A stretch of 64,000 bases of DNA, taken from the NCBI RefSeq assembly GCF_002008315.2, contig NZ_MVDG02000001.1, forward strand, positions 1,984,001 through 2,048,000. Reading direction: 5' to 3'. The translations under genes were made by a program, and so were the position numbers. Shown piece after piece: positions 1 through 64,000 of this stretch. The notes under the pieces were generated by a model, which saw only the letters and a list, made by a program, of their open reading frames with translations, ran no database searches and had not been told where the DNA came from. How positions within the stretch are numbered: the first letter of the stretch is position 1; every line of letters starts with the position of its first letter. Source of the DNA: Arthrobacter sp. KBS0703. GTDB taxonomy: Bacteria > Actinomycetota > Actinomycetes > Actinomycetales > Micrococcaceae.

Positions 1-289
1 GCCACGTCCGTAGTGGAACGGGCCATCCGCACGGCGTGGAACAACACGGCGGCGTGCAGTTCGACCTCGTAACAAAGCACGACCGCGCCGAAAAGTGCCC
101 CGACTCGGACTGTCTGGGAGGGACTCCCACGGGGAGCATCCCAACCGTCGAGACCCGGCGTCCCCGGCCTAGACACTAAACAGCCGCGCACCGTAAATAA
201 GAACCCGCCTAGGCGGCACGCCACTTTCCCTGCCCGTGCCGCCTAGGCAAACCCACCACCAACGCATAGCAAAGGTTACCTACATGTCC

Positions 290-575
290 CAGCACCACGG
301 CCAAGAACATCCTCCGGGTCAGCAGCGAAGGGAAGGATTTCGTGAATATCCAGTCGGAGTCCTCAAGTCCAGTGACTGTTCGGCTGCAGCTGGATGGGGG
401 CTGCAATTGCCAACACGACCGCCCCGGCTCCTATGTTGACAGTGACCTTGGTCCCCATTGCCGGTGGCATTGCAAACCTGGGAGCTGCCGCCCGGAGGCT
501 TCGAGGGCATGCATTCACATTCTAAGCCCGGCCGCCCATTGGAGGAGATCTACGTTGTCACCGAGGGCATGGGCC
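290..575 (+). pseudogene. Remnant of a small Cys-containing domain joined to a cupin
   Basis: Read from about 290, one frame gives LRVSSEGKDF, then SPVTVRLQLDGGCNC and SYVDSDLGPH. Near 455-460 the recognisable coding shifts frame and becomes WELPPGGFEGMHSHS followed by PLEEIYVVTEG, the metal-binding first half of a cupin barrel. The first part resembles the complete 61-residue protein encoded at 27112-27297 (shared PVT, CxC, Y-D-D-G-H pattern). The cupin stops abruptly at about 575, where a hydroxylase remnant begins on the other strand. With a frameshift and a missing C-terminal half it cannot be functional. Cupin identity is from motif recognition only. Confidence 0.5.
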
Positions 576-576
576 T

Positions 577-1290
577 GCATGGAGACGTTCATACACTGGC
601 CGGCCTTGGCACTGTGCGTGTGGCACGCGTCGCCGGTAATAAACACGCGGGGCGTCCGCGAACCGCGATCCCCGGGCAGGACGTCGTCGAACCTGTCAGT
701 GAGCCGGTGCCCCACTTCGTAGACGCTGTGCCACGCCACGTTGCGCACGTCCAAGGTGTAGGGGTGAAGGATATCGTCGGCCTTCTGAATAATTTTCTCG
801 ATGGTGGTGTTGCGCACCGCGCCTTTGTCGTTGGGATCCACTTCGCCAAGGTCAACGTACATCCGGAAGAGGTGGCCGCCTTCCCGCGGGATCAGCAGGA
901 TGCTGCCACCGGCACCGGACTGGATGGCGCACTTGGTGCGGATATCCGGGAAGCAGTCACCTCTCCACTCATCGGGGTCGATGTCTGATCCCGACCTGTA
1001 ACGACCATCCGGGTACTCCTCGCGACGGCGTTCGAAGTTCCACTCCGGGTGCGCGAAATACTGCACGGCTCGCTGTCCACGGTGTCGCGGAGGATCGACC
1101 TTGACCCCATTCAGTGGCCGGACGTACACAGCCGAGAAGCGGTTCAAGTTCTTCGTGATTCGGTAGGCAAGACCAACGATTGCCCGCGTGTAATCAGGGG
1201 CGTTATCGCTGAGCCGGCTCAGCAAATAGTCCTCGACGATGCCGTCTCGAAGTCCCCAGGAATGAGGACGAAGTTGGGATGGTCTATGTA
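577..1290 (-). pseudogene. Decayed FAD-dependent aromatic hydroxylase (phenol 2-monooxygenase/PheA-TfdB type)
   Basis: The minus strand reads KCAIQSGAGGSILLIPREGG, VDLGEVDPNDKGAVRNTT, HPYTLDVRNVAW and RVFITGDACHTHSAKAGQ. These are hallmarks of the large flavin monooxygenases that hydroxylate phenols and hydroxybenzoates, including the GD motif that contacts FAD. The usual GQGMN has become GQCMN. The N-terminal Rossmann GxGxxG is not present in frame, and the protein breaks off right after NVSMQ at about 577, so both ends are lost. Family members are around 600 residues; under 240 remain. It is a relic of aromatic catabolism and abuts the cupin remnant at about 576. Confidence 0.75.
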
Positions 1291-1623
1291 GTTGACACAA
1301 GGAATCCCCGAGGCGCCCGCTTCCGTCCGCTAGATGTTCGGCGGGCATGGTGGCCGCGGGACTAACGGCACTCCTGGTACCACGCTGCCCGCGCCGTCGA
1401 CGACGCGGGCAGGACCTGGCAGACGTCGCTCTGTCCCTTTGCCACCCCGAACTCGCGATGTCGGACGTGGCCAAGCGGACCCTCCCTGACGGCGGTCCTT
1501 ATATGCTCGCTGACGATTTTTGCGATGACTGAGAACTACGACAACCGGTGGCGGGGAACAGCCCTGTCCCGCGCATGGCCGGGTCGTTGGTATCCCAGAC
1601 CCATTGGAGTCGGGACCCGGGAG
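1291..1623. other. Gene-poor stretch
   Basis: No frame here has a convincing start, ribosome site or family motif. It lies between the hydroxylase relic and the end of the TetR gene and may hold unrecognisable further decay of the hydroxylase N-terminus. Confidence 0.5.
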
Positions 1624-2322
1624 TCAAGGAACCTGGATGCCTCGAAACTCCCTGATCAGGTACGCGCTGTGCTCCCTGACCTTCCCCAGATCCGCCGAGA
1701 GCCCGGCGAGCACGACGCCGGCGTCGGCCGTCTGGGAGGCCGAATCAGCGTCGGCGAGCCCATCGGCGCGAAGATTGATGACAGACTCCACCAGACGGAA
1801 TGCGAGCTCGCCGAGGGGCGCGCTGCCAGCGCCGCGGGCTGCAGGAAGAAGTTTCTCAACCCGTTGGCCAAGGTCCCGGTACAGCTGACGTAGCTCGCGC
1901 CTGTCCGCCATGAACGGCTCGAAACGCTCGGCGCGCGCCTCCGGAAGGTGGTACAGGATGCCGAGGTTCCAACGGGCATTGCACAACAGACCCGCGTCAT
2001 AATGAGCGACGGCGTGCAGCGCGGCGGCCGCCGTCACCGCGTCTGGCGGCCGCGGCGACGACCAGATGGCCCTCGCGAAGTCCAGACCACCGGTCACAGT
2101 GCCTTTCAGCAGCTCGCCCAAGATGTCATCCTTCGTGCCGAAGTGATGGTAGAGCGATGACTGTCGCATGCCCACGGCATCGGCGATCGCCCTCGTGGAC
2201 GTGTTCGCGAAGCCTTGACCTGTAAAGAGTTCCGCGGCTGCATCGAGGATTTCGTCCCGGGCGGTGGCCCCCGGGCGAACTGGCTGCTGCTTGCGGGGTC
2301 GTCCCGGTCCGGCTGAAGTCAC
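1624..2322 (-). CDS. TetR-family transcriptional regulator
   Basis: A protein of 232 residues, usual for TetR repressors. The N-terminal helix-turn-helix spans about residues 20-68 and shows AAELFTGQGFANTSTRAIA and AVGMRQSSLYHHFGTKDDI, with the recognition helix at SSLYHHF. The C-terminal ligand domain has no motif that names an effector. A basic proline-rich leader (GPGRPRKQQPVRP) precedes the HTH. It is divergent from the permease-carboxylase operon starting at 2553, and the roughly 230-bp gap is the obvious place for shared operators. By position it probably controls that operon; the inducer cannot be read from sequence. Confidence 0.9.
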   Translation of the reverse strand: MTSAGPGRPRKQQPVRPGATARDEILDAAAELFTGQGFANTSTRAIADAVGMRQSSLYHHFGTKDDILGELLKGTVTGGLDFARAIWSSPRPPDAVTAAAALHAVAHYDAGLLCNARWNLGILYHLPEARAERFEPFMADRRELRQLYRDLGQRVEKLLPAARGAGSAPLGELAFRLVESVINLRADGLADADSASQTADAGVVLAGLSADLGKVREHSAYLIREFRGIQVP

Positions 2323-2552
2323 CCCACATTCTTACACCGCAGATGGGTCCAGCATGCGCCGCCTGCCCAGGGCCGGAATTCCGGTGAGGATTTGTTCACG
2401 GGCTTGAAACACAGCGAAATCTACCTTTTACAGGGGTGAAACGGAATCGGGACACCGTGCTGGAAAACTATCAATTGACCGGTATTTCGGAGGGGCCGTG
2501 CTGCGGCTACCCCGATTGGTCACCAGCCCCCGTTCCAGACACGGAGAAACCG

Positions 2553-4064
2553 ATGACTTCCACCCTTTCGACGGCGTCCGTCCACGCGGACGATGCAGAC
2601 CTGACGTCGCTCGGCTACCAGCCGGCATTGCACCGCAAACTTGGCCGCTACGCTTCCTTCGCCGCAGGATTTTCGTTCGTCTCCATCCTGACCACGATCT
2701 TCCAGCTCTTCGCTTTCGGCTATTCATTTGCGGGGCCTGCGTTCTTCTGGACCTGGCCGGTTGTGCTGATCGGCCAACTGCTTGTGGCCCTGAACTTCGC
2801 GGAACTCGCAGCCAGGTACCCACTGTCCGGCGCCGTCTACCAGTGGGCCCGGCGAATGGGTGGCGAACTGGTCGGCTGGTTCGCCGGCTGGTTCATGGCC
2901 ATCGCCCAGGTTGTCACCGCGGCCGCAGCCGCAATCGCACTCCAGGTGGTCCTCCCCCAGTTGTGGGATGGCTTCCAGCTTGTCGGCGGCGATCCCGCAA
3001 TGGCCACCGTCACCGGCGCCGCCAACGCGGTAGTCCTCGGCGCCGCACTCCTCGTGGTCACCACGGTCATCAACTGCCTGGGCGTCAAACTCATGTCACA
3101 CGTCAACTCCATCGGCGTGACCTGCGAAATCGTCGGGGTGGCCGCCGTCATCCTCGCACTGATTTCCGCCGCCCAGCGCGGACCCGATGTGGTGGCGGAC
3201 GTCAGCGTGGTGGCCGGCTCGGACCTCGGGGCCGTGGGGGCGTTCCTCGTCTCCGGCCTCATGGCCGCCTACGTCATGGTCGGCTTCAACTCCGCCGGGG
3301 AACTCTCTGAGGAGACGAAGAACCCGCGCAGGACAGCACCCCGCACCATCCTTTCGGCCCTGATCATTTCCGGTATCGGCGGCGGGCTCATGATCATCAC
3401 CGCACTCATGGCCGCACCCAGCCTCGATGACGGACGCCTCGCCACCGAGGGCCTGCCCTACGTGCTGACCGCCGTCCTGGGAACCTTTTGGGGCAAGGTC
3501 CTCCTGGTGGACGTCGCCGTCGCGATCTTCGTCTGCACCCTGGCCATCCAGACGGCCGGATCCCGCCTGGTGTTCTCGATGGCACGGGACGGCAAGCTTC
3601 CCGCCTCCGCACTGCTCTCGAAGGTCCACCCGAAACGCGGCACGCCGATGTGGCCGTCTATCGCCATTGGCGGCCTCGCCGTCGGAGTCCTCGCCATCAA
3701 CATCGGCAACGCCTCCCTCTTCACCACGCTCTGCAGCGTCTGCATCGTCATGGTCTACGTGGCATACCTCCTGGTCACCGTTCCGCAACTGCTCAGCCGC
3801 CTGCGCGGAGACTGGAACCGGGTGGGACAGACCATGCCAGCCGGGCTGTTCTCGCTCGGACGCTGGGGACTGCCCGTCAACATCCTGGCCGTCCTCTACG
3901 GCGCCCTGATGGTGGTAAATCTCGCCTGGCCGCGCCCCGAGGTCTACGACCCCAGCGGCGAAAACGGGCTCCTGCTGTTCTCCGCACCGCTCATGGTCGG
4001 GGCCGTGCTGCTCCTGGGACTCTGGGTGCGCAGCCGCAAATCCTTAAGCGTGCCCGCAGCGTAG
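2553..4064 (+). CDS. APC-superfamily amine/amino acid permease (guanidine or urea cluster)
   Basis: About 503 residues with roughly a dozen hydrophobic segments, the layout of the amino acid-polyamine-organocation family. The early GFSFVSILTTIFQLFAFGY and AARYPLSGAVYQWARRMGG stretches are typical of its first helices. I place the start at 2553 (MTSTLSTASV), preceded by GGAGAAACC; an upstream in-frame ATG at 2436 would add an implausible leader. It is the first gene of an operon with two DUF1989 proteins, the carboxylase and allophanate hydrolase. Permeases of this subgroup are often found with urea-carboxylase genes and probably import the nitrogen compound degraded by the operon, here most likely guanidine. 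Confidence 0.85.
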   Translation: MTSTLSTASVHADDADLTSLGYQPALHRKLGRYASFAAGFSFVSILTTIFQLFAFGYSFAGPAFFWTWPVVLIGQLLVALNFAELAARYPLSGAVYQWARRMGGELVGWFAGWFMAIAQVVTAAAAAIALQVVLPQLWDGFQLVGGDPAMATVTGAANAVVLGAALLVVTTVINCLGVKLMSHVNSIGVTCEIVGVAAVILALISAAQRGPDVVADVSVVAGSDLGAVGAFLVSGLMAAYVMVGFNSAGELSEETKNPRRTAPRTILSALIISGIGGGLMIITALMAAPSLDDGRLATEGLPYVLTAVLGTFWGKVLLVDVAVAIFVCTLAIQTAGSRLVFSMARDGKLPASALLSKVHPKRGTPMWPSIAIGGLAVGVLAINIGNASLFTTLCSVCIVMVYVAYLLVTVPQLLSRLRGDWNRVGQTMPAGLFSLGRWGLPVNILAVLYGALMVVNLAWPRPEVYDPSGENGLLLFSAPLMVGAVLLLGLWVRSRKSLSVPAA

Positions 4065-4101
4065 GCACTTACCACTGTTGATCAACAAACACCACACAGA
4101 A

Positions 4102-4998
4102 ATGACTGACATGACACAGACCCGCGAATCCCGAAAGACCGCCGCAGGTACCGCCACCACGGCGGGTGCGCGCGCCCATGCCCGCGCCCAGCACGGACGG
4201 ACCGCAGGCACCATGATCCACGTCCCCGCGGCCACGGCACCCGAACGCCTGACGGCCGGGCTGGCGGCTGAGGCCGCGGCGTCACTCATCTGGGCCGAGT
4301 CGCTCGCGTTCGGCCGGTACACGCATCTGGAACTGGCCCGCGGAACCAGGATCCGGCTCACCGATACGGACGGCGATGCCTGCGTCCATGCCGTGCTCTT
4401 CCGGGCCGGAGCGAGCTCCGAGCGGATCAACGTCGCGGACACCGTAAAGGTCCCCTGGCAGGCCTACCTTGGGCCGGGCCATCCGCTGCTCTCCGACGCC
4501 GGCCGGCTGATGGCGACCGTCGTTGCCGACTCCTCAGGAAGGCACGATGCCCTCACCGGAACCACCAACGTTGCAGGCAACCAGGCGAAATACGGTGCAG
4601 GCTCCGCGCACAGCGCGTCACCCGCTGGCCGCGAGCTGATAACTCTCGGCGCCCTCAAACACGGCATCAGCCAGCGCGAAGTGCCTCCATCGGTTTCCTT
4701 CTTCAAGGGCATCACTGTCGACGCGGACGGTGGCATCCGGTTCACCGGCAGCGCCGGTGCCGGCACTACCGTCGAACTTCTCCTGCACATGGACGCGGTT
4801 CTGGTGCTGGCCAACACGGCCCACCCGCTGGACCCGCGGCCAGACTTCACGGGAAGCACCGTGGACATCGTTGCATGGCAGGCGCCCGAAGACCTCGAAG
4901 CCCTCGCCGCGGGGAACCTGGGATTCAAACCCGGACCCGAACACCTGCTCGCCCTCCAGAACACCGAACTCGACTTCACTGCAAGGACTTCCGCATGA
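4102..4998 (+). CDS. cgdA: Urea carboxylase-associated protein 1 (DUF1989), probable carboxyguanidine deiminase subunit
   Basis: About 298 residues if translation starts at 4102 (MTDMTQTRES); in-frame ATGs at 4078 and 4111 are alternatives. The core is a DUF1989 domain, with the recognisable RIRLTDTDGDACVHAVLFRA and SERINVADTVKVPWQAYLGP. These proteins were named for their linkage to urea carboxylase. Later work showed that pairs of them (CgdA and CgdB) form carboxyguanidine deiminase, converting carboxyguanidine to allophanate. It overlaps the next gene by four bases, implying coupled translation of the two subunits. Use of the symbol rests on family and gene order; which subunit is A or B is not proven here. 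Confidence 0.8.
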   Translation: MTDMTQTRESRKTAAGTATTAGARAHARAQHGRTAGTMIHVPAATAPERLTAGLAAEAAASLIWAESLAFGRYTHLELARGTRIRLTDTDGDACVHAVLFRAGASSERINVADTVKVPWQAYLGPGHPLLSDAGRLMATVVADSSGRHDALTGTTNVAGNQAKYGAGSAHSASPAGRELITLGALKHGISQREVPPSVSFFKGITVDADGGIRFTGSAGAGTTVELLLHMDAVLVLANTAHPLDPRPDFTGSTVDIVAWQAPEDLEALAAGNLGFKPGPEHLLALQNTELDFTARTSA

Positions 4999-5702
4999 AC
5001 ACCCGCACCGTTACTTTCCAGCCGGAAACAAGCCAGCCCGGACAAGGTCTCCAGCCGGACGCCGCAACCGCCGCCCTGGTCCCCGGACATGTGGTCTTGG
5101 ACGAATATGTCGAAGCCCGCGGACCGTGGTCTGCCGTGGTGGAAGCCGGGGACGCCCTCACCATCGTGGACCTTGAAGGCAACCAGGCCGTGGACTGCCT
5201 CCTCTACGCGGCCGATGAGACCGCCACGCGCTACTCCGCCGCCACAACCATCGCCGCGCAGCGGTCCATCTTCCTGACCACCGGATCCGTGCTAAGAGCG
5301 GACAGCGGCGAAGCGCTCATGACCGTCGTGGCCGATGAACTCGGTGTCCACGACACCATCGGTGGAGCCTGTTCACAGGAATCGAACACCCTGCGCTACG
5401 GCCAACACACGCACGAACAACATGCCTGCGTGGAAAACTTCCTCATCGAAGGCTCCAAATGGGGCCTCGGAAAGTCGGACCTCGTCTCCAACATCAACTG
5501 GTTCATGAACGTGCCCGTGGACCCCGACGGTGCCCTCGGAATCGTGGACGGGCTTTCAGCGCCCGGCAAACGCGTGGCACTCCGCGCCGAGGCCGACACA
5601 CTGGTCCTTGTCTCCAACTGCCCCCAGATCAACAACCCCTGCAACGGCTTCAACCCCACGCCCGTCCGCATGATCGTCACCCGCCCGGAGGCCTCACGAT
5701 GA
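4995..5702 (+). CDS. cgdB: Urea carboxylase-associated protein 2 (DUF1989), probable carboxyguanidine deiminase subunit
   Basis: About 235 residues from the ATG at 4995, which overlaps the previous stop codon (ATGA). It carries the second DUF1989 domain: DALTIVDLEGNQAVDCLLYA near residue 60, conserved YSAATTIAAQRSIFLTTG and ACSQESNTLRYGQHT, and the family-typical C-terminus NNPCNGFNPTPVRMIV. With the upstream gene it is expected to form the heteromeric deiminase that turns carboxyguanidine into allophanate and ammonia. It overlaps the carboxylase start by four bases. Having both subunits here favours guanidine over urea as the real substrate of the operon. Confidence 0.82.
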   Translation: MNTRTVTFQPETSQPGQGLQPDAATAALVPGHVVLDEYVEARGPWSAVVEAGDALTIVDLEGNQAVDCLLYAADETATRYSAATTIAAQRSIFLTTGSVLRADSGEALMTVVADELGVHDTIGGACSQESNTLRYGQHTHEQHACVENFLIEGSKWGLGKSDLVSNINWFMNVPVDPDGALGIVDGLSAPGKRVALRAEADTLVLVSNCPQINNPCNGFNPTPVRMIVTRPEASR

Positions 5703-8700
5703 ACCGTTTCGGTACCCTCCTCGTCGCCAACCGCGGCGAAATCGCATGCCGGATCATCGAATCCGCACGGAAGATCGGGCTGCGGACCGTGGCCGTGTTC
5801 TCCGAGGCGGACCGCGGCGCCAAGCACGTGCGCCTCGCCGACGAAGCCGTGCTGCTGGGCCCGGCACCTGCCAAGGAGTCCTACCTCCGGGTCGATGCCA
5901 TCCTGGCCGCGGCGGCGGCCACCGGAGCCGGCGCTATCCACCCCGGCTACGGCTTCTTGTCCGAGGACGCCGGGTTCGCCGAGGCCGTGGAAGCCGCCGG
6001 GCTCGTCTTCGTTGGCCCTGCTCCGGATCAGCTGCGGATCTTCGGCACCAAGCACACTGCCCGGGACGCCGCCCAGCGGGCCGGAGTGCCCATGATCGCC
6101 GGTTCGGGACTGCTCGAAGACCTCGACGCAGCCGTCGCGGCCTCCGCCACGATCGGCTTCCCGCTGATGCTCAAGGCCACCGGAGGAGGCGGCGGCATCG
6201 GCATGGCCGTCTGCCGCACCGAGGCCGAACTGGCCGAGAACTACGCCCGGGTGGCCCGGCTTGCCAGCTCGAGTTTCGGCACGGCCGGCGTCTTCGCCGA
6301 GCGCTACATCGAACACGCCCGCCACGTCGAGGTACAGATTTTCGGCGACGGCGAAGGCCGCGTGGTCAGCCTCGGGGACCGCGACTGCTCCCTGCAGCGC
6401 CGGCACCAGAAGGTCCTCGAAGAAGCGCCCGCGCCGGACCTGCCGGCCGGGCTGCGCGAAGAACTGCACCGCAGCTCCCGTGCACTCTGCGCCTCCGTGG
6501 GCTACCGCTCCGCGGGCACGGTGGAGTTCGTCTACGACCCCGTGCGGCAGGAAGCCTCCTTCCTCGAAGTGAACGCCCGCCTGCAGGTGGAGCACCCGGT
6601 CACGGAAGCCGTGACCGGCGTCGACCTGGTGGAATGGATGCTCAACCTGGCGCAGCAGCAGCCCGTGCTGGACGGCCTCCCGGACAGCCTCCCGGTGACC
6701 GGCCACGCCGTGGAAGCACGGATTTACGCGGAAGACCCGGCCCGCAACTTCCAGCCCAGCGCCGGAACGGTCACCAACGCCCAATACCCGGGCTCCGACG
6801 TCGTCCGCGTTGACGCCTGGGTGGAAACCGGCAGCGAGGTGTCCACCAGCTACGACCCGCTCCTGGGCAAGCTCATCTCCTTCGGCGCTAGCCGGGACGA
6901 AGCCCTCGACTCCCTGTCCGACGCCCTGGCGCAAACCCGCATGGACGGCATCGAAACCAACCTCGGCATGCTGCGCTCCGTCACCGGACTGGACGTGGTC
7001 CGCACCGCCACGCACTCCACCAGCACCTTGGACAGCGTGGGCGACCCCGAACCCCGCCTCACCGTGGAGCGCTCCGGCCTGCAAACGAGCGTTCAGGACT
7101 GGCCAGGACGGACCGGCCTCTGGCAGGTGGGCGTTCCGCCGAGCGGCCCCATGGACGACCTCTCCTTCCGGCTGGGCAACAAGGCGCTGGGCAATCCGGA
7201 AGGGGCGCCCGGACTTGAATTCACCATGGCCGGACCGGCGCTGCGCGTCACCCACGCCACCACCGTCTGCGTCACCGGCGCCGAGGTGACCGTCACCGTC
7301 AACGGACAAGCTGTTCTGGCCTGGGAACCGGTCACGGTTCCCGCCGGCGGCGTGCTCGACGTCGGGTCGGCCGAGGGTGCCGGGCTGCGCGGCTACATCC
7401 TGTTCGAGGGCGGCCTGGACATACCGACCTACCTCGGCAGCGCTTCCACCTTCACTCTCGGCCAGTTCGGCGGCCACGGCGGGCGCGTGCTCCGCGCCGG
7501 CGACGTGATCCGTACTGTAGGCGGAACGGCACCTGACACGGTGCCCGTGCCGGTCCCGGCCGAAAGCCGCCCCGCCTTGACCAGGCAGTGGGAGCTCATG
7601 GTGGTGGAAGGACCGCACGGCGCCCCGGAGTTCTTCCAGCGCGAGGACATCAACGAACTTTTCGCATCCTCCTACGAGGTGCACTTCAACTCGGCCAGGA
7701 CCGGCGTCCGGCTGATCGGCCCGAAACCGCGCTGGGCACGGAACGACGGCGGCGAGGCGGGCCTGCACCCCTCCAACATCCACGACACCGCGTATTCGGT
7801 GGGCGCCTTGGACTTCACCGGGGACACGCCCATCCTGCTCGGCCCCGACGGTCCCAGCCTCGGCGGGTTCGTCTGCCCGGTCACCGTTGTGACGGGCGAG
7901 CGCTGGAAGCTCGGCCAGCTCCGGCCCGGTGACATTGTCCGCTTCGTTCCGGTGAAGACCGTCCAGGCGCCGTCCGCCAAAGAGCTCGGACCGACCCGGC
8001 AGCACCTGATCCTCCCCGGCGGAAGCCCCGCAGGCGCCGGCGTCCTGACGGACATCCCTGCCGCCGTCGGGCGTTCCGGTTCACTCGGCGACGGCGACGA
8101 CGGCGTGCTCGGCCGCGTGCCTGCCGGGGACGGCCGCCCGGCGGTCACCTACCGCCGCTCCGGGGATGACAACCTCCTGGTCGAATACGGCGACATGGTG
8201 CTTGAGCTCGGCCTTCGTGCCCGGGTCCACGCCCTGCACCAGGAGCTCGAGAAGCTGCGGATCCCTGGCATCGTGGACCTGACGCCCGGCATCCGGTCGC
8301 TGCAGGTCAAGGCTGACCCGTCCGTTCTTCCCTCCTCGCGCCTGCTGGGCATCGTGCGGGAAATCGACGCAGCCTTGCCTGCCAGTTCCGAGCTGGTGGT
8401 TCCGAGCCGCACGGTCAGGCTTCCGCTGTCCTGGGATGATCCGGCCACCCGTGAGGCGATCGAGCGGTACATGGCGGGCGTGCGCGACGACGCTCCCTGG
8501 TGCCCGTGGAACATCGAGTTCATCCGCCGGATCAACGGTCTGGACTCGGTGAACGACGTTTTCGACACCGTTTTCAACGCCGACTACCTCGTGCTCGGGC
8601 TGGGCGACGTCTACCTGGGCGCTCCCGTGGCCACGCCGCTGGACCCGCGGCACCGCCTGGTCACGACGAAGTACAACCCCGCCAGGACCTGGACCCCGGA

Positions 8701-9403
8701 AAACGCCGTGGGCATCGGCGGCGCGTACATGTGCATCTACGGCATGGAAGGTCCGGGCGGCTACCAGTTCGTCGGGCGCACCACGCAGGTCTGGTCCCGG
8801 CACGCAACGGCCGCCCCGTTCGAGCCCGGATCACCGTGGCTGCTGAGGTTTTTCGACCGGATCTCCTGGTACCCCGTCAGCCCGGAGGAACTCCTGGACC
8901 TGCGGGCGGACATGGCAGCCGGCCGAGGACGGGGCGTGGAGATCGAGGACGGAACCTTCTCCCTGGCCGAGCACGAGTACTTCCTCGATGAAAACAGCGA
9001 TTCCATCGCCGCTTTCCGTGCACGACAGGAAAAGGCCTTTGCCATCGAACGCAAGGCCTGGGAAGACGCCGGCGAGTTCGACCGCGCGGAAAAGGCCGTC
9101 GCCATCGCCCCGCCTTCCGAAGATGTTGTGGTTCCCGGCGGCGGAACCCTGGTCAGCTCGCCGTTCGCGGCGAGCGTCTGGAAGGTGGACGTCGCCCCCG
9201 GAGACAAGGTGGTGGCAGGCCAGCCGCTGGTTTCCATCGAAGCCATGAAAATGGAAACCGTGCTCACCGCACCCAGCGACGGAATCGTGCAGCGGGTACT
9301 GCCCATCGCCGGATCCCAGGTGGTGGCGGGCGAGCCGCTCGTGGTTCTCGAAGCGGCCGAACTGGACGAAAACGACCTTGTTCTCGAAGGGAGCGCGGCA
9401 TGA
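5699..9403 (+). CDS. Biotin-dependent urea/guanidine carboxylase
   Basis: 1234 residues, the normal length of bacterial urea carboxylase. Domain order: biotin carboxylase from residue 1 (MNRFGTLLVANRGEIACRII), with ATP-grasp glycine loop ATGGGGGIGMAVC near 160 and FLEVNARLQVEHPVTE near 290; then the KipA/KipI-like carboxyltransferase halves (SGLQTSVQDWPGRTGLWQVG near 470, NPARTWTPENAVGIGG near 1000); then a C-terminal biotinyl domain with EAMKMET at about 1180. It carboxylates urea or guanidine with ATP and bicarbonate. The start at 5699 overlaps the DUF1989 stop (ATGA) and the end overlaps allophanate hydrolase. Because both deiminase subunits are present, I infer guanidine carboxylase; enzyme kinetics would settle it. 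Confidence 0.9.
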   Translation: MNRFGTLLVANRGEIACRIIESARKIGLRTVAVFSEADRGAKHVRLADEAVLLGPAPAKESYLRVDAILAAAAATGAGAIHPGYGFLSEDAGFAEAVEAAGLVFVGPAPDQLRIFGTKHTARDAAQRAGVPMIAGSGLLEDLDAAVAASATIGFPLMLKATGGGGGIGMAVCRTEAELAENYARVARLASSSFGTAGVFAERYIEHARHVEVQIFGDGEGRVVSLGDRDCSLQRRHQKVLEEAPAPDLPAGLREELHRSSRALCASVGYRSAGTVEFVYDPVRQEASFLEVNARLQVEHPVTEAVTGVDLVEWMLNLAQQQPVLDGLPDSLPVTGHAVEARIYAEDPARNFQPSAGTVTNAQYPGSDVVRVDAWVETGSEVSTSYDPLLGKLISFGASRDEALDSLSDALAQTRMDGIETNLGMLRSVTGLDVVRTATHSTSTLDSVGDPEPRLTVERSGLQTSVQDWPGRTGLWQVGVPPSGPMDDLSFRLGNKALGNPEGAPGLEFTMAGPALRVTHATTVCVTGAEVTVTVNGQAVLAWEPVTVPAGGVLDVGSAEGAGLRGYILFEGGLDIPTYLGSASTFTLGQFGGHGGRVLRAGDVIRTVGGTAPDTVPVPVPAESRPALTRQWELMVVEGPHGAPEFFQREDINELFASSYEVHFNSARTGVRLIGPKPRWARNDGGEAGLHPSNIHDTAYSVGALDFTGDTPILLGPDGPSLGGFVCPVTVVTGERWKLGQLRPGDIVRFVPVKTVQAPSAKELGPTRQHLILPGGSPAGAGVLTDIPAAVGRSGSLGDGDDGVLGRVPAGDGRPAVTYRRSGDDNLLVEYGDMVLELGLRARVHALHQELEKLRIPGIVDLTPGIRSLQVKADPSVLPSSRLLGIVREIDAALPASSELVVPSRTVRLPLSWDDPATREAIERYMAGVRDDAPWCPWNIEFIRRINGLDSVNDVFDTVFNADYLVLGLGDVYLGAPVATPLDPRHRLVTTKYNPARTWTPENAVGIGGAYMCIYGMEGPGGYQFVGRTTQVWSRHATAAPFEPGSPWLLRFFDRISWYPVSPEELLDLRADMAAGRGRGVEIEDGTFSLAEHEYFLDENSDSIAAFRARQEKAFAIERKAWEDAGEFDRAEKAVAIAPPSEDVVVPGGGTLVSSPFAASVWKVDVAPGDKVVAGQPLVSIEAMKMETVLTAPSDGIVQRVLPIAGSQVVAGEPLVVLEAAELDENDLVLEGSAA

Positions 9404-11295
9404 GCGGCGTCAACGAATCTGCCACCACCCGCGTGACGGCGGCACTCACCGCCATCGACGCCGTCGACCGGCCCGAGATCTGGATCAAGGTCCGCAGCCG
9501 CGACGACCTTCTGGCAGAGGCCGCACGCATTGACGCCGCACTGGAGGCCGGCACCGAACTGCCGCTGGCCGGACTCCTGCTGGCGGTCAAAAACAATGTG
9601 GACGTCGCCGGAGTGATCACGACGGCGGGGTGCCCCGGTTTCGGCTACGAGCCCGCGGAAGATGCCGTGGCAGTGGCGCGGCTGCGTGCCGCCGGCGCCC
9701 TCGTGCTGGGCTCAACGAACCTGGACCAGTTTGCCACCGGCCTCGTGGGAACCCGGAGCCCGTACGGCGCAGTCCGCGATGCGCGGCGGCCGGAGCGGAT
9801 CTCGGGCGGCTCCAGTTCGGGGTCCGCCGTGGCCGTGTCTCTGGGACTCGTGGACATCGCCATCGGAACGGATACCGCCGGCTCCGGCCGGGTCCCGGCC
9901 GGGCTGCAGGGAATCGTGGGAATCAAGCCCACCCTGAACGTGGTGTCGACGGCGGGAATGGTGCCCGCCTGCCGGTCCTGGGACACCGCCACCATCCTTG
10001 CCCGTGACCTGGATACCGCGGAACTGGCCATGGGGATCATGGCCGGGGAATCGCGGACGTGGCCTGCGGACATCCGCCTGGCCGCACCCGCACGGCCGCG
10101 GGTGGCCTACCCGGCGGCGCTCCCGGCACTGCCGGATGCATGGGCTGCCGAGTTCGGCGCCCAGATCGAGCGGCTGCGCTCAACCGGAGTTGACGCCGAG
10201 CCGATCGAACTGGACGTCTTCCTCCAGGCGGCCAGGCTGCTGTACGACGGCGCCCTCGTGGCCGAACGCCATGCCGCCGTCGGAAACTTCATCGACGCCG
10301 CGCTTGCCAGTGCCGGGTCCGGAGGAGGGTCCGCCGTCGGGCTGGACCCAACGGTCACCGGCATCATCAGCGCGGCGGGCCGCGTGCCCGCCCACCAATA
10401 TGTCAGCGATACCGCGGCACTGGAGGAGCTACGCCGGGAAGCCCTGTCCCGGCTCGCGGGATTTGATGCCCTCATCGTGCCCACTACGCCATTTCACCCA
10501 ACGCTGGCCGAGGTTGCGGCCGACCCGGTGGGAGTCAACTCAAGAATGGGAACCTACACTAACTTCTGCAACCTTTTCGACATGTGCGCAGTGGCGGTGC
10601 CCGCCGGTACCGTCGCAGACGCCAAAGGCGATGGAGTCGCCCAGTTCGGCTTGACCGTGGTGGGGAAGACGTTCGACGACGGCGTCGTGGCCGACATCGC
10701 CCGAAGGATCGAGGCAACACCCGACCTCCCGGCCCTGTTTGCCTCCGGTGCTGCACCAAACCGAGCCTCAGCATGCCGGCTGCCGTGGCCCGTGGCTGCC
10801 GGCTCGGCGGCAGTGCCGCTCGTGGTGGTTGGCGCCCACCGCAAAGGCCAGCCGCTTGTCCACGAACTGGAGGGTCGTGGCGCACACTGGGATGGTCAGG
10901 TTCGTATGGCTCCCCGATACAGGATGGTTGCGCTGGACACACAGCCCGCCAAACCGGGCGTTGTGCGTTCCGACAATGGGGCAGAACTGGTGGCAGAGCG
11001 GTGGCTGCTGTCCGAGGCCGCCCTTGGTTCTTTCCTCTCCGGGCTCCCCGAGCCCATGATGCTTGGATCTGTGCTGCTCAGTGACGGGTCGTCAGCGGTG
11101 GGTTTCGCCTGCGATGCCGTCGCGGCATCCTCTGGCCGGGACATCACACACTTCGGTGACTGGCTGGCCGCCCAGGCCGCTGAGCTGGAAGCAGATCCCT
11201 TGCCCTCCTCTGCGGCAGCAGACAGCGTTGGACGCGGCATCTGGCTCGAGGCGGGCAAGGCACTGGTCAGGGGCCTACAGCGGGGGCACCGGTAA
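9400..11295 (+). CDS. atzF: Allophanate hydrolase
   Basis: 631 residues, full length for AtzF with its C-terminal extension. The amidase-signature catalytic triad is visible: Lys in LLLAVKNNVDVAG (about residue 67), the Ser-rich ISGGSSSGSAVAV (about 140), and the nucleophile region GTDTAGSGRVPAG (about 165). After about residue 460 comes the family's C-terminal domain (VPLVVVGAHRKGQPL, LSGLPEPMMLGSVLLSDGSS). It splits allophanate into carbon dioxide and ammonia, the last step of carboxylase-dependent urea or guanidine breakdown in the cytoplasm. Its start overlaps the carboxylase stop by four bases. No terminator is obvious downstream. Confidence 0.95.
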   Translation: MSGVNESATTRVTAALTAIDAVDRPEIWIKVRSRDDLLAEAARIDAALEAGTELPLAGLLLAVKNNVDVAGVITTAGCPGFGYEPAEDAVAVARLRAAGALVLGSTNLDQFATGLVGTRSPYGAVRDARRPERISGGSSSGSAVAVSLGLVDIAIGTDTAGSGRVPAGLQGIVGIKPTLNVVSTAGMVPACRSWDTATILARDLDTAELAMGIMAGESRTWPADIRLAAPARPRVAYPAALPALPDAWAAEFGAQIERLRSTGVDAEPIELDVFLQAARLLYDGALVAERHAAVGNFIDAALASAGSGGGSAVGLDPTVTGIISAAGRVPAHQYVSDTAALEELRREALSRLAGFDALIVPTTPFHPTLAEVAADPVGVNSRMGTYTNFCNLFDMCAVAVPAGTVADAKGDGVAQFGLTVVGKTFDDGVVADIARRIEATPDLPALFASGAAPNRASACRLPWPVAAGSAAVPLVVVGAHRKGQPLVHELEGRGAHWDGQVRMAPRYRMVALDTQPAKPGVVRSDNGAELVAERWLLSEAALGSFLSGLPEPMMLGSVLLSDGSSAVGFACDAVAASSGRDITHFGDWLAAQAAELEADPLPSSAAADSVGRGIWLEAGKALVRGLQRGHR

Positions 11296-11561
11296 GTTCA
11301 ACTGAAGTGGGGCAGTACCTCCATTACTTCAATCTTGGGTCAGAGCAGTCGTCCCACTTCCTTGGAACGGAGACTGTTCAGCGCCCGCCAGTCCCCTACG
11401 CGGTAAGTGGCGGGAGCCCGCGTAATTTCCGTGTCTCATAGGTTGTTCCAAAAGTCGCGTCTCAGACGAGCGTGCGGAAGCAACTTTCTATACGGTGCGG
11501 GTCGTAGCATTGGGCGTATGAAGGTTGGTAACGTCCAGGGCCACTTAGGGCGGAAACGCCA

Positions 11562-11993
11562 ATGACCGGTGACAGGGACCGGGATGCTTCAAGGCGCCCG
11601 CGGCAAGCCCGGCCACGCGACGCTCTTGGGCGGCCGCTGCCGTACGGAAGCGCCGGCGTCGAGCCGGTCTCGGAGGAGCCACTGCCACCGGCGCAGACGT
11701 TGGTCTCGGCCCGGAGTCTGGTGGAAGCTGGCCGCCCGTTCGCCGCCCATGAGGTACTCGAGGCCCGCTGGAAAGCTGGGCCGGCAGAAGAACGCAACCT
11801 GTGGCAAGGTCTCGCCCAGATCTGTGTCGGACTCACCCACGCCGCCCGGGGGAACAGCGTTGGCGCGGTCCGGCTCTTCGAGCGCGGCGCGGCCCGACTC
11901 GAGGAGTACGGTTCCGGCGAAGGGCCGACCTACGGGCTCGACTTGTCGGCCGTTGTGAATTGCGCCCGTGATCGCATGCGTACCGGCCGCTGA
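11562..11993 (+). CDS. DUF309-family protein
   Basis: 143 residues. The central segment SLVEAGRPFAAHEVLEARWK, followed by WQGLAQICVGLTHAARGN, is the signature of DUF309, a small helical family of unknown function that has the conserved pattern H-E-V-x-E-x-x-W. The basic N-terminal 25 residues are not conserved in the family and may be an over-extended start. It stands alone between the guanidine operon and a reductase gene on the opposite strand. No function can be assigned. Confidence 0.75.
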   Translation: MTGDRDRDASRRPRQARPRDALGRPLPYGSAGVEPVSEEPLPPAQTLVSARSLVEAGRPFAAHEVLEARWKAGPAEERNLWQGLAQICVGLTHAARGNSVGAVRLFERGAARLEEYGSGEGPTYGLDLSAVVNCARDRMRTGR

Positions 11994-12235
11994 ATCGGGG
12001 ATCGGCATCCTCGCGCCAGGCGGCTGATTCACCATTTCCGGGGACTGCTGGGGGTGTATTTCTCCCATATGGGGAAGCACCGCCGACCCCTTTGTCTTCA
12101 AAACCAATGAATTCTCAGGACTCCTCCCGCGCTGACGCCACCCGTCATCTGCACGGCCGTGGGGGTCCTCTTAGACGGTCCTCCACCGCGAGACATTCCA
12201 GCCCCAGAAGGAGCAGCAGTAGGACCACCGGGGAT

Positions 12236-12853
12236 CTACGCTCCCGGCTCGTATGTCCCGTACCTGGGAAGACCCGCCAACTCATAGACGTGAACTGCCA
12301 AGCCGCCCGGCGTCGTCTCATTGCTGATCACCCGCAGCCCAGCCGCGGCGCCTCCCTCAGGAAAGAGTCGCCGGCCATTGCCCAACACGACCGGCGCGAT
12401 CACCAGGCGCAACTCGTCGAGCAGCCCTGCGGCCAAAAGCGACTGGGCCAAGGTAGCACTGCCGTGAATCTGCAACTCCCGGCCGGACTGCTGCTTTAGT
12501 TCAGAGACTTGCGCGGCAATTTCTCCCGACAGGATCGTCGTCGGAGCCCAATCCGCTGTCTTCAGGCTGCGGGAGGCAACGTACTTTGGGAGTCCATTCA
12601 TCTTTTCCGTGAACGGATCATCAGGGTCGGTAATCCGCGGCCAGTCCCGCGAAAAGTTGTCGTAGGTACGACGGCCAAACAGCAACGCATCGGCCTGGCC
12701 CAGCCAGTTCGCGGCCAGTTTCACGAACTCCCCGTCCAGGTGCGGCACGAACCAACCTCCCTTGTTGAATCCGTCGCTGGTGTCCTCATCTGGGGATCCA
12801 GGACCCTGGGAAACACCATCCAGGGTCAGGAACTGCGTCAGTGTTAGTTTCAT
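12236..12853 (-). CDS. Dihydrofolate reductase/RibD C-terminal-like reductase
   Basis: 205 residues. It begins KLTLTQFLTLDGVSQGPGSP and includes LLFGRRTYDNFSRDWP and GRELQIHGSATLAQSLLAAG followed by DELRLVIAPVVLGNGRRLF, all typical of the widespread RibD_C/DHFR-fold family of actinobacterial 'dihydrofolate reductase family' proteins. These bind NADPH; most have no proven substrate and should not be equated with true FolA. The start ATG has a purine-rich AGGGGGGATAG upstream. It is monocistronic and points toward the DUF309 gene. Confidence 0.85.
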   Translation of the reverse strand: MKLTLTQFLTLDGVSQGPGSPDEDTSDGFNKGGWFVPHLDGEFVKLAANWLGQADALLFGRRTYDNFSRDWPRITDPDDPFTEKMNGLPKYVASRSLKTADWAPTTILSGEIAAQVSELKQQSGRELQIHGSATLAQSLLAAGLLDELRLVIAPVVLGNGRRLFPEGGAAAGLRVISNETTPGGLAVHVYELAGLPRYGTYEPGA

Positions 12854-13530
12854 CGTCTATCCCCCCTCTCGGTACTTGAACTCGTCCGGCCTCAACGCTA
12901 CCCGCGTGCCTTTGGATGCCTGGCCATGTTCCTTTCGCGTCCAGAATCACAAACTGCCAAAGCAGCCGAAAGTTTAGCCCCGCAGCTGTATCCCGTCAGC
13001 GAACAAACCCCGAAATCGAGCGCTTCGTCACGTCCGCATGGGGCCTGCAGGGCTTCCGGCATCAAGTGTCCGTAGACCTGCTCTGTCGTCCGGGGGGCAG
13101 TGTGACTGACCCCGCGGCCCGGACACCCATAGGGGTCGTTGTGTAAAGTTGTTGCCTCAGGCAATTGAGCTGGCGGCGCCTGCACGGCCGACATTCCCGG
13201 GGCTCCGATACGCCGGCGATATCTGGTGGATAACCGGAAGGCACTTCTTCACAGGTCCCTGATCAATCCCGGCGGCGTCGCAGGGTTTTCCGGCTCCTCG
13301 AAATGTCAGCACCCCGCCCCTACGACGGTCAACCCCAGTCGAAGGAACAGGTGGTCTCAGGTGAACGAACAAGGCAGTGGACGGGTCAGTGTATCTAGCT
13401 GGTGAGTCAATGTTGAGATGAGTGTCCAGCTTCCCTCAGGTTCTGTCCCGCTCACCCGCGAAGGACTACGATTCTGCCGGTCGGCTGGGGCAGCGCCTTC
13501 TCTGACAACAACTGAAACGAGGAAACAGAC
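12854..13530. other. Gene-poor stretch with a scrap of tyrosine recombinase
   Basis: Apart from the integrase-like scrap at 13015-13089, I see no intact gene. Codon use and frames look like decayed mobile DNA between the reductase and a frameshifted small gene. The stretch upstream of 13530 carries the GAGGA ribosome site of that small gene. Confidence 0.45.
13015..13089 (-). pseudogene. Fragment of the C-terminus of a phage-type (tyrosine) integrase
   Basis: The minus strand reads TTEQVYGHLMPEALQ. This matches the region around the catalytic tyrosine of tyrosine recombinases, usually of the form T-T-x-x-Y-G-H-L-x-P-E. Nothing upstream in the same frame supports the Arg and His-x-x-Arg catalytic boxes, so only this scrap survives. 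It suggests an old integrated element in this gene-poor interval. The match is short, so confidence is limited. Confidence 0.4.
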
Positions 13531-13535
13531 ATGTA

Positions 13536-13881
13536 ATGCCTGCCATGGTTCGCGCCCATCCTTCCCGGCAAACTTGAGGCCTTCAAGGAACTGGACGCCG
13601 AGACCCAAGGACCCCGGAAGGAAGAATTTCGGCTGTCTCGGCAGCGGATGGGGATTGTCCGGGACGTGGTCAGCCATATGGCTACGCCTCAAGGCGATTT
13701 CGCCTGCATCTTCCGGGAGGGGGAGGACATCGCCATGGCTTTACGAATGGCCGCCACCTCCGAGGATCCCTTCGATGAGTGGTTCCGTAGCAAGATCGCC
13801 GAGATTCGTGGCATTACGCCAGACATGCTCCAGGGACCGCCTCCCGCCACGTTATATGTGGACTACCGGGCAGACGGCTGA
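13536..13881 (+). pseudogene. Small conserved protein with an early frameshift
   Basis: From about 13546 one frame reads WFAPILPGKLEAFKELDAET, then MGIVRDVVSHMATPQGDFAC, FREGEDIAMALRMAATSEDP and DEWFRSKIAEIRGIT up to a stop at 13881. That is a coherent protein of about 115 residues resembling small actinobacterial proteins of the DUF6176-like or monooxygenase-like ferredoxin fold. The likely start is the ATG at 13536 (ATGCCTGCC), which is out of frame with the rest by one base; removing the A at 13545 would give MPAWFAPILPGK. A GAGGA ribosome site lies at about 13519. It is either a one-base insertion mutation or a sequencing error. Confidence 0.55.
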
Positions 13882-14129
13882 ACTAGGACATCGGGACGGC
13901 CCTGCCCGACACTTGCAACGACGCTCGGCCTTGGCGGACGCGGACGAGGACGAGCTGGTCAGACAGACAGCGGTCTACCTTGCCGAACGCCAGCCCGTCG
14001 AGGACTTCCCGCCAATGCTTGACCTTCTCGAGGTTGATGGCCAGCTACGAGGACTACCCCGAACACATCCGGCATCGGCTCGGCCCCTAGCTGTACTGAG
14101 TCAGGACGTTGGTTACATCGTGAATAGGT

Positions 14130-14183
14130 GAAGACCTCTTAGGTTGGTGGTTACCACACACAGCCAACGACTAAGAGGTCTTC
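14130..14183 (+). promoter_or_regulatory. 13-bp perfect inverted repeat just before the transposase start
   Basis: GAAGACCTCTTAG (14130-14142) and CTAAGAGGTCTTC (14171-14183) are perfect reverse complements separated by 28 bases. The right arm ends immediately before the ATG at 14184 and contains the only purine-rich AAGAGG that could serve as a ribosome site. In mRNA the stem would hide that site, a plausible brake on transposase translation, especially on read-through transcripts that enter from outside. This role is inferred from position. Confidence 0.6.
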
Positions 14184-15163
14184 ATGATCCACCGTAATGC
14201 CCGCCTGACCCCGACCGGTAGACGGATCCTTGTCGAACGCGTCCTGAACGGCCGTCCGATTGCCCATGTGGCCAAAGAACTGGGCATCTCGCGGACCTGC
14301 GCCCACCGCTGGATTAGCCGCTACCGGGCCCACGGCTGGGAAGGGCTGCAGGACCGCAGCTCCAGACCAAAGTCATGCCCGCACGCCACTCCGGGGAAAG
14401 TCGTTGCCGAGGTCCTGACAAAACGCGTAGAGCACCGCGAGGGGCCGGCCAATCTGGCATTGCGTTGCGGGGTCAGCGCCCGGACGGTCTCTCGGATTCT
14501 GGCCCGTGCCGGCATGCCGCGGCTGTGGGACCTGGACCCGGTGACCGGGGCCCGGATCCGCGCTTCCCGTGCCACTGGCCGCCGCTATGAACGCGACGGC
14601 CCGGGGGACATGATCCACGTCGACGTCAAGAAACTCGGGCGGATCCCCGAGGGCGGAGGCTGGCGGGCCGACCCTTCCCAGGGCCCGGCTAACCACCGCA
14701 GATCACACCAGAAGCTGGGTTTCGACTACGTCCACGTGGCCGTCGATGACTACACCCGCTTCGCCTACGCCGAGGTCCTTCCCGACGAGAAGGGCCCGAC
14801 CTGCGCCGGATTCCTCACCAGAGCTGCGGCCGCCATGGCCGCCAACGGGGCGCCGGTCAAACGGGTCATGACCGACAACGCATTCGCCTACCGGCTCTCC
14901 CGCGATTTCCAGGACGCCCTAACTGCGCTGGGCGCTAAACACATCCTGATCAAACCCCGGCATCCCTGGCAAAACGGCAAAGCAGAACGCTTCAACCGCA
15001 GCGCACCCTGCAGGAAGGCTGGGCCTACCGGCAACCATTCACGTCCAACCAGGCGCGCACCGACGCCCTGCAGCCATGGCTAAACTTCTACAACAACCAC
15101 CGGCCCCACGGCAGCCTCGGAGGCAAGCCACCCATCAGCAGGTGCAACCAACCTACTGGCTGA
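14184..15163 (+). pseudogene. IS481-family transposase, frameshifted near the C-terminus
   Basis: The N-terminal helix-turn-helix is clear (GRPIAHVAKELGISRTCAHR, residues about 24-45). An rve integrase core follows, with HVAVDDYTRFAYAE, MTDNAFAYR and WQNGKAERFNR supplying the Asp-Asp-Glu catalytic residues. At about 14997-15002 five extra bases (AGCGC within CCGCAGCGCACCC) shift the frame. The expected tail LQEGWAYRQPF, WLNFYNNHRPHGSLGGKPP continues in another frame to a stop at about 15163. The in-frame product would end at 15083 with an aberrant tail. The catalytic residues precede the break, but loss of the conserved tail probably inactivates it. Confidence 0.85.
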
Positions 15164-15325
15164 GTACAACTAGGGCTCGCCGCAGTCATTCGACGACCGG
15201 CGTCGTTCGGGATCGCCGAGGCGCTGCCGTGGCGCCGGAACGCTCAGGCGTACCCGCACCGTTGCTGCGACCCTGGGCTAGTGCTGAGCCGTTTCCGTGA
15301 GACGTGACCTTGACCTGCTAAAGTT

Positions 15326-15343
15326 GTGTTGAAATTCCAACAC
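15326..15343. promoter_or_regulatory. DeoR-type operator, copy 1
   Basis: GTGTTG-AAATTC-CAACAC is a perfect 6-bp inverted repeat with a 6-bp spacer, placed 53 bp before the phosphohexomutase start at 15396. Near-identical sites lie at 18528-18545 and 19770-19787, each in front of a gene of the sulfoquinovose module. The three share GTGTTG and ATTCCAACA. The DeoR protein encoded at 17698-18480 is the natural candidate to bind them. Confidence 0.75.
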
Positions 15344-15395
15344 TCCGTGTTCGCATAGCTACTAATGCACATGGCCACGACTTCCCGGGAGCAAT

Positions 15396-16784
15396 ATGGA
15401 CCTGTCACCGTCCTTCAAGGCCTATGACGTGAGGGGCCTCGTCGGCGTTTCCATCAGTGAGGAAAGCGCCGAAGCAGTGGGCGCCGCGTTTGTGGACGTG
15501 CTGGGCCTGTCCGGCCAGACCATCGCCTGCGGAGGGGACATGCGGCCCTCTTCACCCGGCTTCAGCGGCGCCTTTGCGGCGGGTGCTGCCCGGCGCGGTG
15601 CGGACGTGAAGTCCCTGGGCCTTATCTCCACCGATGAGCTTTACTACGTGTGCGGCGCCCTGGACATAGCCGGGGCCATTTTCACCGCGAGCCATAACCC
15701 CGCGGAATACAACGGGATCAAGATGGCCAAGGGCGGCGCCGTCCCGGTTTCCGCAGAAACCGGGCTCACGGCCATACGGGATCTGGCCCAGCAGTATGTC
15801 GACCGCGGGATCCCCGCAGCCGCGGCCCAGGGCACCGTGTCCACGCTTGACGTGCTCGCGGGTTACGCCGGAAAGCTCCGCTCGCTCGTGCCCTTGAATG
15901 CCGTCCGGCCGCTGAAGGTGGTGGTGGACGCCGGCAACGGCATGGCGGGCCTGACCGTTCCCGCGGTCCTTGGGGACCAGTTCCACCCTGCTTTGCCGCT
16001 CACTGTTGTGCCGCTGTACTTCGAGCTCGACGGGACGTTCCCCAACCATCCTGCCAACCCCCTTGAGCCGGAGAACCTTCGCGACCTGCAAGCCGCCGTC
16101 ATCGCCCACGGCGCCGATATTGGCCTGGCCTTCGACGGCGACGCCGACCGCTGCTTCGTGGTCGACGAGAACGGAAGGCCAGTCACGCCGTCGGCCGTTA
16201 CGGCATTGATTGCCGTCCGGGAGATCCGCCGCGCCCAGGCCGCCGGGGAAGCCGAACCGGTGATCATCCACAACCTGATCACGTCGCGCGCGGTGCCGGA
16301 AATTGTTGCCGCCGCGGGCGGACGACCGGTCCGGACCCGGGTGGGGCATTCCTTTATCAAGGCTCGGATGGCCGAGGAGGGCGCCGTGTTCGGCGGCGAA
16401 CACTCGGCCCACTACTACTTCCGCGACTTCTACAACGCGGACACGGGCATGCTTGCCGCCATGCACGTCCTGGCCGCCCTCGGCGAGCAGGAGCGGCCCT
16501 TGTCCGAACTGGCCCGCGAGTTCGACCCGTACGCGGCCAGCGGCGAAATCAACTCATCCGTTGACGGCGTCGACGGCAAGGTGGCGGACGTGCGGGCCAG
16601 CTACGCGAACGGTGCCGTAATCGATGAACTCGACGGGCTCAGCGTCAGCAGCGAGGCCGGGGACTGGTGGTTCAACCTGAGGGCCTCCAACACGGAGGAA
16701 CTGCTGCGGCTTAACGTCGAAGCCGCCGACACCGCCACCATGGCCCAGGTGCGCGACGCCGTCCTCCAGCAGATCCGGGCCTAG
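15396..16784 (+). CDS. manB: Phosphomannomutase/phosphoglucomutase
   Basis: 462 residues, standard for the alpha-D-phosphohexomutase family. It starts FKAYDVRGLVG; the phosphoserine loop is FTASHNPAEYNGIKMAK (about residues 95-111), the metal-binding loop is FDGDADRCF (about 246), the sugar-specificity loop is GGEHSAHYYFRD (about 330), and RASNTEELLRLNVEA binds phosphate. It interconverts 6- and 1-phosphohexoses. A GGGAGCAAT ribosome site precedes the ATG. An operator of the sulfoquinovose regulon sits just upstream. As sulfoquinovose yields only dihydroxyacetone phosphate for growth, the enzyme may support cell-wall sugar synthesis under those conditions; that is inference. Confidence 0.9.
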   Translation: MDLSPSFKAYDVRGLVGVSISEESAEAVGAAFVDVLGLSGQTIACGGDMRPSSPGFSGAFAAGAARRGADVKSLGLISTDELYYVCGALDIAGAIFTASHNPAEYNGIKMAKGGAVPVSAETGLTAIRDLAQQYVDRGIPAAAAQGTVSTLDVLAGYAGKLRSLVPLNAVRPLKVVVDAGNGMAGLTVPAVLGDQFHPALPLTVVPLYFELDGTFPNHPANPLEPENLRDLQAAVIAHGADIGLAFDGDADRCFVVDENGRPVTPSAVTALIAVREIRRAQAAGEAEPVIIHNLITSRAVPEIVAAAGGRPVRTRVGHSFIKARMAEEGAVFGGEHSAHYYFRDFYNADTGMLAAMHVLAALGEQERPLSELAREFDPYAASGEINSSVDGVDGKVADVRASYANGAVIDELDGLSVSSEAGDWWFNLRASNTEELLRLNVEAADTATMAQVRDAVLQQIRA

Positions 16785-17701
16785 CGGCCCAACACCACGT
16801 TCACCGGTTCCTCGCCCGCCAGCAGCAACGAGATCTGCTGCCTGACCAGCCGGACCATCCGCGGGAACATCGCCGAGCTCGCCCCGCCCACGTGCGGGGT
16901 GATGAGCACGCCGGGAGTGGTCCACAGCGGGTGGCTGGCCGGCAGCGGCTCGGGGTCGGTGACGTCCAGGGCGGCCCGCAGCCGCCCGGACGACGTTTCG
17001 GCCCGCAGGGCATCCGTGTCAGCCACCGGGCCTCGGGCCACATTCACCAGCAGCGCTCCGTCCGGCATCGCGGCCAGGAACTTCCGGTCCACCAGCTGGT
17101 GCGTGAGCTCACTCAAGGGGACACTGACCACCACGATGTCGTGCAGCGGCAACTGTTCATACAGCGCATCGATCCCGTGGATCCGGCCCCGCTCATCGTC
17201 CCGCTCCCCGCTGGCCATCCGCGTCACTTGCGTTTCGAACGGCAGGAGCGTGGCCTCGATGGCCTTCCCCACTCCCCCGTAGCCCACCAGCAGCACGCGT
17301 CGGTCCGCAAGGCTGGGCCGCTGGATGTTGTCCCAGGTCCCGGACGCCTGGTTCCGCACGAAGTCGGGCATCCCGCGCTGGCTGGCGATCATCATGCCCA
17401 CGGCGAGTTCCGCCGTGGACGTCTCGTGGACCCCGGCCGCATTGGCGAAAACACAACCGTCGGGCAGGACGGCAGCCACGCCGTCATAGCCGATCGACTG
17501 GCTCTGCACCAGCCCCACCTCAACGCCGTCCAGCGCGGCCAGCGCCGCTGGCTTGCCCATGTAGGGCGGCACCAGCAGGTCTAAACGGCCCGACGGCGGC
17601 GGTCCGCTAAGGTCCCACAGGACAAACTCGACGCCGGCAATCGGATCGAGCGCGTCCAGCATCTTCCGGTCGGGCAGGGCCACCCGCAGCGGCACGCTCA
17701 C
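16781..17701 (-). CDS. D-isomer-specific 2-hydroxyacid dehydrogenase
   Basis: 306 residues with a GTG start that overlaps the DeoR stop (GTGA). The NAD-binding fold has VLLVGYGGVGKAIEATLLPF (about residues 140-160). The catalytic Arg is in NVARGPVADTDAL, the Glu in VTDPEPLP and the His in ITPHVGGAS, the order seen in glyoxylate/hydroxypyruvate reductases. It should oxidise or reduce a 2-hydroxyacid/2-oxoacid pair in the cytoplasm. Its stop codon overlaps the convergent phosphohexomutase stop (CTAG, 16781-16784). Cotranscription with the DeoR gene suggests a role in sulfosugar use, for example on glycerate, hydroxypyruvate or sulfolactate, but the substrate is unknown. Confidence 0.85.
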   Translation of the reverse strand: MSVPLRVALPDRKMLDALDPIAGVEFVLWDLSGPPPSGRLDLLVPPYMGKPAALAALDGVEVGLVQSQSIGYDGVAAVLPDGCVFANAAGVHETSTAELAVGMMIASQRGMPDFVRNQASGTWDNIQRPSLADRRVLLVGYGGVGKAIEATLLPFETQVTRMASGERDDERGRIHGIDALYEQLPLHDIVVVSVPLSELTHQLVDRKFLAAMPDGALLVNVARGPVADTDALRAETSSGRLRAALDVTDPEPLPASHPLWTTPGVLITPHVGGASSAMFPRMVRLVRQQISLLLAGEEPVNVVLGR

Positions 17702-18480
17702 GCGGCCACCACGATCTTGACGTTGGCGGCACCCAGTGCGTCCTCGATCTCCCGGGGCGGCGGCGCGTCCGTCACCAGCACGTCCACGGCGTCGAAGGCG
17801 GCGAGCCGCGCCAGCGCGTACCGCAGCATTTTCTGGTGCGTTGCCACCACCACCACCTGTTCAGCTGAGTCCATAAGGGCGATCTTAGTGGCGCGCTCCA
17901 CGTCCCGCTCGATGTAGAACGCCTCGTCGTGGAGCCCGCTGACCCCGATAAACGCCGTTTTGGCCCGGAGGCCGGAGGCGGCGCTCACCGTCATGGGACC
18001 GTTGAACGCCTGGCTGTCCAGGAGCAGCTCACCTCCGAGGCAGATGGTCCGCGCCGCCGTCAGCTGCAGGCAGCGCTGGATGGCGGGCGCGGAGTGCGTG
18101 ATGATGGTGCCCGCGAACGTCGGCGGCAACTCCAGAGCAATTTGGTACGTGGTGGTTCCGGCGTCCAGGATGATGGCGTCCCGCTCGCCGATCATGGACA
18201 CGCAGGCCCGGGCCACCCGCTGCTTGGCGTCAGCATCCTCCCGGACCCGGGCCGCGAAGTCCGCGTTCTGCCCGCTGGCGTTGACGGCGCTGACGCCGCC
18301 GTGGACCACCCGTGCCAGCCCCTTTTGGGAAAGCACGCGGGTGTCCCGGCGCACCGTCATGTCCGAGACCGCGAACGTTTCGGCGAGGTCCATCGTGGAG
18401 ATGAAGCCCCGCTGCTCGAGGTGGTCCAGGATGGTGCGCTGGCGGGGCGTCAACGGCGCCTCTTTCGGTGAGCTGCTCAT
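17698..18480 (-). CDS. DeoR-family transcriptional regulator of the sulfoquinovose module
   Basis: 260 residues, the size of DeoR repressors of sugar operons. The N-terminal winged HTH is RQRTILDHLEQRGFISTMDL followed by FAVSDMTVRRDTRVL (residues about 12-50). The C-terminal sensor domain has DAIILDAGTTTYQIALELP and GVSGLHDEAFYIE, the sugar-phosphate binding fold. It lies between the Gfo/Idh/MocA gene and the hydroxyacid dehydrogenase, and its own promoter region carries a copy of the shared palindrome (18528-18545). This predicts autoregulation plus control of the divergent kinase and the phosphohexomutase. A sulfosugar phosphate would be the expected inducer, by analogy with the DeoR-type regulator YihW (CsqR) of Escherichia coli. 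Confidence 0.88.
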   Translation of the reverse strand: MSSSPKEAPLTPRQRTILDHLEQRGFISTMDLAETFAVSDMTVRRDTRVLSQKGLARVVHGGVSAVNASGQNADFAARVREDADAKQRVARACVSMIGERDAIILDAGTTTYQIALELPPTFAGTIITHSAPAIQRCLQLTAARTICLGGELLLDSQAFNGPMTVSAASGLRAKTAFIGVSGLHDEAFYIERDVERATKIALMDSAEQVVVVATHQKMLRYALARLAAFDAVDVLVTDAPPPREIEDALGAANVKIVVAA

Positions 18481-18527
18481 ATCCCCTTCTCCTGCTTCCC
18501 TTAATCGGGCGAATTAGGCCTGCCAGG

Positions 18528-18545
18528 GTGTTGCAATTCCAACAC
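18528..18545. promoter_or_regulatory. DeoR-type operator, copy 2
   Basis: GTGTTG-CAATTC-CAACAC lies in the 73-bp gap between the stop of the Gfo/Idh/MocA gene and the DeoR start at 18480. It is a perfect inverted repeat and matches copies 1 and 3. Position suggests autoregulation of the repressor gene. Confidence 0.75.
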
Positions 18546-18553
18546 AAATCTAC

Positions 18554-19804
<1,251 letters not shown>

Positions 19805-19837
19805 TCAGTATCAGCCGTAACTACAACGAGGTGGAAC

Positions 19838-20755
19838 GTGTCCCAACCATCATCCGGAACCCTGCTCTTCGTAGGCTGCGCCACTCTTGACTCCATTGCA
19901 GTCGTCCAGGATTACCCCGCCGCGGACAGCCGCACCGTCGCCATGGACTTCGCGACGGCAGGCGGCGGCCCGGCTGCCACCGCAGCCGTAGCGGCTGCCC
20001 GCGCGGGCGCACACACAGCCTTCGCAGGCGTCCTCGGAACGGACGAGGAAGGCGACCGCATCATCGCCGGACTGCAGGCAGAAGGCGTGGACACCTCCGC
20101 GGTGGTCCGCGATCCCGATGTCAAGACCGGCGCGAGCGTAATTGTTGTCAGCCAGGCCTCCGAAAGCCGGGCCATTGTCACCCGGCCCGTGCCGCCGGTC
20201 AGCTTTCCAGCCGGCAGCCGGTTCCATGAACTGGTGGAATCGGCCGCCTGGGTCCACGTGGACCATCTGGGCTGGAACGCCGTCGCTTCCCTTCCGGCCT
20301 TCGGCGCCGGAACCCTGAAGGTCAGCGTGGATGCCGGCAACCCCATCGCGTCCTTCAGCCCGCGGGGCGTGGCCCTCTACGTCCCAACCATTGAACGGCT
20401 CCACGCAGAGTACGGCGGGCACCACTCCCCCGAAGCGCTCCTGGGCAAAGCGGTCGACGACGGCGCCTCCGCCGTCGTCGCCACCGCCGGCTCTGAAGGC
20501 GCCTGGGTCAGGGACGGCAACGCGGACCCGCTCCACGTGCCGGCCACACCGGCCACCATCGTCTCCACCCTTGGCGCGGGCGACGTCTACCACGGCGCCC
20601 TCCTCGCCGCTGTTGCCGCCGGCCTGCCGCTGGCGGACGCCGCAGCTTTCGCCGGTCGCACCGCCTCCGCCTCCTGCGAAGGACTGGACGGCCGTTCCAA
20701 AATCCCGCACCAGACCATCACCCCCGCCTTTGCCTCCAACCACAGCCCTAGCTGA
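19838..20755 (+). CDS. yihV: PfkB-family kinase, probable 6-deoxy-6-sulfofructose kinase
   Basis: 305 residues from the GTG at 19838 (VSQPSSGTLLFVGCATLDSI), preceded by GAGGTGGAAC. The ribokinase/PfkB fold shows ATAGGGPAATAAVAAARAG near residue 40 and the anion-hole and catalytic-base motif STLGAGDVYHGALLAA near residue 245. Length and order next to a YihT-type aldolase match Escherichia coli YihV, which phosphorylates 6-deoxy-6-sulfofructose at C1. It is the first gene of the rightward operon and is controlled from a divergent promoter with the shared DeoR operator. PfkB kinases vary in substrate, so the assignment leans on context. Confidence 0.82.
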   Translation: MSQPSSGTLLFVGCATLDSIAVVQDYPAADSRTVAMDFATAGGGPAATAAVAAARAGAHTAFAGVLGTDEEGDRIIAGLQAEGVDTSAVVRDPDVKTGASVIVVSQASESRAIVTRPVPPVSFPAGSRFHELVESAAWVHVDHLGWNAVASLPAFGAGTLKVSVDAGNPIASFSPRGVALYVPTIERLHAEYGGHHSPEALLGKAVDDGASAVVATAGSEGAWVRDGNADPLHVPATPATIVSTLGAGDVYHGALLAAVAAGLPLADAAAFAGRTASASCEGLDGRSKIPHQTITPAFASNHSPS

Positions 20756-20767
20756 AAGAAGCAGCAC

Positions 20768-21652
20768 ATGACCCTCACAGACCTCTCACCCCTCCAGCGC
20801 CCGTCCGGCGCCTTCGCGATGCTCGCCGTGGACCAGCGCGAGGCGATGCGCAACATGATCGCCGAACACCAGGAAGACCCCGTCACGGACCAGGACCTCC
20901 AGGACTTCAAGCTCCAGGCCGCCAAAATCCTCACCCCCTATGCCTCCGGCGTCCTCATCGATAGGCAGTTCGCCCTCGACCAGGCCATCGAGGACAACGT
21001 GGTTGACCCCGGCTGCGGACTCATCGCCTCCGCCGACCACTTCGAAACCGCGCACGGCGAGCTGGTGGGCGAAGTGACCATCGACCGGCTGGTGGACCCG
21101 CACAAATACGCTGCCCTCGGCGTCAAGGCCCTCAAGCTGCTGGTGCTGTACCGCCCGGACGAGCCCGCCGACGGCCGCGTGGCCATGGTCCGCGAATTCG
21201 TGGAGATTTGTAAGTCCGCCGGGCTCATCAGCATCATCGAACCTGTATCCCGCAAACCACTCTCCGGCGATGACTTCGACTGGAACGCAGGCATCCTGGC
21301 CGCTGCCAAGGAACTGGGGAGCCTGGGCGCCGACCTCTACAAGGCCGAGGTTCCCTTCCACGGCCAGGCTCCCGAAGCCGACGTGCGCGCAGCCTGCGCC
21401 GACCTGACGCGGGCCATCAACGGCCCGTGGGTGGTCCTTTCCTCCGGCGTCCCCGAGGATGTTTTCCCCGACGCAGTCCGGTGGGCCTGCCTCGAAGGCG
21501 CCAGCGGCTTCCTCTCCGGACGCGCCGTCTGGGCGTCCTGCATCGGCGCCACCGACGTCGTCGACTCCCTGTCCACTGACGCCGTCCGGCGGCTGCAGCG
21601 CCTGTGCGCCGTGGTGGACGACGTGGTCTCGTCGCAAAAGACCAGTGCATGA
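20768..21652 (+). CDS. yihT: 6-deoxy-6-sulfofructose-1-phosphate aldolase
   Basis: 294 residues, matching the roughly 290 of YihT. It has GAFAMLAVDQREAMRNMIAE at residues 15-34, ALKLLVLYRP (with the Schiff-base lysine region) near 125, LISIIEPVSRKPLSGDDFDW near 155, GADLYKAEVPFHG near 190, and WVVLSSGVPEDVFPDAVR followed by GASGFLSGRAVWAS near 230-260. All of these are close to what I recall of the Escherichia coli protein. It cleaves sulfofructose-1-phosphate to dihydroxyacetone phosphate and 3-sulfolactaldehyde. It begins 12 bases after the kinase stop, with GAAAGAAGCAGC upstream. Class I tagatose-bisphosphate aldolases are the related alternative, but neighbours settle the call. Confidence 0.92.
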   Translation: MTLTDLSPLQRPSGAFAMLAVDQREAMRNMIAEHQEDPVTDQDLQDFKLQAAKILTPYASGVLIDRQFALDQAIEDNVVDPGCGLIASADHFETAHGELVGEVTIDRLVDPHKYAALGVKALKLLVLYRPDEPADGRVAMVREFVEICKSAGLISIIEPVSRKPLSGDDFDWNAGILAAAKELGSLGADLYKAEVPFHGQAPEADVRAACADLTRAINGPWVVLSSGVPEDVFPDAVRWACLEGASGFLSGRAVWASCIGATDVVDSLSTDAVRRLQRLCAVVDDVVSSQKTSA

Positions 21653-21828
21653 GCAGTCCCGACGCGCCAAGCGCTTCCTGGTGACAGCCATTCCGTAGGC
21701 AACAAGCAAGGCACAGCAAAACACTCAACGAGGAGAAAATTGTGAGTCAGATTTCACGCAGGCAGGCCATCGCGATTCTCGGAGCCCTGGGCTTCGGAGC
21801 AACTGCGGCAGCATGCGCCGGGCCGGGC

Positions 21829-21866
21829 CTGTCTCTTATACACATCTAGATGTGCATAAGAGACAC
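21829..21866. other. Nextera mate-pair junction adapter, copy 1 (assembly contamination)
   Basis: CTGTCTCTTATACACATCT followed at once by its reverse complement is the Tn5 mosaic-end junction used in Nextera mate-pair libraries. This copy has two differences from the exact adapter, at 21855 (C for T) and the last base. There is no transposon body. It is a library or assembly artefact, not biology. Confidence 0.95.
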
Positions 21867-21906
21867 GGGGCCGGCCGCCCCGTCCACCGGCGCCGTCACC
21901 GGCAAG

Positions 21907-21944
21907 GTGTCTCTTATACACATCTAGATGTGTATAAGAGACAG
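21907..21944. other. Nextera mate-pair junction adapter, copy 2 (assembly contamination)
   Basis: The same 38-bp mosaic-end palindrome, with only its first base altered. Its translation gives SYTHLDVYKRQ, a string widely seen as contamination in protein databases. The 40 bases between the two copies (21867-21906) read like genuine linker codons (AAPSTGAVTGK) of the binding protein. Confidence 0.96.
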
Positions 21945-23053
21945 GGCGAGGACAAGGCGGTGTTCGATGAACTCATCAAGCGCTTCGCTGCAAAGCACGA
22001 CGGCGTGGAGGTTGCCCAGGACATCTCCACCTCCAACGACTACAACGCCCAGGGCCTGCAGAAGGTCCGCGGCGCAGCCATCGGTGACGCGTTTGCGACC
22101 TTCCGCGGCGCCCAGTTCAAGAACTTCACCGAGGCCGGCATCTACACCGAGCTCAAGGACAGCAAGGCAGTAGGCAACTACCAGCCGGGCCTGCTTTCCG
22201 CCGGGAAGTCCGGCGACAGCCAGCTGGGCCTGCCGTACCAGGTGGTCTTCCCCATGCCGATGGCCAACGCGGACCTGTTCGCCAAAGCCGGCGCGGACAT
22301 CGCACCGAAGAACTGGGACGGGTTCCTGGCCATGTGCGAGAAGCTCGCAGCTTCCGGCGTCATCCCGATCTCCTGGCCGGGCGGCGACGTGGGAAACGGC
22401 GGCCAGCTGTTCAACTGCATGATCGCCAACAACGCCCCCGTCGACGACATGTGCGCCCAGATCGAGCAGGGCAAGCTCAAGGTCACCGACGACTGGTTCA
22501 TCAAGATGCTCAATCAGTACAAGGAACTTATCCCCTACCTGCAGCCCAATGCCACCGGCACCGCGGTGGAGCCGGCGCAGAACCTGTTCTCCCAGGGAAA
22601 AGCCGCGATGCTCGCCACCGGCTCGTACCACATCGCTGCCGTCCGCGGACTGGGGGCAACGTTCCCCATCGAGCTCGTCTTCCCCAACACCTCGGACGGC
22701 TCCGGCAAGTACGAGGGCGCCTACAACGCCACGTTCATCCTGGGCGTCAACTCAGCCAGCAAGAACCAGGCCGCCGCGGCAGCATGGATCGATTTTCTGT
22801 CCGAGCCGGAGAACGCCGGCTACTACGCCAACCAGACGGCCCAGCACGTGACCGTGGACAAGGTGGAGTACACCAACCCGGACCTGAAGCGCCTGAGCCC
22901 CTGGCTTGAGAAAAAGACGGCGCTGGCCGCCCGGTTCCAGTTCCAGAACCTTGATGTCCGCAACGCGGTGGAGGCCAGTGCCACGGCTGTCGTCTCGGGC
23001 ACCAGCCCCGAGCAGGCCGCCGAAGCCGCCCAGAAGATTGTTGACGAACGGCT

Positions 23054-24016
23054 ATGAGCACCCACACCAAAATGGCTGCCGAACGGAAGGCCCCGGACGG
23101 CGGAACTGAAACCGACGCAGCGACGAGGCGCCGCCGCTCCCCCACGCGGGCGAATCCGGCACTGTATCTCTTCCCGCTTCCCGCCGTCGCCATCATTGCG
23201 TTCTTCCTGGTGATGCCCACCCTGCAGGCGTTCCAGTACGCCATCACGGACTGGAACGGCTTCTCCGCGGCGTTCAACTACGTGGGGCTGGACAACTTCG
23301 TCCGTGCCTTCACCAAGGACTCGCTTTTCACCAACGCGCTGACCAACAACCTGAAGTTTGTGCTGATGGTGGTCATCGCGCAGACGGCCTTCTCCCTGGT
23401 GCTGGCCCTGCTCCTGACGAAGAATTCACGCGGCAGCATCCTGCTCCGCGCCCTGTTCTTCTTCCCCACCATCCTGTCCTCCGTCTCCGTGGCCTTCATC
23501 TGGAAGTTCATCTACGACCCCAACTTCGGCCTGGCCAATGCGGTCCTCGGCGGAGTTGGCCTGGAAGCCCTGCAGGGTTCCTACCTCGGAAACAACGCCC
23601 AGGCCCTGTACTGGGTGGCCGTGACGCAGGTCTGGTTCCACGCGGGACAGATGATGGTGGTCTACATCGCCGGCCTGCAGGCCATCCCGCGGGAACTGTA
23701 TGAGGCCGCGGAGATGGACGGCGCCGGGAAATGGCAGCAGTTCAAGTCCATCACCTGGCCGTTTGTGGCCCCGGCAACGTCAATCGTCGTCGCCTACACC
23801 ACCGTCCAGTCGTTCAAGGCCTTCGACCTGATCCTGGGCATCGCGGGGAACCCGCCCAAGCAGTCCTTGGATATCCTCTCCACCCGCATTTACAGCACCT
23901 TTGCCAACTCGGAATTCGGCTACGCCGCCGCCCAGTCGATCATCTTTATGGCGATGATCGCCTTGGTCACCTGGCTCCAGCGCCGGTTGCTCCGGCTGAC
24001 CCCGAAGGGGGAATGA
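23054..24016 (+). CDS. Sugar ABC transporter permease, MalF/UgpA type
   Basis: 320 residues with six predicted membrane segments, beginning after a charged N-terminal tail of about 40 residues (first helix LYLFPLPAVAIIAFFLVMPT). The cytoplasmic EAA loop that docks the ATPase is YEAAEMDGAGKWQQFKSITW (about residues 215-235), ending IAGNPPKQSLDILSTRIYST. The start overlaps the binding-protein stop. No ATPase gene is in the module, so the importer probably uses a shared MsiK-type ATPase encoded elsewhere, as is common in actinobacteria. Presumed cargo is sulfoquinovose or sulfoquinovosyl glycerol. Confidence 0.9.
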   Translation: MSTHTKMAAERKAPDGGTETDAATRRRRSPTRANPALYLFPLPAVAIIAFFLVMPTLQAFQYAITDWNGFSAAFNYVGLDNFVRAFTKDSLFTNALTNNLKFVLMVVIAQTAFSLVLALLLTKNSRGSILLRALFFFPTILSSVSVAFIWKFIYDPNFGLANAVLGGVGLEALQGSYLGNNAQALYWVAVTQVWFHAGQMMVVYIAGLQAIPRELYEAAEMDGAGKWQQFKSITWPFVAPATSIVVAYTTVQSFKAFDLILGIAGNPPKQSLDILSTRIYSTFANSEFGYAAAQSIIFMAMIALVTWLQRRLLRLTPKGE

Positions 24017-24020
24017 CAGC

Positions 24021-24836
24021 ATGCTCGCTTCACTAAGTCGCCGCGCAATTCTCGGAATCTACGCGGTCATCATCATCGTTCCGCTGACCGTGGTGGGGTT
24101 CGGCAGCTTCAAGTCCACGCAGGAACTCTTCGCCGGGCCGTTCAGCCTGCCGCAGTCCCTCTCACCCGCCAACTACGCGGAGGTGATCGGCGGCCAGGAT
24201 CTGGGGTCGTCGTTCATGAACAGCGTCATTGTCACCGCCATCTCCGTCCCCCTGACCCTATTCCTGGCCAGCCTGGCCGGGTACGCCATCTCCCGGCTCA
24301 AGGGGTTTATGGCCTGGGCCATCTTCGGTTTCCTGGTCCTGGGCATGGCCATCCCGGCGCAGGCCAACATGGTGCCGTTGTACGTCCTGTTCGGCCGGCT
24401 CGGTCTGCTGGACAGCCTGGCAGGCCTGGTGCTGGCCAACGTCGTGTCCACCCTGCCCATCGCCGTCTTTATCCTCGGCGGGTTCATGCGGACCCTGCCC
24501 AAGGAGCTGTACGAGGCATCCTCCATTGACGGCACCGGCCCGTGGCGGACGTACGTCTCCATCGCGCTCCCCCTGTCCGCCCCGTCAGTGGCCGCAGCAG
24601 CGATCTTCCTGTTCGTCATCCACTGGAACGAACTCCTCTATCCGCTGCTGTTCATCCAGTCCCCGGGCAACCGGACCCTGCCGCTGGCACTGCTCAGCTT
24701 CCAGGGCGAGTTCCAAACCAACTACCCGCTCCTGTTCGCCGGTGTCATCCTGGCGTCCCTGCCCGTGGTGGTCGCCTACGTCTTCCTGCAGCGCTACTTC
24801 GTTGCCGGGATTACCGCCGGAGCAAGCAAGGGATGA
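24021..24836 (+). CDS. Sugar ABC transporter permease, MalG/UgpE type
   Basis: 271 residues, six membrane segments. The EAA motif is YEASSIDGTGPWRTYVSIAL (about residues 165-185), followed by FVIHWNELLYPLLFIQSPGN, the typical MalG-type WNE stretch. It starts four bases after the first permease stop and is translated with it. The pair forms the channel of the importer whose lipoprotein is encoded just upstream. No substrate signature is readable; the call for sulfosugar uptake rests on the flanking sulfoglycolytic genes. Confidence 0.9.
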   Translation: MLASLSRRAILGIYAVIIIVPLTVVGFGSFKSTQELFAGPFSLPQSLSPANYAEVIGGQDLGSSFMNSVIVTAISVPLTLFLASLAGYAISRLKGFMAWAIFGFLVLGMAIPAQANMVPLYVLFGRLGLLDSLAGLVLANVVSTLPIAVFILGGFMRTLPKELYEASSIDGTGPWRTYVSIALPLSAPSVAAAAIFLFVIHWNELLYPLLFIQSPGNRTLPLALLSFQGEFQTNYPLLFAGVILASLPVVVAYVFLQRYFVAGITAGASKG

Positions 24837-24876
24837 GGACCCCGGACCTCCACCAGCCCAACGAAAGGCAACATAC

Positions 24877-26316
24877 GTGAACCTGAAATCAGCCCGACAC
24901 CTGGTGAATGGAACCTGGCACACGGCCGGCAGTTCCAAGGACGTGACCGACCCCGGAAACGGCAGCACGGTTGGCGAAGTGGCCTGGGGCACCGCCGAAG
25001 ACGCCACTGCCGCTGCAGGCGCCGCGGCCGACGCCTTCGGTTCCTGGTCCCGGACCACCGCGCGCCACCGGGCAGACCTGCTCCGGAACGCCGCCGACCT
25101 GCTGGCCGAACGCCGCGACGAACTGGCCCACATCCTGGCCCTGGAAGCCGGAAAACGGCTCCCGGAAGCCCAGGGTGAGGTGGACTTCTCGGTGGAATAC
25201 TTCCGCTGGTTCGCCGAGGAAGTCCGCCGCTCCACCGGCACCGTCAGCCCGCCCGAACTCCAGGGCCGGCGCCACCTCAGCCTCCGCAAACCCATCGGCG
25301 TGGCACTCAGCCTCACCCCGTGGAACTTTCCCGTATCCATCCAGGCCCGCAAACTCGCCGCAATGCTGGCCGCAGGCTGCACCGTGGTGGGCCGGGTCTC
25401 CGAAAAGGCGCCGCTCGCCGCCACCGGACTGTTCGAGGTCCTGCACGAGGCCGGGTTCCCCGCCGGCGTCGTTAACCTGGTCCACGGACCCTCGCGCGAA
25501 ATCACCGCAGCCCTGCTCCAACACCCCGCCGTGCGGGCCGTCAGCTTCACCGGATCCACCGGCGTAGGCCGTCAGATCATGGCCTCCGCTTCAGAACGCG
25601 TGGTCCGTCCGCTGCTTGAACTGGGCGGCAACGCACCGTTCATCGTCTTCGAGGACGCGGACCTGGACGCAGCCGTCGACGGCGCCGTCCTGGGCCGGCT
25701 CCGCAACACCGGCCAGTCGTGCGTGGCAGCGAACCGATTCCTGGTTCAGGACAGCATCGCCGACGAGTTCACCCGGAAGCTGGGCGCGCGCTTCGACGCG
25801 ATGAGCATCGGGCATGGCGTCCCCGAGGGCGGCGCAACGGTCCCGGACCTTGGTCCCATGATCGACGCCGAGCGGGTGACCGCCGTTCAGGCCCTCGTGG
25901 ATGACGCCCTGAACCGCGGCGCCCGGCGCGTCACGCAGCGGACCGATGTCCCCCGGCAGGGCGCGTTTATGGCCCCCACACTGCTCACGGACGTCCCCGA
26001 CGACGCACCCCTGGTGAGCGAAGAAGTGTTCGGCCCGGCGGCCGGCGTCGTGACCTTTTCTTCCGAGGAGGACGCCATCCGCAAGGCGAACGCCACAGAG
26101 ATGGGCCTCGCCGCGTACGTCTGGAGCCGCGATCCCAAGCGCGCCTGGGATGTCCCCGAACGCCTGGAAGCCGGCATCGTGGGGGTCAACGATCCCCTCC
26201 CCTCCGTGGCGTTCGCCCCCATGGGCGGCGCCAAGCAGTCCGGCCTGGGCCGCGAAGGAGCAAGCCTTGGCCTCGAGGAGTTCGAGGAGGTCCAGTACGT
26301 GGCCTGGAGGCCGTAA
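24877..26316 (+). CDS. Aldehyde dehydrogenase, probable 3-sulfolactaldehyde dehydrogenase
   Basis: 479 residues from the GTG at 24877 (NLKSARHLVNGTWHTAGSS), preceded by AACGAAAGGCAAC. It belongs to the GabD-like ALDH superfamily: LTPWNFPVSIQARKLAAML for the cofactor cleft, FTGSTGVGRQIM for NAD(P), LELGGNAPFIVFEDADLD with the general-base Glu, and NTGQSCVAANRF with the catalytic Cys. In sulfoquinovose pathways that excrete sulfolactate, such an enzyme oxidises sulfolactaldehyde. Escherichia coli instead reduces it with YihU, and no YihU-like reductase is seen here. Succinate semialdehyde is the main alternative substrate for the family. Confidence 0.85.
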   Translation: MNLKSARHLVNGTWHTAGSSKDVTDPGNGSTVGEVAWGTAEDATAAAGAAADAFGSWSRTTARHRADLLRNAADLLAERRDELAHILALEAGKRLPEAQGEVDFSVEYFRWFAEEVRRSTGTVSPPELQGRRHLSLRKPIGVALSLTPWNFPVSIQARKLAAMLAAGCTVVGRVSEKAPLAATGLFEVLHEAGFPAGVVNLVHGPSREITAALLQHPAVRAVSFTGSTGVGRQIMASASERVVRPLLELGGNAPFIVFEDADLDAAVDGAVLGRLRNTGQSCVAANRFLVQDSIADEFTRKLGARFDAMSIGHGVPEGGATVPDLGPMIDAERVTAVQALVDDALNRGARRVTQRTDVPRQGAFMAPTLLTDVPDDAPLVSEEVFGPAAGVVTFSSEEDAIRKANATEMGLAAYVWSRDPKRAWDVPERLEAGIVGVNDPLPSVAFAPMGGAKQSGLGREGASLGLEEFEEVQYVAWRP

Positions 26317-27060
26317 ATGCTGACCACCGGGCTCGTGCTGGGCGCCGTTGTCATGGGAGCCGGGATGCAGCGCATCACCGGCATGGGCTTCGCCCTGGTG
26401 GCAGCCCCCTTCCTGGTACTGCTCCTGGGCCCGGTGGAGGGGGTCGTATTGGTGAACGTCTGCGGCGCCGTGACCGCGGGGGCCATCATCTTCCGGGTGG
26501 TGCGGGACATCGACTGGAAGCGGTACGCGGCACTGGCGGCGTCGGCGCTGCTGGGAATCATCCCCGCAGCCTTCCTGATCCGGCTCATCCCGCCGGCGGT
26601 GCTGGAGATCTCCATCGGGGTGCTCCTCGCCGTCGGGCTCACCTTTTTGCTTGGCCTCAAGTCCGCCACGCTTCCTCCGCGCCGCCGCTACCTGTTCACG
26701 GCCGGCGGCCTGAGCGGGTTTATGAATACGGCGGCCGGGGTGGGCGGGCCTGCCGTCAGCATGTACTCCATCGCCACCCGGTGGCAGCACAAATCCTTCG
26801 CTGCCACCATGCAACCGTACTTTTTCACCATCGGCGTGTTCTCCCTGATCTCCAAGGCCCTCACTGCCCCGGCCACCTTCCCCGCACTGCCCTGGGGAAT
26901 GTGGGTGGCCGTCGCCGTGGCCTGCCTCGCAGGCCTGGTGCTGGGCGACGTCGCTGCCCGGTTCGTCCCGGCGCGGGCCGCCCAGGTCCTGCTGATCGTC
27001 CTGGCCTACCTGGGAGCGGCTGCCACCATCATCCGCGGTGTGCTCGATGCCATCGGCTAG
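26317..27060 (+). CDS. TauE/SafE-family exporter, probable sulfolactate exporter
   Basis: 247 residues, almost wholly hydrophobic, with about eight membrane helices; it begins LTTGLVLGAVVMGAGMQRIT followed by GMGFALVAAPFLVLLLGP, the first TauE repeat. The second repeat has GGLSGFMNTAAGVGGPAVSM. TauE/SafE proteins export sulfite or organosulfonates and recur in sulfoquinovose clusters to remove the C3 sulfonate product. Its ATG follows the dehydrogenase stop directly (TAAATG), tying product formation to export. Direction and cargo are inferred from neighbours. Confidence 0.88.
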   Translation: MLTTGLVLGAVVMGAGMQRITGMGFALVAAPFLVLLLGPVEGVVLVNVCGAVTAGAIIFRVVRDIDWKRYAALAASALLGIIPAAFLIRLIPPAVLEISIGVLLAVGLTFLLGLKSATLPPRRRYLFTAGGLSGFMNTAAGVGGPAVSMYSIATRWQHKSFAATMQPYFFTIGVFSLISKALTAPATFPALPWGMWVAVAVACLAGLVLGDVAARFVPARAAQVLLIVLAYLGAAATIIRGVLDAIG

Positions 27061-27111
27061 CAGCCGCTGCTGCACCACCCCATCCCCTCAACCATCAACG
27101 AAAGGGCTGCC

Positions 27112-27297
27112 ATGGCTCTCGTCTCCCCACAAGATAACCCACTGCGCGTGTCCACCAACAAGGGCGAGACCGTCACCCTGACGCTTGATGCGGGCGCTCC
27201 AGTGACCATACAGCTTGATGTTCGAGGGCAGTGCAGCTGCGGGGGCACTGCCAGAGTTGCTGGCGCATACACAGACACCGACTTCGGCACTCACTAA
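27112..27297 (+). CDS. Small Cys-containing protein of unknown function
   Basis: 61 residues, with GAAAGGGCTGCC before the ATG. It reads NPLRVSTNKGETVTLTLDAG, then VTIQLDVRGQCSCGG and AYTDTDFGTH: beta-rich with one CxC pair. It resembles the first part of the decayed gene at 290-575, where the same domain is followed by a cupin. It could therefore be a free-standing domain or the surviving N-terminus of a cupin protein cut at this point. It sits between the exporter and the isomerase of the sulfoquinovose operon and is likely cotranscribed. I do not recognise a function. Confidence 0.6.
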   Translation: MALVSPQDNPLRVSTNKGETVTLTLDAGAPVTIQLDVRGQCSCGGTARVAGAYTDTDFGTH

Positions 27298-27342
27298 TCA
27301 GGCATCATTCTCAATCTGCACCCACCATGGAAAGGAAATAAC

Positions 27343-28593
27343 ATGACGTGGCTGAACAGCGCCGCTCACGCGCGATGGCTGGAGTCCGAAACCGATCGGC
27401 TGATCAATTTCGCCGCGGGTTCAAAGGTGCCCACCGGATTCGGCTGGCTCGACAACAACGGCGCGGTGTTCACCGACAAGCCGACCCACCTCTGGATTAC
27501 CGCGCGGATGGTTCATAGTTTCGCCGTCGCTGCCCTGATGGGGCGGCCAGGCGCTGCTACCCTCGTCGACCACGGCATCGCCGCCCTCAACGGAGTCTTC
27601 CACGATGATGAGTTCGGCGGCTGGTATGCCGAGGTAGACGGGAACGGACCGGTAAACGACACCAAGTCCGGTTACCAGCACTCCTTCGTGCTCCTCGCGG
27701 CTGCCAGCGCCGTTGCGGCCAACCGCCCGGGCGCCAAGGAATTGCTCGACGAGGCACTGCGCATCGCTGACACCAGGTTCTGGGACCACGACGCCGGCAT
27801 GTGCTTCGACTCGTGGAACCGGGAATTTACGGAAACTGAAGCATACCGTGGCGGTAACGCGAGCATGCATTCCGTCGAGGCGTACCTCATCGTCGCCGAT
27901 GTGACCGGGGAGAACCGCTGGCTCGAACGGGCCCTCCACATCGCCGAGGTGCTCATCCACGACTTTGCGCGCAACAACAACTACCGGGTCTTCGAGCACT
28001 TCGACCCGGAGTGGAACCCCATGCCGGAGTACAACACCGATGACCGGGCCAGCCAGTTCCGCGCGTACGGCGGAACCCCCGGCCACTGGGTTGAGTGGGC
28101 ACGCCTGCTCCTGCACATCCGCGCCGGGCTCGAAGCCCGCGGCATGGACGTCCCAGCCTGGCTGCTGGACGACGCACGGGGCCTGTTCGACGCCGCCATC
28201 CGCGACGCCTGGCAGCCGGACGGCCATCCCGGATTTGTTTACACCGTCGACTGGGAAGGCAAGCCGGTTGTCACCACCCGCATCCGCTGGGTTCCCGCCG
28301 AGGCAATCGGGGGCGCGGCAGCTCTGTACATCGCCACCGGCGAGAAGAAGTATTCAGAATGGTACGAACGAATCTGGGACCACGCCCGCGACTGGTTCAT
28401 CGATTACGAGCACGGATCCTGGAAGCAGGAACTCGACGAGCACGGCAATGTCACCTCCACTGTGTGGTCGGGCAAGGCGGACATCTACCACCTCTGGCAC
28501 TGCCTGGTAGTGCCGCGACTTCCACTGGCGCCGGGGCTTGCTCCCGCCGTCGCGGCCGGCCTGCTGGATGCAGGGCTTGCTGCGTCCAGGTAA
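27343..28593 (+). CDS. yihS: Sulfoquinovose isomerase (YihS-type, AGE superfamily)
   Basis: 416 residues against about 413 for YihS of Escherichia coli. The match is strong along the length: [125 protein letters not shown] and [20 protein letters not shown]. The catalytic histidines of the alpha6/alpha6 barrel fall in [10 protein letters not shown] and [10 protein letters not shown]. It isomerises 6-sulfoquinovose to 6-deoxy-6-sulfofructose, the first committed step. AGGAAATAAC precedes the ATG. It closes the operon and is followed by a strong hairpin. Confidence 0.95.
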
Positions 28594-28659
28594 CACGAGA
28601 AACCTGCGGCCCCTGATTTCGTGGATCCTGTGGAAAGCCGCTAGTTAGACACCCAGCAA

Positions 28660-28696
28660 CCCAGAGTAGGTGACCATAGTGGTCACCTACTCTGGG
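28660..28696 (+). terminator. Strong hairpin after the sulfoquinovose operon
   Basis: Two perfectly complementary 17-bp arms (28660-28676 and 28680-28696) enclose a 3-base loop (TAG). It lies 66 bp beyond the isomerase stop. There is no T-run after it, so it may act as an intrinsic terminator of the GC-rich type, a 3'-end RNA stabiliser, or a protein site; terminator is the simplest reading. Confidence 0.6.
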
Positions 28697-28798
28697 CAGT
28701 ACGGACGCCTCCTTCAGGGCACTCTCCGACCCACACGCCGGGACTTGCTCGGTGAAGCGAACATCGTCGAGAAATCACGCCTAGGTCACCTCGTCAAC

Positions 28799-29125
28799 AC
28801 AACCAGGTCGGATAACCCCACATCCCAGCAAGTAGAGGACCCACCAGCCAAGGCCCTGAACCCGCCACCCACCCAACCGAAGAGGCCATCGCGGGCGCCA
28901 GCCACAGACCGCGGAAAGCGTCAGAGGGACCCATGGATGGTCAATGTCCACACATTAAAGCAAAAACCCCTCTGACGAGGGGTCATGCGTGCCCGAGGTG
29001 GGACTCGAACTACATTCCAGCCCGTGCAAATACTGGGAACCCGCGAAAACATGCGGAATCCGAGCCAGTCCGGCCGATATACGACCCAGTCCGGAGCCCA
29101 ATCTGTGGACATTGTCCACGCGCCC
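28799..29125 (-). repeat. Direct repeat copy A with tRNA 3'-end and terminator (candidate att site)
   Basis: About 330 bp here matches 44611-44945 in the same orientation, with an identical core of about 45 bp across the terminator. On the minus strand it holds TTCGAGTCCCACCTCGGGCAC (28989-29009, quoted as two parts TTCGAGTCCCAC and CTCGGGCAC), which is the T-loop, T-stem half and acceptor half of a tRNA, possibly tRNA-Leu. A rho-independent terminator follows at once. The 5' part of the tRNA is absent and the T-stem 5' half does not pair, as expected for an attachment-site remnant rather than a working tRNA. Confidence 0.6.
28962..28983 (-). terminator. Rho-independent terminator of the tRNA remnant, copy A
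   Basis: On the minus strand ACCCCTC-GTCA-GAGGGGT is followed by TTTTTG and further T-rich sequence: a textbook stem, tetraloop and U-tract just downstream of the tRNA 3' end. The identical structure occurs at 44774-44795. Confidence 0.85.
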
Positions 29126-29350
29126 CTTTCGCCGCTTCAAAGCCTTCAGATCAAACGGCTGGCGCAATTCGTGGTCGTCCAGTTTACTTGTTCAAGAGGG
29201 AAATATTGTGGCTCCACCTCAATTGTCCAGACGGTGTCTGGACAATTGATTCCGGCCGTTCCAAACTGCGGCGAAGGCGCGCATGTTGTAAAGATTGCTT
29301 CGGGCGCATCAATGCCAGCCTCGGCCCACCGTCCGCAGCGAATCGTGCGA
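29126..29350. other. Non-coding gap with a perfect palindrome
   Basis: No gene is supported between the repeat and the EAL relic. The notable item is an inverted repeat at 29219-29249, listed separately. Confidence 0.5.
29219..29249. promoter_or_regulatory. Perfect 14-bp palindrome
   Basis: TCAATTGTCCAGAC (29219-29232) and GTCTGGACAATTGA (29236-29249) are exact reverse complements around GGT. The arms are AT-richer than the surroundings and no T-run follows, so a dimeric regulator or recombinase site is as likely as a terminator. No intact gene starts next to it; it may belong to the decayed DNA at the island edge. Confidence 0.5.
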
Positions 29351-29826
29351 TTAGTGTGCATGTCCCGTCCTTGCGGGGGCTTTCCAGGTGGCCCATTTCC
29401 GCGGTTCTGCTGAGGGCCGGCCTAGAACGTATCCTTGACCTGAGTACATGCCCAGTCCGGTCACGGCTGCCTGCTCAGCCTCGCTTTCCATGACTTCGGC
29501 GACGAGCTGTGCCTTTGATCTGTCGAGCGAATTCGACCACGGCCGCGCCGAGGCGCGTTGGCCGGAGTCTTGGTCGACACCGGCGATGAGGCTCCGGTTT
29601 TGATGATGTCAGGGTGCAGGCGCAGGATATGGCGCACGGAGGCGAACTCTGCTCCGGCATCGTCGGCCGCTATCCTCAGACCTTGCCCGCGGAGGGGGCA
29701 GTGACCCCCAAGCAAGGCATACGCCGCCACGGCCAGATTTGGATCGCCCGTACCGGAGGGTCTGGTTACGCTCACCAAGCCGTGCAGCCGCAAATGCGCC
29801 TGCGCGGTATTGCGGCCGGCCACCAC
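29351..29826 (-). pseudogene. Decayed EAL-domain (cyclic-di-GMP phosphodiesterase) C-terminus
   Basis: The minus strand gives GLRIAADDAGAEFASVRHIL and RLHPDIIKT in one frame, LGAAVVEFARQIKG in a second, and AQLVAEVMESEAEQAAVTGL plus GMYSGQGYVLGRPSAEPRKW in a third before a stop at 29353. Together these follow the order of an EAL domain (DDxGxGxxS, then the VAEGIE-like strand, then GxGYxxGRP). At least two frameshifts separate the pieces and the EAL motif itself is absent, so it is a relic. The family degrades cyclic di-GMP; sensor-linked actinobacterial versions are common. Confidence 0.7.
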
Positions 29827-29844
29827 TGGACGGCTGTCCCTTTG

Positions 29845-30846
29845 TCAGTCTTTGCTGCTGAATGCGGCGTCGAAGCTGGTCTGCGACGCCGGGAAGTCGA
29901 ACTTCTTCAGCGCCGCCAGGGCCTCCGGTGCGCCGTGGAGGCGGTCCATGCCGGCGTCTTCCCATTCGATGCTGATGGGTCCGTTATAGCCGATGGCGGT
30001 GAGGGCGCGGAAGGAGGATTCCCAGGGGACGTCGCCGCGTCCGGCGGAGACGAAGTCCCAGCCCCGGCGTGGGTCGCCCCAGGGCAGGTGGGAGCCGAGG
30101 ACGGTGTTCCGGCCGGTGGGGCGGAGCTTGGTGTCTTTGCAGTCCACGTGGTAGATCCGGTCTTTGAAGTCCCAGATGAAGGAGACGGGGTCGATGCCCT
30201 GCCACATGAAGTGGGAGGGGTCCCAGTTCAGCCCGAACGCGGGACGGTGGCCGATGGCTTCGAGGGTGCGGACGGTGGTCCAGTAGTCGTAGGCGATCTC
30301 ACTCGGGTGGACTTCGTGGGCGAAACGGACCCCGCACTCGTCGAAGACGTCCAGGATGGGGTTCCAGCGGTCCGCGAAGTCCTGGTAGCCGGCCTCGATG
30401 ACCTTTTCCGGCACGGGCGGGAACATCGCGACGTACTGCCAGATGGAGGAGCCGGTGAACCCGACGACGGTGTCCACGCCGAGGGCTTTGGCGAGCCGGG
30501 CGGTGTGCTTCATTTCCTCGGCGGCGCGTTGCCGGACGCCTTCGGGGTCGCCGTCGCCCCAGACTTTGGACCCGACGATCGCTTCGTGGCGGAAGTCGAT
30601 GGGGTCATCGCAGACGGCCTGGCCCTTGAGGTGGTTGGAGATGGCCCAGACCTTGAGGTTGTATTTGTCCAGGACCGCGAGTTTGGAGTCGACGTAGCCG
30701 GGTTCGTCCCAGCGCCAGGCGTCCAGATGGTCCCCGGAGACAGCGATTTCCAGGCCGTCGTAGCCCCAGCCGGACGCCAAACGCGCGACTTCCTCGAACG
30801 GGAGGTCGGCCCACTGGCCGGTGAAGAGGGTGTAGGGGCGGGGCAT
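29845..30846 (-). CDS. TIM-barrel sugar isomerase/epimerase (xylose isomerase-like)
   Basis: 333 residues of the AP-endonuclease-2/xylose-isomerase-like fold. Early strand GWGYDGLEIAVSGDHLDAWR; metal-ligand regions FAHEVHPSEIAYDY (Glu), NWDPSHFMWQGIDP (Asp, His), YHVDCKDTKLRPTGR (His) and ISIEWEDAGMD (Glu). It starts just inside the stop of the upstream Gfo/Idh/MocA gene (TGACATG), so the two act as a pair. Such pairs occur in inositol, keto-sugar and 3-keto-glycoside catabolism. The carbon-glycoside-cleaving enzymes of Arthrobacter also use a TIM-barrel subunit of this fold. The exact substrate is unknown. Confidence 0.85.
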   Translation of the reverse strand: MPRPYTLFTGQWADLPFEEVARLASGWGYDGLEIAVSGDHLDAWRWDEPGYVDSKLAVLDKYNLKVWAISNHLKGQAVCDDPIDFRHEAIVGSKVWGDGDPEGVRQRAAEEMKHTARLAKALGVDTVVGFTGSSIWQYVAMFPPVPEKVIEAGYQDFADRWNPILDVFDECGVRFAHEVHPSEIAYDYWTTVRTLEAIGHRPAFGLNWDPSHFMWQGIDPVSFIWDFKDRIYHVDCKDTKLRPTGRNTVLGSHLPWGDPRRGWDFVSAGRGDVPWESSFRALTAIGYNGPISIEWEDAGMDRLHGAPEALAALKKFDFPASQTSFDAAFSSKD

Positions 30847-30847
30847 G

Positions 30848-32017
30848 TCAGGCTCCCTCTGCGGGGGCGTTGGCCAGTTGGATGATGGAACTCTTGGCGG
30901 CGGCGGATTCTTCGACGGCGCTCAGGATGCGCTGGACGGTTAAGCCATCCTCGAACGACGGCGACGGCTGGGTCCCGGCGGCGATCGCCAGCAGGAAGTC
31001 ACGGACCTCGTGCGTGAAAGTGTGCTCCCAGCCGATGGTGTGTCCCTGCGGCCACCACGCGGCCATGTAGGGGTGCTCGGGCTCGTTGATCAGGATCCGC
31101 CGGAATCCCTGCTCACGCGCGGGCGCCGTGGCGTCCAGGAAGCCGAGTTCATTGATGGTCTCCAGATCGAAGAGAATGGCGCCCTTCTCGCCATAGACCT
31201 CAAGCTTAAGCGAATTCTTCTGGCCGGTGGCCACCCGGGACACCTCGACGGAGGCGATTGCCCCGGAGGCCAGGGACAGCGTGGCCCAGGCGGCGTCGTC
31301 GACCGTTACGTCTTCCAGCCCGGCCGGCCCCGGGCGTTGGGTGGTGAACGTGTGGGTCCGGCCCGAGACCTCCCTGACCTGGTCTCCGAGCAGGAACAGG
31401 ACCTGGTCGATGGCGTGGGAGGCGATGTCGCCCAGTGCCCCGGAACCTGCGGTTTCCTTCTTGAGCCGCCAGGTCATGGGTCCTGTTTCGTCGGCGAGCC
31501 AGTCCTGCAGGTACGCGGCCCGGACGTGCCGGACCATGCCGAGCCTGCCTTCACTGATGAGCTCCTTCGCGAGGGCCAGGGCCGGGACCCGGCGGTAATT
31601 AAAGCCCACCATCGATTGCACGCCCTTTGCCCTGGCGGCCCGGGCGGCGTTCGCCATCGCTTCGGCTTCGGCCAGGGTATTGGCCAGCGGCTTCTCCAGC
31701 AGCACGTGCTTGCCGGCTTCAAGGGCGGCGATGGCGATTTCGGCATGCATCCAGCCCGGAGCGCAGATGTCCACCACGTGGATGTCGTCGCGGTCCAGCA
31801 CAGTGCGCCAGTCCGTGGCCGTTTCCTTCCAGCCGTACTTCGCGGCGGCCTCCGAAACGGCGTCGAAGTCGCGGCCAACCATGACCTTTTGGTCGAACGC
31901 CGGGACGTCGAAGAAGGAGGCCACGTTCCGCCAGGCATTGGAGTGTGCTTTGCCCATAAAGGCGTAGCCAATCATCGCCACGCCCAGGGTTCTGGGCGGG
32001 TTGTTTGGGGGGGACAT
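30848..32017 (-). CDS. Gfo/Idh/MocA-family sugar or inositol dehydrogenase
   Basis: 389 residues from the ATG at 32017 (MSPPNNPPRTLGVAMIGYAF), with AGGAC eight bases upstream; an upstream in-frame start at 32062 is less likely. The nucleotide-binding motif is the variant GYAFMGKAHSNAWRN; the EKP motif is LLEKPLANT near residue 98. The second domain has GALGDIASHAIDQVLFLLGD with the catalytic Asp and His. It should oxidise a sugar or cyclitol hydroxyl using NAD(P). It is cotranscribed with the TIM-barrel gene downstream. Paralogues elsewhere in this window have different substrates, judging from low similarity. Confidence 0.88.
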   Translation of the reverse strand: MSPPNNPPRTLGVAMIGYAFMGKAHSNAWRNVASFFDVPAFDQKVMVGRDFDAVSEAAAKYGWKETATDWRTVLDRDDIHVVDICAPGWMHAEIAIAALEAGKHVLLEKPLANTLAEAEAMANAARAARAKGVQSMVGFNYRRVPALALAKELISEGRLGMVRHVRAAYLQDWLADETGPMTWRLKKETAGSGALGDIASHAIDQVLFLLGDQVREVSGRTHTFTTQRPGPAGLEDVTVDDAAWATLSLASGAIASVEVSRVATGQKNSLKLEVYGEKGAILFDLETINELGFLDATAPAREQGFRRILINEPEHPYMAAWWPQGHTIGWEHTFTHEVRDFLLAIAAGTQPSPSFEDGLTVQRILSAVEESAAAKSSIIQLANAPAEGA

Positions 32018-32152
32018 CGTTTTGTCCTTTCTCATGCGAGTTCGCGAGGGTATTGTGTGCAACGCTGACAGGATCTGGCTGAGGCTATCGACGGGTTTCT
32101 TGACTGCTTGAGCTGACTGTGCCCCCGCTGATGATCCCTGCGGCTATTGCTG

Positions 32153-33022
32153 TCATCGCTCGGACCTTTCTCCAAGCATGCTTTTGACAAAAGCCAGACC
32201 GTCTTCCGAGAGGCTTTCCATCGATGGCGCCACGGGACGCCACAGGGAGACGGCTCGGGCGATCTCCTTCACTGTGGGCAGGAATGACTCGACCACAATC
32301 TGACCTGAGTAATTGATGTCCTTCAGCGAATCGAAAAAACTGTCCCACGGGACGTGACCCGATCCAGGGGTACCCCTGTCATTTTCTGACACCTGCACGT
32401 GGAAGATCCGAGATCCGGCCCCCCGGACCGCATCGGCGATGTCTTTTTCTTCGATGTTCATGTGGAACGTGTCGACAAGAAGTCCGACGTTTTCCCTGCC
32501 GATGTCATCGCATAGGTTCAGCCCCTGCTCGATGGTGTTGACCATGTCCGTTTCGAAGCGGTTGAGCGGCTCGATGGCGAGACGCACTCCGCGGTCGCCG
32601 GCGTAGTCGGCTACCGCGCGAAGGCTTTCCGCGGCGTTTTGCCACCGGGCCTGACGCTCACCGGGCTCCAAGAGTTCCGCCCGGCCCGTCGCCGAGAACA
32701 TGGGCCCGGCGACATGGGGGGAACCGACTGCTGCTGCTACGTCAACGCAGTCGCGAAGGTAGGCCATGCCGTTGTCACGTCGGCGGGGATCGGGATCCGA
32801 CACGTCGCGGTCCGGGCCAAACGCGCCGCAGATTCCGATGTCAGTCCCTGTCCTCTGGGATTCATGGACGAGCCATTCTGACGTGATCTTCTGCGGATCT
32901 TCGATACACACTTCGATGACGTCGTAGCCGAGCTCCGCCACGCGGTCGAAGGCCCACGCGTCCTCGAGGGAGAAGGGCGAGGCGAGGATGAAGGTGCTGA
33001 GCCCAATGGGATTGGCCGGCAT
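32153..33022 (-). CDS. Ketose 3-epimerase-like TIM-barrel protein
   Basis: 289 residues. The residues that bind the metal in D-tagatose/D-psicose 3-epimerases are in place: LAIEPLNRFETDMVN (Glu), VGLLVDTFHMNIEEKDIADA (Asp, then the DTFHMN-EE signature), IFHVQVSENDRGTPGSGHVP (His) and IVVESFLP (Glu). It would epimerise a ketose or keto-polyol at C3, or act as an isomerase. Its ATG directly follows the stop of the next upstream gene (TAAATG), a paralogue; the two may form a heteromer or act in sequence. The gap of about 135 bp before the Gfo/Idh/MocA gene holds nothing obvious. Confidence 0.85.
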   Translation of the reverse strand: MPANPIGLSTFILASPFSLEDAWAFDRVAELGYDVIEVCIEDPQKITSEWLVHESQRTGTDIGICGAFGPDRDVSDPDPRRRDNGMAYLRDCVDVAAAVGSPHVAGPMFSATGRAELLEPGERQARWQNAAESLRAVADYAGDRGVRLAIEPLNRFETDMVNTIEQGLNLCDDIGRENVGLLVDTFHMNIEEKDIADAVRGAGSRIFHVQVSENDRGTPGSGHVPWDSFFDSLKDINYSGQIVVESFLPTVKEIARAVSLWRPVAPSMESLSEDGLAFVKSMLGERSER

Positions 33023-33862
33023 TTACAGGCCTCCTAACCGACGTTCAATCGCCCGCGTGTGCTGGATTGCCGCTGCCGTGTATTCGTCTTTGAACTCCGG
33101 CGCTCCGGCACCGCTCAGCACTCCCCAGACGTCTCCCGCTGCGGGCAGCAGCTCATAGGAGATCCAGCCCTTGTAGTCGGCGTCGACGATGGCCTGGATG
33201 ATGGGCTCGAAGTCCAAGTGCCCATATCCTGGAGCGGCCCGGTTACTGTCGGCGAGGTGTACGTGCGCCAAGCGATTTCCGGCTTTGCGGATCGACTCGG
33301 CGATGTCCCGTTCTTCAATGGACATGTGGAAGGTGTCGACCATGTAACCGATATGGGGGCTGCCAACTTCGTCCAAGAACTGCAGAGCCTGTTCTGTCCG
33401 GTTGATGAGGTACGTCTCGTAGCGGTTCCACGGCTCGAGGGCCAGGCGCACGCCGTTCTCCCCTGCGTATGCCGCGAGTTCGCCTGCGGCGTCAACCGCC
33501 CAAGCCCATTCTTGTTTGATGTCTGCTTCCGGCACGATCTTCATGCACGCTGTGGGGGTGAACGTTACGACTTCCGCACCCAGCCTTGCTGCGTAATCGA
33601 TGTTTCCCTTAACGTATTTGATGGCGTTTGCGCGGACCTCCGGGGACGAACTGACGATGTCACGTTCCGGCGTGTAGATGCTGACGATTGACGAGGGAGC
33701 TACCTGGTGCTGGGTGAGGGCAGAACGGAGAGCGGCTTCGTCCTGTTGTTCTGGTTCTCCGACCAGTTCGACGCCGCTATAGCCGGCTTTGGCGATGCGC
33801 TCGATGCCGGTTTCGATGGCTTCGCCGCCATAGACAAGGGTGTTGTAGGTATAACGGAACAT
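33023..33862 (-). CDS. Ketose 3-epimerase-like TIM-barrel protein (paralogue)
   Basis: 279 residues, related to the following gene: LALEPWNRYETYLINRTEQA, IGYMVDTFHMSIEERDIAES, LAHVHLADSNRAAPGYGHLD and WISYELLPA provide the Glu, Asp, His and Glu metal ligands. It differs in the N-terminal substrate-capping strand (FRYTYNTLVYGGEAIETGI). It lies between the ABC permeases and its paralogue in the same operon, so uptake and isomerisation are coupled. D-allulose, L-ribulose or inosose-type ketones are possible substrates; nothing in the sequence decides. Confidence 0.85.
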   Translation of the reverse strand: MFRYTYNTLVYGGEAIETGIERIAKAGYSGVELVGEPEQQDEAALRSALTQHQVAPSSIVSIYTPERDIVSSSPEVRANAIKYVKGNIDYAARLGAEVVTFTPTACMKIVPEADIKQEWAWAVDAAGELAAYAGENGVRLALEPWNRYETYLINRTEQALQFLDEVGSPHIGYMVDTFHMSIEERDIAESIRKAGNRLAHVHLADSNRAAPGYGHLDFEPIIQAIVDADYKGWISYELLPAAGDVWGVLSGAGAPEFKDEYTAAAIQHTRAIERRLGGL

Positions 33863-33901
33863 GAGTGAACTGCCTTTCAGGCTGGTTATGGAGGGGGCGC
33901 G

Positions 33902-34738
33902 TTATTTGACCGCGCCGAGGGAGAGGCCGCGGACGAGGTATTTCTGGGCGGCCAAGGCCGCCAGCCATACCGGCACCGCAACTACGGTGCCCGCCGCCAT
34001 GATCAGGGTCCACTCCGTCCCCACCGGGGTCACATACTGGGTCAGGGCCACTGTGACGGTTTGGCTGCCGGCGTTGGACAGGACGCTTGCGAAGAGAAAC
34101 TCGTTCCAGGAGAAGACGAAGCACAGCAGCGCGGTTGAGGCGACGCCTGGCATTGCCAACGGAAGGACCATCCGGAAAAAGATCCCGATGTTGCCCAGGC
34201 CGTCGATAGCCCCCGCTTCCTCAATTTCCTTGGGAACGTCTTCGTAGAAGCCGCGCAGCAGCCAGACAGCCAGCGGCAAATTCATGAAGACGTGAAGAAT
34301 GATGATGGAGAGCAGCGAACCGTTCAGGCCGATGGTCCGCATGACCAGGAAGAGCGGGATGATGGTCACGATGGGAGGAACGATGCGCAGTGACAAGATC
34401 GTTCCCGCGATCTGGTCCCGGCCCCTGAACTCGTATCGGGCCAGTGGGTACGCGATGCCTGAGGCGAGCAAGATCGCCACGATGGAGGAAATCACTGATA
34501 CCTGCAGGCTGTTTATCAGCGCGTAGGTGAGCCTGGTGCCGCCAAGCACTTCGGCGAAGTTCTCAAGGGTAGGTGTGAAGAACCACTGGATTTCTCCGGA
34601 GAATGCCTGGTTTCCGGTCTTAAAGGCCGTCGTGACCATCCACAGGACTGGGGCGATGAACAGAAACGTGGAGATGACGGCCACGGAAGCACGCACTCCC
34701 ACATTCCAGTTGATGTTGCGGCGTTTCGCTACGGACAT
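33902..34738 (-). CDS. Sugar ABC transporter permease, MalG type
   Basis: 278 residues from the ATG at 34738 (SVAKRRNINWNVGVRASVAV), with AAGGG ten bases upstream. Six membrane helices; EAA loop EEAGAIDGLGNIGIFFRMVL (about residues 185-205) followed by LLCFVFSWNEFLFASVLSN. The C-terminus AAQKYLVRGLSLGAVK is the family standard. It overlaps slightly the end of the MalF-type permease reading upstream (coordinates 34738 and 34750 are 11 bases apart). It carries the sugar or polyol consumed by the cluster. Confidence 0.9.
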   Translation of the reverse strand: MSVAKRRNINWNVGVRASVAVISTFLFIAPVLWMVTTAFKTGNQAFSGEIQWFFTPTLENFAEVLGGTRLTYALINSLQVSVISSIVAILLASGIAYPLARYEFRGRDQIAGTILSLRIVPPIVTIIPLFLVMRTIGLNGSLLSIIILHVFMNLPLAVWLLRGFYEDVPKEIEEAGAIDGLGNIGIFFRMVLPLAMPGVASTALLCFVFSWNEFLFASVLSNAGSQTVTVALTQYVTPVGTEWTLIMAAGTVVAVPVWLAALAAQKYLVRGLSLGAVK

Positions 34739-34749
34739 GACTGAACCCT

Positions 34750-35682
34750 TCAAGAGCGTGCGACCATTCGCCGGATGAGCGAATTGACGGCTAGTAGAAC
34801 GAGCAGGAGCAGCAGCCACGAGAATGCGGCAGCATACGAGATATTGAAAGCGCGGAACCCCACGTCGTAGATCTGCCAGGACATGGTCGAAGTTGCATCG
34901 ACCGGTCCGCCACGTGTCGTCATGTAGACGATGTCGTAGACACGGAATGAGTCAATGAGCCGCAGGAGCACACCGACAAGGATCGGGTAGCGCAGGAGCG
35001 GAAGGAACTGATGCCAGATGATGCGGGGCCACGAAGCGCCGTCGATCTTGGATGCCTCGATGACCTCCTCGGGGAGACCCTGCATGGCGGCGAGGAGGAT
35101 GAGGAACAGGAACGGGGACCACTGCCAAACATCAATAGCTATCAGCGTTGGCAGCGCCAGGTCGACGTTCCCAAGGAATTCCGTGGTTGGAAGACCGATG
35201 CTACGCATTAGTTGATTGACGATCCCGTACGTCGGTTCAAGGCTGAAGCGGGCTAGCAGGCCCACGACCACCGGCGCGCAGAGCATGGGCATCATGATCA
35301 AGGCCCGGAGCAACTTATCCCCCGGGAAGCCGCGAAAGAAGAGGAGAGCCAACCCAAAGGTGAGAACGAGCTCTATGAGAACCGAGAAGAACACGAACAC
35401 CAGGGTTACGCGAACCGAGTTCCAGAACAGCCCATCGGTCAGCAGACCGACAAAGTTGTCCAGGCCGGCGAAGCGAGCGGCTTCACCGCTCGACAGGTTC
35501 CAGCGCATGAAGGAGACGACGAGAGAATAGAGGGTGGGGTAAAGGGAGATCGCGGCCAAAAAGAGCAGGCCGGGAGACATCGCGAGGTAGCGTCCGAGTT
35601 TCTTGGTCCGGCACCCCCCAGGTGTTGCGGAAGGCCGAGCGACTTTCCGGGGCACCCGAGACTCTGTGATTGATGTAGTCAT
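34750..35682 (-). CDS. Sugar ABC transporter permease, MalF type
   Basis: 310 residues from the ATG at 35682 (TTSITESRVPRKVARPSA); this start shares a base with the stop of the binding-protein gene (TAATG), so translation is coupled. Six membrane helices; the EAA loop is VIEASKIDGASWPRIIWHQF (about residues 210-230), followed by FRVYDIVYMTTRGGPVDATS. It partners the MalG-type permease downstream. No ATPase gene is in the cluster, so a shared ATPase is presumed. Confidence 0.9.
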   Translation of the reverse strand: MTTSITESRVPRKVARPSATPGGCRTKKLGRYLAMSPGLLFLAAISLYPTLYSLVVSFMRWNLSSGEAARFAGLDNFVGLLTDGLFWNSVRVTLVFVFFSVLIELVLTFGLALLFFRGFPGDKLLRALIMMPMLCAPVVVGLLARFSLEPTYGIVNQLMRSIGLPTTEFLGNVDLALPTLIAIDVWQWSPFLFLILLAAMQGLPEEVIEASKIDGASWPRIIWHQFLPLLRYPILVGVLLRLIDSFRVYDIVYMTTRGGPVDATSTMSWQIYDVGFRAFNISYAAAFSWLLLLLVLLAVNSLIRRMVARS

Positions 35683-37034
35683 TACTGCGAGAGGTTCTTG
35701 TCTATGGCTTCGTTGGCGCGCGAGAGACCATCTTGTACACCGCGCTGGCCAAGCGAAATGGCGCTGAGTTCGGTACTCAGGGCCGTTTCCCAAGTTTCTT
35801 CGCCGGGGAAGAACGGCCTGGGCTGTGCCGTCTTCATGGCCTCCAAAGTCACGGGCAAACGCCGGAACCGGGCCGCTCCGTTGCCCTCGAGCTTCTGCTC
35901 AGTCAGCGTCGGATCGGAGTAGCTGGAGACGCGCACGGGGTCGCCGCCGCCATTGGATGCCTGCAGGACGTCGTTCTTCTTCGACTCGAGCCAAACAGCG
36001 AACTTCGTGGCCTCCTCGGTGTTCTTCGAGTACTTGGACACCGAGATCACCCATTCTGCAAGATGAGCCGAACTGAGGCCGGTCGGCCCCGTCGGAATCG
36101 TCGTCATCTGCCAGTCGCCGATGGTCTTGGACGCGGATGGGTTGTCGGTGGCGAACTGGCCCCAGGACCACTGGATGGCTGTAGCGATCGAACCCTGCTG
36201 GGCTGCTGTGGTAACACTGTCATACGTGAAGTCGTTGGCTCCCGCGGGCATGTACATCATCATTTCGGACCACCGCTCAGTGGCCCCGATGCACTCAGGC
36301 GTCGTCAATATCGATTTGGTGAAGTCGGCGTTGAACGGCTTGCAGCCGAAGGAATAGGCGAAGCTCAGCCACGTGTGCACGTTGCCAAAGCCCTTGGCGG
36401 CCTGGGCGGCCCAGCCCGAAAGTTTCTGGCCGTTGAAGGTTTTGCCGTTGAAGAACTTAACTTGGGTCAGCCACTCGTCCATCGTCTTCGGTACACCAAG
36501 CGCGTTCCCGGTTTCCGCCTGGTACTGGTCTTTCATGGTCTGGTCGCCATAAAGTGCGCCGTTGTACCAGAGCGTCGCCGGGTGGACCGTCTGCGGAATT
36601 CCCAGGAGCTTGTTATCCCAAGTGGCGACCTTGAGGCTCAACGGCAGGAAGTCCTCTTTGTCCTGGAGGGCATTATCCAGGGGAACCAGATGCCCGCCCT
36701 TGCCGAATTCCGGGATCCAGTTGTAGTCAACGTTGAAGATGTCGTAGCTGGAGTCCTGTCCGGCGAACAGTGTGGCCATCTTTTCGTGGATCGCATCACG
36801 ACCCACGAGTTCGACATTCACCTTCACCCCGGTTTCCTTTTCATACTCGGGGGCGAGTTTCTCCTGGACAACCTTGCCCCAGTCGGCAGGGAGGAAAATG
36901 GCATTCAGCGTCTTCTTGCCTGAGTCGTTCTGGGGTGCGCCGGCGGCGCAGCCGCTCAACGCAACCGCCGCAGCGGTAATCACGCCGAGAGCCCCGATTC
37001 GCAGCTTTGCGCTTCGTTTCTGGCTAGCTTTCAT
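35682..37034 (-). CDS. Extracellular sugar-binding lipoprotein (family 1)
   Basis: About 450 residues from the ATG at 37034; an in-frame ATG at 37052 is the alternative. The signal peptide KRSAKLRIGALGVITAAAVA ends in the lipobox LSGCAAG, so the mature protein is a membrane-anchored lipoprotein. The core matches family 1 solute-binding proteins (YEKETGVKVNVELVGRDAIH, DIFNVDYNWIPEFGKGGHLV, FAVWLESKKNDVLQASNGGG). It feeds the two permeases encoded downstream. Ligand is unknown; the adjacent dehydrogenase and epimerases suggest a rare sugar or polyol. Confidence 0.9.
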   Translation of the reverse strand: MKASQKRSAKLRIGALGVITAAAVALSGCAAGAPQNDSGKKTLNAIFLPADWGKVVQEKLAPEYEKETGVKVNVELVGRDAIHEKMATLFAGQDSSYDIFNVDYNWIPEFGKGGHLVPLDNALQDKEDFLPLSLKVATWDNKLLGIPQTVHPATLWYNGALYGDQTMKDQYQAETGNALGVPKTMDEWLTQVKFFNGKTFNGQKLSGWAAQAAKGFGNVHTWLSFAYSFGCKPFNADFTKSILTTPECIGATERWSEMMMYMPAGANDFTYDSVTTAAQQGSIATAIQWSWGQFATDNPSASKTIGDWQMTTIPTGPTGLSSAHLAEWVISVSKYSKNTEEATKFAVWLESKKNDVLQASNGGGDPVRVSSYSDPTLTEQKLEGNGAARFRRLPVTLEAMKTAQPRPFFPGEETWETALSTELSAISLGQRGVQDGLSRANEAIDKNLSQ

Positions 37035-37076
37035 GTTGTTCTCTTTCTTCATCGAAATAGGACGGTTGGTAGAGAC

Positions 37077-38126
37077 TTAAGAGGGGTTAGAGCTCATTTG
37101 GATGTGGACCTTAACAATCGATTTGTCCGTCTCAAGGCCGCGGATGGCTTCGATGGCTTCGCTAAGCGGTCGGACGGAGTCAACAATCAGCGCGGGGTCG
37201 AATCGCCCTGAAGCGAGAAGCTCTATGGCCCGGGGCCAGGTGTCGTAGGTGCCCGCGTACGAGCCAACGATGGTGAGCTCTTTGGAATAGATATCGAAGG
37301 GCCGCAGAGACATGGAGGCTGTTTGAGGCGCCGCACCGTAGGCAAGCACCCGGCCACCGCGACGTACGAGGGAAATCGCCGCTTCGTAGGTGGGGATGGA
37401 GCCGACGGCTTCGATGACCACGTCGGGCCCCACACCGTCGGTCATGTAGGCCACCTCGTCGGCGAAGCCGCTGTCGAAAGGGCTAAGAACGTTGTCGGCA
37501 CCGAGTCGTTTGGCAACCTCTCGACGGTCCGGATCCGGTTCTGAGACGATCACGTTGCTTGCCCCGGAGAGTTTGGCCAAGGCAATGTGAGCGAGCCCCA
37601 TCGGGCCGCCCCCGATGATGAGTACGCGCTCACCGGACTTGATACCGATCCGGTCCTGGCCATGAATTGCGCAGGCAAGCGGTTCAACGTATGCCGCTGC
37701 GTCCAAGCTCAGGGATTGCGGCAGAACGTAGACGTTTGATACAGGTACCACGACGTATTCCGCGAGTCCGCCCGAGGAATGGACTCCGAGTTGCGAGACC
37801 GCCGGGCAGAAGAGTTTTTGGCTCCTTCGGCAGAAAAAACATTGGCCACAAGCGATGTTGATGTCCACGACCACGTTGTCATGCACTGCCAGAGAACCGG
37901 TGTTTAAACCGAGGGCGGCAATGGTTCCAGAAAATTCATGCCCCAGGGTCAGCGGCAGGTTGGGCGCGGGGAATGTGCCTTTGGCGATGTGCAGGTCCGT
38001 GCCGCAGATTCCGCTACGCCAGACCTTGATCAAAACTTCACCCGAGCGAGGCTCGGGTACTGGGACTTCGTCAAGTCGAAGGTCTCCTGGCGCGTGAAGT
38101 CGCACTGCTGTCATTGTGTCTCTCAT
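37077..38126 (-). CDS. Zinc-dependent sugar/polyol dehydrogenase (MDR family)
   Basis: 349 residues from the ATG at 38126 (MRDTMTAVRLHAPG). Catalytic zinc ligands are in GICGTDLHIAKG (Cys), LTLGHEFSGTIAA (His, Glu) and VEPLACAIHG (Glu). The structural zinc site is complete (CGQCFFCRRSQKLFC). The cofactor motif is VLIIGGGPMGLAHIALAKLS, and SEPDPDRREVAKRLG suggests NAD. It resembles sorbitol or threonine dehydrogenases. Being first in the leftward operon, it may catalyse the first oxidation of an imported polyol to the ketose handled by the epimerases. Confidence 0.88.
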   Translation of the reverse strand: MRDTMTAVRLHAPGDLRLDEVPVPEPRSGEVLIKVWRSGICGTDLHIAKGTFPAPNLPLTLGHEFSGTIAALGLNTGSLAVHDNVVVDINIACGQCFFCRRSQKLFCPAVSQLGVHSSGGLAEYVVVPVSNVYVLPQSLSLDAAAYVEPLACAIHGQDRIGIKSGERVLIIGGGPMGLAHIALAKLSGASNVIVSEPDPDRREVAKRLGADNVLSPFDSGFADEVAYMTDGVGPDVVIEAVGSIPTYEAAISLVRRGGRVLAYGAAPQTASMSLRPFDIYSKELTIVGSYAGTYDTWPRAIELLASGRFDPALIVDSVRPLSEAIEAIRGLETDKSIVKVHIQMSSNPS

Positions 38127-38682
38127 AGGAATTGCTTTCTCGTTTCGCCGTTTTGCTTGCCGATGGGGGAGGGTATCTGCTGCTGGCTCTCGGGCGGCCT
38201 CACGAGAGGCCGTCGGAACGTCGGTCATGCCGCCCTCGACGACGTCTGGTGGGTCGCCTACACGACGGCCGAGCGGTTGCGCGGGCGGCACTGGCGTGGC
38301 TGACTGACGCGCAGCCGGTATTTCCGCTTTGGCTGCCGAACGGCCCTGCTTCGAACCTGAGCGATGAAGTCGACATCGACAGACCTACCCTTGGTGGAAG
38401 GGCTACCCTGACTCCGTCGATTTCCATGCCGAAACAGTGACACGAACCCCCTGGCTTTCGTCAGGCAATCAACAAAAGTCTGCACCTTTTGACGCTGTTG
38501 GAGATGCAATGCACGTCCAAGCTGCACTTTTTGACGCAACGGCATCGACGAGTGGACGAGAACGAGTGGGCACCTTGACACTGAATGGAGAAGAAGACCC
38601 ATCGGGGTCCTGTGAGCCTGATGCGTCAAGACCTCAGTCTCATCGTTCCCCTTTTTCAAGCCCCGAAATGGAGAGACGAGAC
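38127..38682. promoter_or_regulatory. Divergent promoter region between the polyol operon and its ROK regulator
   Basis: About 555 bp with no supported gene. It separates the leftward operon (start 38126) from the rightward ROK gene (start 38683). It contains a pair of near-identical 16-bp direct repeats (38480-38495 and 38522-38537) and a possible -35 TTGACA at about 38575. Confidence 0.55.
38480..38537. promoter_or_regulatory. Two 16-bp direct repeats, 42 bp apart
   Basis: CTGCACCTTTTGACGC (38480-38495) and CTGCACTTTTTGACGC (38522-38537) differ at one base. The 42-bp period equals about four helical turns, placing both on one face of the DNA. Position between a catabolic operon and a ROK regulator makes them candidate operators. 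Confidence 0.5.
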
Positions 38683-39957
38683 ATGGACAATGGAGGCCCA
38701 GGCGAACTTTTGCACATGCTGCGGGATGGACGCCCGCGAACCAGGGCAGAGCTTGCACGGATTACGGGCTTGGGTCGAGGTGCCGTCAGTTCTCGTCTTG
38801 AGCCACTTCTAAAACTCGGGCTAGTTGTCCCCGTATCGGATGCGGCTTCCACCGGAGGCCGCCCGTCGGCGCGTCTAGCCTTCAACCCCGGTGCCAGAGT
38901 GGCCGCTGCGGCCGACGTCGGAGCCACACACGCGACAGTGGCTCTCACGGACCTGGCGGGAAGGGTACTCGTGGAAACCACTGAACGACTTGAGATTTCG
39001 CGCGGACCGGAAGCTGTTCTGGACTGGCTAACAATGACGCTGACTGGTCATTTGAAAGCGATGAAGCGTCCGGCGAGGGACATCATCGCTTTCGGCATCG
39101 GCCTACCCGGTCCTGTTGAACACTCGACCGGAAGGCCCACGAGCCCACCGATCATGCCGGGATGGGACGGATTCGATGTTCCCGCTTACGTTCGGCAGAC
39201 CTTAGACGTACCCGTACTTGTCGATAACGATGTCAATCTCATGGCCCTCGGCGAGCGGGCGACACGCTGGCCCAAGGAAGACAACATGATCTTCCTTAAA
39301 ATCGCCACCGGCATCGGCTCGGGGGTGATCAGTGGAGGCGTACTGCAGCGAGGCGCGGCAGGAGTCGCTGGAGATGTCGGCCATATTGCTGTTTCCACGG
39401 GGGCAGGAATTCGATGCCGCTGTGGCAAGACTGCCTGCCTGGAAGCCATTGCAGGCGCTCCGGCCGTCGCCGCACGACTCCGCGAAAAAGGATTCGAGGC
39501 CTTCACCGCAAATGACGTCGTCGCGCTCGTCCGTTCCGGCGATTTGGCTGCCATTCAAGCCGTCCGGCAGGCTGGCCGCGACATCGGAGAAATGCTCAAC
39601 ATGTGCGTGAGCTTCATCAACCCCTCCCTCATTGTCGTGGGCGGATCGCTTGCACAGTCCGGTGAACATTTGATCGCCGGGATACGCGAAACGGTCTATG
39701 CACGCTCAACGCCGCTGGCGACCCAGCACCTGAATATCACCCAATCCGAAACCGGGCCGGAAGCTGGCGTGGTTGGGGCCAGCATCTTGGCCGTCGAACA
39801 TGTCCTCGCCCCTCACCGAGTCAACGACCTCGCAATCAGGCTCCATTCCGAGGGACACGAAGACACTCACCGTCTTCAGAAAATGGAGGACGCCTCCTTG
39901 ATGTCCCAGCCGCTCCCTGACGTGCTGGACAAACAACTGCAGGACACATTCCCTTGA
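38683..39957 (+). CDS. ROK-family transcriptional repressor
   Basis: 424 residues from the ATG at 38683 (DNGGPGELLHMLRDGRPRTR), with GGAGAG upstream. The winged HTH is TRAELARITGLGRGAVSSRL (residues 20-39). The ROK sugar-kinase-like domain has DVGATHATVALTDLAG, FGIGLPGPVEHSTG, VDNDVNLMALGE and GSGVISGGVLQRGAAGVAGD. The zinc motif is GHIAVSTGAG followed by CRCGKTACLEAIAG. These proteins (NagC, Mlc, XylR type) release DNA when a sugar or sugar phosphate binds. It is divergent from the polyol operon and is the likely repressor. A C-terminal tail of about 40 residues beyond the domain is unusual. Confidence 0.9.
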   Translation: MDNGGPGELLHMLRDGRPRTRAELARITGLGRGAVSSRLEPLLKLGLVVPVSDAASTGGRPSARLAFNPGARVAAAADVGATHATVALTDLAGRVLVETTERLEISRGPEAVLDWLTMTLTGHLKAMKRPARDIIAFGIGLPGPVEHSTGRPTSPPIMPGWDGFDVPAYVRQTLDVPVLVDNDVNLMALGERATRWPKEDNMIFLKIATGIGSGVISGGVLQRGAAGVAGDVGHIAVSTGAGIRCRCGKTACLEAIAGAPAVAARLREKGFEAFTANDVVALVRSGDLAAIQAVRQAGRDIGEMLNMCVSFINPSLIVVGGSLAQSGEHLIAGIRETVYARSTPLATQHLNITQSETGPEAGVVGASILAVEHVLAPHRVNDLAIRLHSEGHEDTHRLQKMEDASLMSQPLPDVLDKQLQDTFP

Positions 39958-40257
39958 CCACATCTCCCACTGAAGGTGCGTAAGACAGCAACGCCAAGGT
40001 CTAAAGCGACAGGTTGGGTCATGTCTCCCAGCCTCCGCGCATTCCAGGGCATGCAGGCCCAGGCGGCTCCAATACTCGTCGGGTGGGGTGCCCATACCAA
40101 ACTCATCAACGCCACAATCAGAGCGTTATATAGAAGTAAACTAGCCCTAACAGCTGAGGTCCTTCGGCCAGCCTTATGAGCCACCGCAACCGCTTCCTCA
40201 GGCGCCGCGGCATCTCCCAAGTCCGCCATAATGGTTCAGCTGGTGAAGGAGGATGGC
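39958..40257. other. Intergenic region with an AT-rich patch
   Basis: 300 bp between the ROK and AraC-type genes. No gene is supported. A short AT-rich patch at about 40120-40145 (GCGTTATATAGAAGTAAAC) could hold the promoter of the AraC-type gene, whose ribosome site AAGGAGG is at about 40245. Confidence 0.5.
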
Positions 40258-41280
40258 ATGCCTCAATCTGGTAACGGGAACAGCGGCCGTCTGCGACGAT
40301 ATGCAGTGCAGGAGGGGCTGAACCCCGAACAAAGGTTCGAACACTGGCGAATGTGGTACGGCAGCGCCGTCGAAACCCCAATGCGGTTGGAAAAAGCGAT
40401 ACGTCAGACTCCTGTGTCCTTCAATCCTTCAGCCATTAATCTCGCCGGGCCGGGCTTCAGCCTCATAGAGATGCACAACGCCCCCGCGTTGGGCTCGTGG
40501 GCACCGAATCCCGACGCCGCCGACCTGCGCCTGGCCTACTTCCGCAAGGCGCCGGGCCTAACGCTCACTCTCAACGGTGTTCCTGAGCCAGTATCACCAG
40601 GCTCCGTCAGGTTCATCGATACCTCGCAGGGCGGAAGTTTTGATGCGCCCGAAGGTTTTCACGCCTTGCAGCTTAACATCGACCGCAGCAGCCTAAATGT
40701 GAGCGAGGCCGAACTACGCTCCCTACTTCGACTACCTGACCTAGCAAAACACCCAATTGTGGGCACTTTCGTGATCCCTGCCCTCATGAGTTGGAAGCGG
40801 CCGGGCATCGACCGGGCGGCGTCGGGGACCGGAGACATCCTCAGATCTGTGATGGCAACCTTGGTGGGCTCCCTGCTCGAAACGCCGATCGACGATGAGG
40901 CGAAGAAACCGGCCCTAAGCCGGGCAGTGAAGAAATACCTTGAAGCCAGTTATGACGACCCCAATCTGGACGTGGCAATGGTCGCCGAAAGGTTTAACCT
41001 CTCCCGTCGCTCCCTGTTTTACATTTTCGAGAACGAAGAACTCCACCTGGGTGAGCGGATACGCGCGTTGAGAACGCGCAAAGCCCTCGAACTCCTCCTC
41101 CAGCCCGGCGCCCACGGGATCACCTTCTCTGAAATCGCGACAACATGCGGATTCACCAATGTGCAAAGCATGCGCCGTGCAGTGAAGGAATTTACGGGGA
41201 TGAATGTGAGGGAGATCCATCGATCCGAGACCGTCGTTCGTGTGGCGCTGCAACAGCTGCGGGAGTCACTGAAGCCTTAG
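40258..41280 (+). CDS. AraC-family transcriptional regulator
   Basis: 340 residues from the ATG at 40258, chosen for the near-perfect AAGGAGG before it. The N-terminal 200 residues look like the AraC-binding-2 cupin-like ligand domain (GLNPEQRFEHWRMWYGSAVE, FHALQLNIDRSSLNVSEAEL). The C-terminal double HTH has DVAMVAERFNLSRRSLFYIF and ITFSEIATTCGFTNVQSMRR. It is probably an activator. It lies beside the ROK gene and just before the IS21-family element. Its target could be the polyol operon or genes displaced by the insertion. Confidence 0.88.
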   Translation: MPQSGNGNSGRLRRYAVQEGLNPEQRFEHWRMWYGSAVETPMRLEKAIRQTPVSFNPSAINLAGPGFSLIEMHNAPALGSWAPNPDAADLRLAYFRKAPGLTLTLNGVPEPVSPGSVRFIDTSQGGSFDAPEGFHALQLNIDRSSLNVSEAELRSLLRLPDLAKHPIVGTFVIPALMSWKRPGIDRAASGTGDILRSVMATLVGSLLETPIDDEAKKPALSRAVKKYLEASYDDPNLDVAMVAERFNLSRRSLFYIFENEELHLGERIRALRTRKALELLLQPGAHGITFSEIATTCGFTNVQSMRRAVKEFTGMNVREIHRSETVVRVALQQLRESLKP

Positions 41281-41370
41281 CGCCTAAACGCGCTGGAAGC
41301 GTTGTTGACGCCAATCGAAAATAGGGCCAATAACGCCAACTGAAAATGAGGCCACTGACCATTATGGAAG

Positions 41371-42605
41371 GTGATCACATTGGATGTTTGGGCGCAGATA
41401 CGCCACCGATACGCGACGGAGAAAATCTCCAAGAGGGAGCTGGCTAAACAGCTCGGAGTTTCCCGGGGGACGGTGGACCGGGCGTTGGAAGCGGAGCGGC
41501 CGCCGAAGTATGAGCGGAAGCCGGCCGGATCGAGCTTCGATGGTTACGCGCCGCAGGTCCGGGCCTTGTTGGTGCAGACGCCGACGATGCCGGCCTCGGT
41601 ACTGGCCGAACGCGTCGGCTGGACGGGCTCTGCATCCTTGTTTCGGGACAAGGTCCGTGGACTCCGGCCCGAGTATATGCCGGCGGATCCGGTGGACCGG
41701 CTGGTCCATGAACCGGGCCAGGCGATGCAGTGCGATTTGTGGTTCCCCATGAGCCGCTGCCCCTGGGGCGCGGGCAGGAGGGCAAGCCTCCGGTGCTGGT
41801 GATGACGAGCGCGTTCTCCGGATACATCCAGGCCAGGATGCTGCCGACCCGCACGACCTTTGATCTGCTGGGCGGGATGTGGTCGCTGCTGCAGGAGGCC
41901 GGTGCAGTCCCCAAACAGCTGGTCTGGGACAACGAATCAGGGATCGGCCAGGGCCGGCTGACCGAGCCGGCGGCGGCGTTCGCCGGCGTGCTGGGCTGCG
42001 AGATCCGGCAGTTGCCGCCACGGGATCCGGAATCCAAGGGCATCGTGGAGCGGATGAACCGTTACTTCCGCCAGGGCTTTATGCCCGGTCGGACGTTCGC
42101 GGCCCCGCTGGATTTCAACGACCAGCTCGCGGACTGGCTGCCGCGCGCGAACGCCCGCTACTCCCGGACCCGGCACGGCCGTCCGGTCGAGCTTTTCGTC
42201 CGGGACCGGGATGCGATGCGGCCCTTGACGCCGGTGGCGCCCGAGTTCGCCTTCCGCAGCAGCGTCCGGCTGCCACGGGACTACTACGTGCGGGTCTTCT
42301 CCAACGACTATTCCGTGGACCCGGGCGCGATCGGGCGGATCGTGAACGTCGAAGCAGACCTGGAAAAGGTGACCGTGAGCGCAGACGGCCGGCTGCTGGC
42401 CAGCCACGAGCGGCGGTGGGCCAGGCACCAGATCTTCACCGACCCCGCGCACGTGGACAAGGCCGCCTCCCTCCGACGGATCCACCGCAGCGTCAAGGCC
42501 GGACGGTCCACGGTGGTGGAGGAACGGGACCTGTCGATCTATGACGAACTGTTCGGCGTCGCCATCCCCGACGATGCCCGCGAGCTCTCCGGGGCAGGAC
42601 GGTGA
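41371..42605 (+). pseudogene. istA: IS21-family transposase IstA, one-base frameshift
   Basis: The first part has the HTH KISKRELAKQLGVSRGTVDR (residues 18-37) and GWTGSASLFRDKVRGLRPEY, ending at PGQAMQCDLWFP. The remainder reads in the next frame from HEPLPLGRGQEGKPPVLVMT through the catalytic WDNESGIGQGRL and ESKGIVERMNRYFRQGFMPG to a stop at 42605. Restoring one C in the CCCC run at about 41748-41751 gives a continuous protein of about 410 residues. IS21 transposases are not known to need frameshifting, so this is a mutation or a sequencing error. The stop overlaps the istB start (GTGA). Confidence 0.85.
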
Positions 42606-43360
42606 GCGCTGCAGTGAAGGACATCGAGTACTACGCCCGAGCACTGCGCGCCCCGCGGATCGCCGACGGCTACCGGACCCTCGGGGACCGGGCCCGGGAG
42701 GCAGGCTGGTCACACGAGGAATACCTCGCTGCTGTCCTCTCCCGCGAGGTCGCCGAACGCGAGGCCTCCGGGGCCGCCCTGCGGATCAGGGCAGCGAGGT
42801 TCCCCGGACACAAGCTGCTGGAAGAGTTCAACTTCGACCACCAGCCTGCCGCGGACCGGAACCTCGTCGCGCATCTGGGCACCGGGGTCTTCCTGGAAGA
42901 AGCCAAGAACGTGGTCCTGCTCGGCCCGCCCGGCACCGGGAAAACCCATCTGGCCGTCGGGATCGGGATCCGGGCCGCGCGCGCCGGGCACCGCGTCCTG
43001 TTCGACACCGCGACCGGGTGGGTGTCGAGACTGGCCGAAGCCCACGACCGCGGCCGCCTGCCCCAGGAGCTGGCCAAGTTGCGCCGATACAAGCTGCTCA
43101 TCGTTGACGAAGTCGGCTACATCCCCTTCGACCAGGATTCCGCCAACCTGTTCTTCCAGCTCGTCTCATCCCGCTATGAACACGCCTCCCTGGTGCTTAC
43201 CAGCAACCTCGCCTTCAGCAGGTGGGGCGAAGTCTTCAGCGACGCGACAGTGGCCTCGGCGATGATCGACCGGATCGTTCACCACGCAGAAGTCCTGAAC
43301 CTCACCGGCAGCAGCTACCGGCTCCGGAACAAGACAAGAACCCAGCTTCAGGCACAATAG
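42602..43360 (+). CDS. istB: IS21-family helper ATPase IstB
   Basis: 252 residues from the GTG at 42602, overlapping the istA stop by four bases. AAA+ ATPase motifs are complete: Walker A LLGPPGTGKTHLAVGIG (about residue 105), Walker B KLLIVDEVGYIPFDQDSANL (about 165), and sensor region LVLTSNLAFSRWGEVF. The C-terminus ends in the usual LTGSSYRLRNK. It prepares target DNA and activates the IstA transposase. It looks functional even though istA is broken. Confidence 0.95.
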   Translation: MSAAVKDIEYYARALRAPRIADGYRTLGDRAREAGWSHEEYLAAVLSREVAEREASGAALRIRAARFPGHKLLEEFNFDHQPAADRNLVAHLGTGVFLEEAKNVVLLGPPGTGKTHLAVGIGIRAARAGHRVLFDTATGWVSRLAEAHDRGRLPQELAKLRRYKLLIVDEVGYIPFDQDSANLFFQLVSSRYEHASLVLTSNLAFSRWGEVFSDATVASAMIDRIVHHAEVLNLTGSSYRLRNKTRTQLQAQ

Positions 43361-43429
43361 AACAGCAACCAGTGGCCCTGTTTTCAGTCGGCAAAACTGG
43401 CCCTATTTTCGGTTGGCGTTAACAAGCGT

Positions 43430-44570
43430 GGATACTCAACCGCCCGATCCCTTTCAGACCGGCGCTCGGCCTGTCTGCTAGGACATGTCCAAACTTTGAC
43501 CTGTGACCGCAGGACTGCTTGATAACAGCAGGGGCAATGCCCCCGCCGCTCTGAAATCGCACACCTGGCAACGAATGGACCAGTCAACCCCTGACCCCCA
43601 CGAGGGACTTTATGCTGCCGTCAACCAGGAACTTCCGATTGGACCACACCCCGACCTGCCGTCAGGCTTTCACCCAAATGCCGTCCCTGTCGCAGCAGGT
43701 CCAGAGGGCGTTTCGACACTCCCTTTGCGAAGAGTCTTAGATCCCAAATGACAGCCCGCCGCCCGGGGCCGGTCTTTGTTGGCAGCCCGACCAGAAAGTC
43801 CAAGCACATCCGGTGCTAGCAACGTGTCTAGGCCGGCTGAGGGGCTGGTTCTTTGCTCGACTATCTGGACTCACCGCTGTGCTCTCCGCTCCCCGGCTTG
43901 CAGGCTGCCCGGCTGGTCCTATACATGAACTCCCCCGGTCCGGTGAACCCGCTGCAGCATCGGGTAAGGATCGGATTACTTAGATGGAAGGTCTACGGCT
44001 GCAGTCGATGGGGGCCCGTGTTGAAGTAAAGTCGTGCGCTGTCCACACTTCTCGGGAAGTTTGTACACACGCCTAGCATAAGACGCGTCTGACCTGCGAC
44101 AACACTGGATCGGTAGGTGGTCTGCAGTCCCACACACCATAACTCCTCACCGGTTCTGGGTCGGTGCCTGCTGAGCCCATGGGCTGCAGAGACACTTCGG
44201 GCCATGTGCCGCCCGGCACAAAGATACGGGTGACCCGCACCAGCCCCATCTTGTCCCCGCTCACCGAGCAGCTTCGCGGAAATCCTGGCGGGCGGTCATG
44301 TCGGCACCATCCGCCGATTGCATGGATAAGGGACAGCCCGAAAAGGCCGGCGGCACAACCGAAAGAAAGCACGGCACGCATGAACGCCGATTCACGGGCG
44401 CTCAGCCATACCGGCCACCCGTTGACAAGGTGTTGACACTGTCAACACCTGTTTGGCCCGACAAACACGCCGCCAACCGCCCTGACAAGCCCGCGGGGAG
44501 CACCTGCTGGATGAAAAAGCGGGAAGAAATCTCCCCCTGGTCACGTCGTCCACACAACCCATAGCAATGA
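43430..44570. other. Gene-poor stretch right of the IS21 element
   Basis: About 1.1 kb in which no frame gives a recognisable protein, a good start and coherent codon use together. The one structural item is a 10-bp-arm palindrome at 44428-44450. It is likely decayed island-edge DNA. Confidence 0.5.
44428..44450. promoter_or_regulatory. Palindrome with 10-bp arms
   Basis: AGGTGTTGAC (44428-44437) and GTCAACACCT (44441-44450) are perfect reverse complements around ACT. Two overlapping TTGACA hexamers at 44422 and 44433 could serve as -35 boxes. No intact gene begins nearby on either strand, so it may be an orphan operator or a partition-type site of the element that once occupied this spot. 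Confidence 0.4.
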
Positions 44571-44610
44571 ATGAGTGATGGCCAACAACGGCCACCCAGG
44601 ACAAGCCACA

Positions 44611-44945
44611 GAAACGAGGACGGATCACCCCACAACCCAGCAGGCGGAGGGCACACCAGCCAGGACCCTGAATCCGCCACCCGCACAATTTCATCGGTCA
44701 CCGCGGCGCCAGGCACAGTCCGCGGCCAGTGTCAGAGGGGCCCGCGGGAGGGCCAATGTCCACACATTAAAGCAAAAACCCCTCTGACGAGGGGTCATGC
44801 TGTGCCCAAGGTGGGACTCGAACCGCATTCCAGCCCCTGAAAACACTGGGAAGTCCAGAAAACATACCGAATCCGAGCCAATCCGGCCGATGTACGGCCC
44901 AGTCCGAAGCCCAGAGTGTGCACAATGTGCACACCCTTCTTTGCC
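44611..44945 (-). repeat. Direct repeat copy B with tRNA 3'-end and terminator (candidate att site)
   Basis: This matches copy A at 28799-29125 in the same orientation, with scattered substitutions outside an identical block of about 45 bp. The tRNA-like 3' end is at 44802-44822 (minus strand TTCGAGTCCCAC then CTTGGGCAC), with its terminator at 44774-44795. The 5' half of a tRNA is missing, as in copy A. The acceptor differs by one base (CTTGGGC against CTCGGGC), showing that the two copies have drifted or came from different relatives. Confidence 0.6.
44774..44795 (-). terminator. Rho-independent terminator of the tRNA remnant, copy B
   Basis: The same stem ACCCCTC-GTCA-GAGGGGT and U-tract as at 28962-28983, directly downstream of the tRNA 3'-end remnant on the minus strand. 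Confidence 0.85.
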
Positions 44946-45390
44946 CGTTTCGCTGCCCCATTCGCCGACTCCGGCGCCCGGATCAGCTGGAGTTCACTGA
45001 TTACTTGATCCAGCACCAATCCCCCACGTTGTCCTCTCGCACTCCGCATGGCCGTTTGTCCGCTACGACTACGACATCCCAGAAATGGCGACCGCGCACA
45101 GGCGAACCAGGAAGGGCTGGCTGAGGCCAGACCGACGGAACGTCGGTTATCGGCGTTCAAATGGGAAGCGTTCAAAGCCGATGACAGAAGGCGCGCCGAC
45201 AAGAAAAGAAATAGGGCAACAAACGTCAGGTTGAGCTTCGTACGACACTCCTCCTTCTCTCTGAGCGGAATCGTCCGTCAGGAAACCGGGCCGTATGCCG
45301 TTGCTAGACCTCTTTGAGCCGCCATGCACCGCCCTGCACCTGGCCGTGTCTTCTGCGACGACTCCTGCAAATCGCGGCTGAACGGCGGGC
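44946..45390. other. Gene-poor stretch before the LacI-type gene
   Basis: About 445 bp between the repeat and the end of the LacI gene. I see no coding sequence with a start, ribosome site and family resemblance. Confidence 0.5.
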
Positions 45391-46416
45391 TCAGACTCCG
45401 TGGGGAATGTTGAAGGGCGTGATGACTTCGATTTGGGAGGCGTGGCCGGCGTCGGCCTCCGGTAGGGCGCCGTGTGCGTGCATGATGATTCGACAGCAGC
45501 GCTGGATGTCCTGCTTGAGATCGTGATGGAGCAGGGCCGACATGGTGCCTGAGCGCAGCAGGGCGGTGTTGTCGGGGGCCAGGTCGTGGCCGATGAACAC
45601 ATGCGGTTTCCGTCCCGCCGCTTCGAATGCTTGAATGATGCCGGCGTTGCCGCCGCCGATAGAGTAGACGGCGCTGACGTCGGGGTGGGCGTCCAGGGCT
45701 TCGCCCATCAGCCTTAGCGTTGTCTGATCCAGTCCATCGCTGGCGGGCAGATACAGGACCGCCCGCCCGGGATCCACGGAACGCATGGCTGAACGGAAAC
45801 CCATCTCCCTTTCCTCCTCCCCGCGGAAGAAGTCGTTGCTCACCGTGATGGCAACCGCTCCCGGACTCATCCCTAACCACTTGTGGATCAGGTAAGCCGC
45901 CGTGGCCCCCGCGGACCGGTTGTCCATGCCTACATAAGCCACCCTGCTGCTGGCGGGGAGGTCGGTGACCAGAGTGACGACGGGGATCCCGCCCTCGGCA
46001 AGCCGGCTCACGGCAGCTCTAACCACCGGCACGTCCGGAGCCTTGAGGATGACGCCGTGGCTGCCCCGTTTGCCGATCCTGTCCAGCTCGGCCGCACATT
46101 CCTCCGCTTTCCACTGCTCGTGCAGGTGGAACCGGGCCCTGAACACTGCAGGCCGCAGCAGCGGCAGCACCGATTCCAGTGCGTCTTTCACCGAGGTGGT
46201 GAACCTGACGGGGGCGTCAGCAACGACGTCGATCATGAACCGCCGCCCCGTCAGCTCCAGTTGGAGCCGCTGGGCCTCCAGATCCCTGATGGCCTGGCGT
46301 ACCTGGCCGGCGGTGCTTTGCCGCACGCCCGGACGATTGTGAAGGACGCGGTCCACGGTCGCGTCGCTGACCCCTGCCTGGCGGGCGATTTCCCTAATCG
46401 AGTACGGGTGGGCCAT
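45391..46416 (-). CDS. LacI-family transcriptional regulator
   Basis: 341 residues. HTH SIREIARQAGVSDATVDRVL (residues 6-25) with NRPGVRQSTAGQV as the hinge helix region. The periplasmic-binding-like sensor domain has FMIDVVADAPVRFTTSVKDA, VAYVGMDNRSAGATAAYLIH and SAVYSIGGGNAGIIQAFEAA. The last of these resembles regulators of the IolR/RbsR group that recognise inositol-like or pentose ligands. It is divergent from the dioxygenase-dehydrogenase operon at 46672 and probably represses it. The 255-bp gap between them holds direct repeats close to the operon start. Confidence 0.9.
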   Translation of the reverse strand: MAHPYSIREIARQAGVSDATVDRVLHNRPGVRQSTAGQVRQAIRDLEAQRLQLELTGRRFMIDVVADAPVRFTTSVKDALESVLPLLRPAVFRARFHLHEQWKAEECAAELDRIGKRGSHGVILKAPDVPVVRAAVSRLAEGGIPVVTLVTDLPASSRVAYVGMDNRSAGATAAYLIHKWLGMSPGAVAITVSNDFFRGEEEREMGFRSAMRSVDPGRAVLYLPASDGLDQTTLRLMGEALDAHPDVSAVYSIGGGNAGIIQAFEAAGRKPHVFIGHDLAPDNTALLRSGTMSALLHHDLKQDIQRCCRIIMHAHGALPEADAGHASQIEVITPFNIPHGV

Positions 46417-46630
46417 CGAAGTCCTTGCGATCGATCAATGATGTTTTCCTGAGGTGTTTCAGGGCTACCAAGACTCTCGCACCGGTTCCCGCATGCTGGC
46501 AAGAGATCCGAGCCCCTGTGCAAGAAGCTCGGAGTCCGAATTTGGCCATGATGGATTCTTGAGGGATTTCAGCGTTGCGCTGGGCTCATCGGATGAAAGA
46601 AGCTGGAAACCGCACCGGCGCTCATGCGAA

Positions 46631-46660
46631 CACTGTTTCAAGCCGCATCACTGTTTCAAG
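46631..46660 (+). promoter_or_regulatory. Two 12-bp direct repeats just before the ribosome site
   Basis: CACTGTTTCAAG occurs at 46631-46642 and again at 46649-46660, running into the AAGGAGG of the gene at 46672. They could be regulator sites overlapping the transcript start, or a chance slippage duplication. No other copy was noticed in the window. Confidence 0.4.
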
Positions 46661-46671
46661 GAGGAAACGCC

Positions 46672-47874
46672 ATGACCACGACCACATCGTCACACGCACC
46701 CGGAACCCAAGCTCCACAGTGGCTCGGCCATGACAGCTGCCGGCTCGAGGATTTCGTAGCCGTCGTCGGCGAAAAGACGAAGCTGGATGACTACGCGTAC
46801 GCTGACGCTGTCGAGCAGAACGTGCTCATTTACGGCAAGCGCCTGCACAACTATCTGGAGTCTCCCGAAGAGCGCGCTGACGTTCAGGCTGAACTGATCC
46901 GTGCCCTGACTGCCGGGCCGGGCATCGTCGTTTTCAAGGGCGCCTTCGCCGACACCGCCATCGTGGACCGCGCCACCGCGGCGTTCAACAGCATCATCGC
47001 CGAGCAGAAGGCTTCGGGCGCCGCCGCCGGAGACCACTTTGCCAAACCGGGCGCAAACGACCGCATCTGGGGCGCGCTGGACAAGCTGGCCGTGCGCGAC
47101 CCTCAGGTGTTCGCCGAATACTACTCCAACGACATTCTGGCCCTCATTTCCGAGGCCTGGCTCGGCCCCAATTACCAGGTCACCTCACAGGTCAACGTCG
47201 TGAACCCCGGCGGTGCGGCGCAGACCGCCCACCGCGACTACCACCTCGGCTTCATGTCCAGCGAGCAGGCCGCCCGGTATCCGGCCCACATCCACCTGCT
47301 CTCCCCTGCGCTGACGCTGCAGGGCGCCGTTGCTCATTGCGACATGCCGGTGGAGTCGGGGCCCACCCTGTACCTGCCGCACTCCCACAAGTACGACGCC
47401 GGTTATCTCGCCTTCCACCTTCCCGAGTTCACCCGCTACTTCGAGGAGAACTACGTCCAGCTGCCGCTTGAGAAAGGCGATGCCGCATTCTTCAATCCCG
47501 CACTGTTCCACGGTGCCGGCCACAACAAGTCCGCCGATATCCGCCGCATGGCAAACCTGCTGCAGGTTTCCTCCGCATTCGGCCGGGCCATGGAATCGGT
47601 GGACCGCACCGCCATGTCCGCTGCCCTGTACCCGACGCTGCGGCAGCTCAAGGCGGACGGCACCAGCGACAGGTTCCTGCGCAACGTCATCGCCGCATCA
47701 GCCGAAGGCTACGGCTTCCCCACTAATCTTGACCGCGACCAGCCGGTGGGAGGCATCGCCCCTGAATCGCAGGCTGAGCTGGTCTGGCGGAGCCTCCAGG
47801 AAGACGCCGAACCTGATGCCCTGCTTCGTGATCTGGAGGCCGCCGCCCGGCGCCGCCTCACGGATGGCCTGTGA
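46672..47874 (+). CDS. Phytanoyl-CoA dioxygenase-family Fe(II)/2-oxoglutarate oxygenase
   Basis: 400 residues from the ATG at 46672, which has a perfect AAGGAGG. The iron site is TAHRDYHLGFMSSEQ (His-x-Asp, about residue 187) and the distal His in FNPALFHGAGHNKS (about 285), with the Arg for 2-oxoglutarate in RRMANLLQVSSAFG. PhyH-type enzymes hydroxylate unactivated carbons. The gene leads an operon with an inositol-type dehydrogenase and an SDR under a LacI regulator, suggesting that it hydroxylates or demethylates a cyclitol or sugar derivative before oxidation. Substrate is unknown. At 400 residues it is longer than the usual 270-300. Confidence 0.85.
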   Translation: MTTTTSSHAPGTQAPQWLGHDSCRLEDFVAVVGEKTKLDDYAYADAVEQNVLIYGKRLHNYLESPEERADVQAELIRALTAGPGIVVFKGAFADTAIVDRATAAFNSIIAEQKASGAAAGDHFAKPGANDRIWGALDKLAVRDPQVFAEYYSNDILALISEAWLGPNYQVTSQVNVVNPGGAAQTAHRDYHLGFMSSEQAARYPAHIHLLSPALTLQGAVAHCDMPVESGPTLYLPHSHKYDAGYLAFHLPEFTRYFEENYVQLPLEKGDAAFFNPALFHGAGHNKSADIRRMANLLQVSSAFGRAMESVDRTAMSAALYPTLRQLKADGTSDRFLRNVIAASAEGYGFPTNLDRDQPVGGIAPESQAELVWRSLQEDAEPDALLRDLEAAARRRLTDGL

Positions 47875-47890
47875 GACCGCAGGGATCCCC

Positions 47891-48904
47891 ATGAAGAAGC
47901 TGAACGTCGCCTTGTGCGGGTCGGGCCGCATCGGCCGGGTGCATGCTGCCAACATCGCGGCCCATCCGGGGATCAACCTGACTTGGGTTGCCGATCCTGT
48001 GACCGAGAGCGCGGAAGAAGTCGCCACGCAGTATGGGGCCCGCCCTACCGGCTCCACTGCCGATGTCTTCACCGACGCGTCACTGGACGCCGTCGTAATC
48101 TGTTCGCCGACCCCAACACACGTCCAGCTGATTGAGGCGGCGGCCGCAAGAGGCATCGCTGTGCTGTGTGAAAAACCGATAGATCTCGACATCGAGCGGG
48201 TGCGAAGCTGCCGGGAGACGCTGGCCGCGGCCGGCATTCCGCTTCTGATGGGCTTCAACCGGCGGTTTGATCCCGCCTTCGCTGCGATTCATCAGCGCAT
48301 AACGGCGGGAGAGATCGGGCGGCTCGAGCATCTGTTCATCGTCAGCAGGGACCCGGCGCCGGCCCCTGCGGCGTATATCGCGGCATCCGGAGGAATTTTC
48401 CGGGATATGACCATCCACGACCTGGACATGGCCCGGTTCTTCATTCGGGACATTGTGGAGGTCACCGCGCACGGCGCGAACGTCTTCTGCGACTACATCG
48501 CCGAGGCTGGAGACTTCGATTCCGCCGTCGTGACCCTCCGTGGACGGAACGGGGAACTAGTCAGCATCACGAACTCCCGGCACAGCGCCTACGGGTATGA
48601 CCAGAGGCTTGAAGCCTTTGGAAGCGGGGGGATGCTGCGGGCTGACAACATTTCGCCCACTACCGTGCGCAGCTTTGGAAGTCGCGCTGTGGAGGCGGCA
48701 GACCCGTACGAGCCGTTCTTTTTGGAGCGCTACGCCGTGGCGTACCGGCGCGAACTCGACTATTTTGTCGAGGCCGTGCACACCGGCAGCCCTTGTTCGC
48801 CCGGATTCGACGACGGCATGGCCGCGCTGGTCCTGGCCGACGCGGCGGCGGAATCGGCAGCGACCGGCAGGACCATCACCGTTAAAGGAGCTTTGCAGAC
48901 ATGA
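47891..48904 (+). CDS. Inositol 2-dehydrogenase-like oxidoreductase (Gfo/Idh/MocA)
   Basis: 337 residues, the exact size class of IolG. Rossmann motif LNVALCGSGRIGRVHAANIA (residues 4-23); VLCEKPIDLDIERVRSC holds the EKP lysine (about 95); MGFNRRFDPAFAAIHQRI and GGIFRDMTIHDLDMARFFI carry the catalytic Asp and His (about 168-186). IolG oxidises myo-inositol to scyllo-inosose with NAD; related enzymes act on other inositols and sugars. It follows the dioxygenase by 16 bases and overlaps the SDR gene by four. The FNRRFDP pattern strongly favours an inositol-type substrate. Confidence 0.88.
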   Translation: MKKLNVALCGSGRIGRVHAANIAAHPGINLTWVADPVTESAEEVATQYGARPTGSTADVFTDASLDAVVICSPTPTHVQLIEAAAARGIAVLCEKPIDLDIERVRSCRETLAAAGIPLLMGFNRRFDPAFAAIHQRITAGEIGRLEHLFIVSRDPAPAPAAYIAASGGIFRDMTIHDLDMARFFIRDIVEVTAHGANVFCDYIAEAGDFDSAVVTLRGRNGELVSITNSRHSAYGYDQRLEAFGSGGMLRADNISPTTVRSFGSRAVEAADPYEPFFLERYAVAYRRELDYFVEAVHTGSPCSPGFDDGMAALVLADAAAESAATGRTITVKGALQT

Positions 48905-49689
48905 CAGCATCAGGGCTGCTCAAGGACACCGTCGTATTAATAAGCGGGGGCACCCAGGGCCTGGGCGCCGGCATTGCCCGGCAGGCCGCAGCCCAGGAAG
49001 CCGTGGGCATTGCCGTCACCGGACGCTCCGCTGATGCCGGCGGGAAAATCGCCGAGGACCTCATCGGACTCGGCGTGCCTGCGGTATTCCTGCAGGCAGA
49101 CCTCGGGGACACGCAGCAGGCAAGCAGCACGGTCGTCAGGGCCATTGAGCACTTCGGCCGCCTAGATGCGGTGGTCAATGCTGCGGGCCTGACAACCCGA
49201 GGCAGCATGACCGACACAAGCCCTGAACTGTTCGATGAACATATTGCCGTCAACCTCAAGGCGCCGTTCTTCATCATGTCCGAGGCCATCAAGCACTTCA
49301 AGGAACGTGAAGCTCCGGGGAACATCGTCAACATCATCACCATGTCCTCACACGGAGGCCAGCCCTACCTGGCGCCATACGTCGCGTCCAAGGCCGGGCT
49401 CGCCGGACTGACCCGGAATGCGGCCCACGCCCACCGGTGGGACAGGATCAGAATCAACGGCGTCAACATCGGCTGGACGGCTACGGAGGGCGAAGACCTC
49501 ATTCAGCGACGGTTCCACGGCGCCGGCGACGACTGGCTCGAAAATGCCAACGCCTCCGTCCCGATGGGCAAGCTCGGCCAGGTCGACGAGATCGCCGAGT
49601 TTGTCGTGTTCCTGCTCTCTGCTCGGAGCGGCATAGTGACTGGTTCCGTCATCGACTGGGATCAGAATGTGGTTGGCGGCGCGGATTGA
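48901..49689 (+). CDS. Short-chain dehydrogenase/reductase
   Basis: 262 residues, classical SDR. NAD(P) motif ISGGTQGLGAGIARQAA (TGxxxGxG type, residues 14-30), NAAG near residue 97, catalytic Ser in ITMSSHGGQP and Tyr-x-x-x-Lys in YVASKAGLAGL (about 162-166). RINGVNIGWTATEGEDLIQR follows. The start overlaps the IolG-type stop (ATGA). It ends the operon and is followed by a strong terminator shared with the convergent genes. It should oxidise or reduce a ring or chain carbonyl in the same pathway; substrate is unknown. Confidence 0.9.
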   Translation: MTASGLLKDTVVLISGGTQGLGAGIARQAAAQEAVGIAVTGRSADAGGKIAEDLIGLGVPAVFLQADLGDTQQASSTVVRAIEHFGRLDAVVNAAGLTTRGSMTDTSPELFDEHIAVNLKAPFFIMSEAIKHFKEREAPGNIVNIITMSSHGGQPYLAPYVASKAGLAGLTRNAAHAHRWDRIRINGVNIGWTATEGEDLIQRRFHGAGDDWLENANASVPMGKLGQVDEIAEFVVFLLSARSGIVTGSVIDWDQNVVGGAD

Positions 49690-49760
49690 GCTGGGCGTCG
49701 GGTCCCGGGCGGCGAGTCGGGTGAGCCCTAGTTGGCGCCAGAAGGCGTTTTGGTCGCCGC

Positions 49761-49802
49761 ACAAACGGACGACGGCGGGAGCGCCCGCCGTCGTCCGTTT
49801 GT
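49761..49802. terminator. Bidirectional terminator between convergent operons
   Basis: Two perfect 19-bp arms (49761-49779, 49784-49802) around AGCG. It is flanked by AAAC/GTTT at the base of the stem and lies between the SDR stop and the end of the convergent Gfo/Idh/MocA gene, so it can serve both strands. Confidence 0.85.
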
Positions 49803-49956
49803 GTCAAAGGCTGCTGCCGACTGCCTGCGAAAACCGAGGCGGGAGCCAGGAAGAACCGGTCGCCAAGCTCGAACTTAGGGCTGTGAGTTTCCGCAGAGTG
49901 ATTGGCCGTTGCGACGTGTCGCGATCCGCGTGAACTGCTTCCGGCATAGATGGTGT

Positions 49957-50958
49957 TCAGCCACCCTCGCTGGCTCTGACCCTGCATGGCAGGCCGGTAG
50001 CGAGCGATTCGTGGACGGCGAGGCGCACAGCAAGGTTCTGCTCGGTTAGTTCCCTGTCTACGAACTCTGACCCGGAACTGCGTGCCCGGACACTGAACCG
50101 TTCAATTTCGGCCTTGAAATGGTCTTCGGTGATGTCGAAAACCTCCGTATGGCCGTTCCGCAGCGAGACCCTCACCCGCGCGGATTCCCCGGGGTCGGGG
50201 TCGAAGGCCGTGTCGAGCGTGATCTGTCCTTCTGTTCCAATGATCTGGAAGGTGTTGGTACGAGGCCCGTCAAAGCCGCAGTCCAGGGTTCCCAGGACTC
50301 CGTCGTAGTCCAGGATGGCCGCCACCGTGGTTTCAACTGGGTCCGAGGGGCTTGTTCCTTTGGCGTAGACGCTACTCGGAAGACTACCCATGACCATGTT
50401 CATGATGTCGATGGCGTAGCAGCCGACATCATTGACTGCACCACCTTCCAGACCTGGCTGGAGCCTGACCTCGCCGGGAGCGCGGTTCATGACGAAGTGG
50501 AAACGCGCGTGCATGGAGATGATGTCCCCGATCCGGCCCGCATTAAGGAGCTCGCGGACTTTCTGGTGCTGAGGGTGGAAGCGGTACATGAACGCCTCCA
50601 TGAGGCTTACCTGGTTCCGTTCACAGGCTTCCACCACCCGTTGATAGTCCTGCAGGCTGCACACCAGAGGCTTCTCGCAGAGGATGTCTTTGCCGGCATT
50701 CGCCGCTGCGATGATCCAATCTGCATGCAGACTATTAGGAAACGGCAGGTAAACGGCTTCGATGTTCGGGTCGGCGAGGAGCTCTTCATGCGACGAGTAT
50801 GACGCCGGAACCCCGAACCGGTCAGCCACCTCAGCAGCCCTCCCGTTAGGGCTTGAAATTGCGGCGGCAGCCGCATTGCGGGCTTTCGTCATCGCGGGCA
50901 GGAACCGGTCCTGGGCGATGCGGGCGGTGGTGAGCACTCCCCAGCTAACGGCTGTCAA
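49957..50958 (-). CDS. Gfo/Idh/MocA-family oxidoreductase
   Basis: 333 residues if translation starts at the TTG at 50958, which overlaps the stop of the upstream gene (TTGA) and has GGAG eight bases before it. An open frame continues upstream to 51117, but that part is in an overlapping gene and lacks family character. It has the variant Rossmann motif SWGVLTTARIAQDRFLPAM, DILCEKPLVCSLQDYQ (EKP) and GGAVNDVGCYAIDIMNMVMG (catalytic Asp and Tyr). FMYRFHPQHQKVRELLNAG is typical of glucose-fructose or D-xylose dehydrogenase-like members. It works with the upstream paralogue; substrate unknown. Confidence 0.85.
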   Translation of the reverse strand: MTAVSWGVLTTARIAQDRFLPAMTKARNAAAAAISSPNGRAAEVADRFGVPASYSSHEELLADPNIEAVYLPFPNSLHADWIIAAANAGKDILCEKPLVCSLQDYQRVVEACERNQVSLMEAFMYRFHPQHQKVRELLNAGRIGDIISMHARFHFVMNRAPGEVRLQPGLEGGAVNDVGCYAIDIMNMVMGSLPSSVYAKGTSPSDPVETTVAAILDYDGVLGTLDCGFDGPRTNTFQIIGTEGQITLDTAFDPDPGESARVRVSLRNGHTEVFDITEDHFKAEIERFSVRARSSGSEFVDRELTEQNLAVRLAVHESLATGLPCRVRASEGG

Positions 50959-52064
50959 GAGGTGAGCTCCGCGTCCGGGGTCACGCCTTGAGCCACTTGA
51001 ACTGATGCGCCCAGTTCTTGCTCGGACCGGTAGCAGGCGTCGATAATCCGCGCCACGGCAAGGGCATCCGTGACAGGTGCCACCACAGATGCACCAGTGC
51101 GGATGCTGTCGATCCATCCGCGCATTTCCGTGCGGAAATTGCTGATGTTCTCCAACTCGGGCAGCTCCGAAAACTTGTTCGCATCAGTACGGGCGAACGG
51201 CGGAGTGAAATAGCTCTGCGTCCATTCAGTCCAGCCGGCTGACCAACCGTCCCGGTCCTTCTCGACGTAGACCCTCAGCTTTTGGGGAAGGACACCGATC
51301 TCGATCATGCCAGCGGTACCGTAGACGGATATCCCTGAGCTTTCGAACCATTCGAGACGGTCGTGGCTGTCGAAGCTGAACGTAGCGGACATGTCGGGAT
51401 AGTTCAGCAGCACGGCTGCGGAGTCCTCGCGGCTCGACTCGTCGGAGAGCATCGCGGACTTGCGCACTCGCGCATTGACCGACTCCGGGATCCCAAACAT
51501 GCTGACAAGGGAGTCGACCATGTGGCACCCGATAATCCACAGCGCCCCTCCCATGTCCGCCGGCTGGTTCAGATGGGCAGTGAGATGCTCACCGGCCAGG
51601 GCGGCACCTCTGGCCGACACACTGACCACATTCCCGATGGTCCCGGCGTCTATGAGCCCCTTTGCCCGAGTGACCGACTGCGCCAGGCGAACGTTGTAGC
51701 CGACTTGGACTACTAACCCCGGAGCAGCCAGGGACTCCGCCTCGGCCAGCTTCAGCAGGTCATCAACTGTTCCGCCACCCGGCTTTTCTACGACGACAGA
51801 TTTTCCGGCGGCAAGGGCCCGCAGGGCATGGGACACCATATCCTTGCTCTTGGAGTGAACCATGACTGCGTTGATGCGCCCGTCCTCGAGCACCCCGTCG
51901 ATGTCGCGGGGCTCCATGTCGTACTTGTCGGTGAAGTACTGCAGCCGCGGATCATCGTCTGCGGCGGCCACCACCTCGACGCCCTCGATTTCGCGGAGGG
52001 CACGAACCCGTGCGGAAGCGTGCGGGTGGGTGATTCCCAGGAGTCCTACTACGAGCGGTTCCAA
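50955..52064 (-). CDS. Gfo/Idh/MocA-family oxidoreductase
   Basis: 369 residues. The N-terminus is VVGLLGITHPHASARVRALR, a less common variant with ITHPHA in place of GxGxxG. EKP is in VVVEKPGGGTVDDLLKLA (about residue 95) and the catalytic helix is GGALWIIGCHMVDSLVSMFG (about 170). It is the first gene of a two-gene leftward unit, translationally coupled to the next. It may be a dehydrogenase of the same sugar or cyclitol pathway as the convergent operon, because both share one terminator and lie between two regulators. Confidence 0.85.
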   Translation of the reverse strand: MEPLVVGLLGITHPHASARVRALREIEGVEVVAAADDDPRLQYFTDKYDMEPRDIDGVLEDGRINAVMVHSKSKDMVSHALRALAAGKSVVVEKPGGGTVDDLLKLAEAESLAAPGLVVQVGYNVRLAQSVTRAKGLIDAGTIGNVVSVSARGAALAGEHLTAHLNQPADMGGALWIIGCHMVDSLVSMFGIPESVNARVRKSAMLSDESSREDSAAVLLNYPDMSATFSFDSHDRLEWFESSGISVYGTAGMIEIGVLPQKLRVYVEKDRDGWSAGWTEWTQSYFTPPFARTDANKFSELPELENISNFRTEMRGWIDSIRTGASVVAPVTDALAVARIIDACYRSEQELGASVQVAQGVTPDAELTS

Positions 52065-52398
52065 TGGGTTGTCTCCTATCGGTTCTTGTTACAGGGCATC
52101 ATGGTCGGTCCGGGCGGTTCACCGGATTCTGCCGGTGAGGTGCCCTATTCCGTGAGCAGTTGATTTTCAGTGCCGTGTGGCAGGGCGCGGCTTGCCGCCA
52201 GGCCCGGGGACTCTATTCGGCTCCTCCTGCCACCATCCTTCCCAAGCGAAGGATGCAAGGACTCCCTGGGGGAACCCCGCCTCTTTCGGGTCATCGGACG
52301 ACGCGTTGCCGTCGCCTCCGTAACCGGCACCATCGACCAGAACCGAAAAGTGGTTGAGCAGCATTTTCAACGTCCTCCCCAAAGTGAAGTGATTGAAT
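52065..52398. other. Intergenic region
   Basis: About 334 bp between the Gfo/Idh/MocA pair and a small gene. It presumably holds the promoter of the leftward pair. No coding sequence or clear palindrome was seen. Confidence 0.5.
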
Positions 52399-52707
52399 TC
52401 AAAGGTCTGGTCCTGAGCGCTTGGCCAGGTCTATCGGATCGGCGTAAGTCCTGTGAACCTCGGTTTTGGTGAACAGGCGGCGGCCCGTGCCGTCACTCAG
52501 GAGCAGCCACAGGTACTCGCCGTCAGCGGATACAGTGTCGACCGTTCCGGTGTGCGAAGTCTTCCCGGACAGCACCAACACAAGGTCGCCCGGGCTGAGT
52601 TCGTTCCAGTGGACAGGAGTGGTCGCAGTCCTTGGCTGCGCCTCACCCGAAGGTCCCCGCCAACGGTAGCGAGTGGGTGAAGAATTCAACTGGGGACTCC
52701 GTTCCAT
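52399..52707 (-). CDS. Small hypothetical protein
   Basis: About 102 residues. The middle reads LSPGDLVLVLSGKTSHTGTV, then DGEYLWLLLSDGTGRRLFTK: a compact beta-rich pattern like small SH3-like barrels, and coherent enough to look like a real gene. The first 30 residues are polar and unconvincing, so the true start may be internal. It lies downstream of the XRE-cupin gene on the same strand. No function is recognised. Confidence 0.5.
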   Translation of the reverse strand: MERSPQLNSSPTRYRWRGPSGEAQPRTATTPVHWNELSPGDLVLVLSGKTSHTGTVDTVSADGEYLWLLLSDGTGRRLFTKTEVHRTYADPIDLAKRSGPDL

Positions 52708-52809
52708 ATTCCGTGAGAGCAGGCATCGCTCTCTTTCAGCTGCTGATTTGTGTTGTATGCATGCAGAGCCAAGCGTAAATCCGCTGCGAACGGGCAGTCT
52801 TCGCCAGGG

Positions 52810-53541
52810 TTATGCGACCGGTGAGACCGGGTTGTCCTGCTGATGGCTTCGCCGGCCGACCACCACCCAAATTGCGATGCAATCTTCGTTGAAAGGATTG
52901 CTGATCCGGTGAGGAGCGGAGGAGACGAAGTTGATGCTGTCACCGGCGCTAAGGGTTCCCGCGGAGGAGCCGGCCTCCACGTTGAGTCTTCCTTCAAGGA
53001 TGTGGAAGTATTCGTGTCCCCCGTGCCGCATGAGGTTGTCCGGCGGGCATGATTCGGTGCCGCTTCGGTACGTGACGCGGAGCAGTTCCACGTTGGGGTC
53101 GTTCTCCGCAGTGAGTCGCTCCCAGAGGACACCATCGACACGGAGTTTTGGACGGTCCTTGGCTTCCAGGAGTCCGGGAAGTTCATTGCTCCCTGTAGAT
53201 GGCACCAGAGGTGTCACGGCACCTTCGGATGACCAAGGCTGCCCGTCCTCATTGACGGCTGGAGTTTCAACAACCCGAAGACCGGTACCTGTCGACGGAA
53301 ATTGCGCCCCATCCTGCAGTACCGCATCAAGGGACAAGCCCAGCGCTGATACGAGGGCGTAAAGGGTTCCGACAGACGGTGTTGTGCGGCCAAGCTCGAC
53401 CTGTGAAACGAGGCTGGCGGAGACGTCCACACGGCGCGCGAGTTCGCGCACGGAGAGCTTGGCGCTCTGCCGGGCGTCACGAAGACGCATGCCAAGCTGT
53501 ATGGCAGCATCGGGTCGTGCCTCGGGGGCTGGTGCGCTCAT
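52810..53541 (-). CDS. XRE-family regulator with C-terminal cupin (copy 1)
   Basis: 243 residues from the ATG at 53541 (SAPAPEARPDAAIQLGMRLR). HTH AKLSVRELARRVDVSASLVS followed by QVELGRTTPSVGTLYALVSA (residues about 27-66). After a linker comes a cupin: WERLTAENDPNVELLRVTYR, RHGGHEYFHILEGRLNVEAG and INFVSSAPHRISNPFNEDCI. It closely parallels the regulator at 62699-63454 in domain order and motifs (VELGR-PSxGTLY; WERLT; HExxHILxGRLNV). The two flank the hydroxyquinol operon and are probably paralogues that sense the same small molecule. It is separated from the operon end by a hairpin. Confidence 0.9.
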   Translation of the reverse strand: MSAPAPEARPDAAIQLGMRLRDARQSAKLSVRELARRVDVSASLVSQVELGRTTPSVGTLYALVSALGLSLDAVLQDGAQFPSTGTGLRVVETPAVNEDGQPWSSEGAVTPLVPSTGSNELPGLLEAKDRPKLRVDGVLWERLTAENDPNVELLRVTYRSGTESCPPDNLMRHGGHEYFHILEGRLNVEAGSSAGTLSAGDSINFVSSAPHRISNPFNEDCIAIWVVVGRRSHQQDNPVSPVA

Positions 53542-53575
53542 GGTGTTCCGGTTCTCTTGTAAGGCTCCGTGGCAG

Positions 53576-53622
53576 GCCTGGCCCACGCACAACCCCTTTG
53601 CCGGGGAGCGCGTGGGCCAGGC
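53576..53622 (-). terminator. Terminator at the end of the hydroxyquinol operon
   Basis: GCCTGGCCCACGC (53576-53588) and GCGTGGGCCAGGC (53610-53622) form a 13-bp stem over a 21-base loop. It lies between the stop of the last operon gene (53643) and the XRE-cupin start (53541). There is no long T-run, but position supports termination. Confidence 0.6.
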
Positions 53623-53642
53623 TTACTGTGGCTCAGCTCGGG

Positions 53643-54566
53643 TCAGACCTTTTCGGACTGTTCCGCGGCGATCAGTTGGGACGCTGCCTCGAGTGTCGCC
53701 GCGGCTGAATCGTGGGCGCGTGCCAATGCCTGATCCAACGGCAGCAGGCGGTGTGATTCAGCGAGGATTTCCACCCCCCAGTGTCCGCGCCATCCGGCGT
53801 TGTGAATGGCCTTGACGAAGGCAACCGTGTCGAGGTCACCTTCACCTGGGTACAGACGCTCATTGATGGTGTCTTCCCACAGTGAACCGATGACGTCTTT
53901 GCGGGCATCATCGATCTCGACGATGAAGACTTTGTCCATCGGCAGGATGGCGGCCAGGTCTTCGTAGCGGGTGCCGCCGCGGCTGGTGTGCCACGTGTCG
54001 ACGGTGAGCCCGCCGTGGGGGTTGTTGACCTCGTTGATGAACTTCGCACCGATTTCGATGGTCTTGAGGTTGTTCATGGGCATCGGTTCCAGGGCGACGC
54101 GCGTGCCCACTTCCCCGGCCTGGGTGGCGAGCCGGTCGAATTCCTGGTGGAACGCGGTTTCATCCACCGGCGCCGGCTCGCCTTCAAGGGCGAGTTCGGC
54201 GCCGATCTTGATGGTCTTGACGCCGAGGATTTCTGCGGCGTTGAACAGGATCTTGCGCCAGCGATCGGATTCATCTCGTTCGGGGCCGGTCTTCCACCAG
54301 TCCGCGAGGAATTCCATCTCGACGTGGATGATGCCGTTGTCGTCCAGCAGCTGGCGGAGCCCCTTGAGACCAATGGTCTTTTCGATCTCCGGAAGGTCGG
54401 CGTGGATAAAGCCCAGTCCCTTCCAGCCTGCCTTGGCGGCAGCCTCAACCCGGGTGCGCACATCGATCGGGCTCGTTTCATCGCCCCGAAGCGGGGCGGC
54501 GTTGCCTGCCCAGGTCCAGCAGGAGGCCAGGAGGTCCCGGTTCTGAATGATGTTCGTGTCGTTCAC
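53643..54566 (-). CDS. TIM-barrel sugar/cyclitol isomerase-like protein
   Basis: 307 residues with a GTG start at 54566 and AAAGGACGAAC upstream. It is an AP-endonuclease-2-fold protein: AAAKAGWKGLGFIHADLPEI, GVKTIKIGAELAL, TRVALEPMPMNNLKTIEIG (Glu), GGLTVDTWHTSRGGTRYEDL (Asp, His), VFIVEIDDARKDVIGS and WGVEILAESHRLLPLD (Glu). The fold includes the inosose dehydratase IolE as well as isomerases, so a dehydratase role is open. It is the last gene of the operon, 12 bases after the zinc dehydrogenase. In a pathway ending at hydroxyquinol, a dehydratase or isomerase of a ring ketone would make sense; that is inference. Confidence 0.82.
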   Translation of the reverse strand: MNDTNIIQNRDLLASCWTWAGNAAPLRGDETSPIDVRTRVEAAAKAGWKGLGFIHADLPEIEKTIGLKGLRQLLDDNGIIHVEMEFLADWWKTGPERDESDRWRKILFNAAEILGVKTIKIGAELALEGEPAPVDETAFHQEFDRLATQAGEVGTRVALEPMPMNNLKTIEIGAKFINEVNNPHGGLTVDTWHTSRGGTRYEDLAAILPMDKVFIVEIDDARKDVIGSLWEDTINERLYPGEGDLDTVAFVKAIHNAGWRGHWGVEILAESHRLLPLDQALARAHDSAAATLEAASQLIAAEQSEKV

Positions 54567-54578
54567 GTTCGTCCTTTG

Positions 54579-55682
54579 TTAGTTGGCTTTGTGGGTTGAG
54601 GAGGCGGCCGCGCCGTCGGCGTTGGTGGCATCCGGGGCGAGCATGACCTTCGTTTCCCGGCTTGAATCCTGTGCCCTTTGGAGGGCTTCGTCTCCGCGGG
54701 AGAACGGGACGACAGTGGAGACGATCTCGCCGAGGTTGAGTCGGGTGTTTGCCACGTAGCGGATTGCTGCGGGCCATACTGCTACCGGCGCCCCGGTGGA
54801 GCTGGTGATCAAGAGGTTTCGTTCCTGGACCAGACCCAGGCGTGCAGGCGCAAACTTTGGTGTGGAGACACCCATCAGCAGGACGCGTCCGTTGTGGTCT
54901 GCGCTTTCAAGGGCTGCTGCCTGCGCGGCGGAGTTGCCGGACGCTTCGATGACGACGTCGGCGAAGGGCCGCCCCATGGCTGCTGCTGCAGCACCGGTGG
55001 TGTCCGGGGTTTCGACCGGATTAATGGCAGCCGCAGCCCCCAGTTTCATCGCCGTTTCGCGACGAAGTGGGCTGGGATCAAATACGACCACTTCCGCTCC
55101 GGCGGTGACAGCCTGGATCACTGCATTCAGGCCGATTGCTCCGAGCCCGTGCACGTGGACCGTGTCGGCGGCACTGATGCCGCCGATCTTCTTAAGTCCG
55201 TTCAATACACAGGCGAAGGGTTCAATAACGGCGGCCGTGAGCATGTCCACTTCGTCAGGGATGTGGAAGCACATGTCGGCCGGGACGGTGAACAGCTCGG
55301 CTGCGGCTCCATCATGGGTGACCCCGAACCAGTCGTTGCCACCCAGGTGTCCGTGCCCGAGAACCCGGTCCCCCGGGTGGAATCCTTCAACAGCTGTGCC
55401 GGCTTCCACGACGATGCCTGACCATTCATGGCCCAGGACGTGGGGGTAATTGATCTTGAAGGATTCCGGCATGCTGCCGTGCAGGATTTCGATATCGGTG
55501 CCGCACACCCCCACGTAAGCGGGCCTGACCAGGAGCTCGTTGGGCTTGGGGGCAGTGACGGGTGCTGTGCCGGGTTCGACTGTGACGGTGCCGTCGGCGT
55601 CTTTGCGGACCAGGACGGCCGGCACGGTCCCGAGCGGAGGTGCTACGGACGCCGTGCGCACGTCGTTGACGGTCTCAGACAT
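54579..55682 (-). CDS. Medium-chain dehydrogenase lacking the structural zinc site
   Basis: 367 residues. Catalytic zinc ligands are VGVCGTDIEILHG (Cys), PHVLGHEWSGIVV (His, Glu) and VIEPFACVLNG (Glu). The lobe that usually carries four structural cysteines reads HGHLGGNDWFGVTHDGAAAE, with none, unlike the enzyme encoded at 37077-38126. The cofactor motif is VHVHGLGAIGLNAVIQAVTA, followed by DPSPLRRETAMKLGA. It probably oxidises a secondary alcohol, such as a cyclitol or sugar hydroxyl. It sits between maleylacetate reductase and the TIM-barrel gene in one operon. Confidence 0.87.
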   Translation of the reverse strand: MSETVNDVRTASVAPPLGTVPAVLVRKDADGTVTVEPGTAPVTAPKPNELLVRPAYVGVCGTDIEILHGSMPESFKINYPHVLGHEWSGIVVEAGTAVEGFHPGDRVLGHGHLGGNDWFGVTHDGAAAELFTVPADMCFHIPDEVDMLTAAVIEPFACVLNGLKKIGGISAADTVHVHGLGAIGLNAVIQAVTAGAEVVVFDPSPLRRETAMKLGAAAAINPVETPDTTGAAAAAMGRPFADVVIEASGNSAAQAAALESADHNGRVLLMGVSTPKFAPARLGLVQERNLLITSSTGAPVAVWPAAIRYVANTRLNLGEIVSTVVPFSRGDEALQRAQDSSRETKVMLAPDATNADGAAASSTHKAN

Positions 55683-55729
55683 GTTGTGTTCTTTCTGTAG
55701 ATTCAGGCAACAAGGAGCATCGAGGATTG

Positions 55730-56785
55730 TTAGACGTCGCTGCCATGAAGCGCGGCCGTGACAAGTTCGCGGATGCCCTCGGGTGTTACTTCCCGCGGGT
55801 TGGCATACGGGTTCCTAGTGGCGATTTCAACGATCTTGTCGATGTCGGATTCCTTCAGGCCCAGCTCGGCCAAGGACGACGGTGCACCGAGGGCGAGGCT
55901 TAGTTTCCGGAAGTGGGCCGCCGGGTTGTCTGCCCCGGTGGCGCGCTGCAGGGCCGCGATCGCCTGCGGGGCGTGCTGGGCGTTGTAGGCCAGGGCATAG
56001 GGAAGCACCACTGTGTGGGTTTCAGCGTGGGGAAGGTTGAAGGTCCCGCCGAGCGTGTGGCACAACTTGTGGTGCAGAGACATGGTCGTCGCACCCAACG
56101 TAGCTCCGCAGAGCCAGGCCCCGTACAGGGCATCGGAGCGCGCTTCGATGTTGGACGGGTCTTCGACGATCTTTGGCATTGCTTCGAGCAGGGCACGGGT
56201 GCCCTCCTCGGCCATCAGGGAGATGATGGGCGAACCGTCCGGCGCGTACAGCGCTTCCACGGCGTGGGCGATGGCGTTGAATCCGCTGGTGACCGACATC
56301 TTCACCGGGAGGGACACGGTGAGTTCGGGGTCGTAAATGACACTGGTGGGCAGAACCTTGGAGTCGCGTCCGGTCTTTTTCTCGCCGTCAGCGGTCAGGC
56401 CCCATACCGGCGTCATTTCGGAGCCCGCGTAGGTGGTCGGCACCGCAATGATGGGCTGGCCGAACTCCAGCGCGATGGCCTTGCCCAGACCGGTGGTGGA
56501 CCCGCCGCCGACCGCCACGTACCCGTCGGCCTGGGCAGCAGCCGCTACTTCACGCGCTTTGTGGGCGGATTCGATGGGCACATGCATTTCAGCTTCTGCA
56601 TGCACGCCGGCGCTGAGCTCGCCCAGCTGTTGTGAAACCCTTTCGGCCATATCCGCCTGGAAGGGGGTAGCCAGGACCAGGACACGCTTGAGGCCAAGGT
56701 TGACGACTTCGTCGTTAAGTGAGGCAAGCGAGCCAGCTCCGAAGCGGACGCGCATCGGAAGTGCCTGGTACTGAAAATCCTTCAT
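55730..56785 (-). CDS. macA: Maleylacetate reductase
   Basis: 351 residues, normal for this iron-alcohol-dehydrogenase relative. It has VRFGAGSLASLNDEVVNLGL, VGGGSTTGLGKAIALEFG (NAD-binding GGGS, about residue 95), PIIAVPTTYAGSEMTPVWGL, and SLHHKLCHTLGGTFNLPHAE followed by HTVVLPYALAYN with the family's histidines. It reduces maleylacetate, the ring-cleavage product of hydroxyquinol, to 3-oxoadipate with NAD(P)H. The start overlaps the dioxygenase stop by four bases, so the two consecutive steps are translated together. Confidence 0.94.
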   Translation of the reverse strand: MKDFQYQALPMRVRFGAGSLASLNDEVVNLGLKRVLVLATPFQADMAERVSQQLGELSAGVHAEAEMHVPIESAHKAREVAAAAQADGYVAVGGGSTTGLGKAIALEFGQPIIAVPTTYAGSEMTPVWGLTADGEKKTGRDSKVLPTSVIYDPELTVSLPVKMSVTSGFNAIAHAVEALYAPDGSPIISLMAEEGTRALLEAMPKIVEDPSNIEARSDALYGAWLCGATLGATTMSLHHKLCHTLGGTFNLPHAETHTVVLPYALAYNAQHAPQAIAALQRATGADNPAAHFRKLSLALGAPSSLAELGLKESDIDKIVEIATRNPYANPREVTPEGIRELVTAALHGSDV

Positions 56786-57729
56786 CGGGTGTTCTCCTGT
56801 GCTTCGATAATCCGTGCAGTGGACGGGGACATCACGGCGGTGTTGATAATGTCCGGGTCGACGAGGTCGGGGTGGATGACAATGTCGATCACTGCCTCCA
56901 TGAACGGTGAGGTGAGCCCGTAGCGGGCTGCATCGGCTTCTGAGGTGTTGGGCACGAATTCGGCGATCAGGCTCTGCTTCACGGCGAAAACGGCGTCTGA
57001 GTCGATGTAGTCGCTGCCGGCAACAAAGATGTGGGTCGTCAGTTCCCGGAAACCCGGCGCGGTGACGATGAAATGGATGTGCGCCGGCCTGTTCGGGTGC
57101 CGGTCAGTCGCGTGCAGCAGGTCCCCGACAGGCCCATCGGTCGGGATCGGGTAATAGCTGGGGATGACGCTGCGGAAGTAGAACTCTCCGGCGGCGTTGG
57201 ACGTGAACAGGCCCCGGCCGTTGCCGATGCTTTGGATGCCGGGTTGCTGGACGTCGTAGAAGCCTTTGGTGTTTGCCTGCCAGATGTCGATGGTGGCATT
57301 GGGGACGGGCTCGCCGGTGACTGAGAGGATGCGGCCCCTGACCAGGCAGATGTCTCCTTCGCTTTCCGGGGATGCATTCTCGCCCAGTTCACGATTTGGG
57401 GATTCGACCATGTGGAAGGGGCCCAGGACAGTGGAGTCGGTGGCGTCCGGAGTTTCGGCGTCGTTGAGCGTTTCCACCATCATGGACACGCCCAGCACGT
57501 CGGAGAGGAGGATGAACTCCTGTCGGACGGAGTCGCACTTCTGGCCTGTGGCGGTCAGGAAGTTGATGGCGGTTTCCCATTCTTCGATCGTGGGTTCGAT
57601 CTCCCTGACGAAGTTGTGAAGGTGGGTGGTGAGGCTGGTCAGGATGGTCCGAAGCCGGTCATCCGGGGTATTGCGGAAACTGTCGATGACAGCGGCAGTC
57701 AGTGTTTCGGGGCCGAGATCCGTGCTCAT
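56782..57729 (-). CDS. chqB: Hydroxyquinol 1,2-dioxygenase (intradiol)
   Basis: 315 residues; hydroxyquinol dioxygenases are about 290-300. The N-terminal helical dimerisation domain (THLHNFVREIEPTIEEWETA) precedes the catalytic barrel: ESEGDICLVRGRILSVTGEP, ATIDIWQANTKGFYDVQQPG (first Tyr ligand), FRSVIPSYYPIPTDGPVGDL (second Tyr) and RHPNRPAHIHFIVTAPGF (two His). It cleaves 1,2,4-trihydroxybenzene between C1 and C2 to maleylacetate using non-haem Fe(III). Catechol 1,2-dioxygenase is the main alternative, but pairing with maleylacetate reductase and absence of muconate cycloisomerase decide for hydroxyquinol. Confidence 0.92.
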   Translation of the reverse strand: MSTDLGPETLTAAVIDSFRNTPDDRLRTILTSLTTHLHNFVREIEPTIEEWETAINFLTATGQKCDSVRQEFILLSDVLGVSMMVETLNDAETPDATDSTVLGPFHMVESPNRELGENASPESEGDICLVRGRILSVTGEPVPNATIDIWQANTKGFYDVQQPGIQSIGNGRGLFTSNAAGEFYFRSVIPSYYPIPTDGPVGDLLHATDRHPNRPAHIHFIVTAPGFRELTTHIFVAGSDYIDSDAVFAVKQSLIAEFVPNTSEADAARYGLTSPFMEAVIDIVIHPDLVDPDIINTAVMSPSTARIIEAQENTR

Positions 57730-57773
57730 GGTGCTGTTCCTTCCTTAGAGCTGGGGCGGCTGGTAAGGGGTGC

Positions 57774-58502
57774 TCAGATGTTGGTGAATCCGCCGTCGAC
57801 AACGAGCTGTGCGCCGGTGATGTAGGAGGCCTTGTCGGAGGCGAGATAGACGATCGCATCGGCGACTTCGCTGGCCTTTCCGGCCCTGTGCATGGGTGTC
57901 TTGGCAATCAGTTCATCGGAAATTGCCTGATCCTGGTTTTCCGTCAAGGGTGTTGTGATCAGCCCGGGGTGGACCGAGTTCACGCGGATCCCCTGCGCTG
58001 CCCAGGTGGCGGAGGCGTTCTTCGTCATCATGGTCACCGCACCCTTGGAGGCCTGGTAGGCGGCGACGCCTGCTGCTCCGACAAGTCCCCAGATGGACGA
58101 GACATTCACGATGGATCCGGATTCCTGCGCCAGCATGACCGGTGCGACCGAGCGCATTCCCAGGAAGACACCGGTCTGATTGATGGAGATGATCCGGTGC
58201 CAGTCCTGAATGTCGATGTCCGTGATCGATTCGTACGATCCGACCAGGCCTGCATTGTTGACCAGGACGTCGATCCGGCCGTGGGCCTGGAGCACTTCTT
58301 CCGTGAGTGCCTTCCAGCCGTCTTCTTCGGCAACGTCGAGGTGCCGCCATTGGATGGCTCCGTCGGCTGCGTCACCGGCGGCTACGTCGGCTCCGTAGAC
58401 GGTTGCACCCTGTGCCGCCAGTGCCAGTGCTGTGGCGTGGCCGATGCCGCTGGCCGCGCCGGTGACGATGGCGACTTTACCGTCGAAGGATGATGAACTC
58501 AC
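57774..58502 (-). CDS. Short-chain dehydrogenase/reductase
   Basis: 242 residues with a GTG start at 58502 after AAGGAGCACACACC. Cofactor motif VAIVTGAASGIGHATALALA (residues 9-28), NNAG near 82, Ser in VNVSSIWGLVGAAGVAAYQA with Tyr-x-x-x-Lys in YQASKGAVTMM (about 150-154). YGADVAAGD suggests NAD. It lies between the transporter permease and the hydroxyquinol dioxygenase, so it probably performs an oxidation upstream of the ring-cleavage step, for example of a hydroxyl on a cyclic polyol. Confidence 0.9.
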   Translation of the reverse strand: MSSSSFDGKVAIVTGAASGIGHATALALAAQGATVYGADVAAGDAADGAIQWRHLDVAEEDGWKALTEEVLQAHGRIDVLVNNAGLVGSYESITDIDIQDWHRIISINQTGVFLGMRSVAPVMLAQESGSIVNVSSIWGLVGAAGVAAYQASKGAVTMMTKNASATWAAQGIRVNSVHPGLITTPLTENQDQAISDELIAKTPMHRAGKASEVADAIVYLASDKASYITGAQLVVDGGFTNI

Positions 58503-58539
58503 GGTGTGTGCTCCTTGCTTTCCAGAGTGGCGGGATTGG

Positions 58540-59583
58540 TTAGACGACGCGGCGGGTGCGCCGGGAACCGGCCAGGTAGTTGAAGATCAGGGCGCTGAGG
58601 ATGATGAGGCCGTAGATGGCCTGGATCCAGAACGAGGGCACCTGGGACAGGACGAGGATGTTCTGGATGATACCCAGCAGCAGCACGCCGCTGAGCGCGC
58701 CGATCATGGAGCCCTTGCCACCGTTGAGGCTAATGCCACCGATGACGGCCGCTGCGAAGACGGTGAAGATGAGGCCGTCGCCCTGGTTGGCGGTCACGGA
58801 AGCGATACGGCCGGTGAGCATGAGGCCGGCGAACGCGGCGATGACGGCGCCGGCGACGAATACTCCGATGGTCAGACGCAGCGTCTTGATGCCTGCTGCT
58901 GCGGCGGCAGCGTTGTTGCCGCCCATGGCGTAGAGCTTGCGGCCGACCGGGTGGCTGCGCATGAAGATCGCGGCGGCGACCAGGAAGATCACGAAGAGCC
59001 AGATCTGGATGGAGATGCCCAGCCACTTGGTGTTGCCGAGGGCGAGGAATTCAGCGGGCAGCCCCGAGAGGGTCTTGCCACCGGACAGGCCCATGGTCAG
59101 GCCACGGAGCAGGGTGAGCATGGCGAGGGTGACCATGAAGGCGTTGAGCTTCAGCTTGCCGACAAGGAATCCGTTGATGAGTCCGATGACGATACTCAGG
59201 ACGAACATCGCAGCGAACGCACCCCACGGCGACCATCCCCATCCGGAGCCGCCGACCGCGGCGGGCAGGACCAGCCAAACGGCAAGCATCGGGGCCAGGC
59301 CCACGACGGATTCGAGGGAGAGATCGAAGTATCCGGAGATCAGGATGATGCTTTCAGCGATCACGACGATCCCAAGCACCGCAGAGGTAACAAGGACGTT
59401 GTTCAGGAGATTGTTCGCCGTGAGGAACTGCGGGGACAGGATGGCCCCGATCACCATCGCCAAAATAATGGCGGGCAGCAGCGCGAGCTCACGGGCCCAG
59501 CCGGACGAGCGGGCTTGATCAATGATGTTGAGGGGCCGGCGGCTGGTCGGCGTACCCGCAACGGTCGGGGTATGCGTGGACAT
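58540..59583 (-). CDS. Ribose-type ABC transporter permease
   Basis: 347 residues from the ATG at 59583 (STHTPTVAGTPTSRRPLNII), with AAGGAG upstream. About nine membrane segments in the RbsC/branched-chain permease arrangement, including ESIILISGYFDLSLESVVGL, LINGFLVGKLKLNAFMVTLA and VFAAAVIGGISLNGGKGSMI. It partners the double-domain ATPase and the binding protein encoded upstream. Importers of this class move pentoses, inositol and related polyols, not aromatic acids; that bears on what the operon degrades. Confidence 0.9.
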   Translation of the reverse strand: MSTHTPTVAGTPTSRRPLNIIDQARSSGWARELALLPAIILAMVIGAILSPQFLTANNLLNNVLVTSAVLGIVVIAESIILISGYFDLSLESVVGLAPMLAVWLVLPAAVGGSGWGWSPWGAFAAMFVLSIVIGLINGFLVGKLKLNAFMVTLAMLTLLRGLTMGLSGGKTLSGLPAEFLALGNTKWLGISIQIWLFVIFLVAAAIFMRSHPVGRKLYAMGGNNAAAAAAGIKTLRLTIGVFVAGAVIAAFAGLMLTGRIASVTANQGDGLIFTVFAAAVIGGISLNGGKGSMIGALSGVLLLGIIQNILVLSQVPSFWIQAIYGLIILSALIFNYLAGSRRTRRVV

Positions 59584-59645
59584 TGGACTTTCTCCTTGGT
59601 TCTTTGACTCTGTGGTCGTGGGCTGCAGGGGCTGGGCGGACGTTT

Positions 59646-61175
59646 TCATGCCGCTGCCTCCGCCCCTTGAATGGCGCCTACGAGTTCCCACTCTTCGTAG
59701 CCGGCGTTGAGTTCGGCGTGGATTTCGCCCTTGTACATGACGATCACCCTGTCGCAGATTTCCAGGTCGGTGTCGTCGGTGGAGACGATCAGTAAGGACC
59801 GTCCGCTGTCGCGCAGTGCCCGGAGTGATTCGTAGATGGATTCCTTGGCCGTCACGTCCACACCGGCGGTGGGGTGGACGAGGACAAGTGTGTCCGGGTT
59901 GGAAGCCAGCGCCCGTGCAAGCACGACTTTTTGCTGGTTGCCTCCGGAGAGCTCTTCGACGGCCTGGGTCGGTCCGTCGCATTTGATGGCCCATGCCCCG
60001 GAGAGTTCTGTGAAGCGTTCGCGGCGGCGGCCTGAGCTAATAAGGCCCCCGCGGCCGCGAAGCCGGTCAACTATCGTCAGGGTGGCGTTCTCTTCAACGG
60101 ACAGTTCCGGGACGTAGCCATTAACGTGGCGGTCTTCGGGAACAAAGCCCACACCCGCGTTAATGGTCTTGATGACATTTCCCTGGCCGAGGGTGTGGCC
60201 GTTATGGTCAACGGTGCCCTTATCCAGTGCCAGCTGGCCGGCAATGGCCTGTGCAAGCTGGACGTGACCTGCCCCGTCGAGGCCTGTAAGGCCCACACAT
60301 TCCCCGGCACGGACTGTCAGGTTGGCTGCCAGGACTCGGGAGCCGACGGCGGCGCCGGTCACGGTGAGGCGCGTCTCGCCCAACTGGTCCTGGCGGCGAT
60401 GCTCAGCCGCAATCTCTTTCTTTGCCGCCGCAGCTTCTTCCTCGCTTACTCCGGCCATGACGTTGACGATCCGGTTGACCGTAAGGTCCGCCGTCTGTGC
60501 GGTCAGGACGTCGCGTCCGTCACGCAGGATAGTGACAGAATCACAGACCTTGAAGATTTCCTCCAGATGATGGGACACATAAATAACGGTGACCCCGCGC
60601 TGGCGCAGGCTGTTGATCTGGGCGAAGAGTTCATGCGATGCCCCTTCATCCAGGCCGGCCGTCGGTTCGTCCAGAAGGAGGATCCGCGGTCCCCGGGACA
60701 GTGCCCGGCATACTTCGACGATTTTCTTTTCCAGCGGTTCAAGGTCAGCGACCGTCTTGTCGACAATGCGCTCGTAACCCCAGTCCTTGAGTTGGTCAGT
60801 GGCCGTCCTGCGGATCGCAGGCCAGTCCACGCTCCCCCACCGCTTGCGCGGGTAGGCACCCAGGCTGATGTTTTCCGCCACCGTCAGTTCCGGCACGAGG
60901 GTGCTTTTCTGATAGACGCAGGCGATGGAATCGGATCCTGGCCCTTCGGTGACTTCACCGTTGGCGCCTTGGATGTGGATGCTGCCGGCGTCCGGAGTCA
61001 CCAGACCGGTAAGCATCGCAATCAAGGTGGACTTTCCGGCACCGTTCCGGCCGAGAAGGGCCCGGGATTCGCCTGAACGGACGATCAGGTTGGCATCTGT
61101 CAACGCCTGGGTCGATCCGAAGGACTTCTGCAGCCCTCGGATCTCGATGGCGTTCTGGATATTGGCTGTGACCAC
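59646..61175 (-). CDS. Ribose-type ABC transporter double ATPase
   Basis: About 509 residues from the GTG at 61175, with AAAGGG upstream; a TTG at 61193 is an alternative. Domain 1: Walker A LLGRNGAGKSTLIAML, Walker B RILLLDEPTAGLDEGASHEL, H-loop VIYVSHHLEEIF. Domain 2 is degenerate in Walker A (GLTGLDGAGHVQLAQAIAG), keeps the signature LSGGNQQKVVLARAL, but has LVLVHPTAGVDV where an Asp-Glu pair is usual. Domain 2 is thus unlikely to hydrolyse ATP, as in some RbsA-type proteins. It energises uptake with the permease and lipoprotein of the same operon. Confidence 0.9.
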   Translation of the reverse strand: MVTANIQNAIEIRGLQKSFGSTQALTDANLIVRSGESRALLGRNGAGKSTLIAMLTGLVTPDAGSIHIQGANGEVTEGPGSDSIACVYQKSTLVPELTVAENISLGAYPRKRWGSVDWPAIRRTATDQLKDWGYERIVDKTVADLEPLEKKIVEVCRALSRGPRILLLDEPTAGLDEGASHELFAQINSLRQRGVTVIYVSHHLEEIFKVCDSVTILRDGRDVLTAQTADLTVNRIVNVMAGVSEEEAAAAKKEIAAEHRRQDQLGETRLTVTGAAVGSRVLAANLTVRAGECVGLTGLDGAGHVQLAQAIAGQLALDKGTVDHNGHTLGQGNVIKTINAGVGFVPEDRHVNGYVPELSVEENATLTIVDRLRGRGGLISSGRRRERFTELSGAWAIKCDGPTQAVEELSGGNQQKVVLARALASNPDTLVLVHPTAGVDVTAKESIYESLRALRDSGRSLLIVSTDDTDLEICDRVIVMYKGEIHAELNAGYEEWELVGAIQGAEAAA

Positions 61176-61232
61176 GATGTCACCCTTTCTCAAATTCAGT
61201 CTTCACCCTGGCCCCACTCGGCCGGGAGGAGG

Positions 61233-62291
61233 CTACTTCTTGTTGCCCCAGAGATTCTGGTCCTCAACGTTGTCTTTGGTGATGACCGGGGACGGAAGCA
61301 TGTCGGCAAGGTTGCCCTTGTAATCGACGATTTCGCTGCCGTGCTCGGACGGACCGACCTTGTATTCCTTGCCGGCGATGGCGTCCTTGAGATACTGGAC
61401 TCCGTACTTGCCGTAGAGGTCCACGGGCTGGGAAACAACAGCGTCAACGTGACCTGAGCGGATGGCATCCAGGGATCCCTTGGAACCGTCAATCGTTACC
61501 AGCGGGATGTGTCCGGGCTGACCGGCGGGAACCCACTTGCCCTGGCCTTCCATCACGGTCTGCACGCCGGAGAGCATGACGGAGTCGCTGGCGAGGAAGA
61601 CAGCGTCGACCTTGGAGGTGCTCAGAACTGTCTGGGCGTTTTCCACGGCCTTCGCGGATTCCCAGTTGGTGTCCTTCTTGATGATTGAGATCCCGGAGAA
61701 CTTGGCCTTCATGCATTCGCTGAAGCCCTTGTCGCGGTCGAATCCGGAAGTCGTTGACAGCGCGCCGTGCAGTTCCAGGACCGTGCCCTTGCCGCCGGTC
61801 AGCTTGCCGATCTGTTCACAGACGCTAGTGCCCATGGCAACATTGTCCGCCCTGATGTTCATGTAGATTTTGCCGCCATTGGCTGCGGTGTCCACGGTCA
61901 CGACGGGGATGTTTGCGGCGTTCGCGGCCTGGATGGCCGGGATGATGGCATCACTGTCCCGGGGTATAGTCACCAGGCCTTTCACGTCCTGTGAAATCAG
62001 GGTGTTGATGTCGGTCACCTGCTTGGCGGGGTCGCCCTCGGCATTGGACGCCGGGAGCATGTTCAGGCCATTCGAATTGGCCTCGGTAACGACGGAGTCC
62101 ACCAGACCTGCCGTGAAGGGATTGTCGAGGACACCTGCTGAGAAGCCGACGGTGGGGTTGCCGTCGCTTCCCGATGACGCACCCCCGCCGCAGGCGGAGA
62201 GCGCCAACGTGGCGCCTGCGAGCACGGCGACACCAAGGTGGCGGCGGCTCAGTTTGAATGCGGAGGCGCCTTTGCGATCCTGCACCATCAT
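61233..62291 (-). CDS. Ribose-type sugar-binding lipoprotein
   Basis: 352 residues from the ATG at 62291, with AGGAG upstream; an adjacent ATG at 62288 is equally possible. Signal peptide LSRRHLGVAVLAGATLALSA ends at the lipobox LSACGGG. The periplasmic-binding-protein-4 core has VGFSAGVLDNPFTAGLVDSV, QDVKGLVTIPRDSDAIIPAI, IPVVTVDTAANGGKIYMNIR and HIPLVTIDGSKGSLDAIRSG. It is the first gene of the leftward operon and sets its substrate; ligands of the family include ribose, inositol and other polyols. The promoter lies in the 407-bp gap to the divergent XRE-cupin gene. Confidence 0.92.
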   Translation of the reverse strand: MMVQDRKGASAFKLSRRHLGVAVLAGATLALSACGGGASSGSDGNPTVGFSAGVLDNPFTAGLVDSVVTEANSNGLNMLPASNAEGDPAKQVTDINTLISQDVKGLVTIPRDSDAIIPAIQAANAANIPVVTVDTAANGGKIYMNIRADNVAMGTSVCEQIGKLTGGKGTVLELHGALSTTSGFDRDKGFSECMKAKFSGISIIKKDTNWESAKAVENAQTVLSTSKVDAVFLASDSVMLSGVQTVMEGQGKWVPAGQPGHIPLVTIDGSKGSLDAIRSGHVDAVVSQPVDLYGKYGVQYLKDAIAGKEYKVGPSEHGSEIVDYKGNLADMLPSPVITKDNVEDQNLWGNKK

Positions 62292-62453
62292 TTGCTCCTA
62301 ATTAGAAGGTAGACATACACAGTGGAACTCTGGCTCCGGTGCTGCCCGTCCTCGACTTCGAGTCCGGCGCTTCCGGAAGCCTTGGCCGCTGCGCCGACCG
62401 GCCGGGGAGATCCCCCGCCGTTATCAGCTCTCGCGGCTTCATCACCCTTCAAA

Positions 62454-62506
62454 TGTAAAGTGATACACCCCACAGTGTCAAGTAATACAGCACATACGAC
62501 TTTACA
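62454..62506. promoter_or_regulatory. Repeated operator-like motif between the hydroxyquinol operon and its regulator
   Basis: TGTAAAGTGATACA (62454-62467) and TGTCAAGTAATACA (62476-62489) are direct repeats 22 bp apart, two helical turns. ACTTTACA (62499-62506) is the inverted form of the first eight bases. They lie in the 407-bp divergent region 62292-62698 in an unusually AT-rich stretch, so they probably overlap the promoter of the operon. Confidence 0.6.
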
Positions 62507-62595
62507 CTCGGCCCCTCCGCACCCTTCCATGATCCTTTTCCGGCGTAATAACTGTGAAGTCTGGGCAATGATGCGGTAGAGAAGCTAAACTAGTG

Positions 62596-62612
62596 TGTAC
62601 GCGCACTGTACA
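62596..62612. promoter_or_regulatory. Short inverted repeat upstream of the XRE-cupin gene
   Basis: TGTAC (62596-62600) and GTACA (62608-62612) are inverted around seven bases, just after a -10-like TAAACT at 62586-62591. Position suggests an autoregulatory site for the gene starting at 62699. The arms are short, so chance is possible. Confidence 0.35.
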
Positions 62613-62698
62613 TCTATGGCTGGTTCCCCGGCCCCGTGGTGGACAGACATATCAGCGGTCCCTTCTTTTGACGGACTGGATCGCCGGAAAGGCCGAGG

Positions 62699-63454
62699 AT
62701 GAGCATTCAAGCCACTGCACCGGTGACCCAGGAGGGTCGTGCCCAACTGGGCAGTCAGCTCAGGGCTGCCAGGACCAAGGCGAAGATCTCCCTCAGGGAG
62801 CTCTCCCGCAGGGTCGGCATCTCCGCGAGCTTCATGTCACAGGTCGAGTTGGGCCGTGCCGTCCCTTCCATCGGAACCCTGTACACCATCGTTTCGGAGC
62901 TTGGCCTCTCCTTGGACACGCTCATGAGTGGTGAGCACTCGGCTCCCGCCCCGGAAGGAAATGGCGCAACCGTTGATTCAACTGCCAGCGAGCTGGCCGG
63001 CCTTTCCGTCTTCGCCCCGTCTGCAGGCACGGCAATCCCGGGAATCCAGAGGGCCGGGGACCGTCCAGAGATCAACATGGGAGGCGTCCGCTGGGAGCGG
63101 CTCACCGAACGGGCCGACCCTTTGGTCGAGTTCCTGCGGGTGACGTACGCGCCCGGGAGCGAGTCCTGCGCCGCGGACGCCCTGATGCGCCACCCCGGAT
63201 GGGAGTACATCCATATCCTTTCCGGCCGGCTCAACGTCCAGGTCGCCTTCGACAGCGATGTTCTCGGGCCTGGAGACAGCATGAACTTCGATTCCAACGT
63301 GCCGCACCGTCTCAGCAACACCTCCGGTGAGGACTGCGTAGCCATCTGGGCCGTGGTCGGCCGTCAAGGCTTCGCCCATCCCCTCGACCTGGCCAGGGCC
63401 GGACAGGGATCGAACGGTGAGGACTCCGCGACGACGGAACACTCCCACTCTTAG
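62699..63454 (+). CDS. XRE-family regulator with C-terminal cupin (copy 2)
   Basis: 251 residues. HTH AKISLRELSRRVGISASFMS followed by QVELGRAVPSIGTLYTIVSE (residues about 28-67). The cupin half has WERLTERADPLVEFLRVTYA, RHPGWEYIHILSGRLNVQVA and NFDSNVPHRLSNTSGEDCVA. It is divergent from the hydroxyquinol operon and is its most likely regulator, with the metabolite sensed by the cupin. A second protein of identical layout lies at the other end of the operon (52810-53541). Its ribosome site is weak (GAAAGGCCGAGG). Confidence 0.92.
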   Translation: MSIQATAPVTQEGRAQLGSQLRAARTKAKISLRELSRRVGISASFMSQVELGRAVPSIGTLYTIVSELGLSLDTLMSGEHSAPAPEGNGATVDSTASELAGLSVFAPSAGTAIPGIQRAGDRPEINMGGVRWERLTERADPLVEFLRVTYAPGSESCAADALMRHPGWEYIHILSGRLNVQVAFDSDVLGPGDSMNFDSNVPHRLSNTSGEDCVAIWAVVGRQGFAHPLDLARAGQGSNGEDSATTEHSHS

Positions 63455-63599
63455 CATTCCTCCCCTTTCATGGCATGGACGTGTCGTGCCTTCAGTGCGG
63501 ATGCGTTCGTTCGTTTGTGAGTGTCAACCGGGGCAATACAAAAGGGCACGCTCCTCGCCTTGCGCACCGCCTGCTAAGACGTGGAGGCGGTAGACGTCA

Positions 63600-63637
63600 A
63601 AAAGAGTGCCGGCGACGTGTGTCGCCGGCACTCTTTT
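63600..63637. terminator. Bidirectional terminator
   Basis: AAAAGAGTGCCGGCGAC (63600-63616) and its exact reverse complement (63621-63637) enclose GTGT. The stem starts with A-run and ends with T-run, so it works on both strands. It lies between the XRE-cupin stop and the convergent partial gene. Confidence 0.88.
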
Positions 63638-63659
63638 GGCTTTGCGGGCCTAGGGCACT

Positions 63660-64000
63660 TTAGACATTTGAGCCCGCGGAGGCGGTTGTGCCTTCCTGAC
63701 CGAGGGCCGCCTGCACAGGCTTGGGCGTCGGCTGGTAGGCCAGCAGCTTCCAGGATGAACCCACGCGGATCCACACGGCCAAGGCGGCGTTGTCCAGTGC
63801 GGTACGCGTGCCCCGGATGGTCAGATCAGCGTGCATTTCTCCCATCACGAGGGCTACATCGCCCACTATTTTGACCTGCTCCACCGGATGATCGATCCGG
63901 TGATAGACGTACACACCCTGCCGGCACTTGTCGATGTAGCTCCTCAGGTCATCGCGTTCCCCGTTTGAATGCGCGTAGACGAGGTCCTCATGGCAAAGTT
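63660..64000 (-). CDS. NTF2-like/DUF4440 protein, partial at the window edge
   Basis: The C-terminal 113 or so residues are visible, ending at a TAA (63662-63660); the start is beyond 64000. The frame reads HEDLVYAHSNGERDDLRSYI, VYVYHRIDHPVEQVKIVGDV, ALVMGEMHADLTIRGTRTAL, then AVWIRVGSSWKLLAYQPTPK. That is the cone-shaped NTF2/SnoaL-like fold typical of DUF4440 proteins. Members include isomerases and many uncharacterised proteins. It converges on the XRE-cupin gene across a shared terminator. Its operon partners lie outside the window. Confidence 0.75.
   Translation of the reverse strand, partial: LCHEDLVYAHSNGERDDLRSYIDKCRQGVYVYHRIDHPVEQVKIVGDVALVMGEMHADLTIRGTRTALDNAALAVWIRVGSSWKLLAYQPTPKPVQAALGQEGTTASAGSNV

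Follow-up and report, generated by a model that had tools for sequence, protein, structure and literature searches.

From the sequence, an Arthrobacter-type sulfo-EMP regulon, which would start with the GH188 sulfoquinovosidase SqgA and end with sulfolactate, is very probably encoded in Arthrobacter sp. KBS0703. We analysed a stretch of 64,000 nucleotides (the window), in which the cluster covers positions 15326-28593 and holds the genes for YihS, the kinase, YihT, a GabD-like aldehyde dehydrogenase, TauE, ABC import and SqgA, as listed in Table 1. The homologues of YihS, YihV and YihT, which together mark the Arthrobacter-type sulfo-EMP, are all present. Homology, active-site conservation, synteny, the operator distribution and the absence of a GH31 match are established here directly. 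Both the pathway and its GH188 sulfoquinovosidase are already published biology from Arthrobacter AK01 and AK04 (Kaur 2022, PMC8873060; Kaur 2023, PMC10755693). Its substrate, the plant sulfolipid sugar sulfoquinovose, ranks among the most abundant organosulfur compounds, which the pathway recycles, and its core is confirmed here from raw sequence in another Arthrobacter-like genome, that of a soil-type bacterium.

Table 1. Features of the sulfoquinovose cluster, with positions in the window.
Feature	Position	Strand	Basis
Operator copy 1, GTGTTGNNATTCCAACA	15326..15342	.	0 mismatches; 53 nt before mutase start
Second phosphomannomutase/phosphoglucomutase (PMM)	15396..16784	+	NF007088, paralogue comparison, motifs
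D-2-hydroxyacid dehydrogenase family protein (HADH)	16781..17701	-	PF02826; 4-bp overlap with regulator gene
DeoR-family regulator	17698..18480	-	PF00455 and PF08220; 44/45 loci
Operator copy 2, ahead of regulator gene	18528..18544	.	0 mismatches
GH188 NAD-dependent sulfoquinovosidase SqgA (predicted)	18554..19696	-	structure-relative scores, ArSqgA identity, sugar contacts, tree
Operator copy 3, in the sqgA/kinase gap	19770..19786	.	pattern match
Sulfofructose kinase (YihV type, PfkB family)	19838..20755 (longest frame from 19793)	+	best solved relative, domain, start signal
Sulfofructose-1-phosphate aldolase (YihT type)	20768..21652	+	best solved relative
ABC solute-binding lipoprotein gene, two adaptor scars inside (this assembly)	21742..23057	+	signal peptide; PF01547 on frame from 21813
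38-bp adaptor palindrome, assembly artefact	21829..21866	.	palindrome arms
38-bp adaptor palindrome, assembly artefact	21907..21944	.	palindrome arms
ABC sugar permease 1	23054..24016	+	best model UgpA, below its cut-off
ABC sugar permease 2	24021..24836	+	best model GlcU (under cut-off)
GabD-like aldehyde dehydrogenase, proposed sulfolactaldehyde dehydrogenase SlaB	24877..26316	+	solved-relative and profile searches
TauE/SafE permease, proposed sulfolactate exporter	26317..27060	+	PF01925
Conserved 61-aa ORF with CxC motif	27112..27297	+	present in 28/45 loci
Sulfoquinovose-sulfofructose isomerase (YihS)	27343..28593	+	best solved relatives

When compared to the modified sulfo-EMP cluster of AK04 and AK01 (PMC8873060), the present one likewise combines YihS, an SF kinase, YihT, a GabD-type putative SLA dehydrogenase and an ABC importer with TauE (as in AK04) and a Gfo/Idh/MocA gene, and GH31 is absent from both. 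The differences are the phosphohexomutase, the 2-hydroxyacid dehydrogenase and the DeoR regulator, which are not named in the available part of the Kaur 2022 text (PMC8873060). That paper also lists other strains of Arthrobacter and Pseudarthrobacter whose clusters are identical or related, including MYb23 (PCPR01000010.1), which is locus L011 of our sample. The isomerase, kinase and aldolase steps are shared with the sulfo-EMP (yih) genes of E. coli. Unlike yih, the cluster is predicted to have an oxidative end (sulfolactate, not DHPS), GH188 takes the place of the GH31 enzyme YihQ, and ABC import and TauE replace YihO and YihP. The E. coli yih regulator CsqR belongs to the DeoR family, as does the regulator here.

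The enzyme activities, the product and its export are assigned by analogy with the published relatives. The ABC importer would bring sulfoquinovosides into the cell, where SqgA would oxidise C3 of the sugar with its bound NAD+, eliminate the aglycone, add water and re-reduce the intermediate to sulfoquinovose with zero net redox. YihS would then convert sulfoquinovose to sulfofructose, the kinase would form the 1-phosphate, and YihT would split sulfofructose 1-phosphate into dihydroxyacetone phosphate and sulfolactaldehyde. Oxidation of sulfolactaldehyde to sulfolactate would fall to the GabD-like enzyme, and TauE would carry the sulfolactate out of the cell.

The preliminary description had named the Gfo/Idh/MocA protein at 18554-19696 as the best candidate for a GH188 enzyme, and to judge by sequence comparison it is a GH188 NAD-dependent sulfoquinovosidase. 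It is 89.4% identical (337/377 residues) to ArSqgA, the crystallised Arthrobacter U41 enzyme, with scores of 761 bits against structure 8qc3 (residues 17-393) and 756 bits against 8qc2. The next solved relatives are 8zn9 at 356 bits, an oxidoreductase without further name that has the EHRFPFL and VEKCCHFFD stretches in common with SqgA, and then inositol dehydrogenase at 81 bits. The NAD-binding Rossmann domain (PF01408) and the Gfo/Idh/MocA C-terminal domain (PF02894), which GH188 enzymes combine, both score above cut-off. All eight published sugar-contact residues of ArSqgA are present, namely the five sugar contacts K107, Y136, E189, H193 and H321 and the three sulfonate contacts R166, K172 and the L170 backbone; they are conserved in all 80 fetched relatives, save L170 (79/80). 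With respect to the SqgA of Kaur 2023 (PMC10755693; PDB 8qc2, 8qc3, 8qc5, 8qc6, 8qc8), the identity, the eight contacts and the gene context agree and we found no notable difference; Glu163 of the paper corresponds, in our count, to position 164 of the two sequences. ArSqgA itself cleaves 4-nitrophenyl alpha-sulfoquinovoside (PMC10755693).

A plain sugar or inositol dehydrogenase, with for example sulfogluconolactone or a keto-sugar as product and another enzyme cleaving the glycoside, was considered for this protein and rejected as very improbable. Such a role was the one first considered by Kaur 2022 itself (PMC8873060), and inositol dehydrogenase is the best NCBIfam model; but this model reaches only 124 bits, far under its cut-off of 355, against the 761 bits to ArSqgA, and the sulfonate contacts R166 and K172 are found together with Y136, H193 and H321. 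The full contact set is kept by none of the six other Gfo proteins of the genome that we compared (from 23 other matches; position 321 lies outside the aligned piece in five of the six), and K172 by none. In the GH188 tree proposed earlier as a check, 32 GH188-like rows separate from these six proteins with a support of 96, although this separation is weak on its own because of long outgroup branches. The earlier statement that a GH31 sulfoquinovosidase is missing also stood: no cluster protein has a Glyco_hydro_31 domain (YihQ type), and PF01055 has 0 matches in the whole genome (99.99% complete), whereas the same profile matches 6 of 14 control genomes, including E. coli. A GH31 enzyme elsewhere in the genome was thus rejected.

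The three central genes claimed before, with strong resemblance for YihS and YihT, were recovered as best solved relatives. The isomerase scores 592 bits with YihS and 582 bits with a sulfoquinovose isomerase, and the aldolase 279 bits with YihT, tagatose-bisphosphate aldolases following at 56. The likeness of the putative kinase to sulfofructose kinase is modest (104 bits, with sugar kinases and ribokinases next at 72-73), and its GTG start at 19838, preceded by GAGG, is more likely than the one at 19793. Across the 45 loci sampled for the presence of SqgA, some of which are truncated at a contig end or at the limit of the 20-kb stretch retrieved, SlaB and TauE were each found in 43, the regulator in 44, the kinase and the aldolase in 42 each, and YihS in 39.

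For the oxidative end, an aldehyde dehydrogenase and a TauE/SafE exporter had been described, and both genes are in the cluster. TauE matches PF01925 at 75.7 bits (cut-off 32.6). The top scores of the aldehyde dehydrogenase are with succinate-semialdehyde dehydrogenases, from which our searches do not separate it, and in this respect the case is weaker than had been stated. The GabD-like gene lies inside the sulfo-EMP cluster, and sulfolactaldehyde is proposed as the substrate of its product from this context. AK01 and AK04 grow on sulfoquinovose and excrete sulfolactate (PMC8873060, PMC10755693). Two families that would cleave the C3-sulfonate further were searched for in the genome. PF04295 has no match, compared with matches in 5 of 14 control genomes. 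We take this family to be SuyB. Xsc gives 11 matches, none above cut-off (best 299 vs 676 bits), and these look like general thiamine-diphosphate enzymes because all 14 control genomes also match below the cut-off and none above it, so that this search had no positive control. Both results agree better with excretion than with breakdown of the C3-sulfonate.

Sulfolactate need not be the sole fate if HADH interconverts sulfolactate and sulfopyruvate, which we consider unlikely. A sulfolactate dehydrogenase of the D-2-hydroxyacid dehydrogenase family is known from Chromohalobacter, and the HADH gene, besides its overlap with the regulator gene, is present in 34 of the 45 SqgA loci, once as a partial gene. 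Against this reading, genomes G016, G014 and G020 carry orthologues (66-81%) away from the cluster, as does G012, which has no SqgA, and both the two family searches and the excretion by AK01 and AK04 favour release. In a protein-database search with HADH, 7998 of 8000 scored candidates passed, and the best 120 of the 7998 carry generic names only.

The 17-base operator pattern has three mismatch-free sites in the 4.86-Mb genome, all at this cluster. The divergent operator between the Gfo/Idh/MocA gene and the kinase, noticed previously, is one of them; copy 1 begins at the first base of the interval marked in the preliminary description. Allowing up to 2 mismatches, the site between the regulator and sqgA occurs in 43/45 loci and that between sqgA and the kinase in 36/45. 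From its position we infer that the DeoR protein binds these sites, so that it would control the sqgA/kinase gap, its own gene and the second phosphohexomutase. The operator thus outlines the regulon independently and draws in the phosphohexomutase paralogue.

This mutase scores 679 bits with NF007088 (cut-off 618), contains the motifs TASHNP, DGDAD, GEHSAH and RASNTE, and shares 72% identity with the copy at G000:C1:3218376; among the proteins scanned, only it and a transposase received NCBIfam names above cut-off. Among 150 genomes sampled from the genus, 17 of the 45 with SqgA have two mutase copies, as against 0 of the 105 without (Fisher p 1e-10, although relatedness means that the genomes are not independent data points). 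Within the 300 bp upstream, 15 of 17 full cluster-located copies have a site with at most 3 mismatches, and 0 of 28 housekeeping copies do (the cluster mutase of G112 was counted as partial, its retrieved stretch ending inside the gene). Two distinct gene orders both keep the mutase with the cluster, and it appears to be switched on together with the sulfoquinovose genes. That it is instead an unrelated neighbour outside the regulon is improbable in the face of the operator, the gene orders and the two-copy genomes, even though 27 of the 45 SqgA genomes do not have a second mutase, the gene is convergent with the HADH gene here with no co-transcription, and in G094 and G142 the best site upstream of a full cluster-located copy has 6 mismatches.

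As a member of the regulon, the mutase would most likely keep up the supply of glucose-1- and mannose-1-phosphate during growth on the C3 product. We tentatively offer, as a possibility on the doubtful side, that a dedicated alpha-D-phosphohexomutase isozyme joined the regulon in part of the genus because sulfoquinovose is a mimic of glucose-6-phosphate and sulfofructose one of fructose-6-phosphate, and that it serves hexose-1-phosphate supply amid sulfosugars, or a sulfosugar phosphate. A cytoplasm filled with sulfosugars would clog the housekeeping mutase, and the cluster isozyme, in which residues next to the sugar- and phosphate-binding loops are changed, would keep glucose-1- and mannose-1-phosphate flowing; alternatively, it may itself act on a sulfosugar phosphate. 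Our literature searches found no phosphohexomutase paralogue linked to sulfoquinovose breakdown, and the question is raised whether sulfosugar catabolism needs its own mutase.

The mutase, HADH, the regulator, the ABC importer genes (21742-24836), the 61-aa ORF and the adaptor scars all go beyond the preliminary description. For the solute-binding protein no close solved relative was found (best 51 bits, general sugar-binding proteins), none of 12 solved relatives is named as a sulfoquinovose binder, and no ABC ATPase gene was seen in the cluster. Interruptions between 21829 and 21944 split the reading frame of the solute-binding-protein gene, which could mean that the strain has a defective cluster. 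We rejected this as extremely improbable, since each interruption is an adaptor palindrome (0 to 2 mismatches between the arms). The adaptor 19-mer (at most 1 mismatch) occurs 390 and 382 times in the assembly, against 0 for the reversed control, and of the 20 loci searched in relatives, 12 match the signal peptide at 92-100% identity, one at 54% and seven not at all. Such scars number hundreds genome-wide, a warning against biological readings of gene breaks in this assembly. The small ORF shows 41-85% identity among the 11 rows compared.

The sulfoquinovose gene cluster of Arthrobacter sp. KBS0703 is one more member of a system already described. In the accessible text of Kaur 2022 (PMC8873060), Arthrobacter strains AK01 and AK04 were isolated with sulfolactate as the product; the cluster contains an SLA dehydrogenase, an ABC transporter, TauE (in AK04) and an IolG homologue without a known sulfoquinovosidase, and other Arthrobacter and Pseudarthrobacter have architectures identical or related to the AK clusters. 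In the accessible text of Kaur 2023 (PMC10755693), the Gfo/Idh/MocA-type protein of such clusters is SqgA, on which family GH188 was founded. The biology of the preliminary description, a sulfoquinovose module with a redox sulfoquinovosidase, is correct. With the system known from close relatives, the remaining interest lies in the outline of its regulon and in a dedicated phosphohexomutase.

Features of the sulfoquinovose cluster (15326 to 28593) in gene order, with its neighbours
Feature	Position	Strand
IS481-family transposase frame	14184-15083	
Operator, exact, before mutase	15326-15342	
Phosphohexomutase (second mutase)	15396-16784	+
2-Hydroxyacid dehydrogenase	16781-17701	-
DeoR regulator		-
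Operator, exact, before regulator	18528-18544	
sqgA	18554-19696	-
Operator, exact, between sqgA and kinase	19770-19786	
Kinase		+
Aldolase		+
Solute-binding protein		+
38-bp palindrome	21829-21866	
38-bp palindrome	21907-21944	
Two permeases		+
Aldehyde dehydrogenase		+
TauE		+
61-aa ORF	27112-27297	+
YihS isomerase		+
Further Gfo/Idh/MocA protein and weakly IolE-like protein, adjoining	29845-32062	

The Gfo/Idh/MocA protein aligns with ArSqgA of Arthrobacter U41 (8qc3) at 761 bits and with FlSqgA (8qc2) at 756, and it shares 337 of 377 residues with ArSqgA. All sugar contacts listed for SqgA in the accessible text of PMC10755693 (K107, Y136, R166, L170, K172, E189, H193 and H321) are conserved between the window protein and ArSqgA; Glu163 of that text aligns with V163, and the neighbouring E164 is a glutamate, likewise in ArSqgA. 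The contacts are kept in 80 of 80 related loci (L170 in 79), a biased sample because the scan used query-derived patterns and the best 80 of 589 loci were retained; among these 80, the closest named relatives are Arthrobacter and Pseudarthrobacter. The full contact set was found in none of the 6 Gfo proteins compared from the same genome (of 23 other matches), and K172 in none; for 5 of the 6 the alignment does not cover position 321. A quick tree, which took in 38 of 87 rows, placed the 32 GH188-like rows apart from these 6 proteins with a support of 96 and long-branch warnings. These comparisons support the proposed GH188 assignment, and GH31 sulfoquinovosidases, said to be missing, gave 0 matches in the whole genome (4.86 Mb, 37 contigs, completeness 99.99%), of which the window covers G000:C1:1984001-2048000.

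The isomerase, kinase and aldolase of the sulfo-EMP pathway do occur together. Among solved structures, YihS or sulfoquinovose isomerases head the list for the isomerase (582-592 bits; next family 156), YihT for the aldolase (279 bits; tagatose-bisphosphate aldolases 56), and sulfofructose kinase for the kinase (104 bits; other sugar kinases at most 73). The aldehyde dehydrogenase is present in the cluster as described, but it is GabD-like and its top solved relative is a succinate-semialdehyde dehydrogenase (417 bits), so that a sulfolactaldehyde substrate is assigned by context and the published clusters and not by these searches.

It was found that the gap between sqgA and the kinase, where a divergent operator had been placed, is strongly conserved across 15 relatives and contains GTGTTGTTATTCCAACA. 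The pattern GTGTTGNNATTCCAACA occurs with 0 mismatches at exactly 3 sites in the genome, every one in the cluster. With up to 2 mismatches one further site appears (2 mismatches), reverse-strand reads of two exact sites aside. Since the backward-read control gave 5 and 2 matches at this threshold (not split by mismatch), near the real totals of 4 and 2, it is the exact matches, and the fact that they cluster, that carry the weight. Within the window, there are 6 strand matches with up to 3 mismatches compared with 0.87 expected.

The first exact site precedes the mutase, a second copy 72% identical to that at G000:C1:3218376 of the same genome. SqgA was found in 45 of 150 sampled genomes of the genus (E <= 1e-100). 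Two mutase copies (E <= 1e-150) occur in 17 of the 150, all with SqgA, that is 17/45 compared with 0/105 without it (Fisher p 1e-10, ignoring kinship among related genomes, which are not independent). G082 has a single match, of the cluster type, and the 4 genomes with no match at E <= 1e-150 all lack SqgA. We annotated 45 loci, the window and up to 20 kb around sqgA from 44 others; the mutase lies near sqgA in 18, of which 17 are full and one (G112) enters partially a stretch that ends inside the gene. The 27 of 45 SqgA-bearing genomes without a cluster mutase count against a necessary role.

The mutase has two main placements, adjoining the regulator and hydroxyacid dehydrogenase or after TauE. 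In seven loci of the latter kind YihS stands beside the regulator, the reverse of the window order (G023, G061, G082, G088, G094, G106 and G168, fetched as L116, L197, L200, L202, L205, L208 and L225), and thus YihS and the mutase have exchanged sides. An operator with up to 2 mismatches precedes 14 of the 17 full cluster copies and G014 has one with 3; none was found in G094 and G142 (best 6 mismatches). In all 28 housekeeping copies, any site within 300 bp has 5 mismatches or more. The window's mutase carries the cluster's operator, and double copies are confined to SqgA-bearing genomes among the 150.

A tree leaving out G142 and G112 splits 16 cluster-type from 28 housekeeping mutases by a branch of 0.47 (support 85/100); its only outgroup row is distant and very long-branched. 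The catalytic motifs are present in the cluster mutase, and 24 positions differ consistently between the types, including 340 and 346 adjoining the GEHSAH loop and 430 within the RASNTE loop, loops which we take to bind sugar and phosphate. Titles and abstract starts pairing sulfoquinovose with phosphomannomutase or phosphoglucomutase gave none on bacterial sulfoquinovose-degrading clusters, and a term search of the accessible texts of Kaur 2022 and 2023 found no mention of the gene, which figures and supplements, outside that search, may show.

The 2-hydroxyacid dehydrogenase gene, which overlaps the regulator gene, is present in 34 of 45 loci. Its tie to the cluster is looser, since orthologues (66-81%) lie outside the cluster in G014, G016 and G020, and also in G012, which lacks SqgA; a role on sulfolactate or another hydroxyacid is possible. 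No ABC ATPase was seen in the cluster. Actinobacterial ABC importers commonly share an ATPase encoded elsewhere, and the cluster importer likely uses such a shared one.

The solute-binding-protein gene is split between signal peptide and body by two palindromes built from a transposon-adaptor end, presumably Nextera. At up to 1 mismatch, the assembly contains the adaptor 19-mer 390 times on one strand and 382 times on the other, and its reversed control 0 times. The palindromes are assembly contamination, not biology; such remnants persist at hundreds of sites and create artificial gene breaks.

Of the 45 loci, 28 contain a recognisable copy of the 61-aa ORF, which remains with the cluster where gene order differs; its CxC motif is kept in 10 of 11 aligned rows, the eleventh being cut off. 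The transposase frame directly left of the first operator scored 240.6 bits (cut-off 224). To the right, the further Gfo/Idh/MocA protein best fits a levoglucosan dehydrogenase model, at 342 bits against a cut-off of 650, and the protein next to it weakly resembles IolE (42 bits for a cut-off of 290). A related locus, L012, holds extra reverse-strand ORFs of about 495 aa (13072-14731), between aldolase and solute-binding protein, and 400 aa (17618-18782), between permease and dehydrogenase, and another, L013, has similar-sized gaps at the same places.
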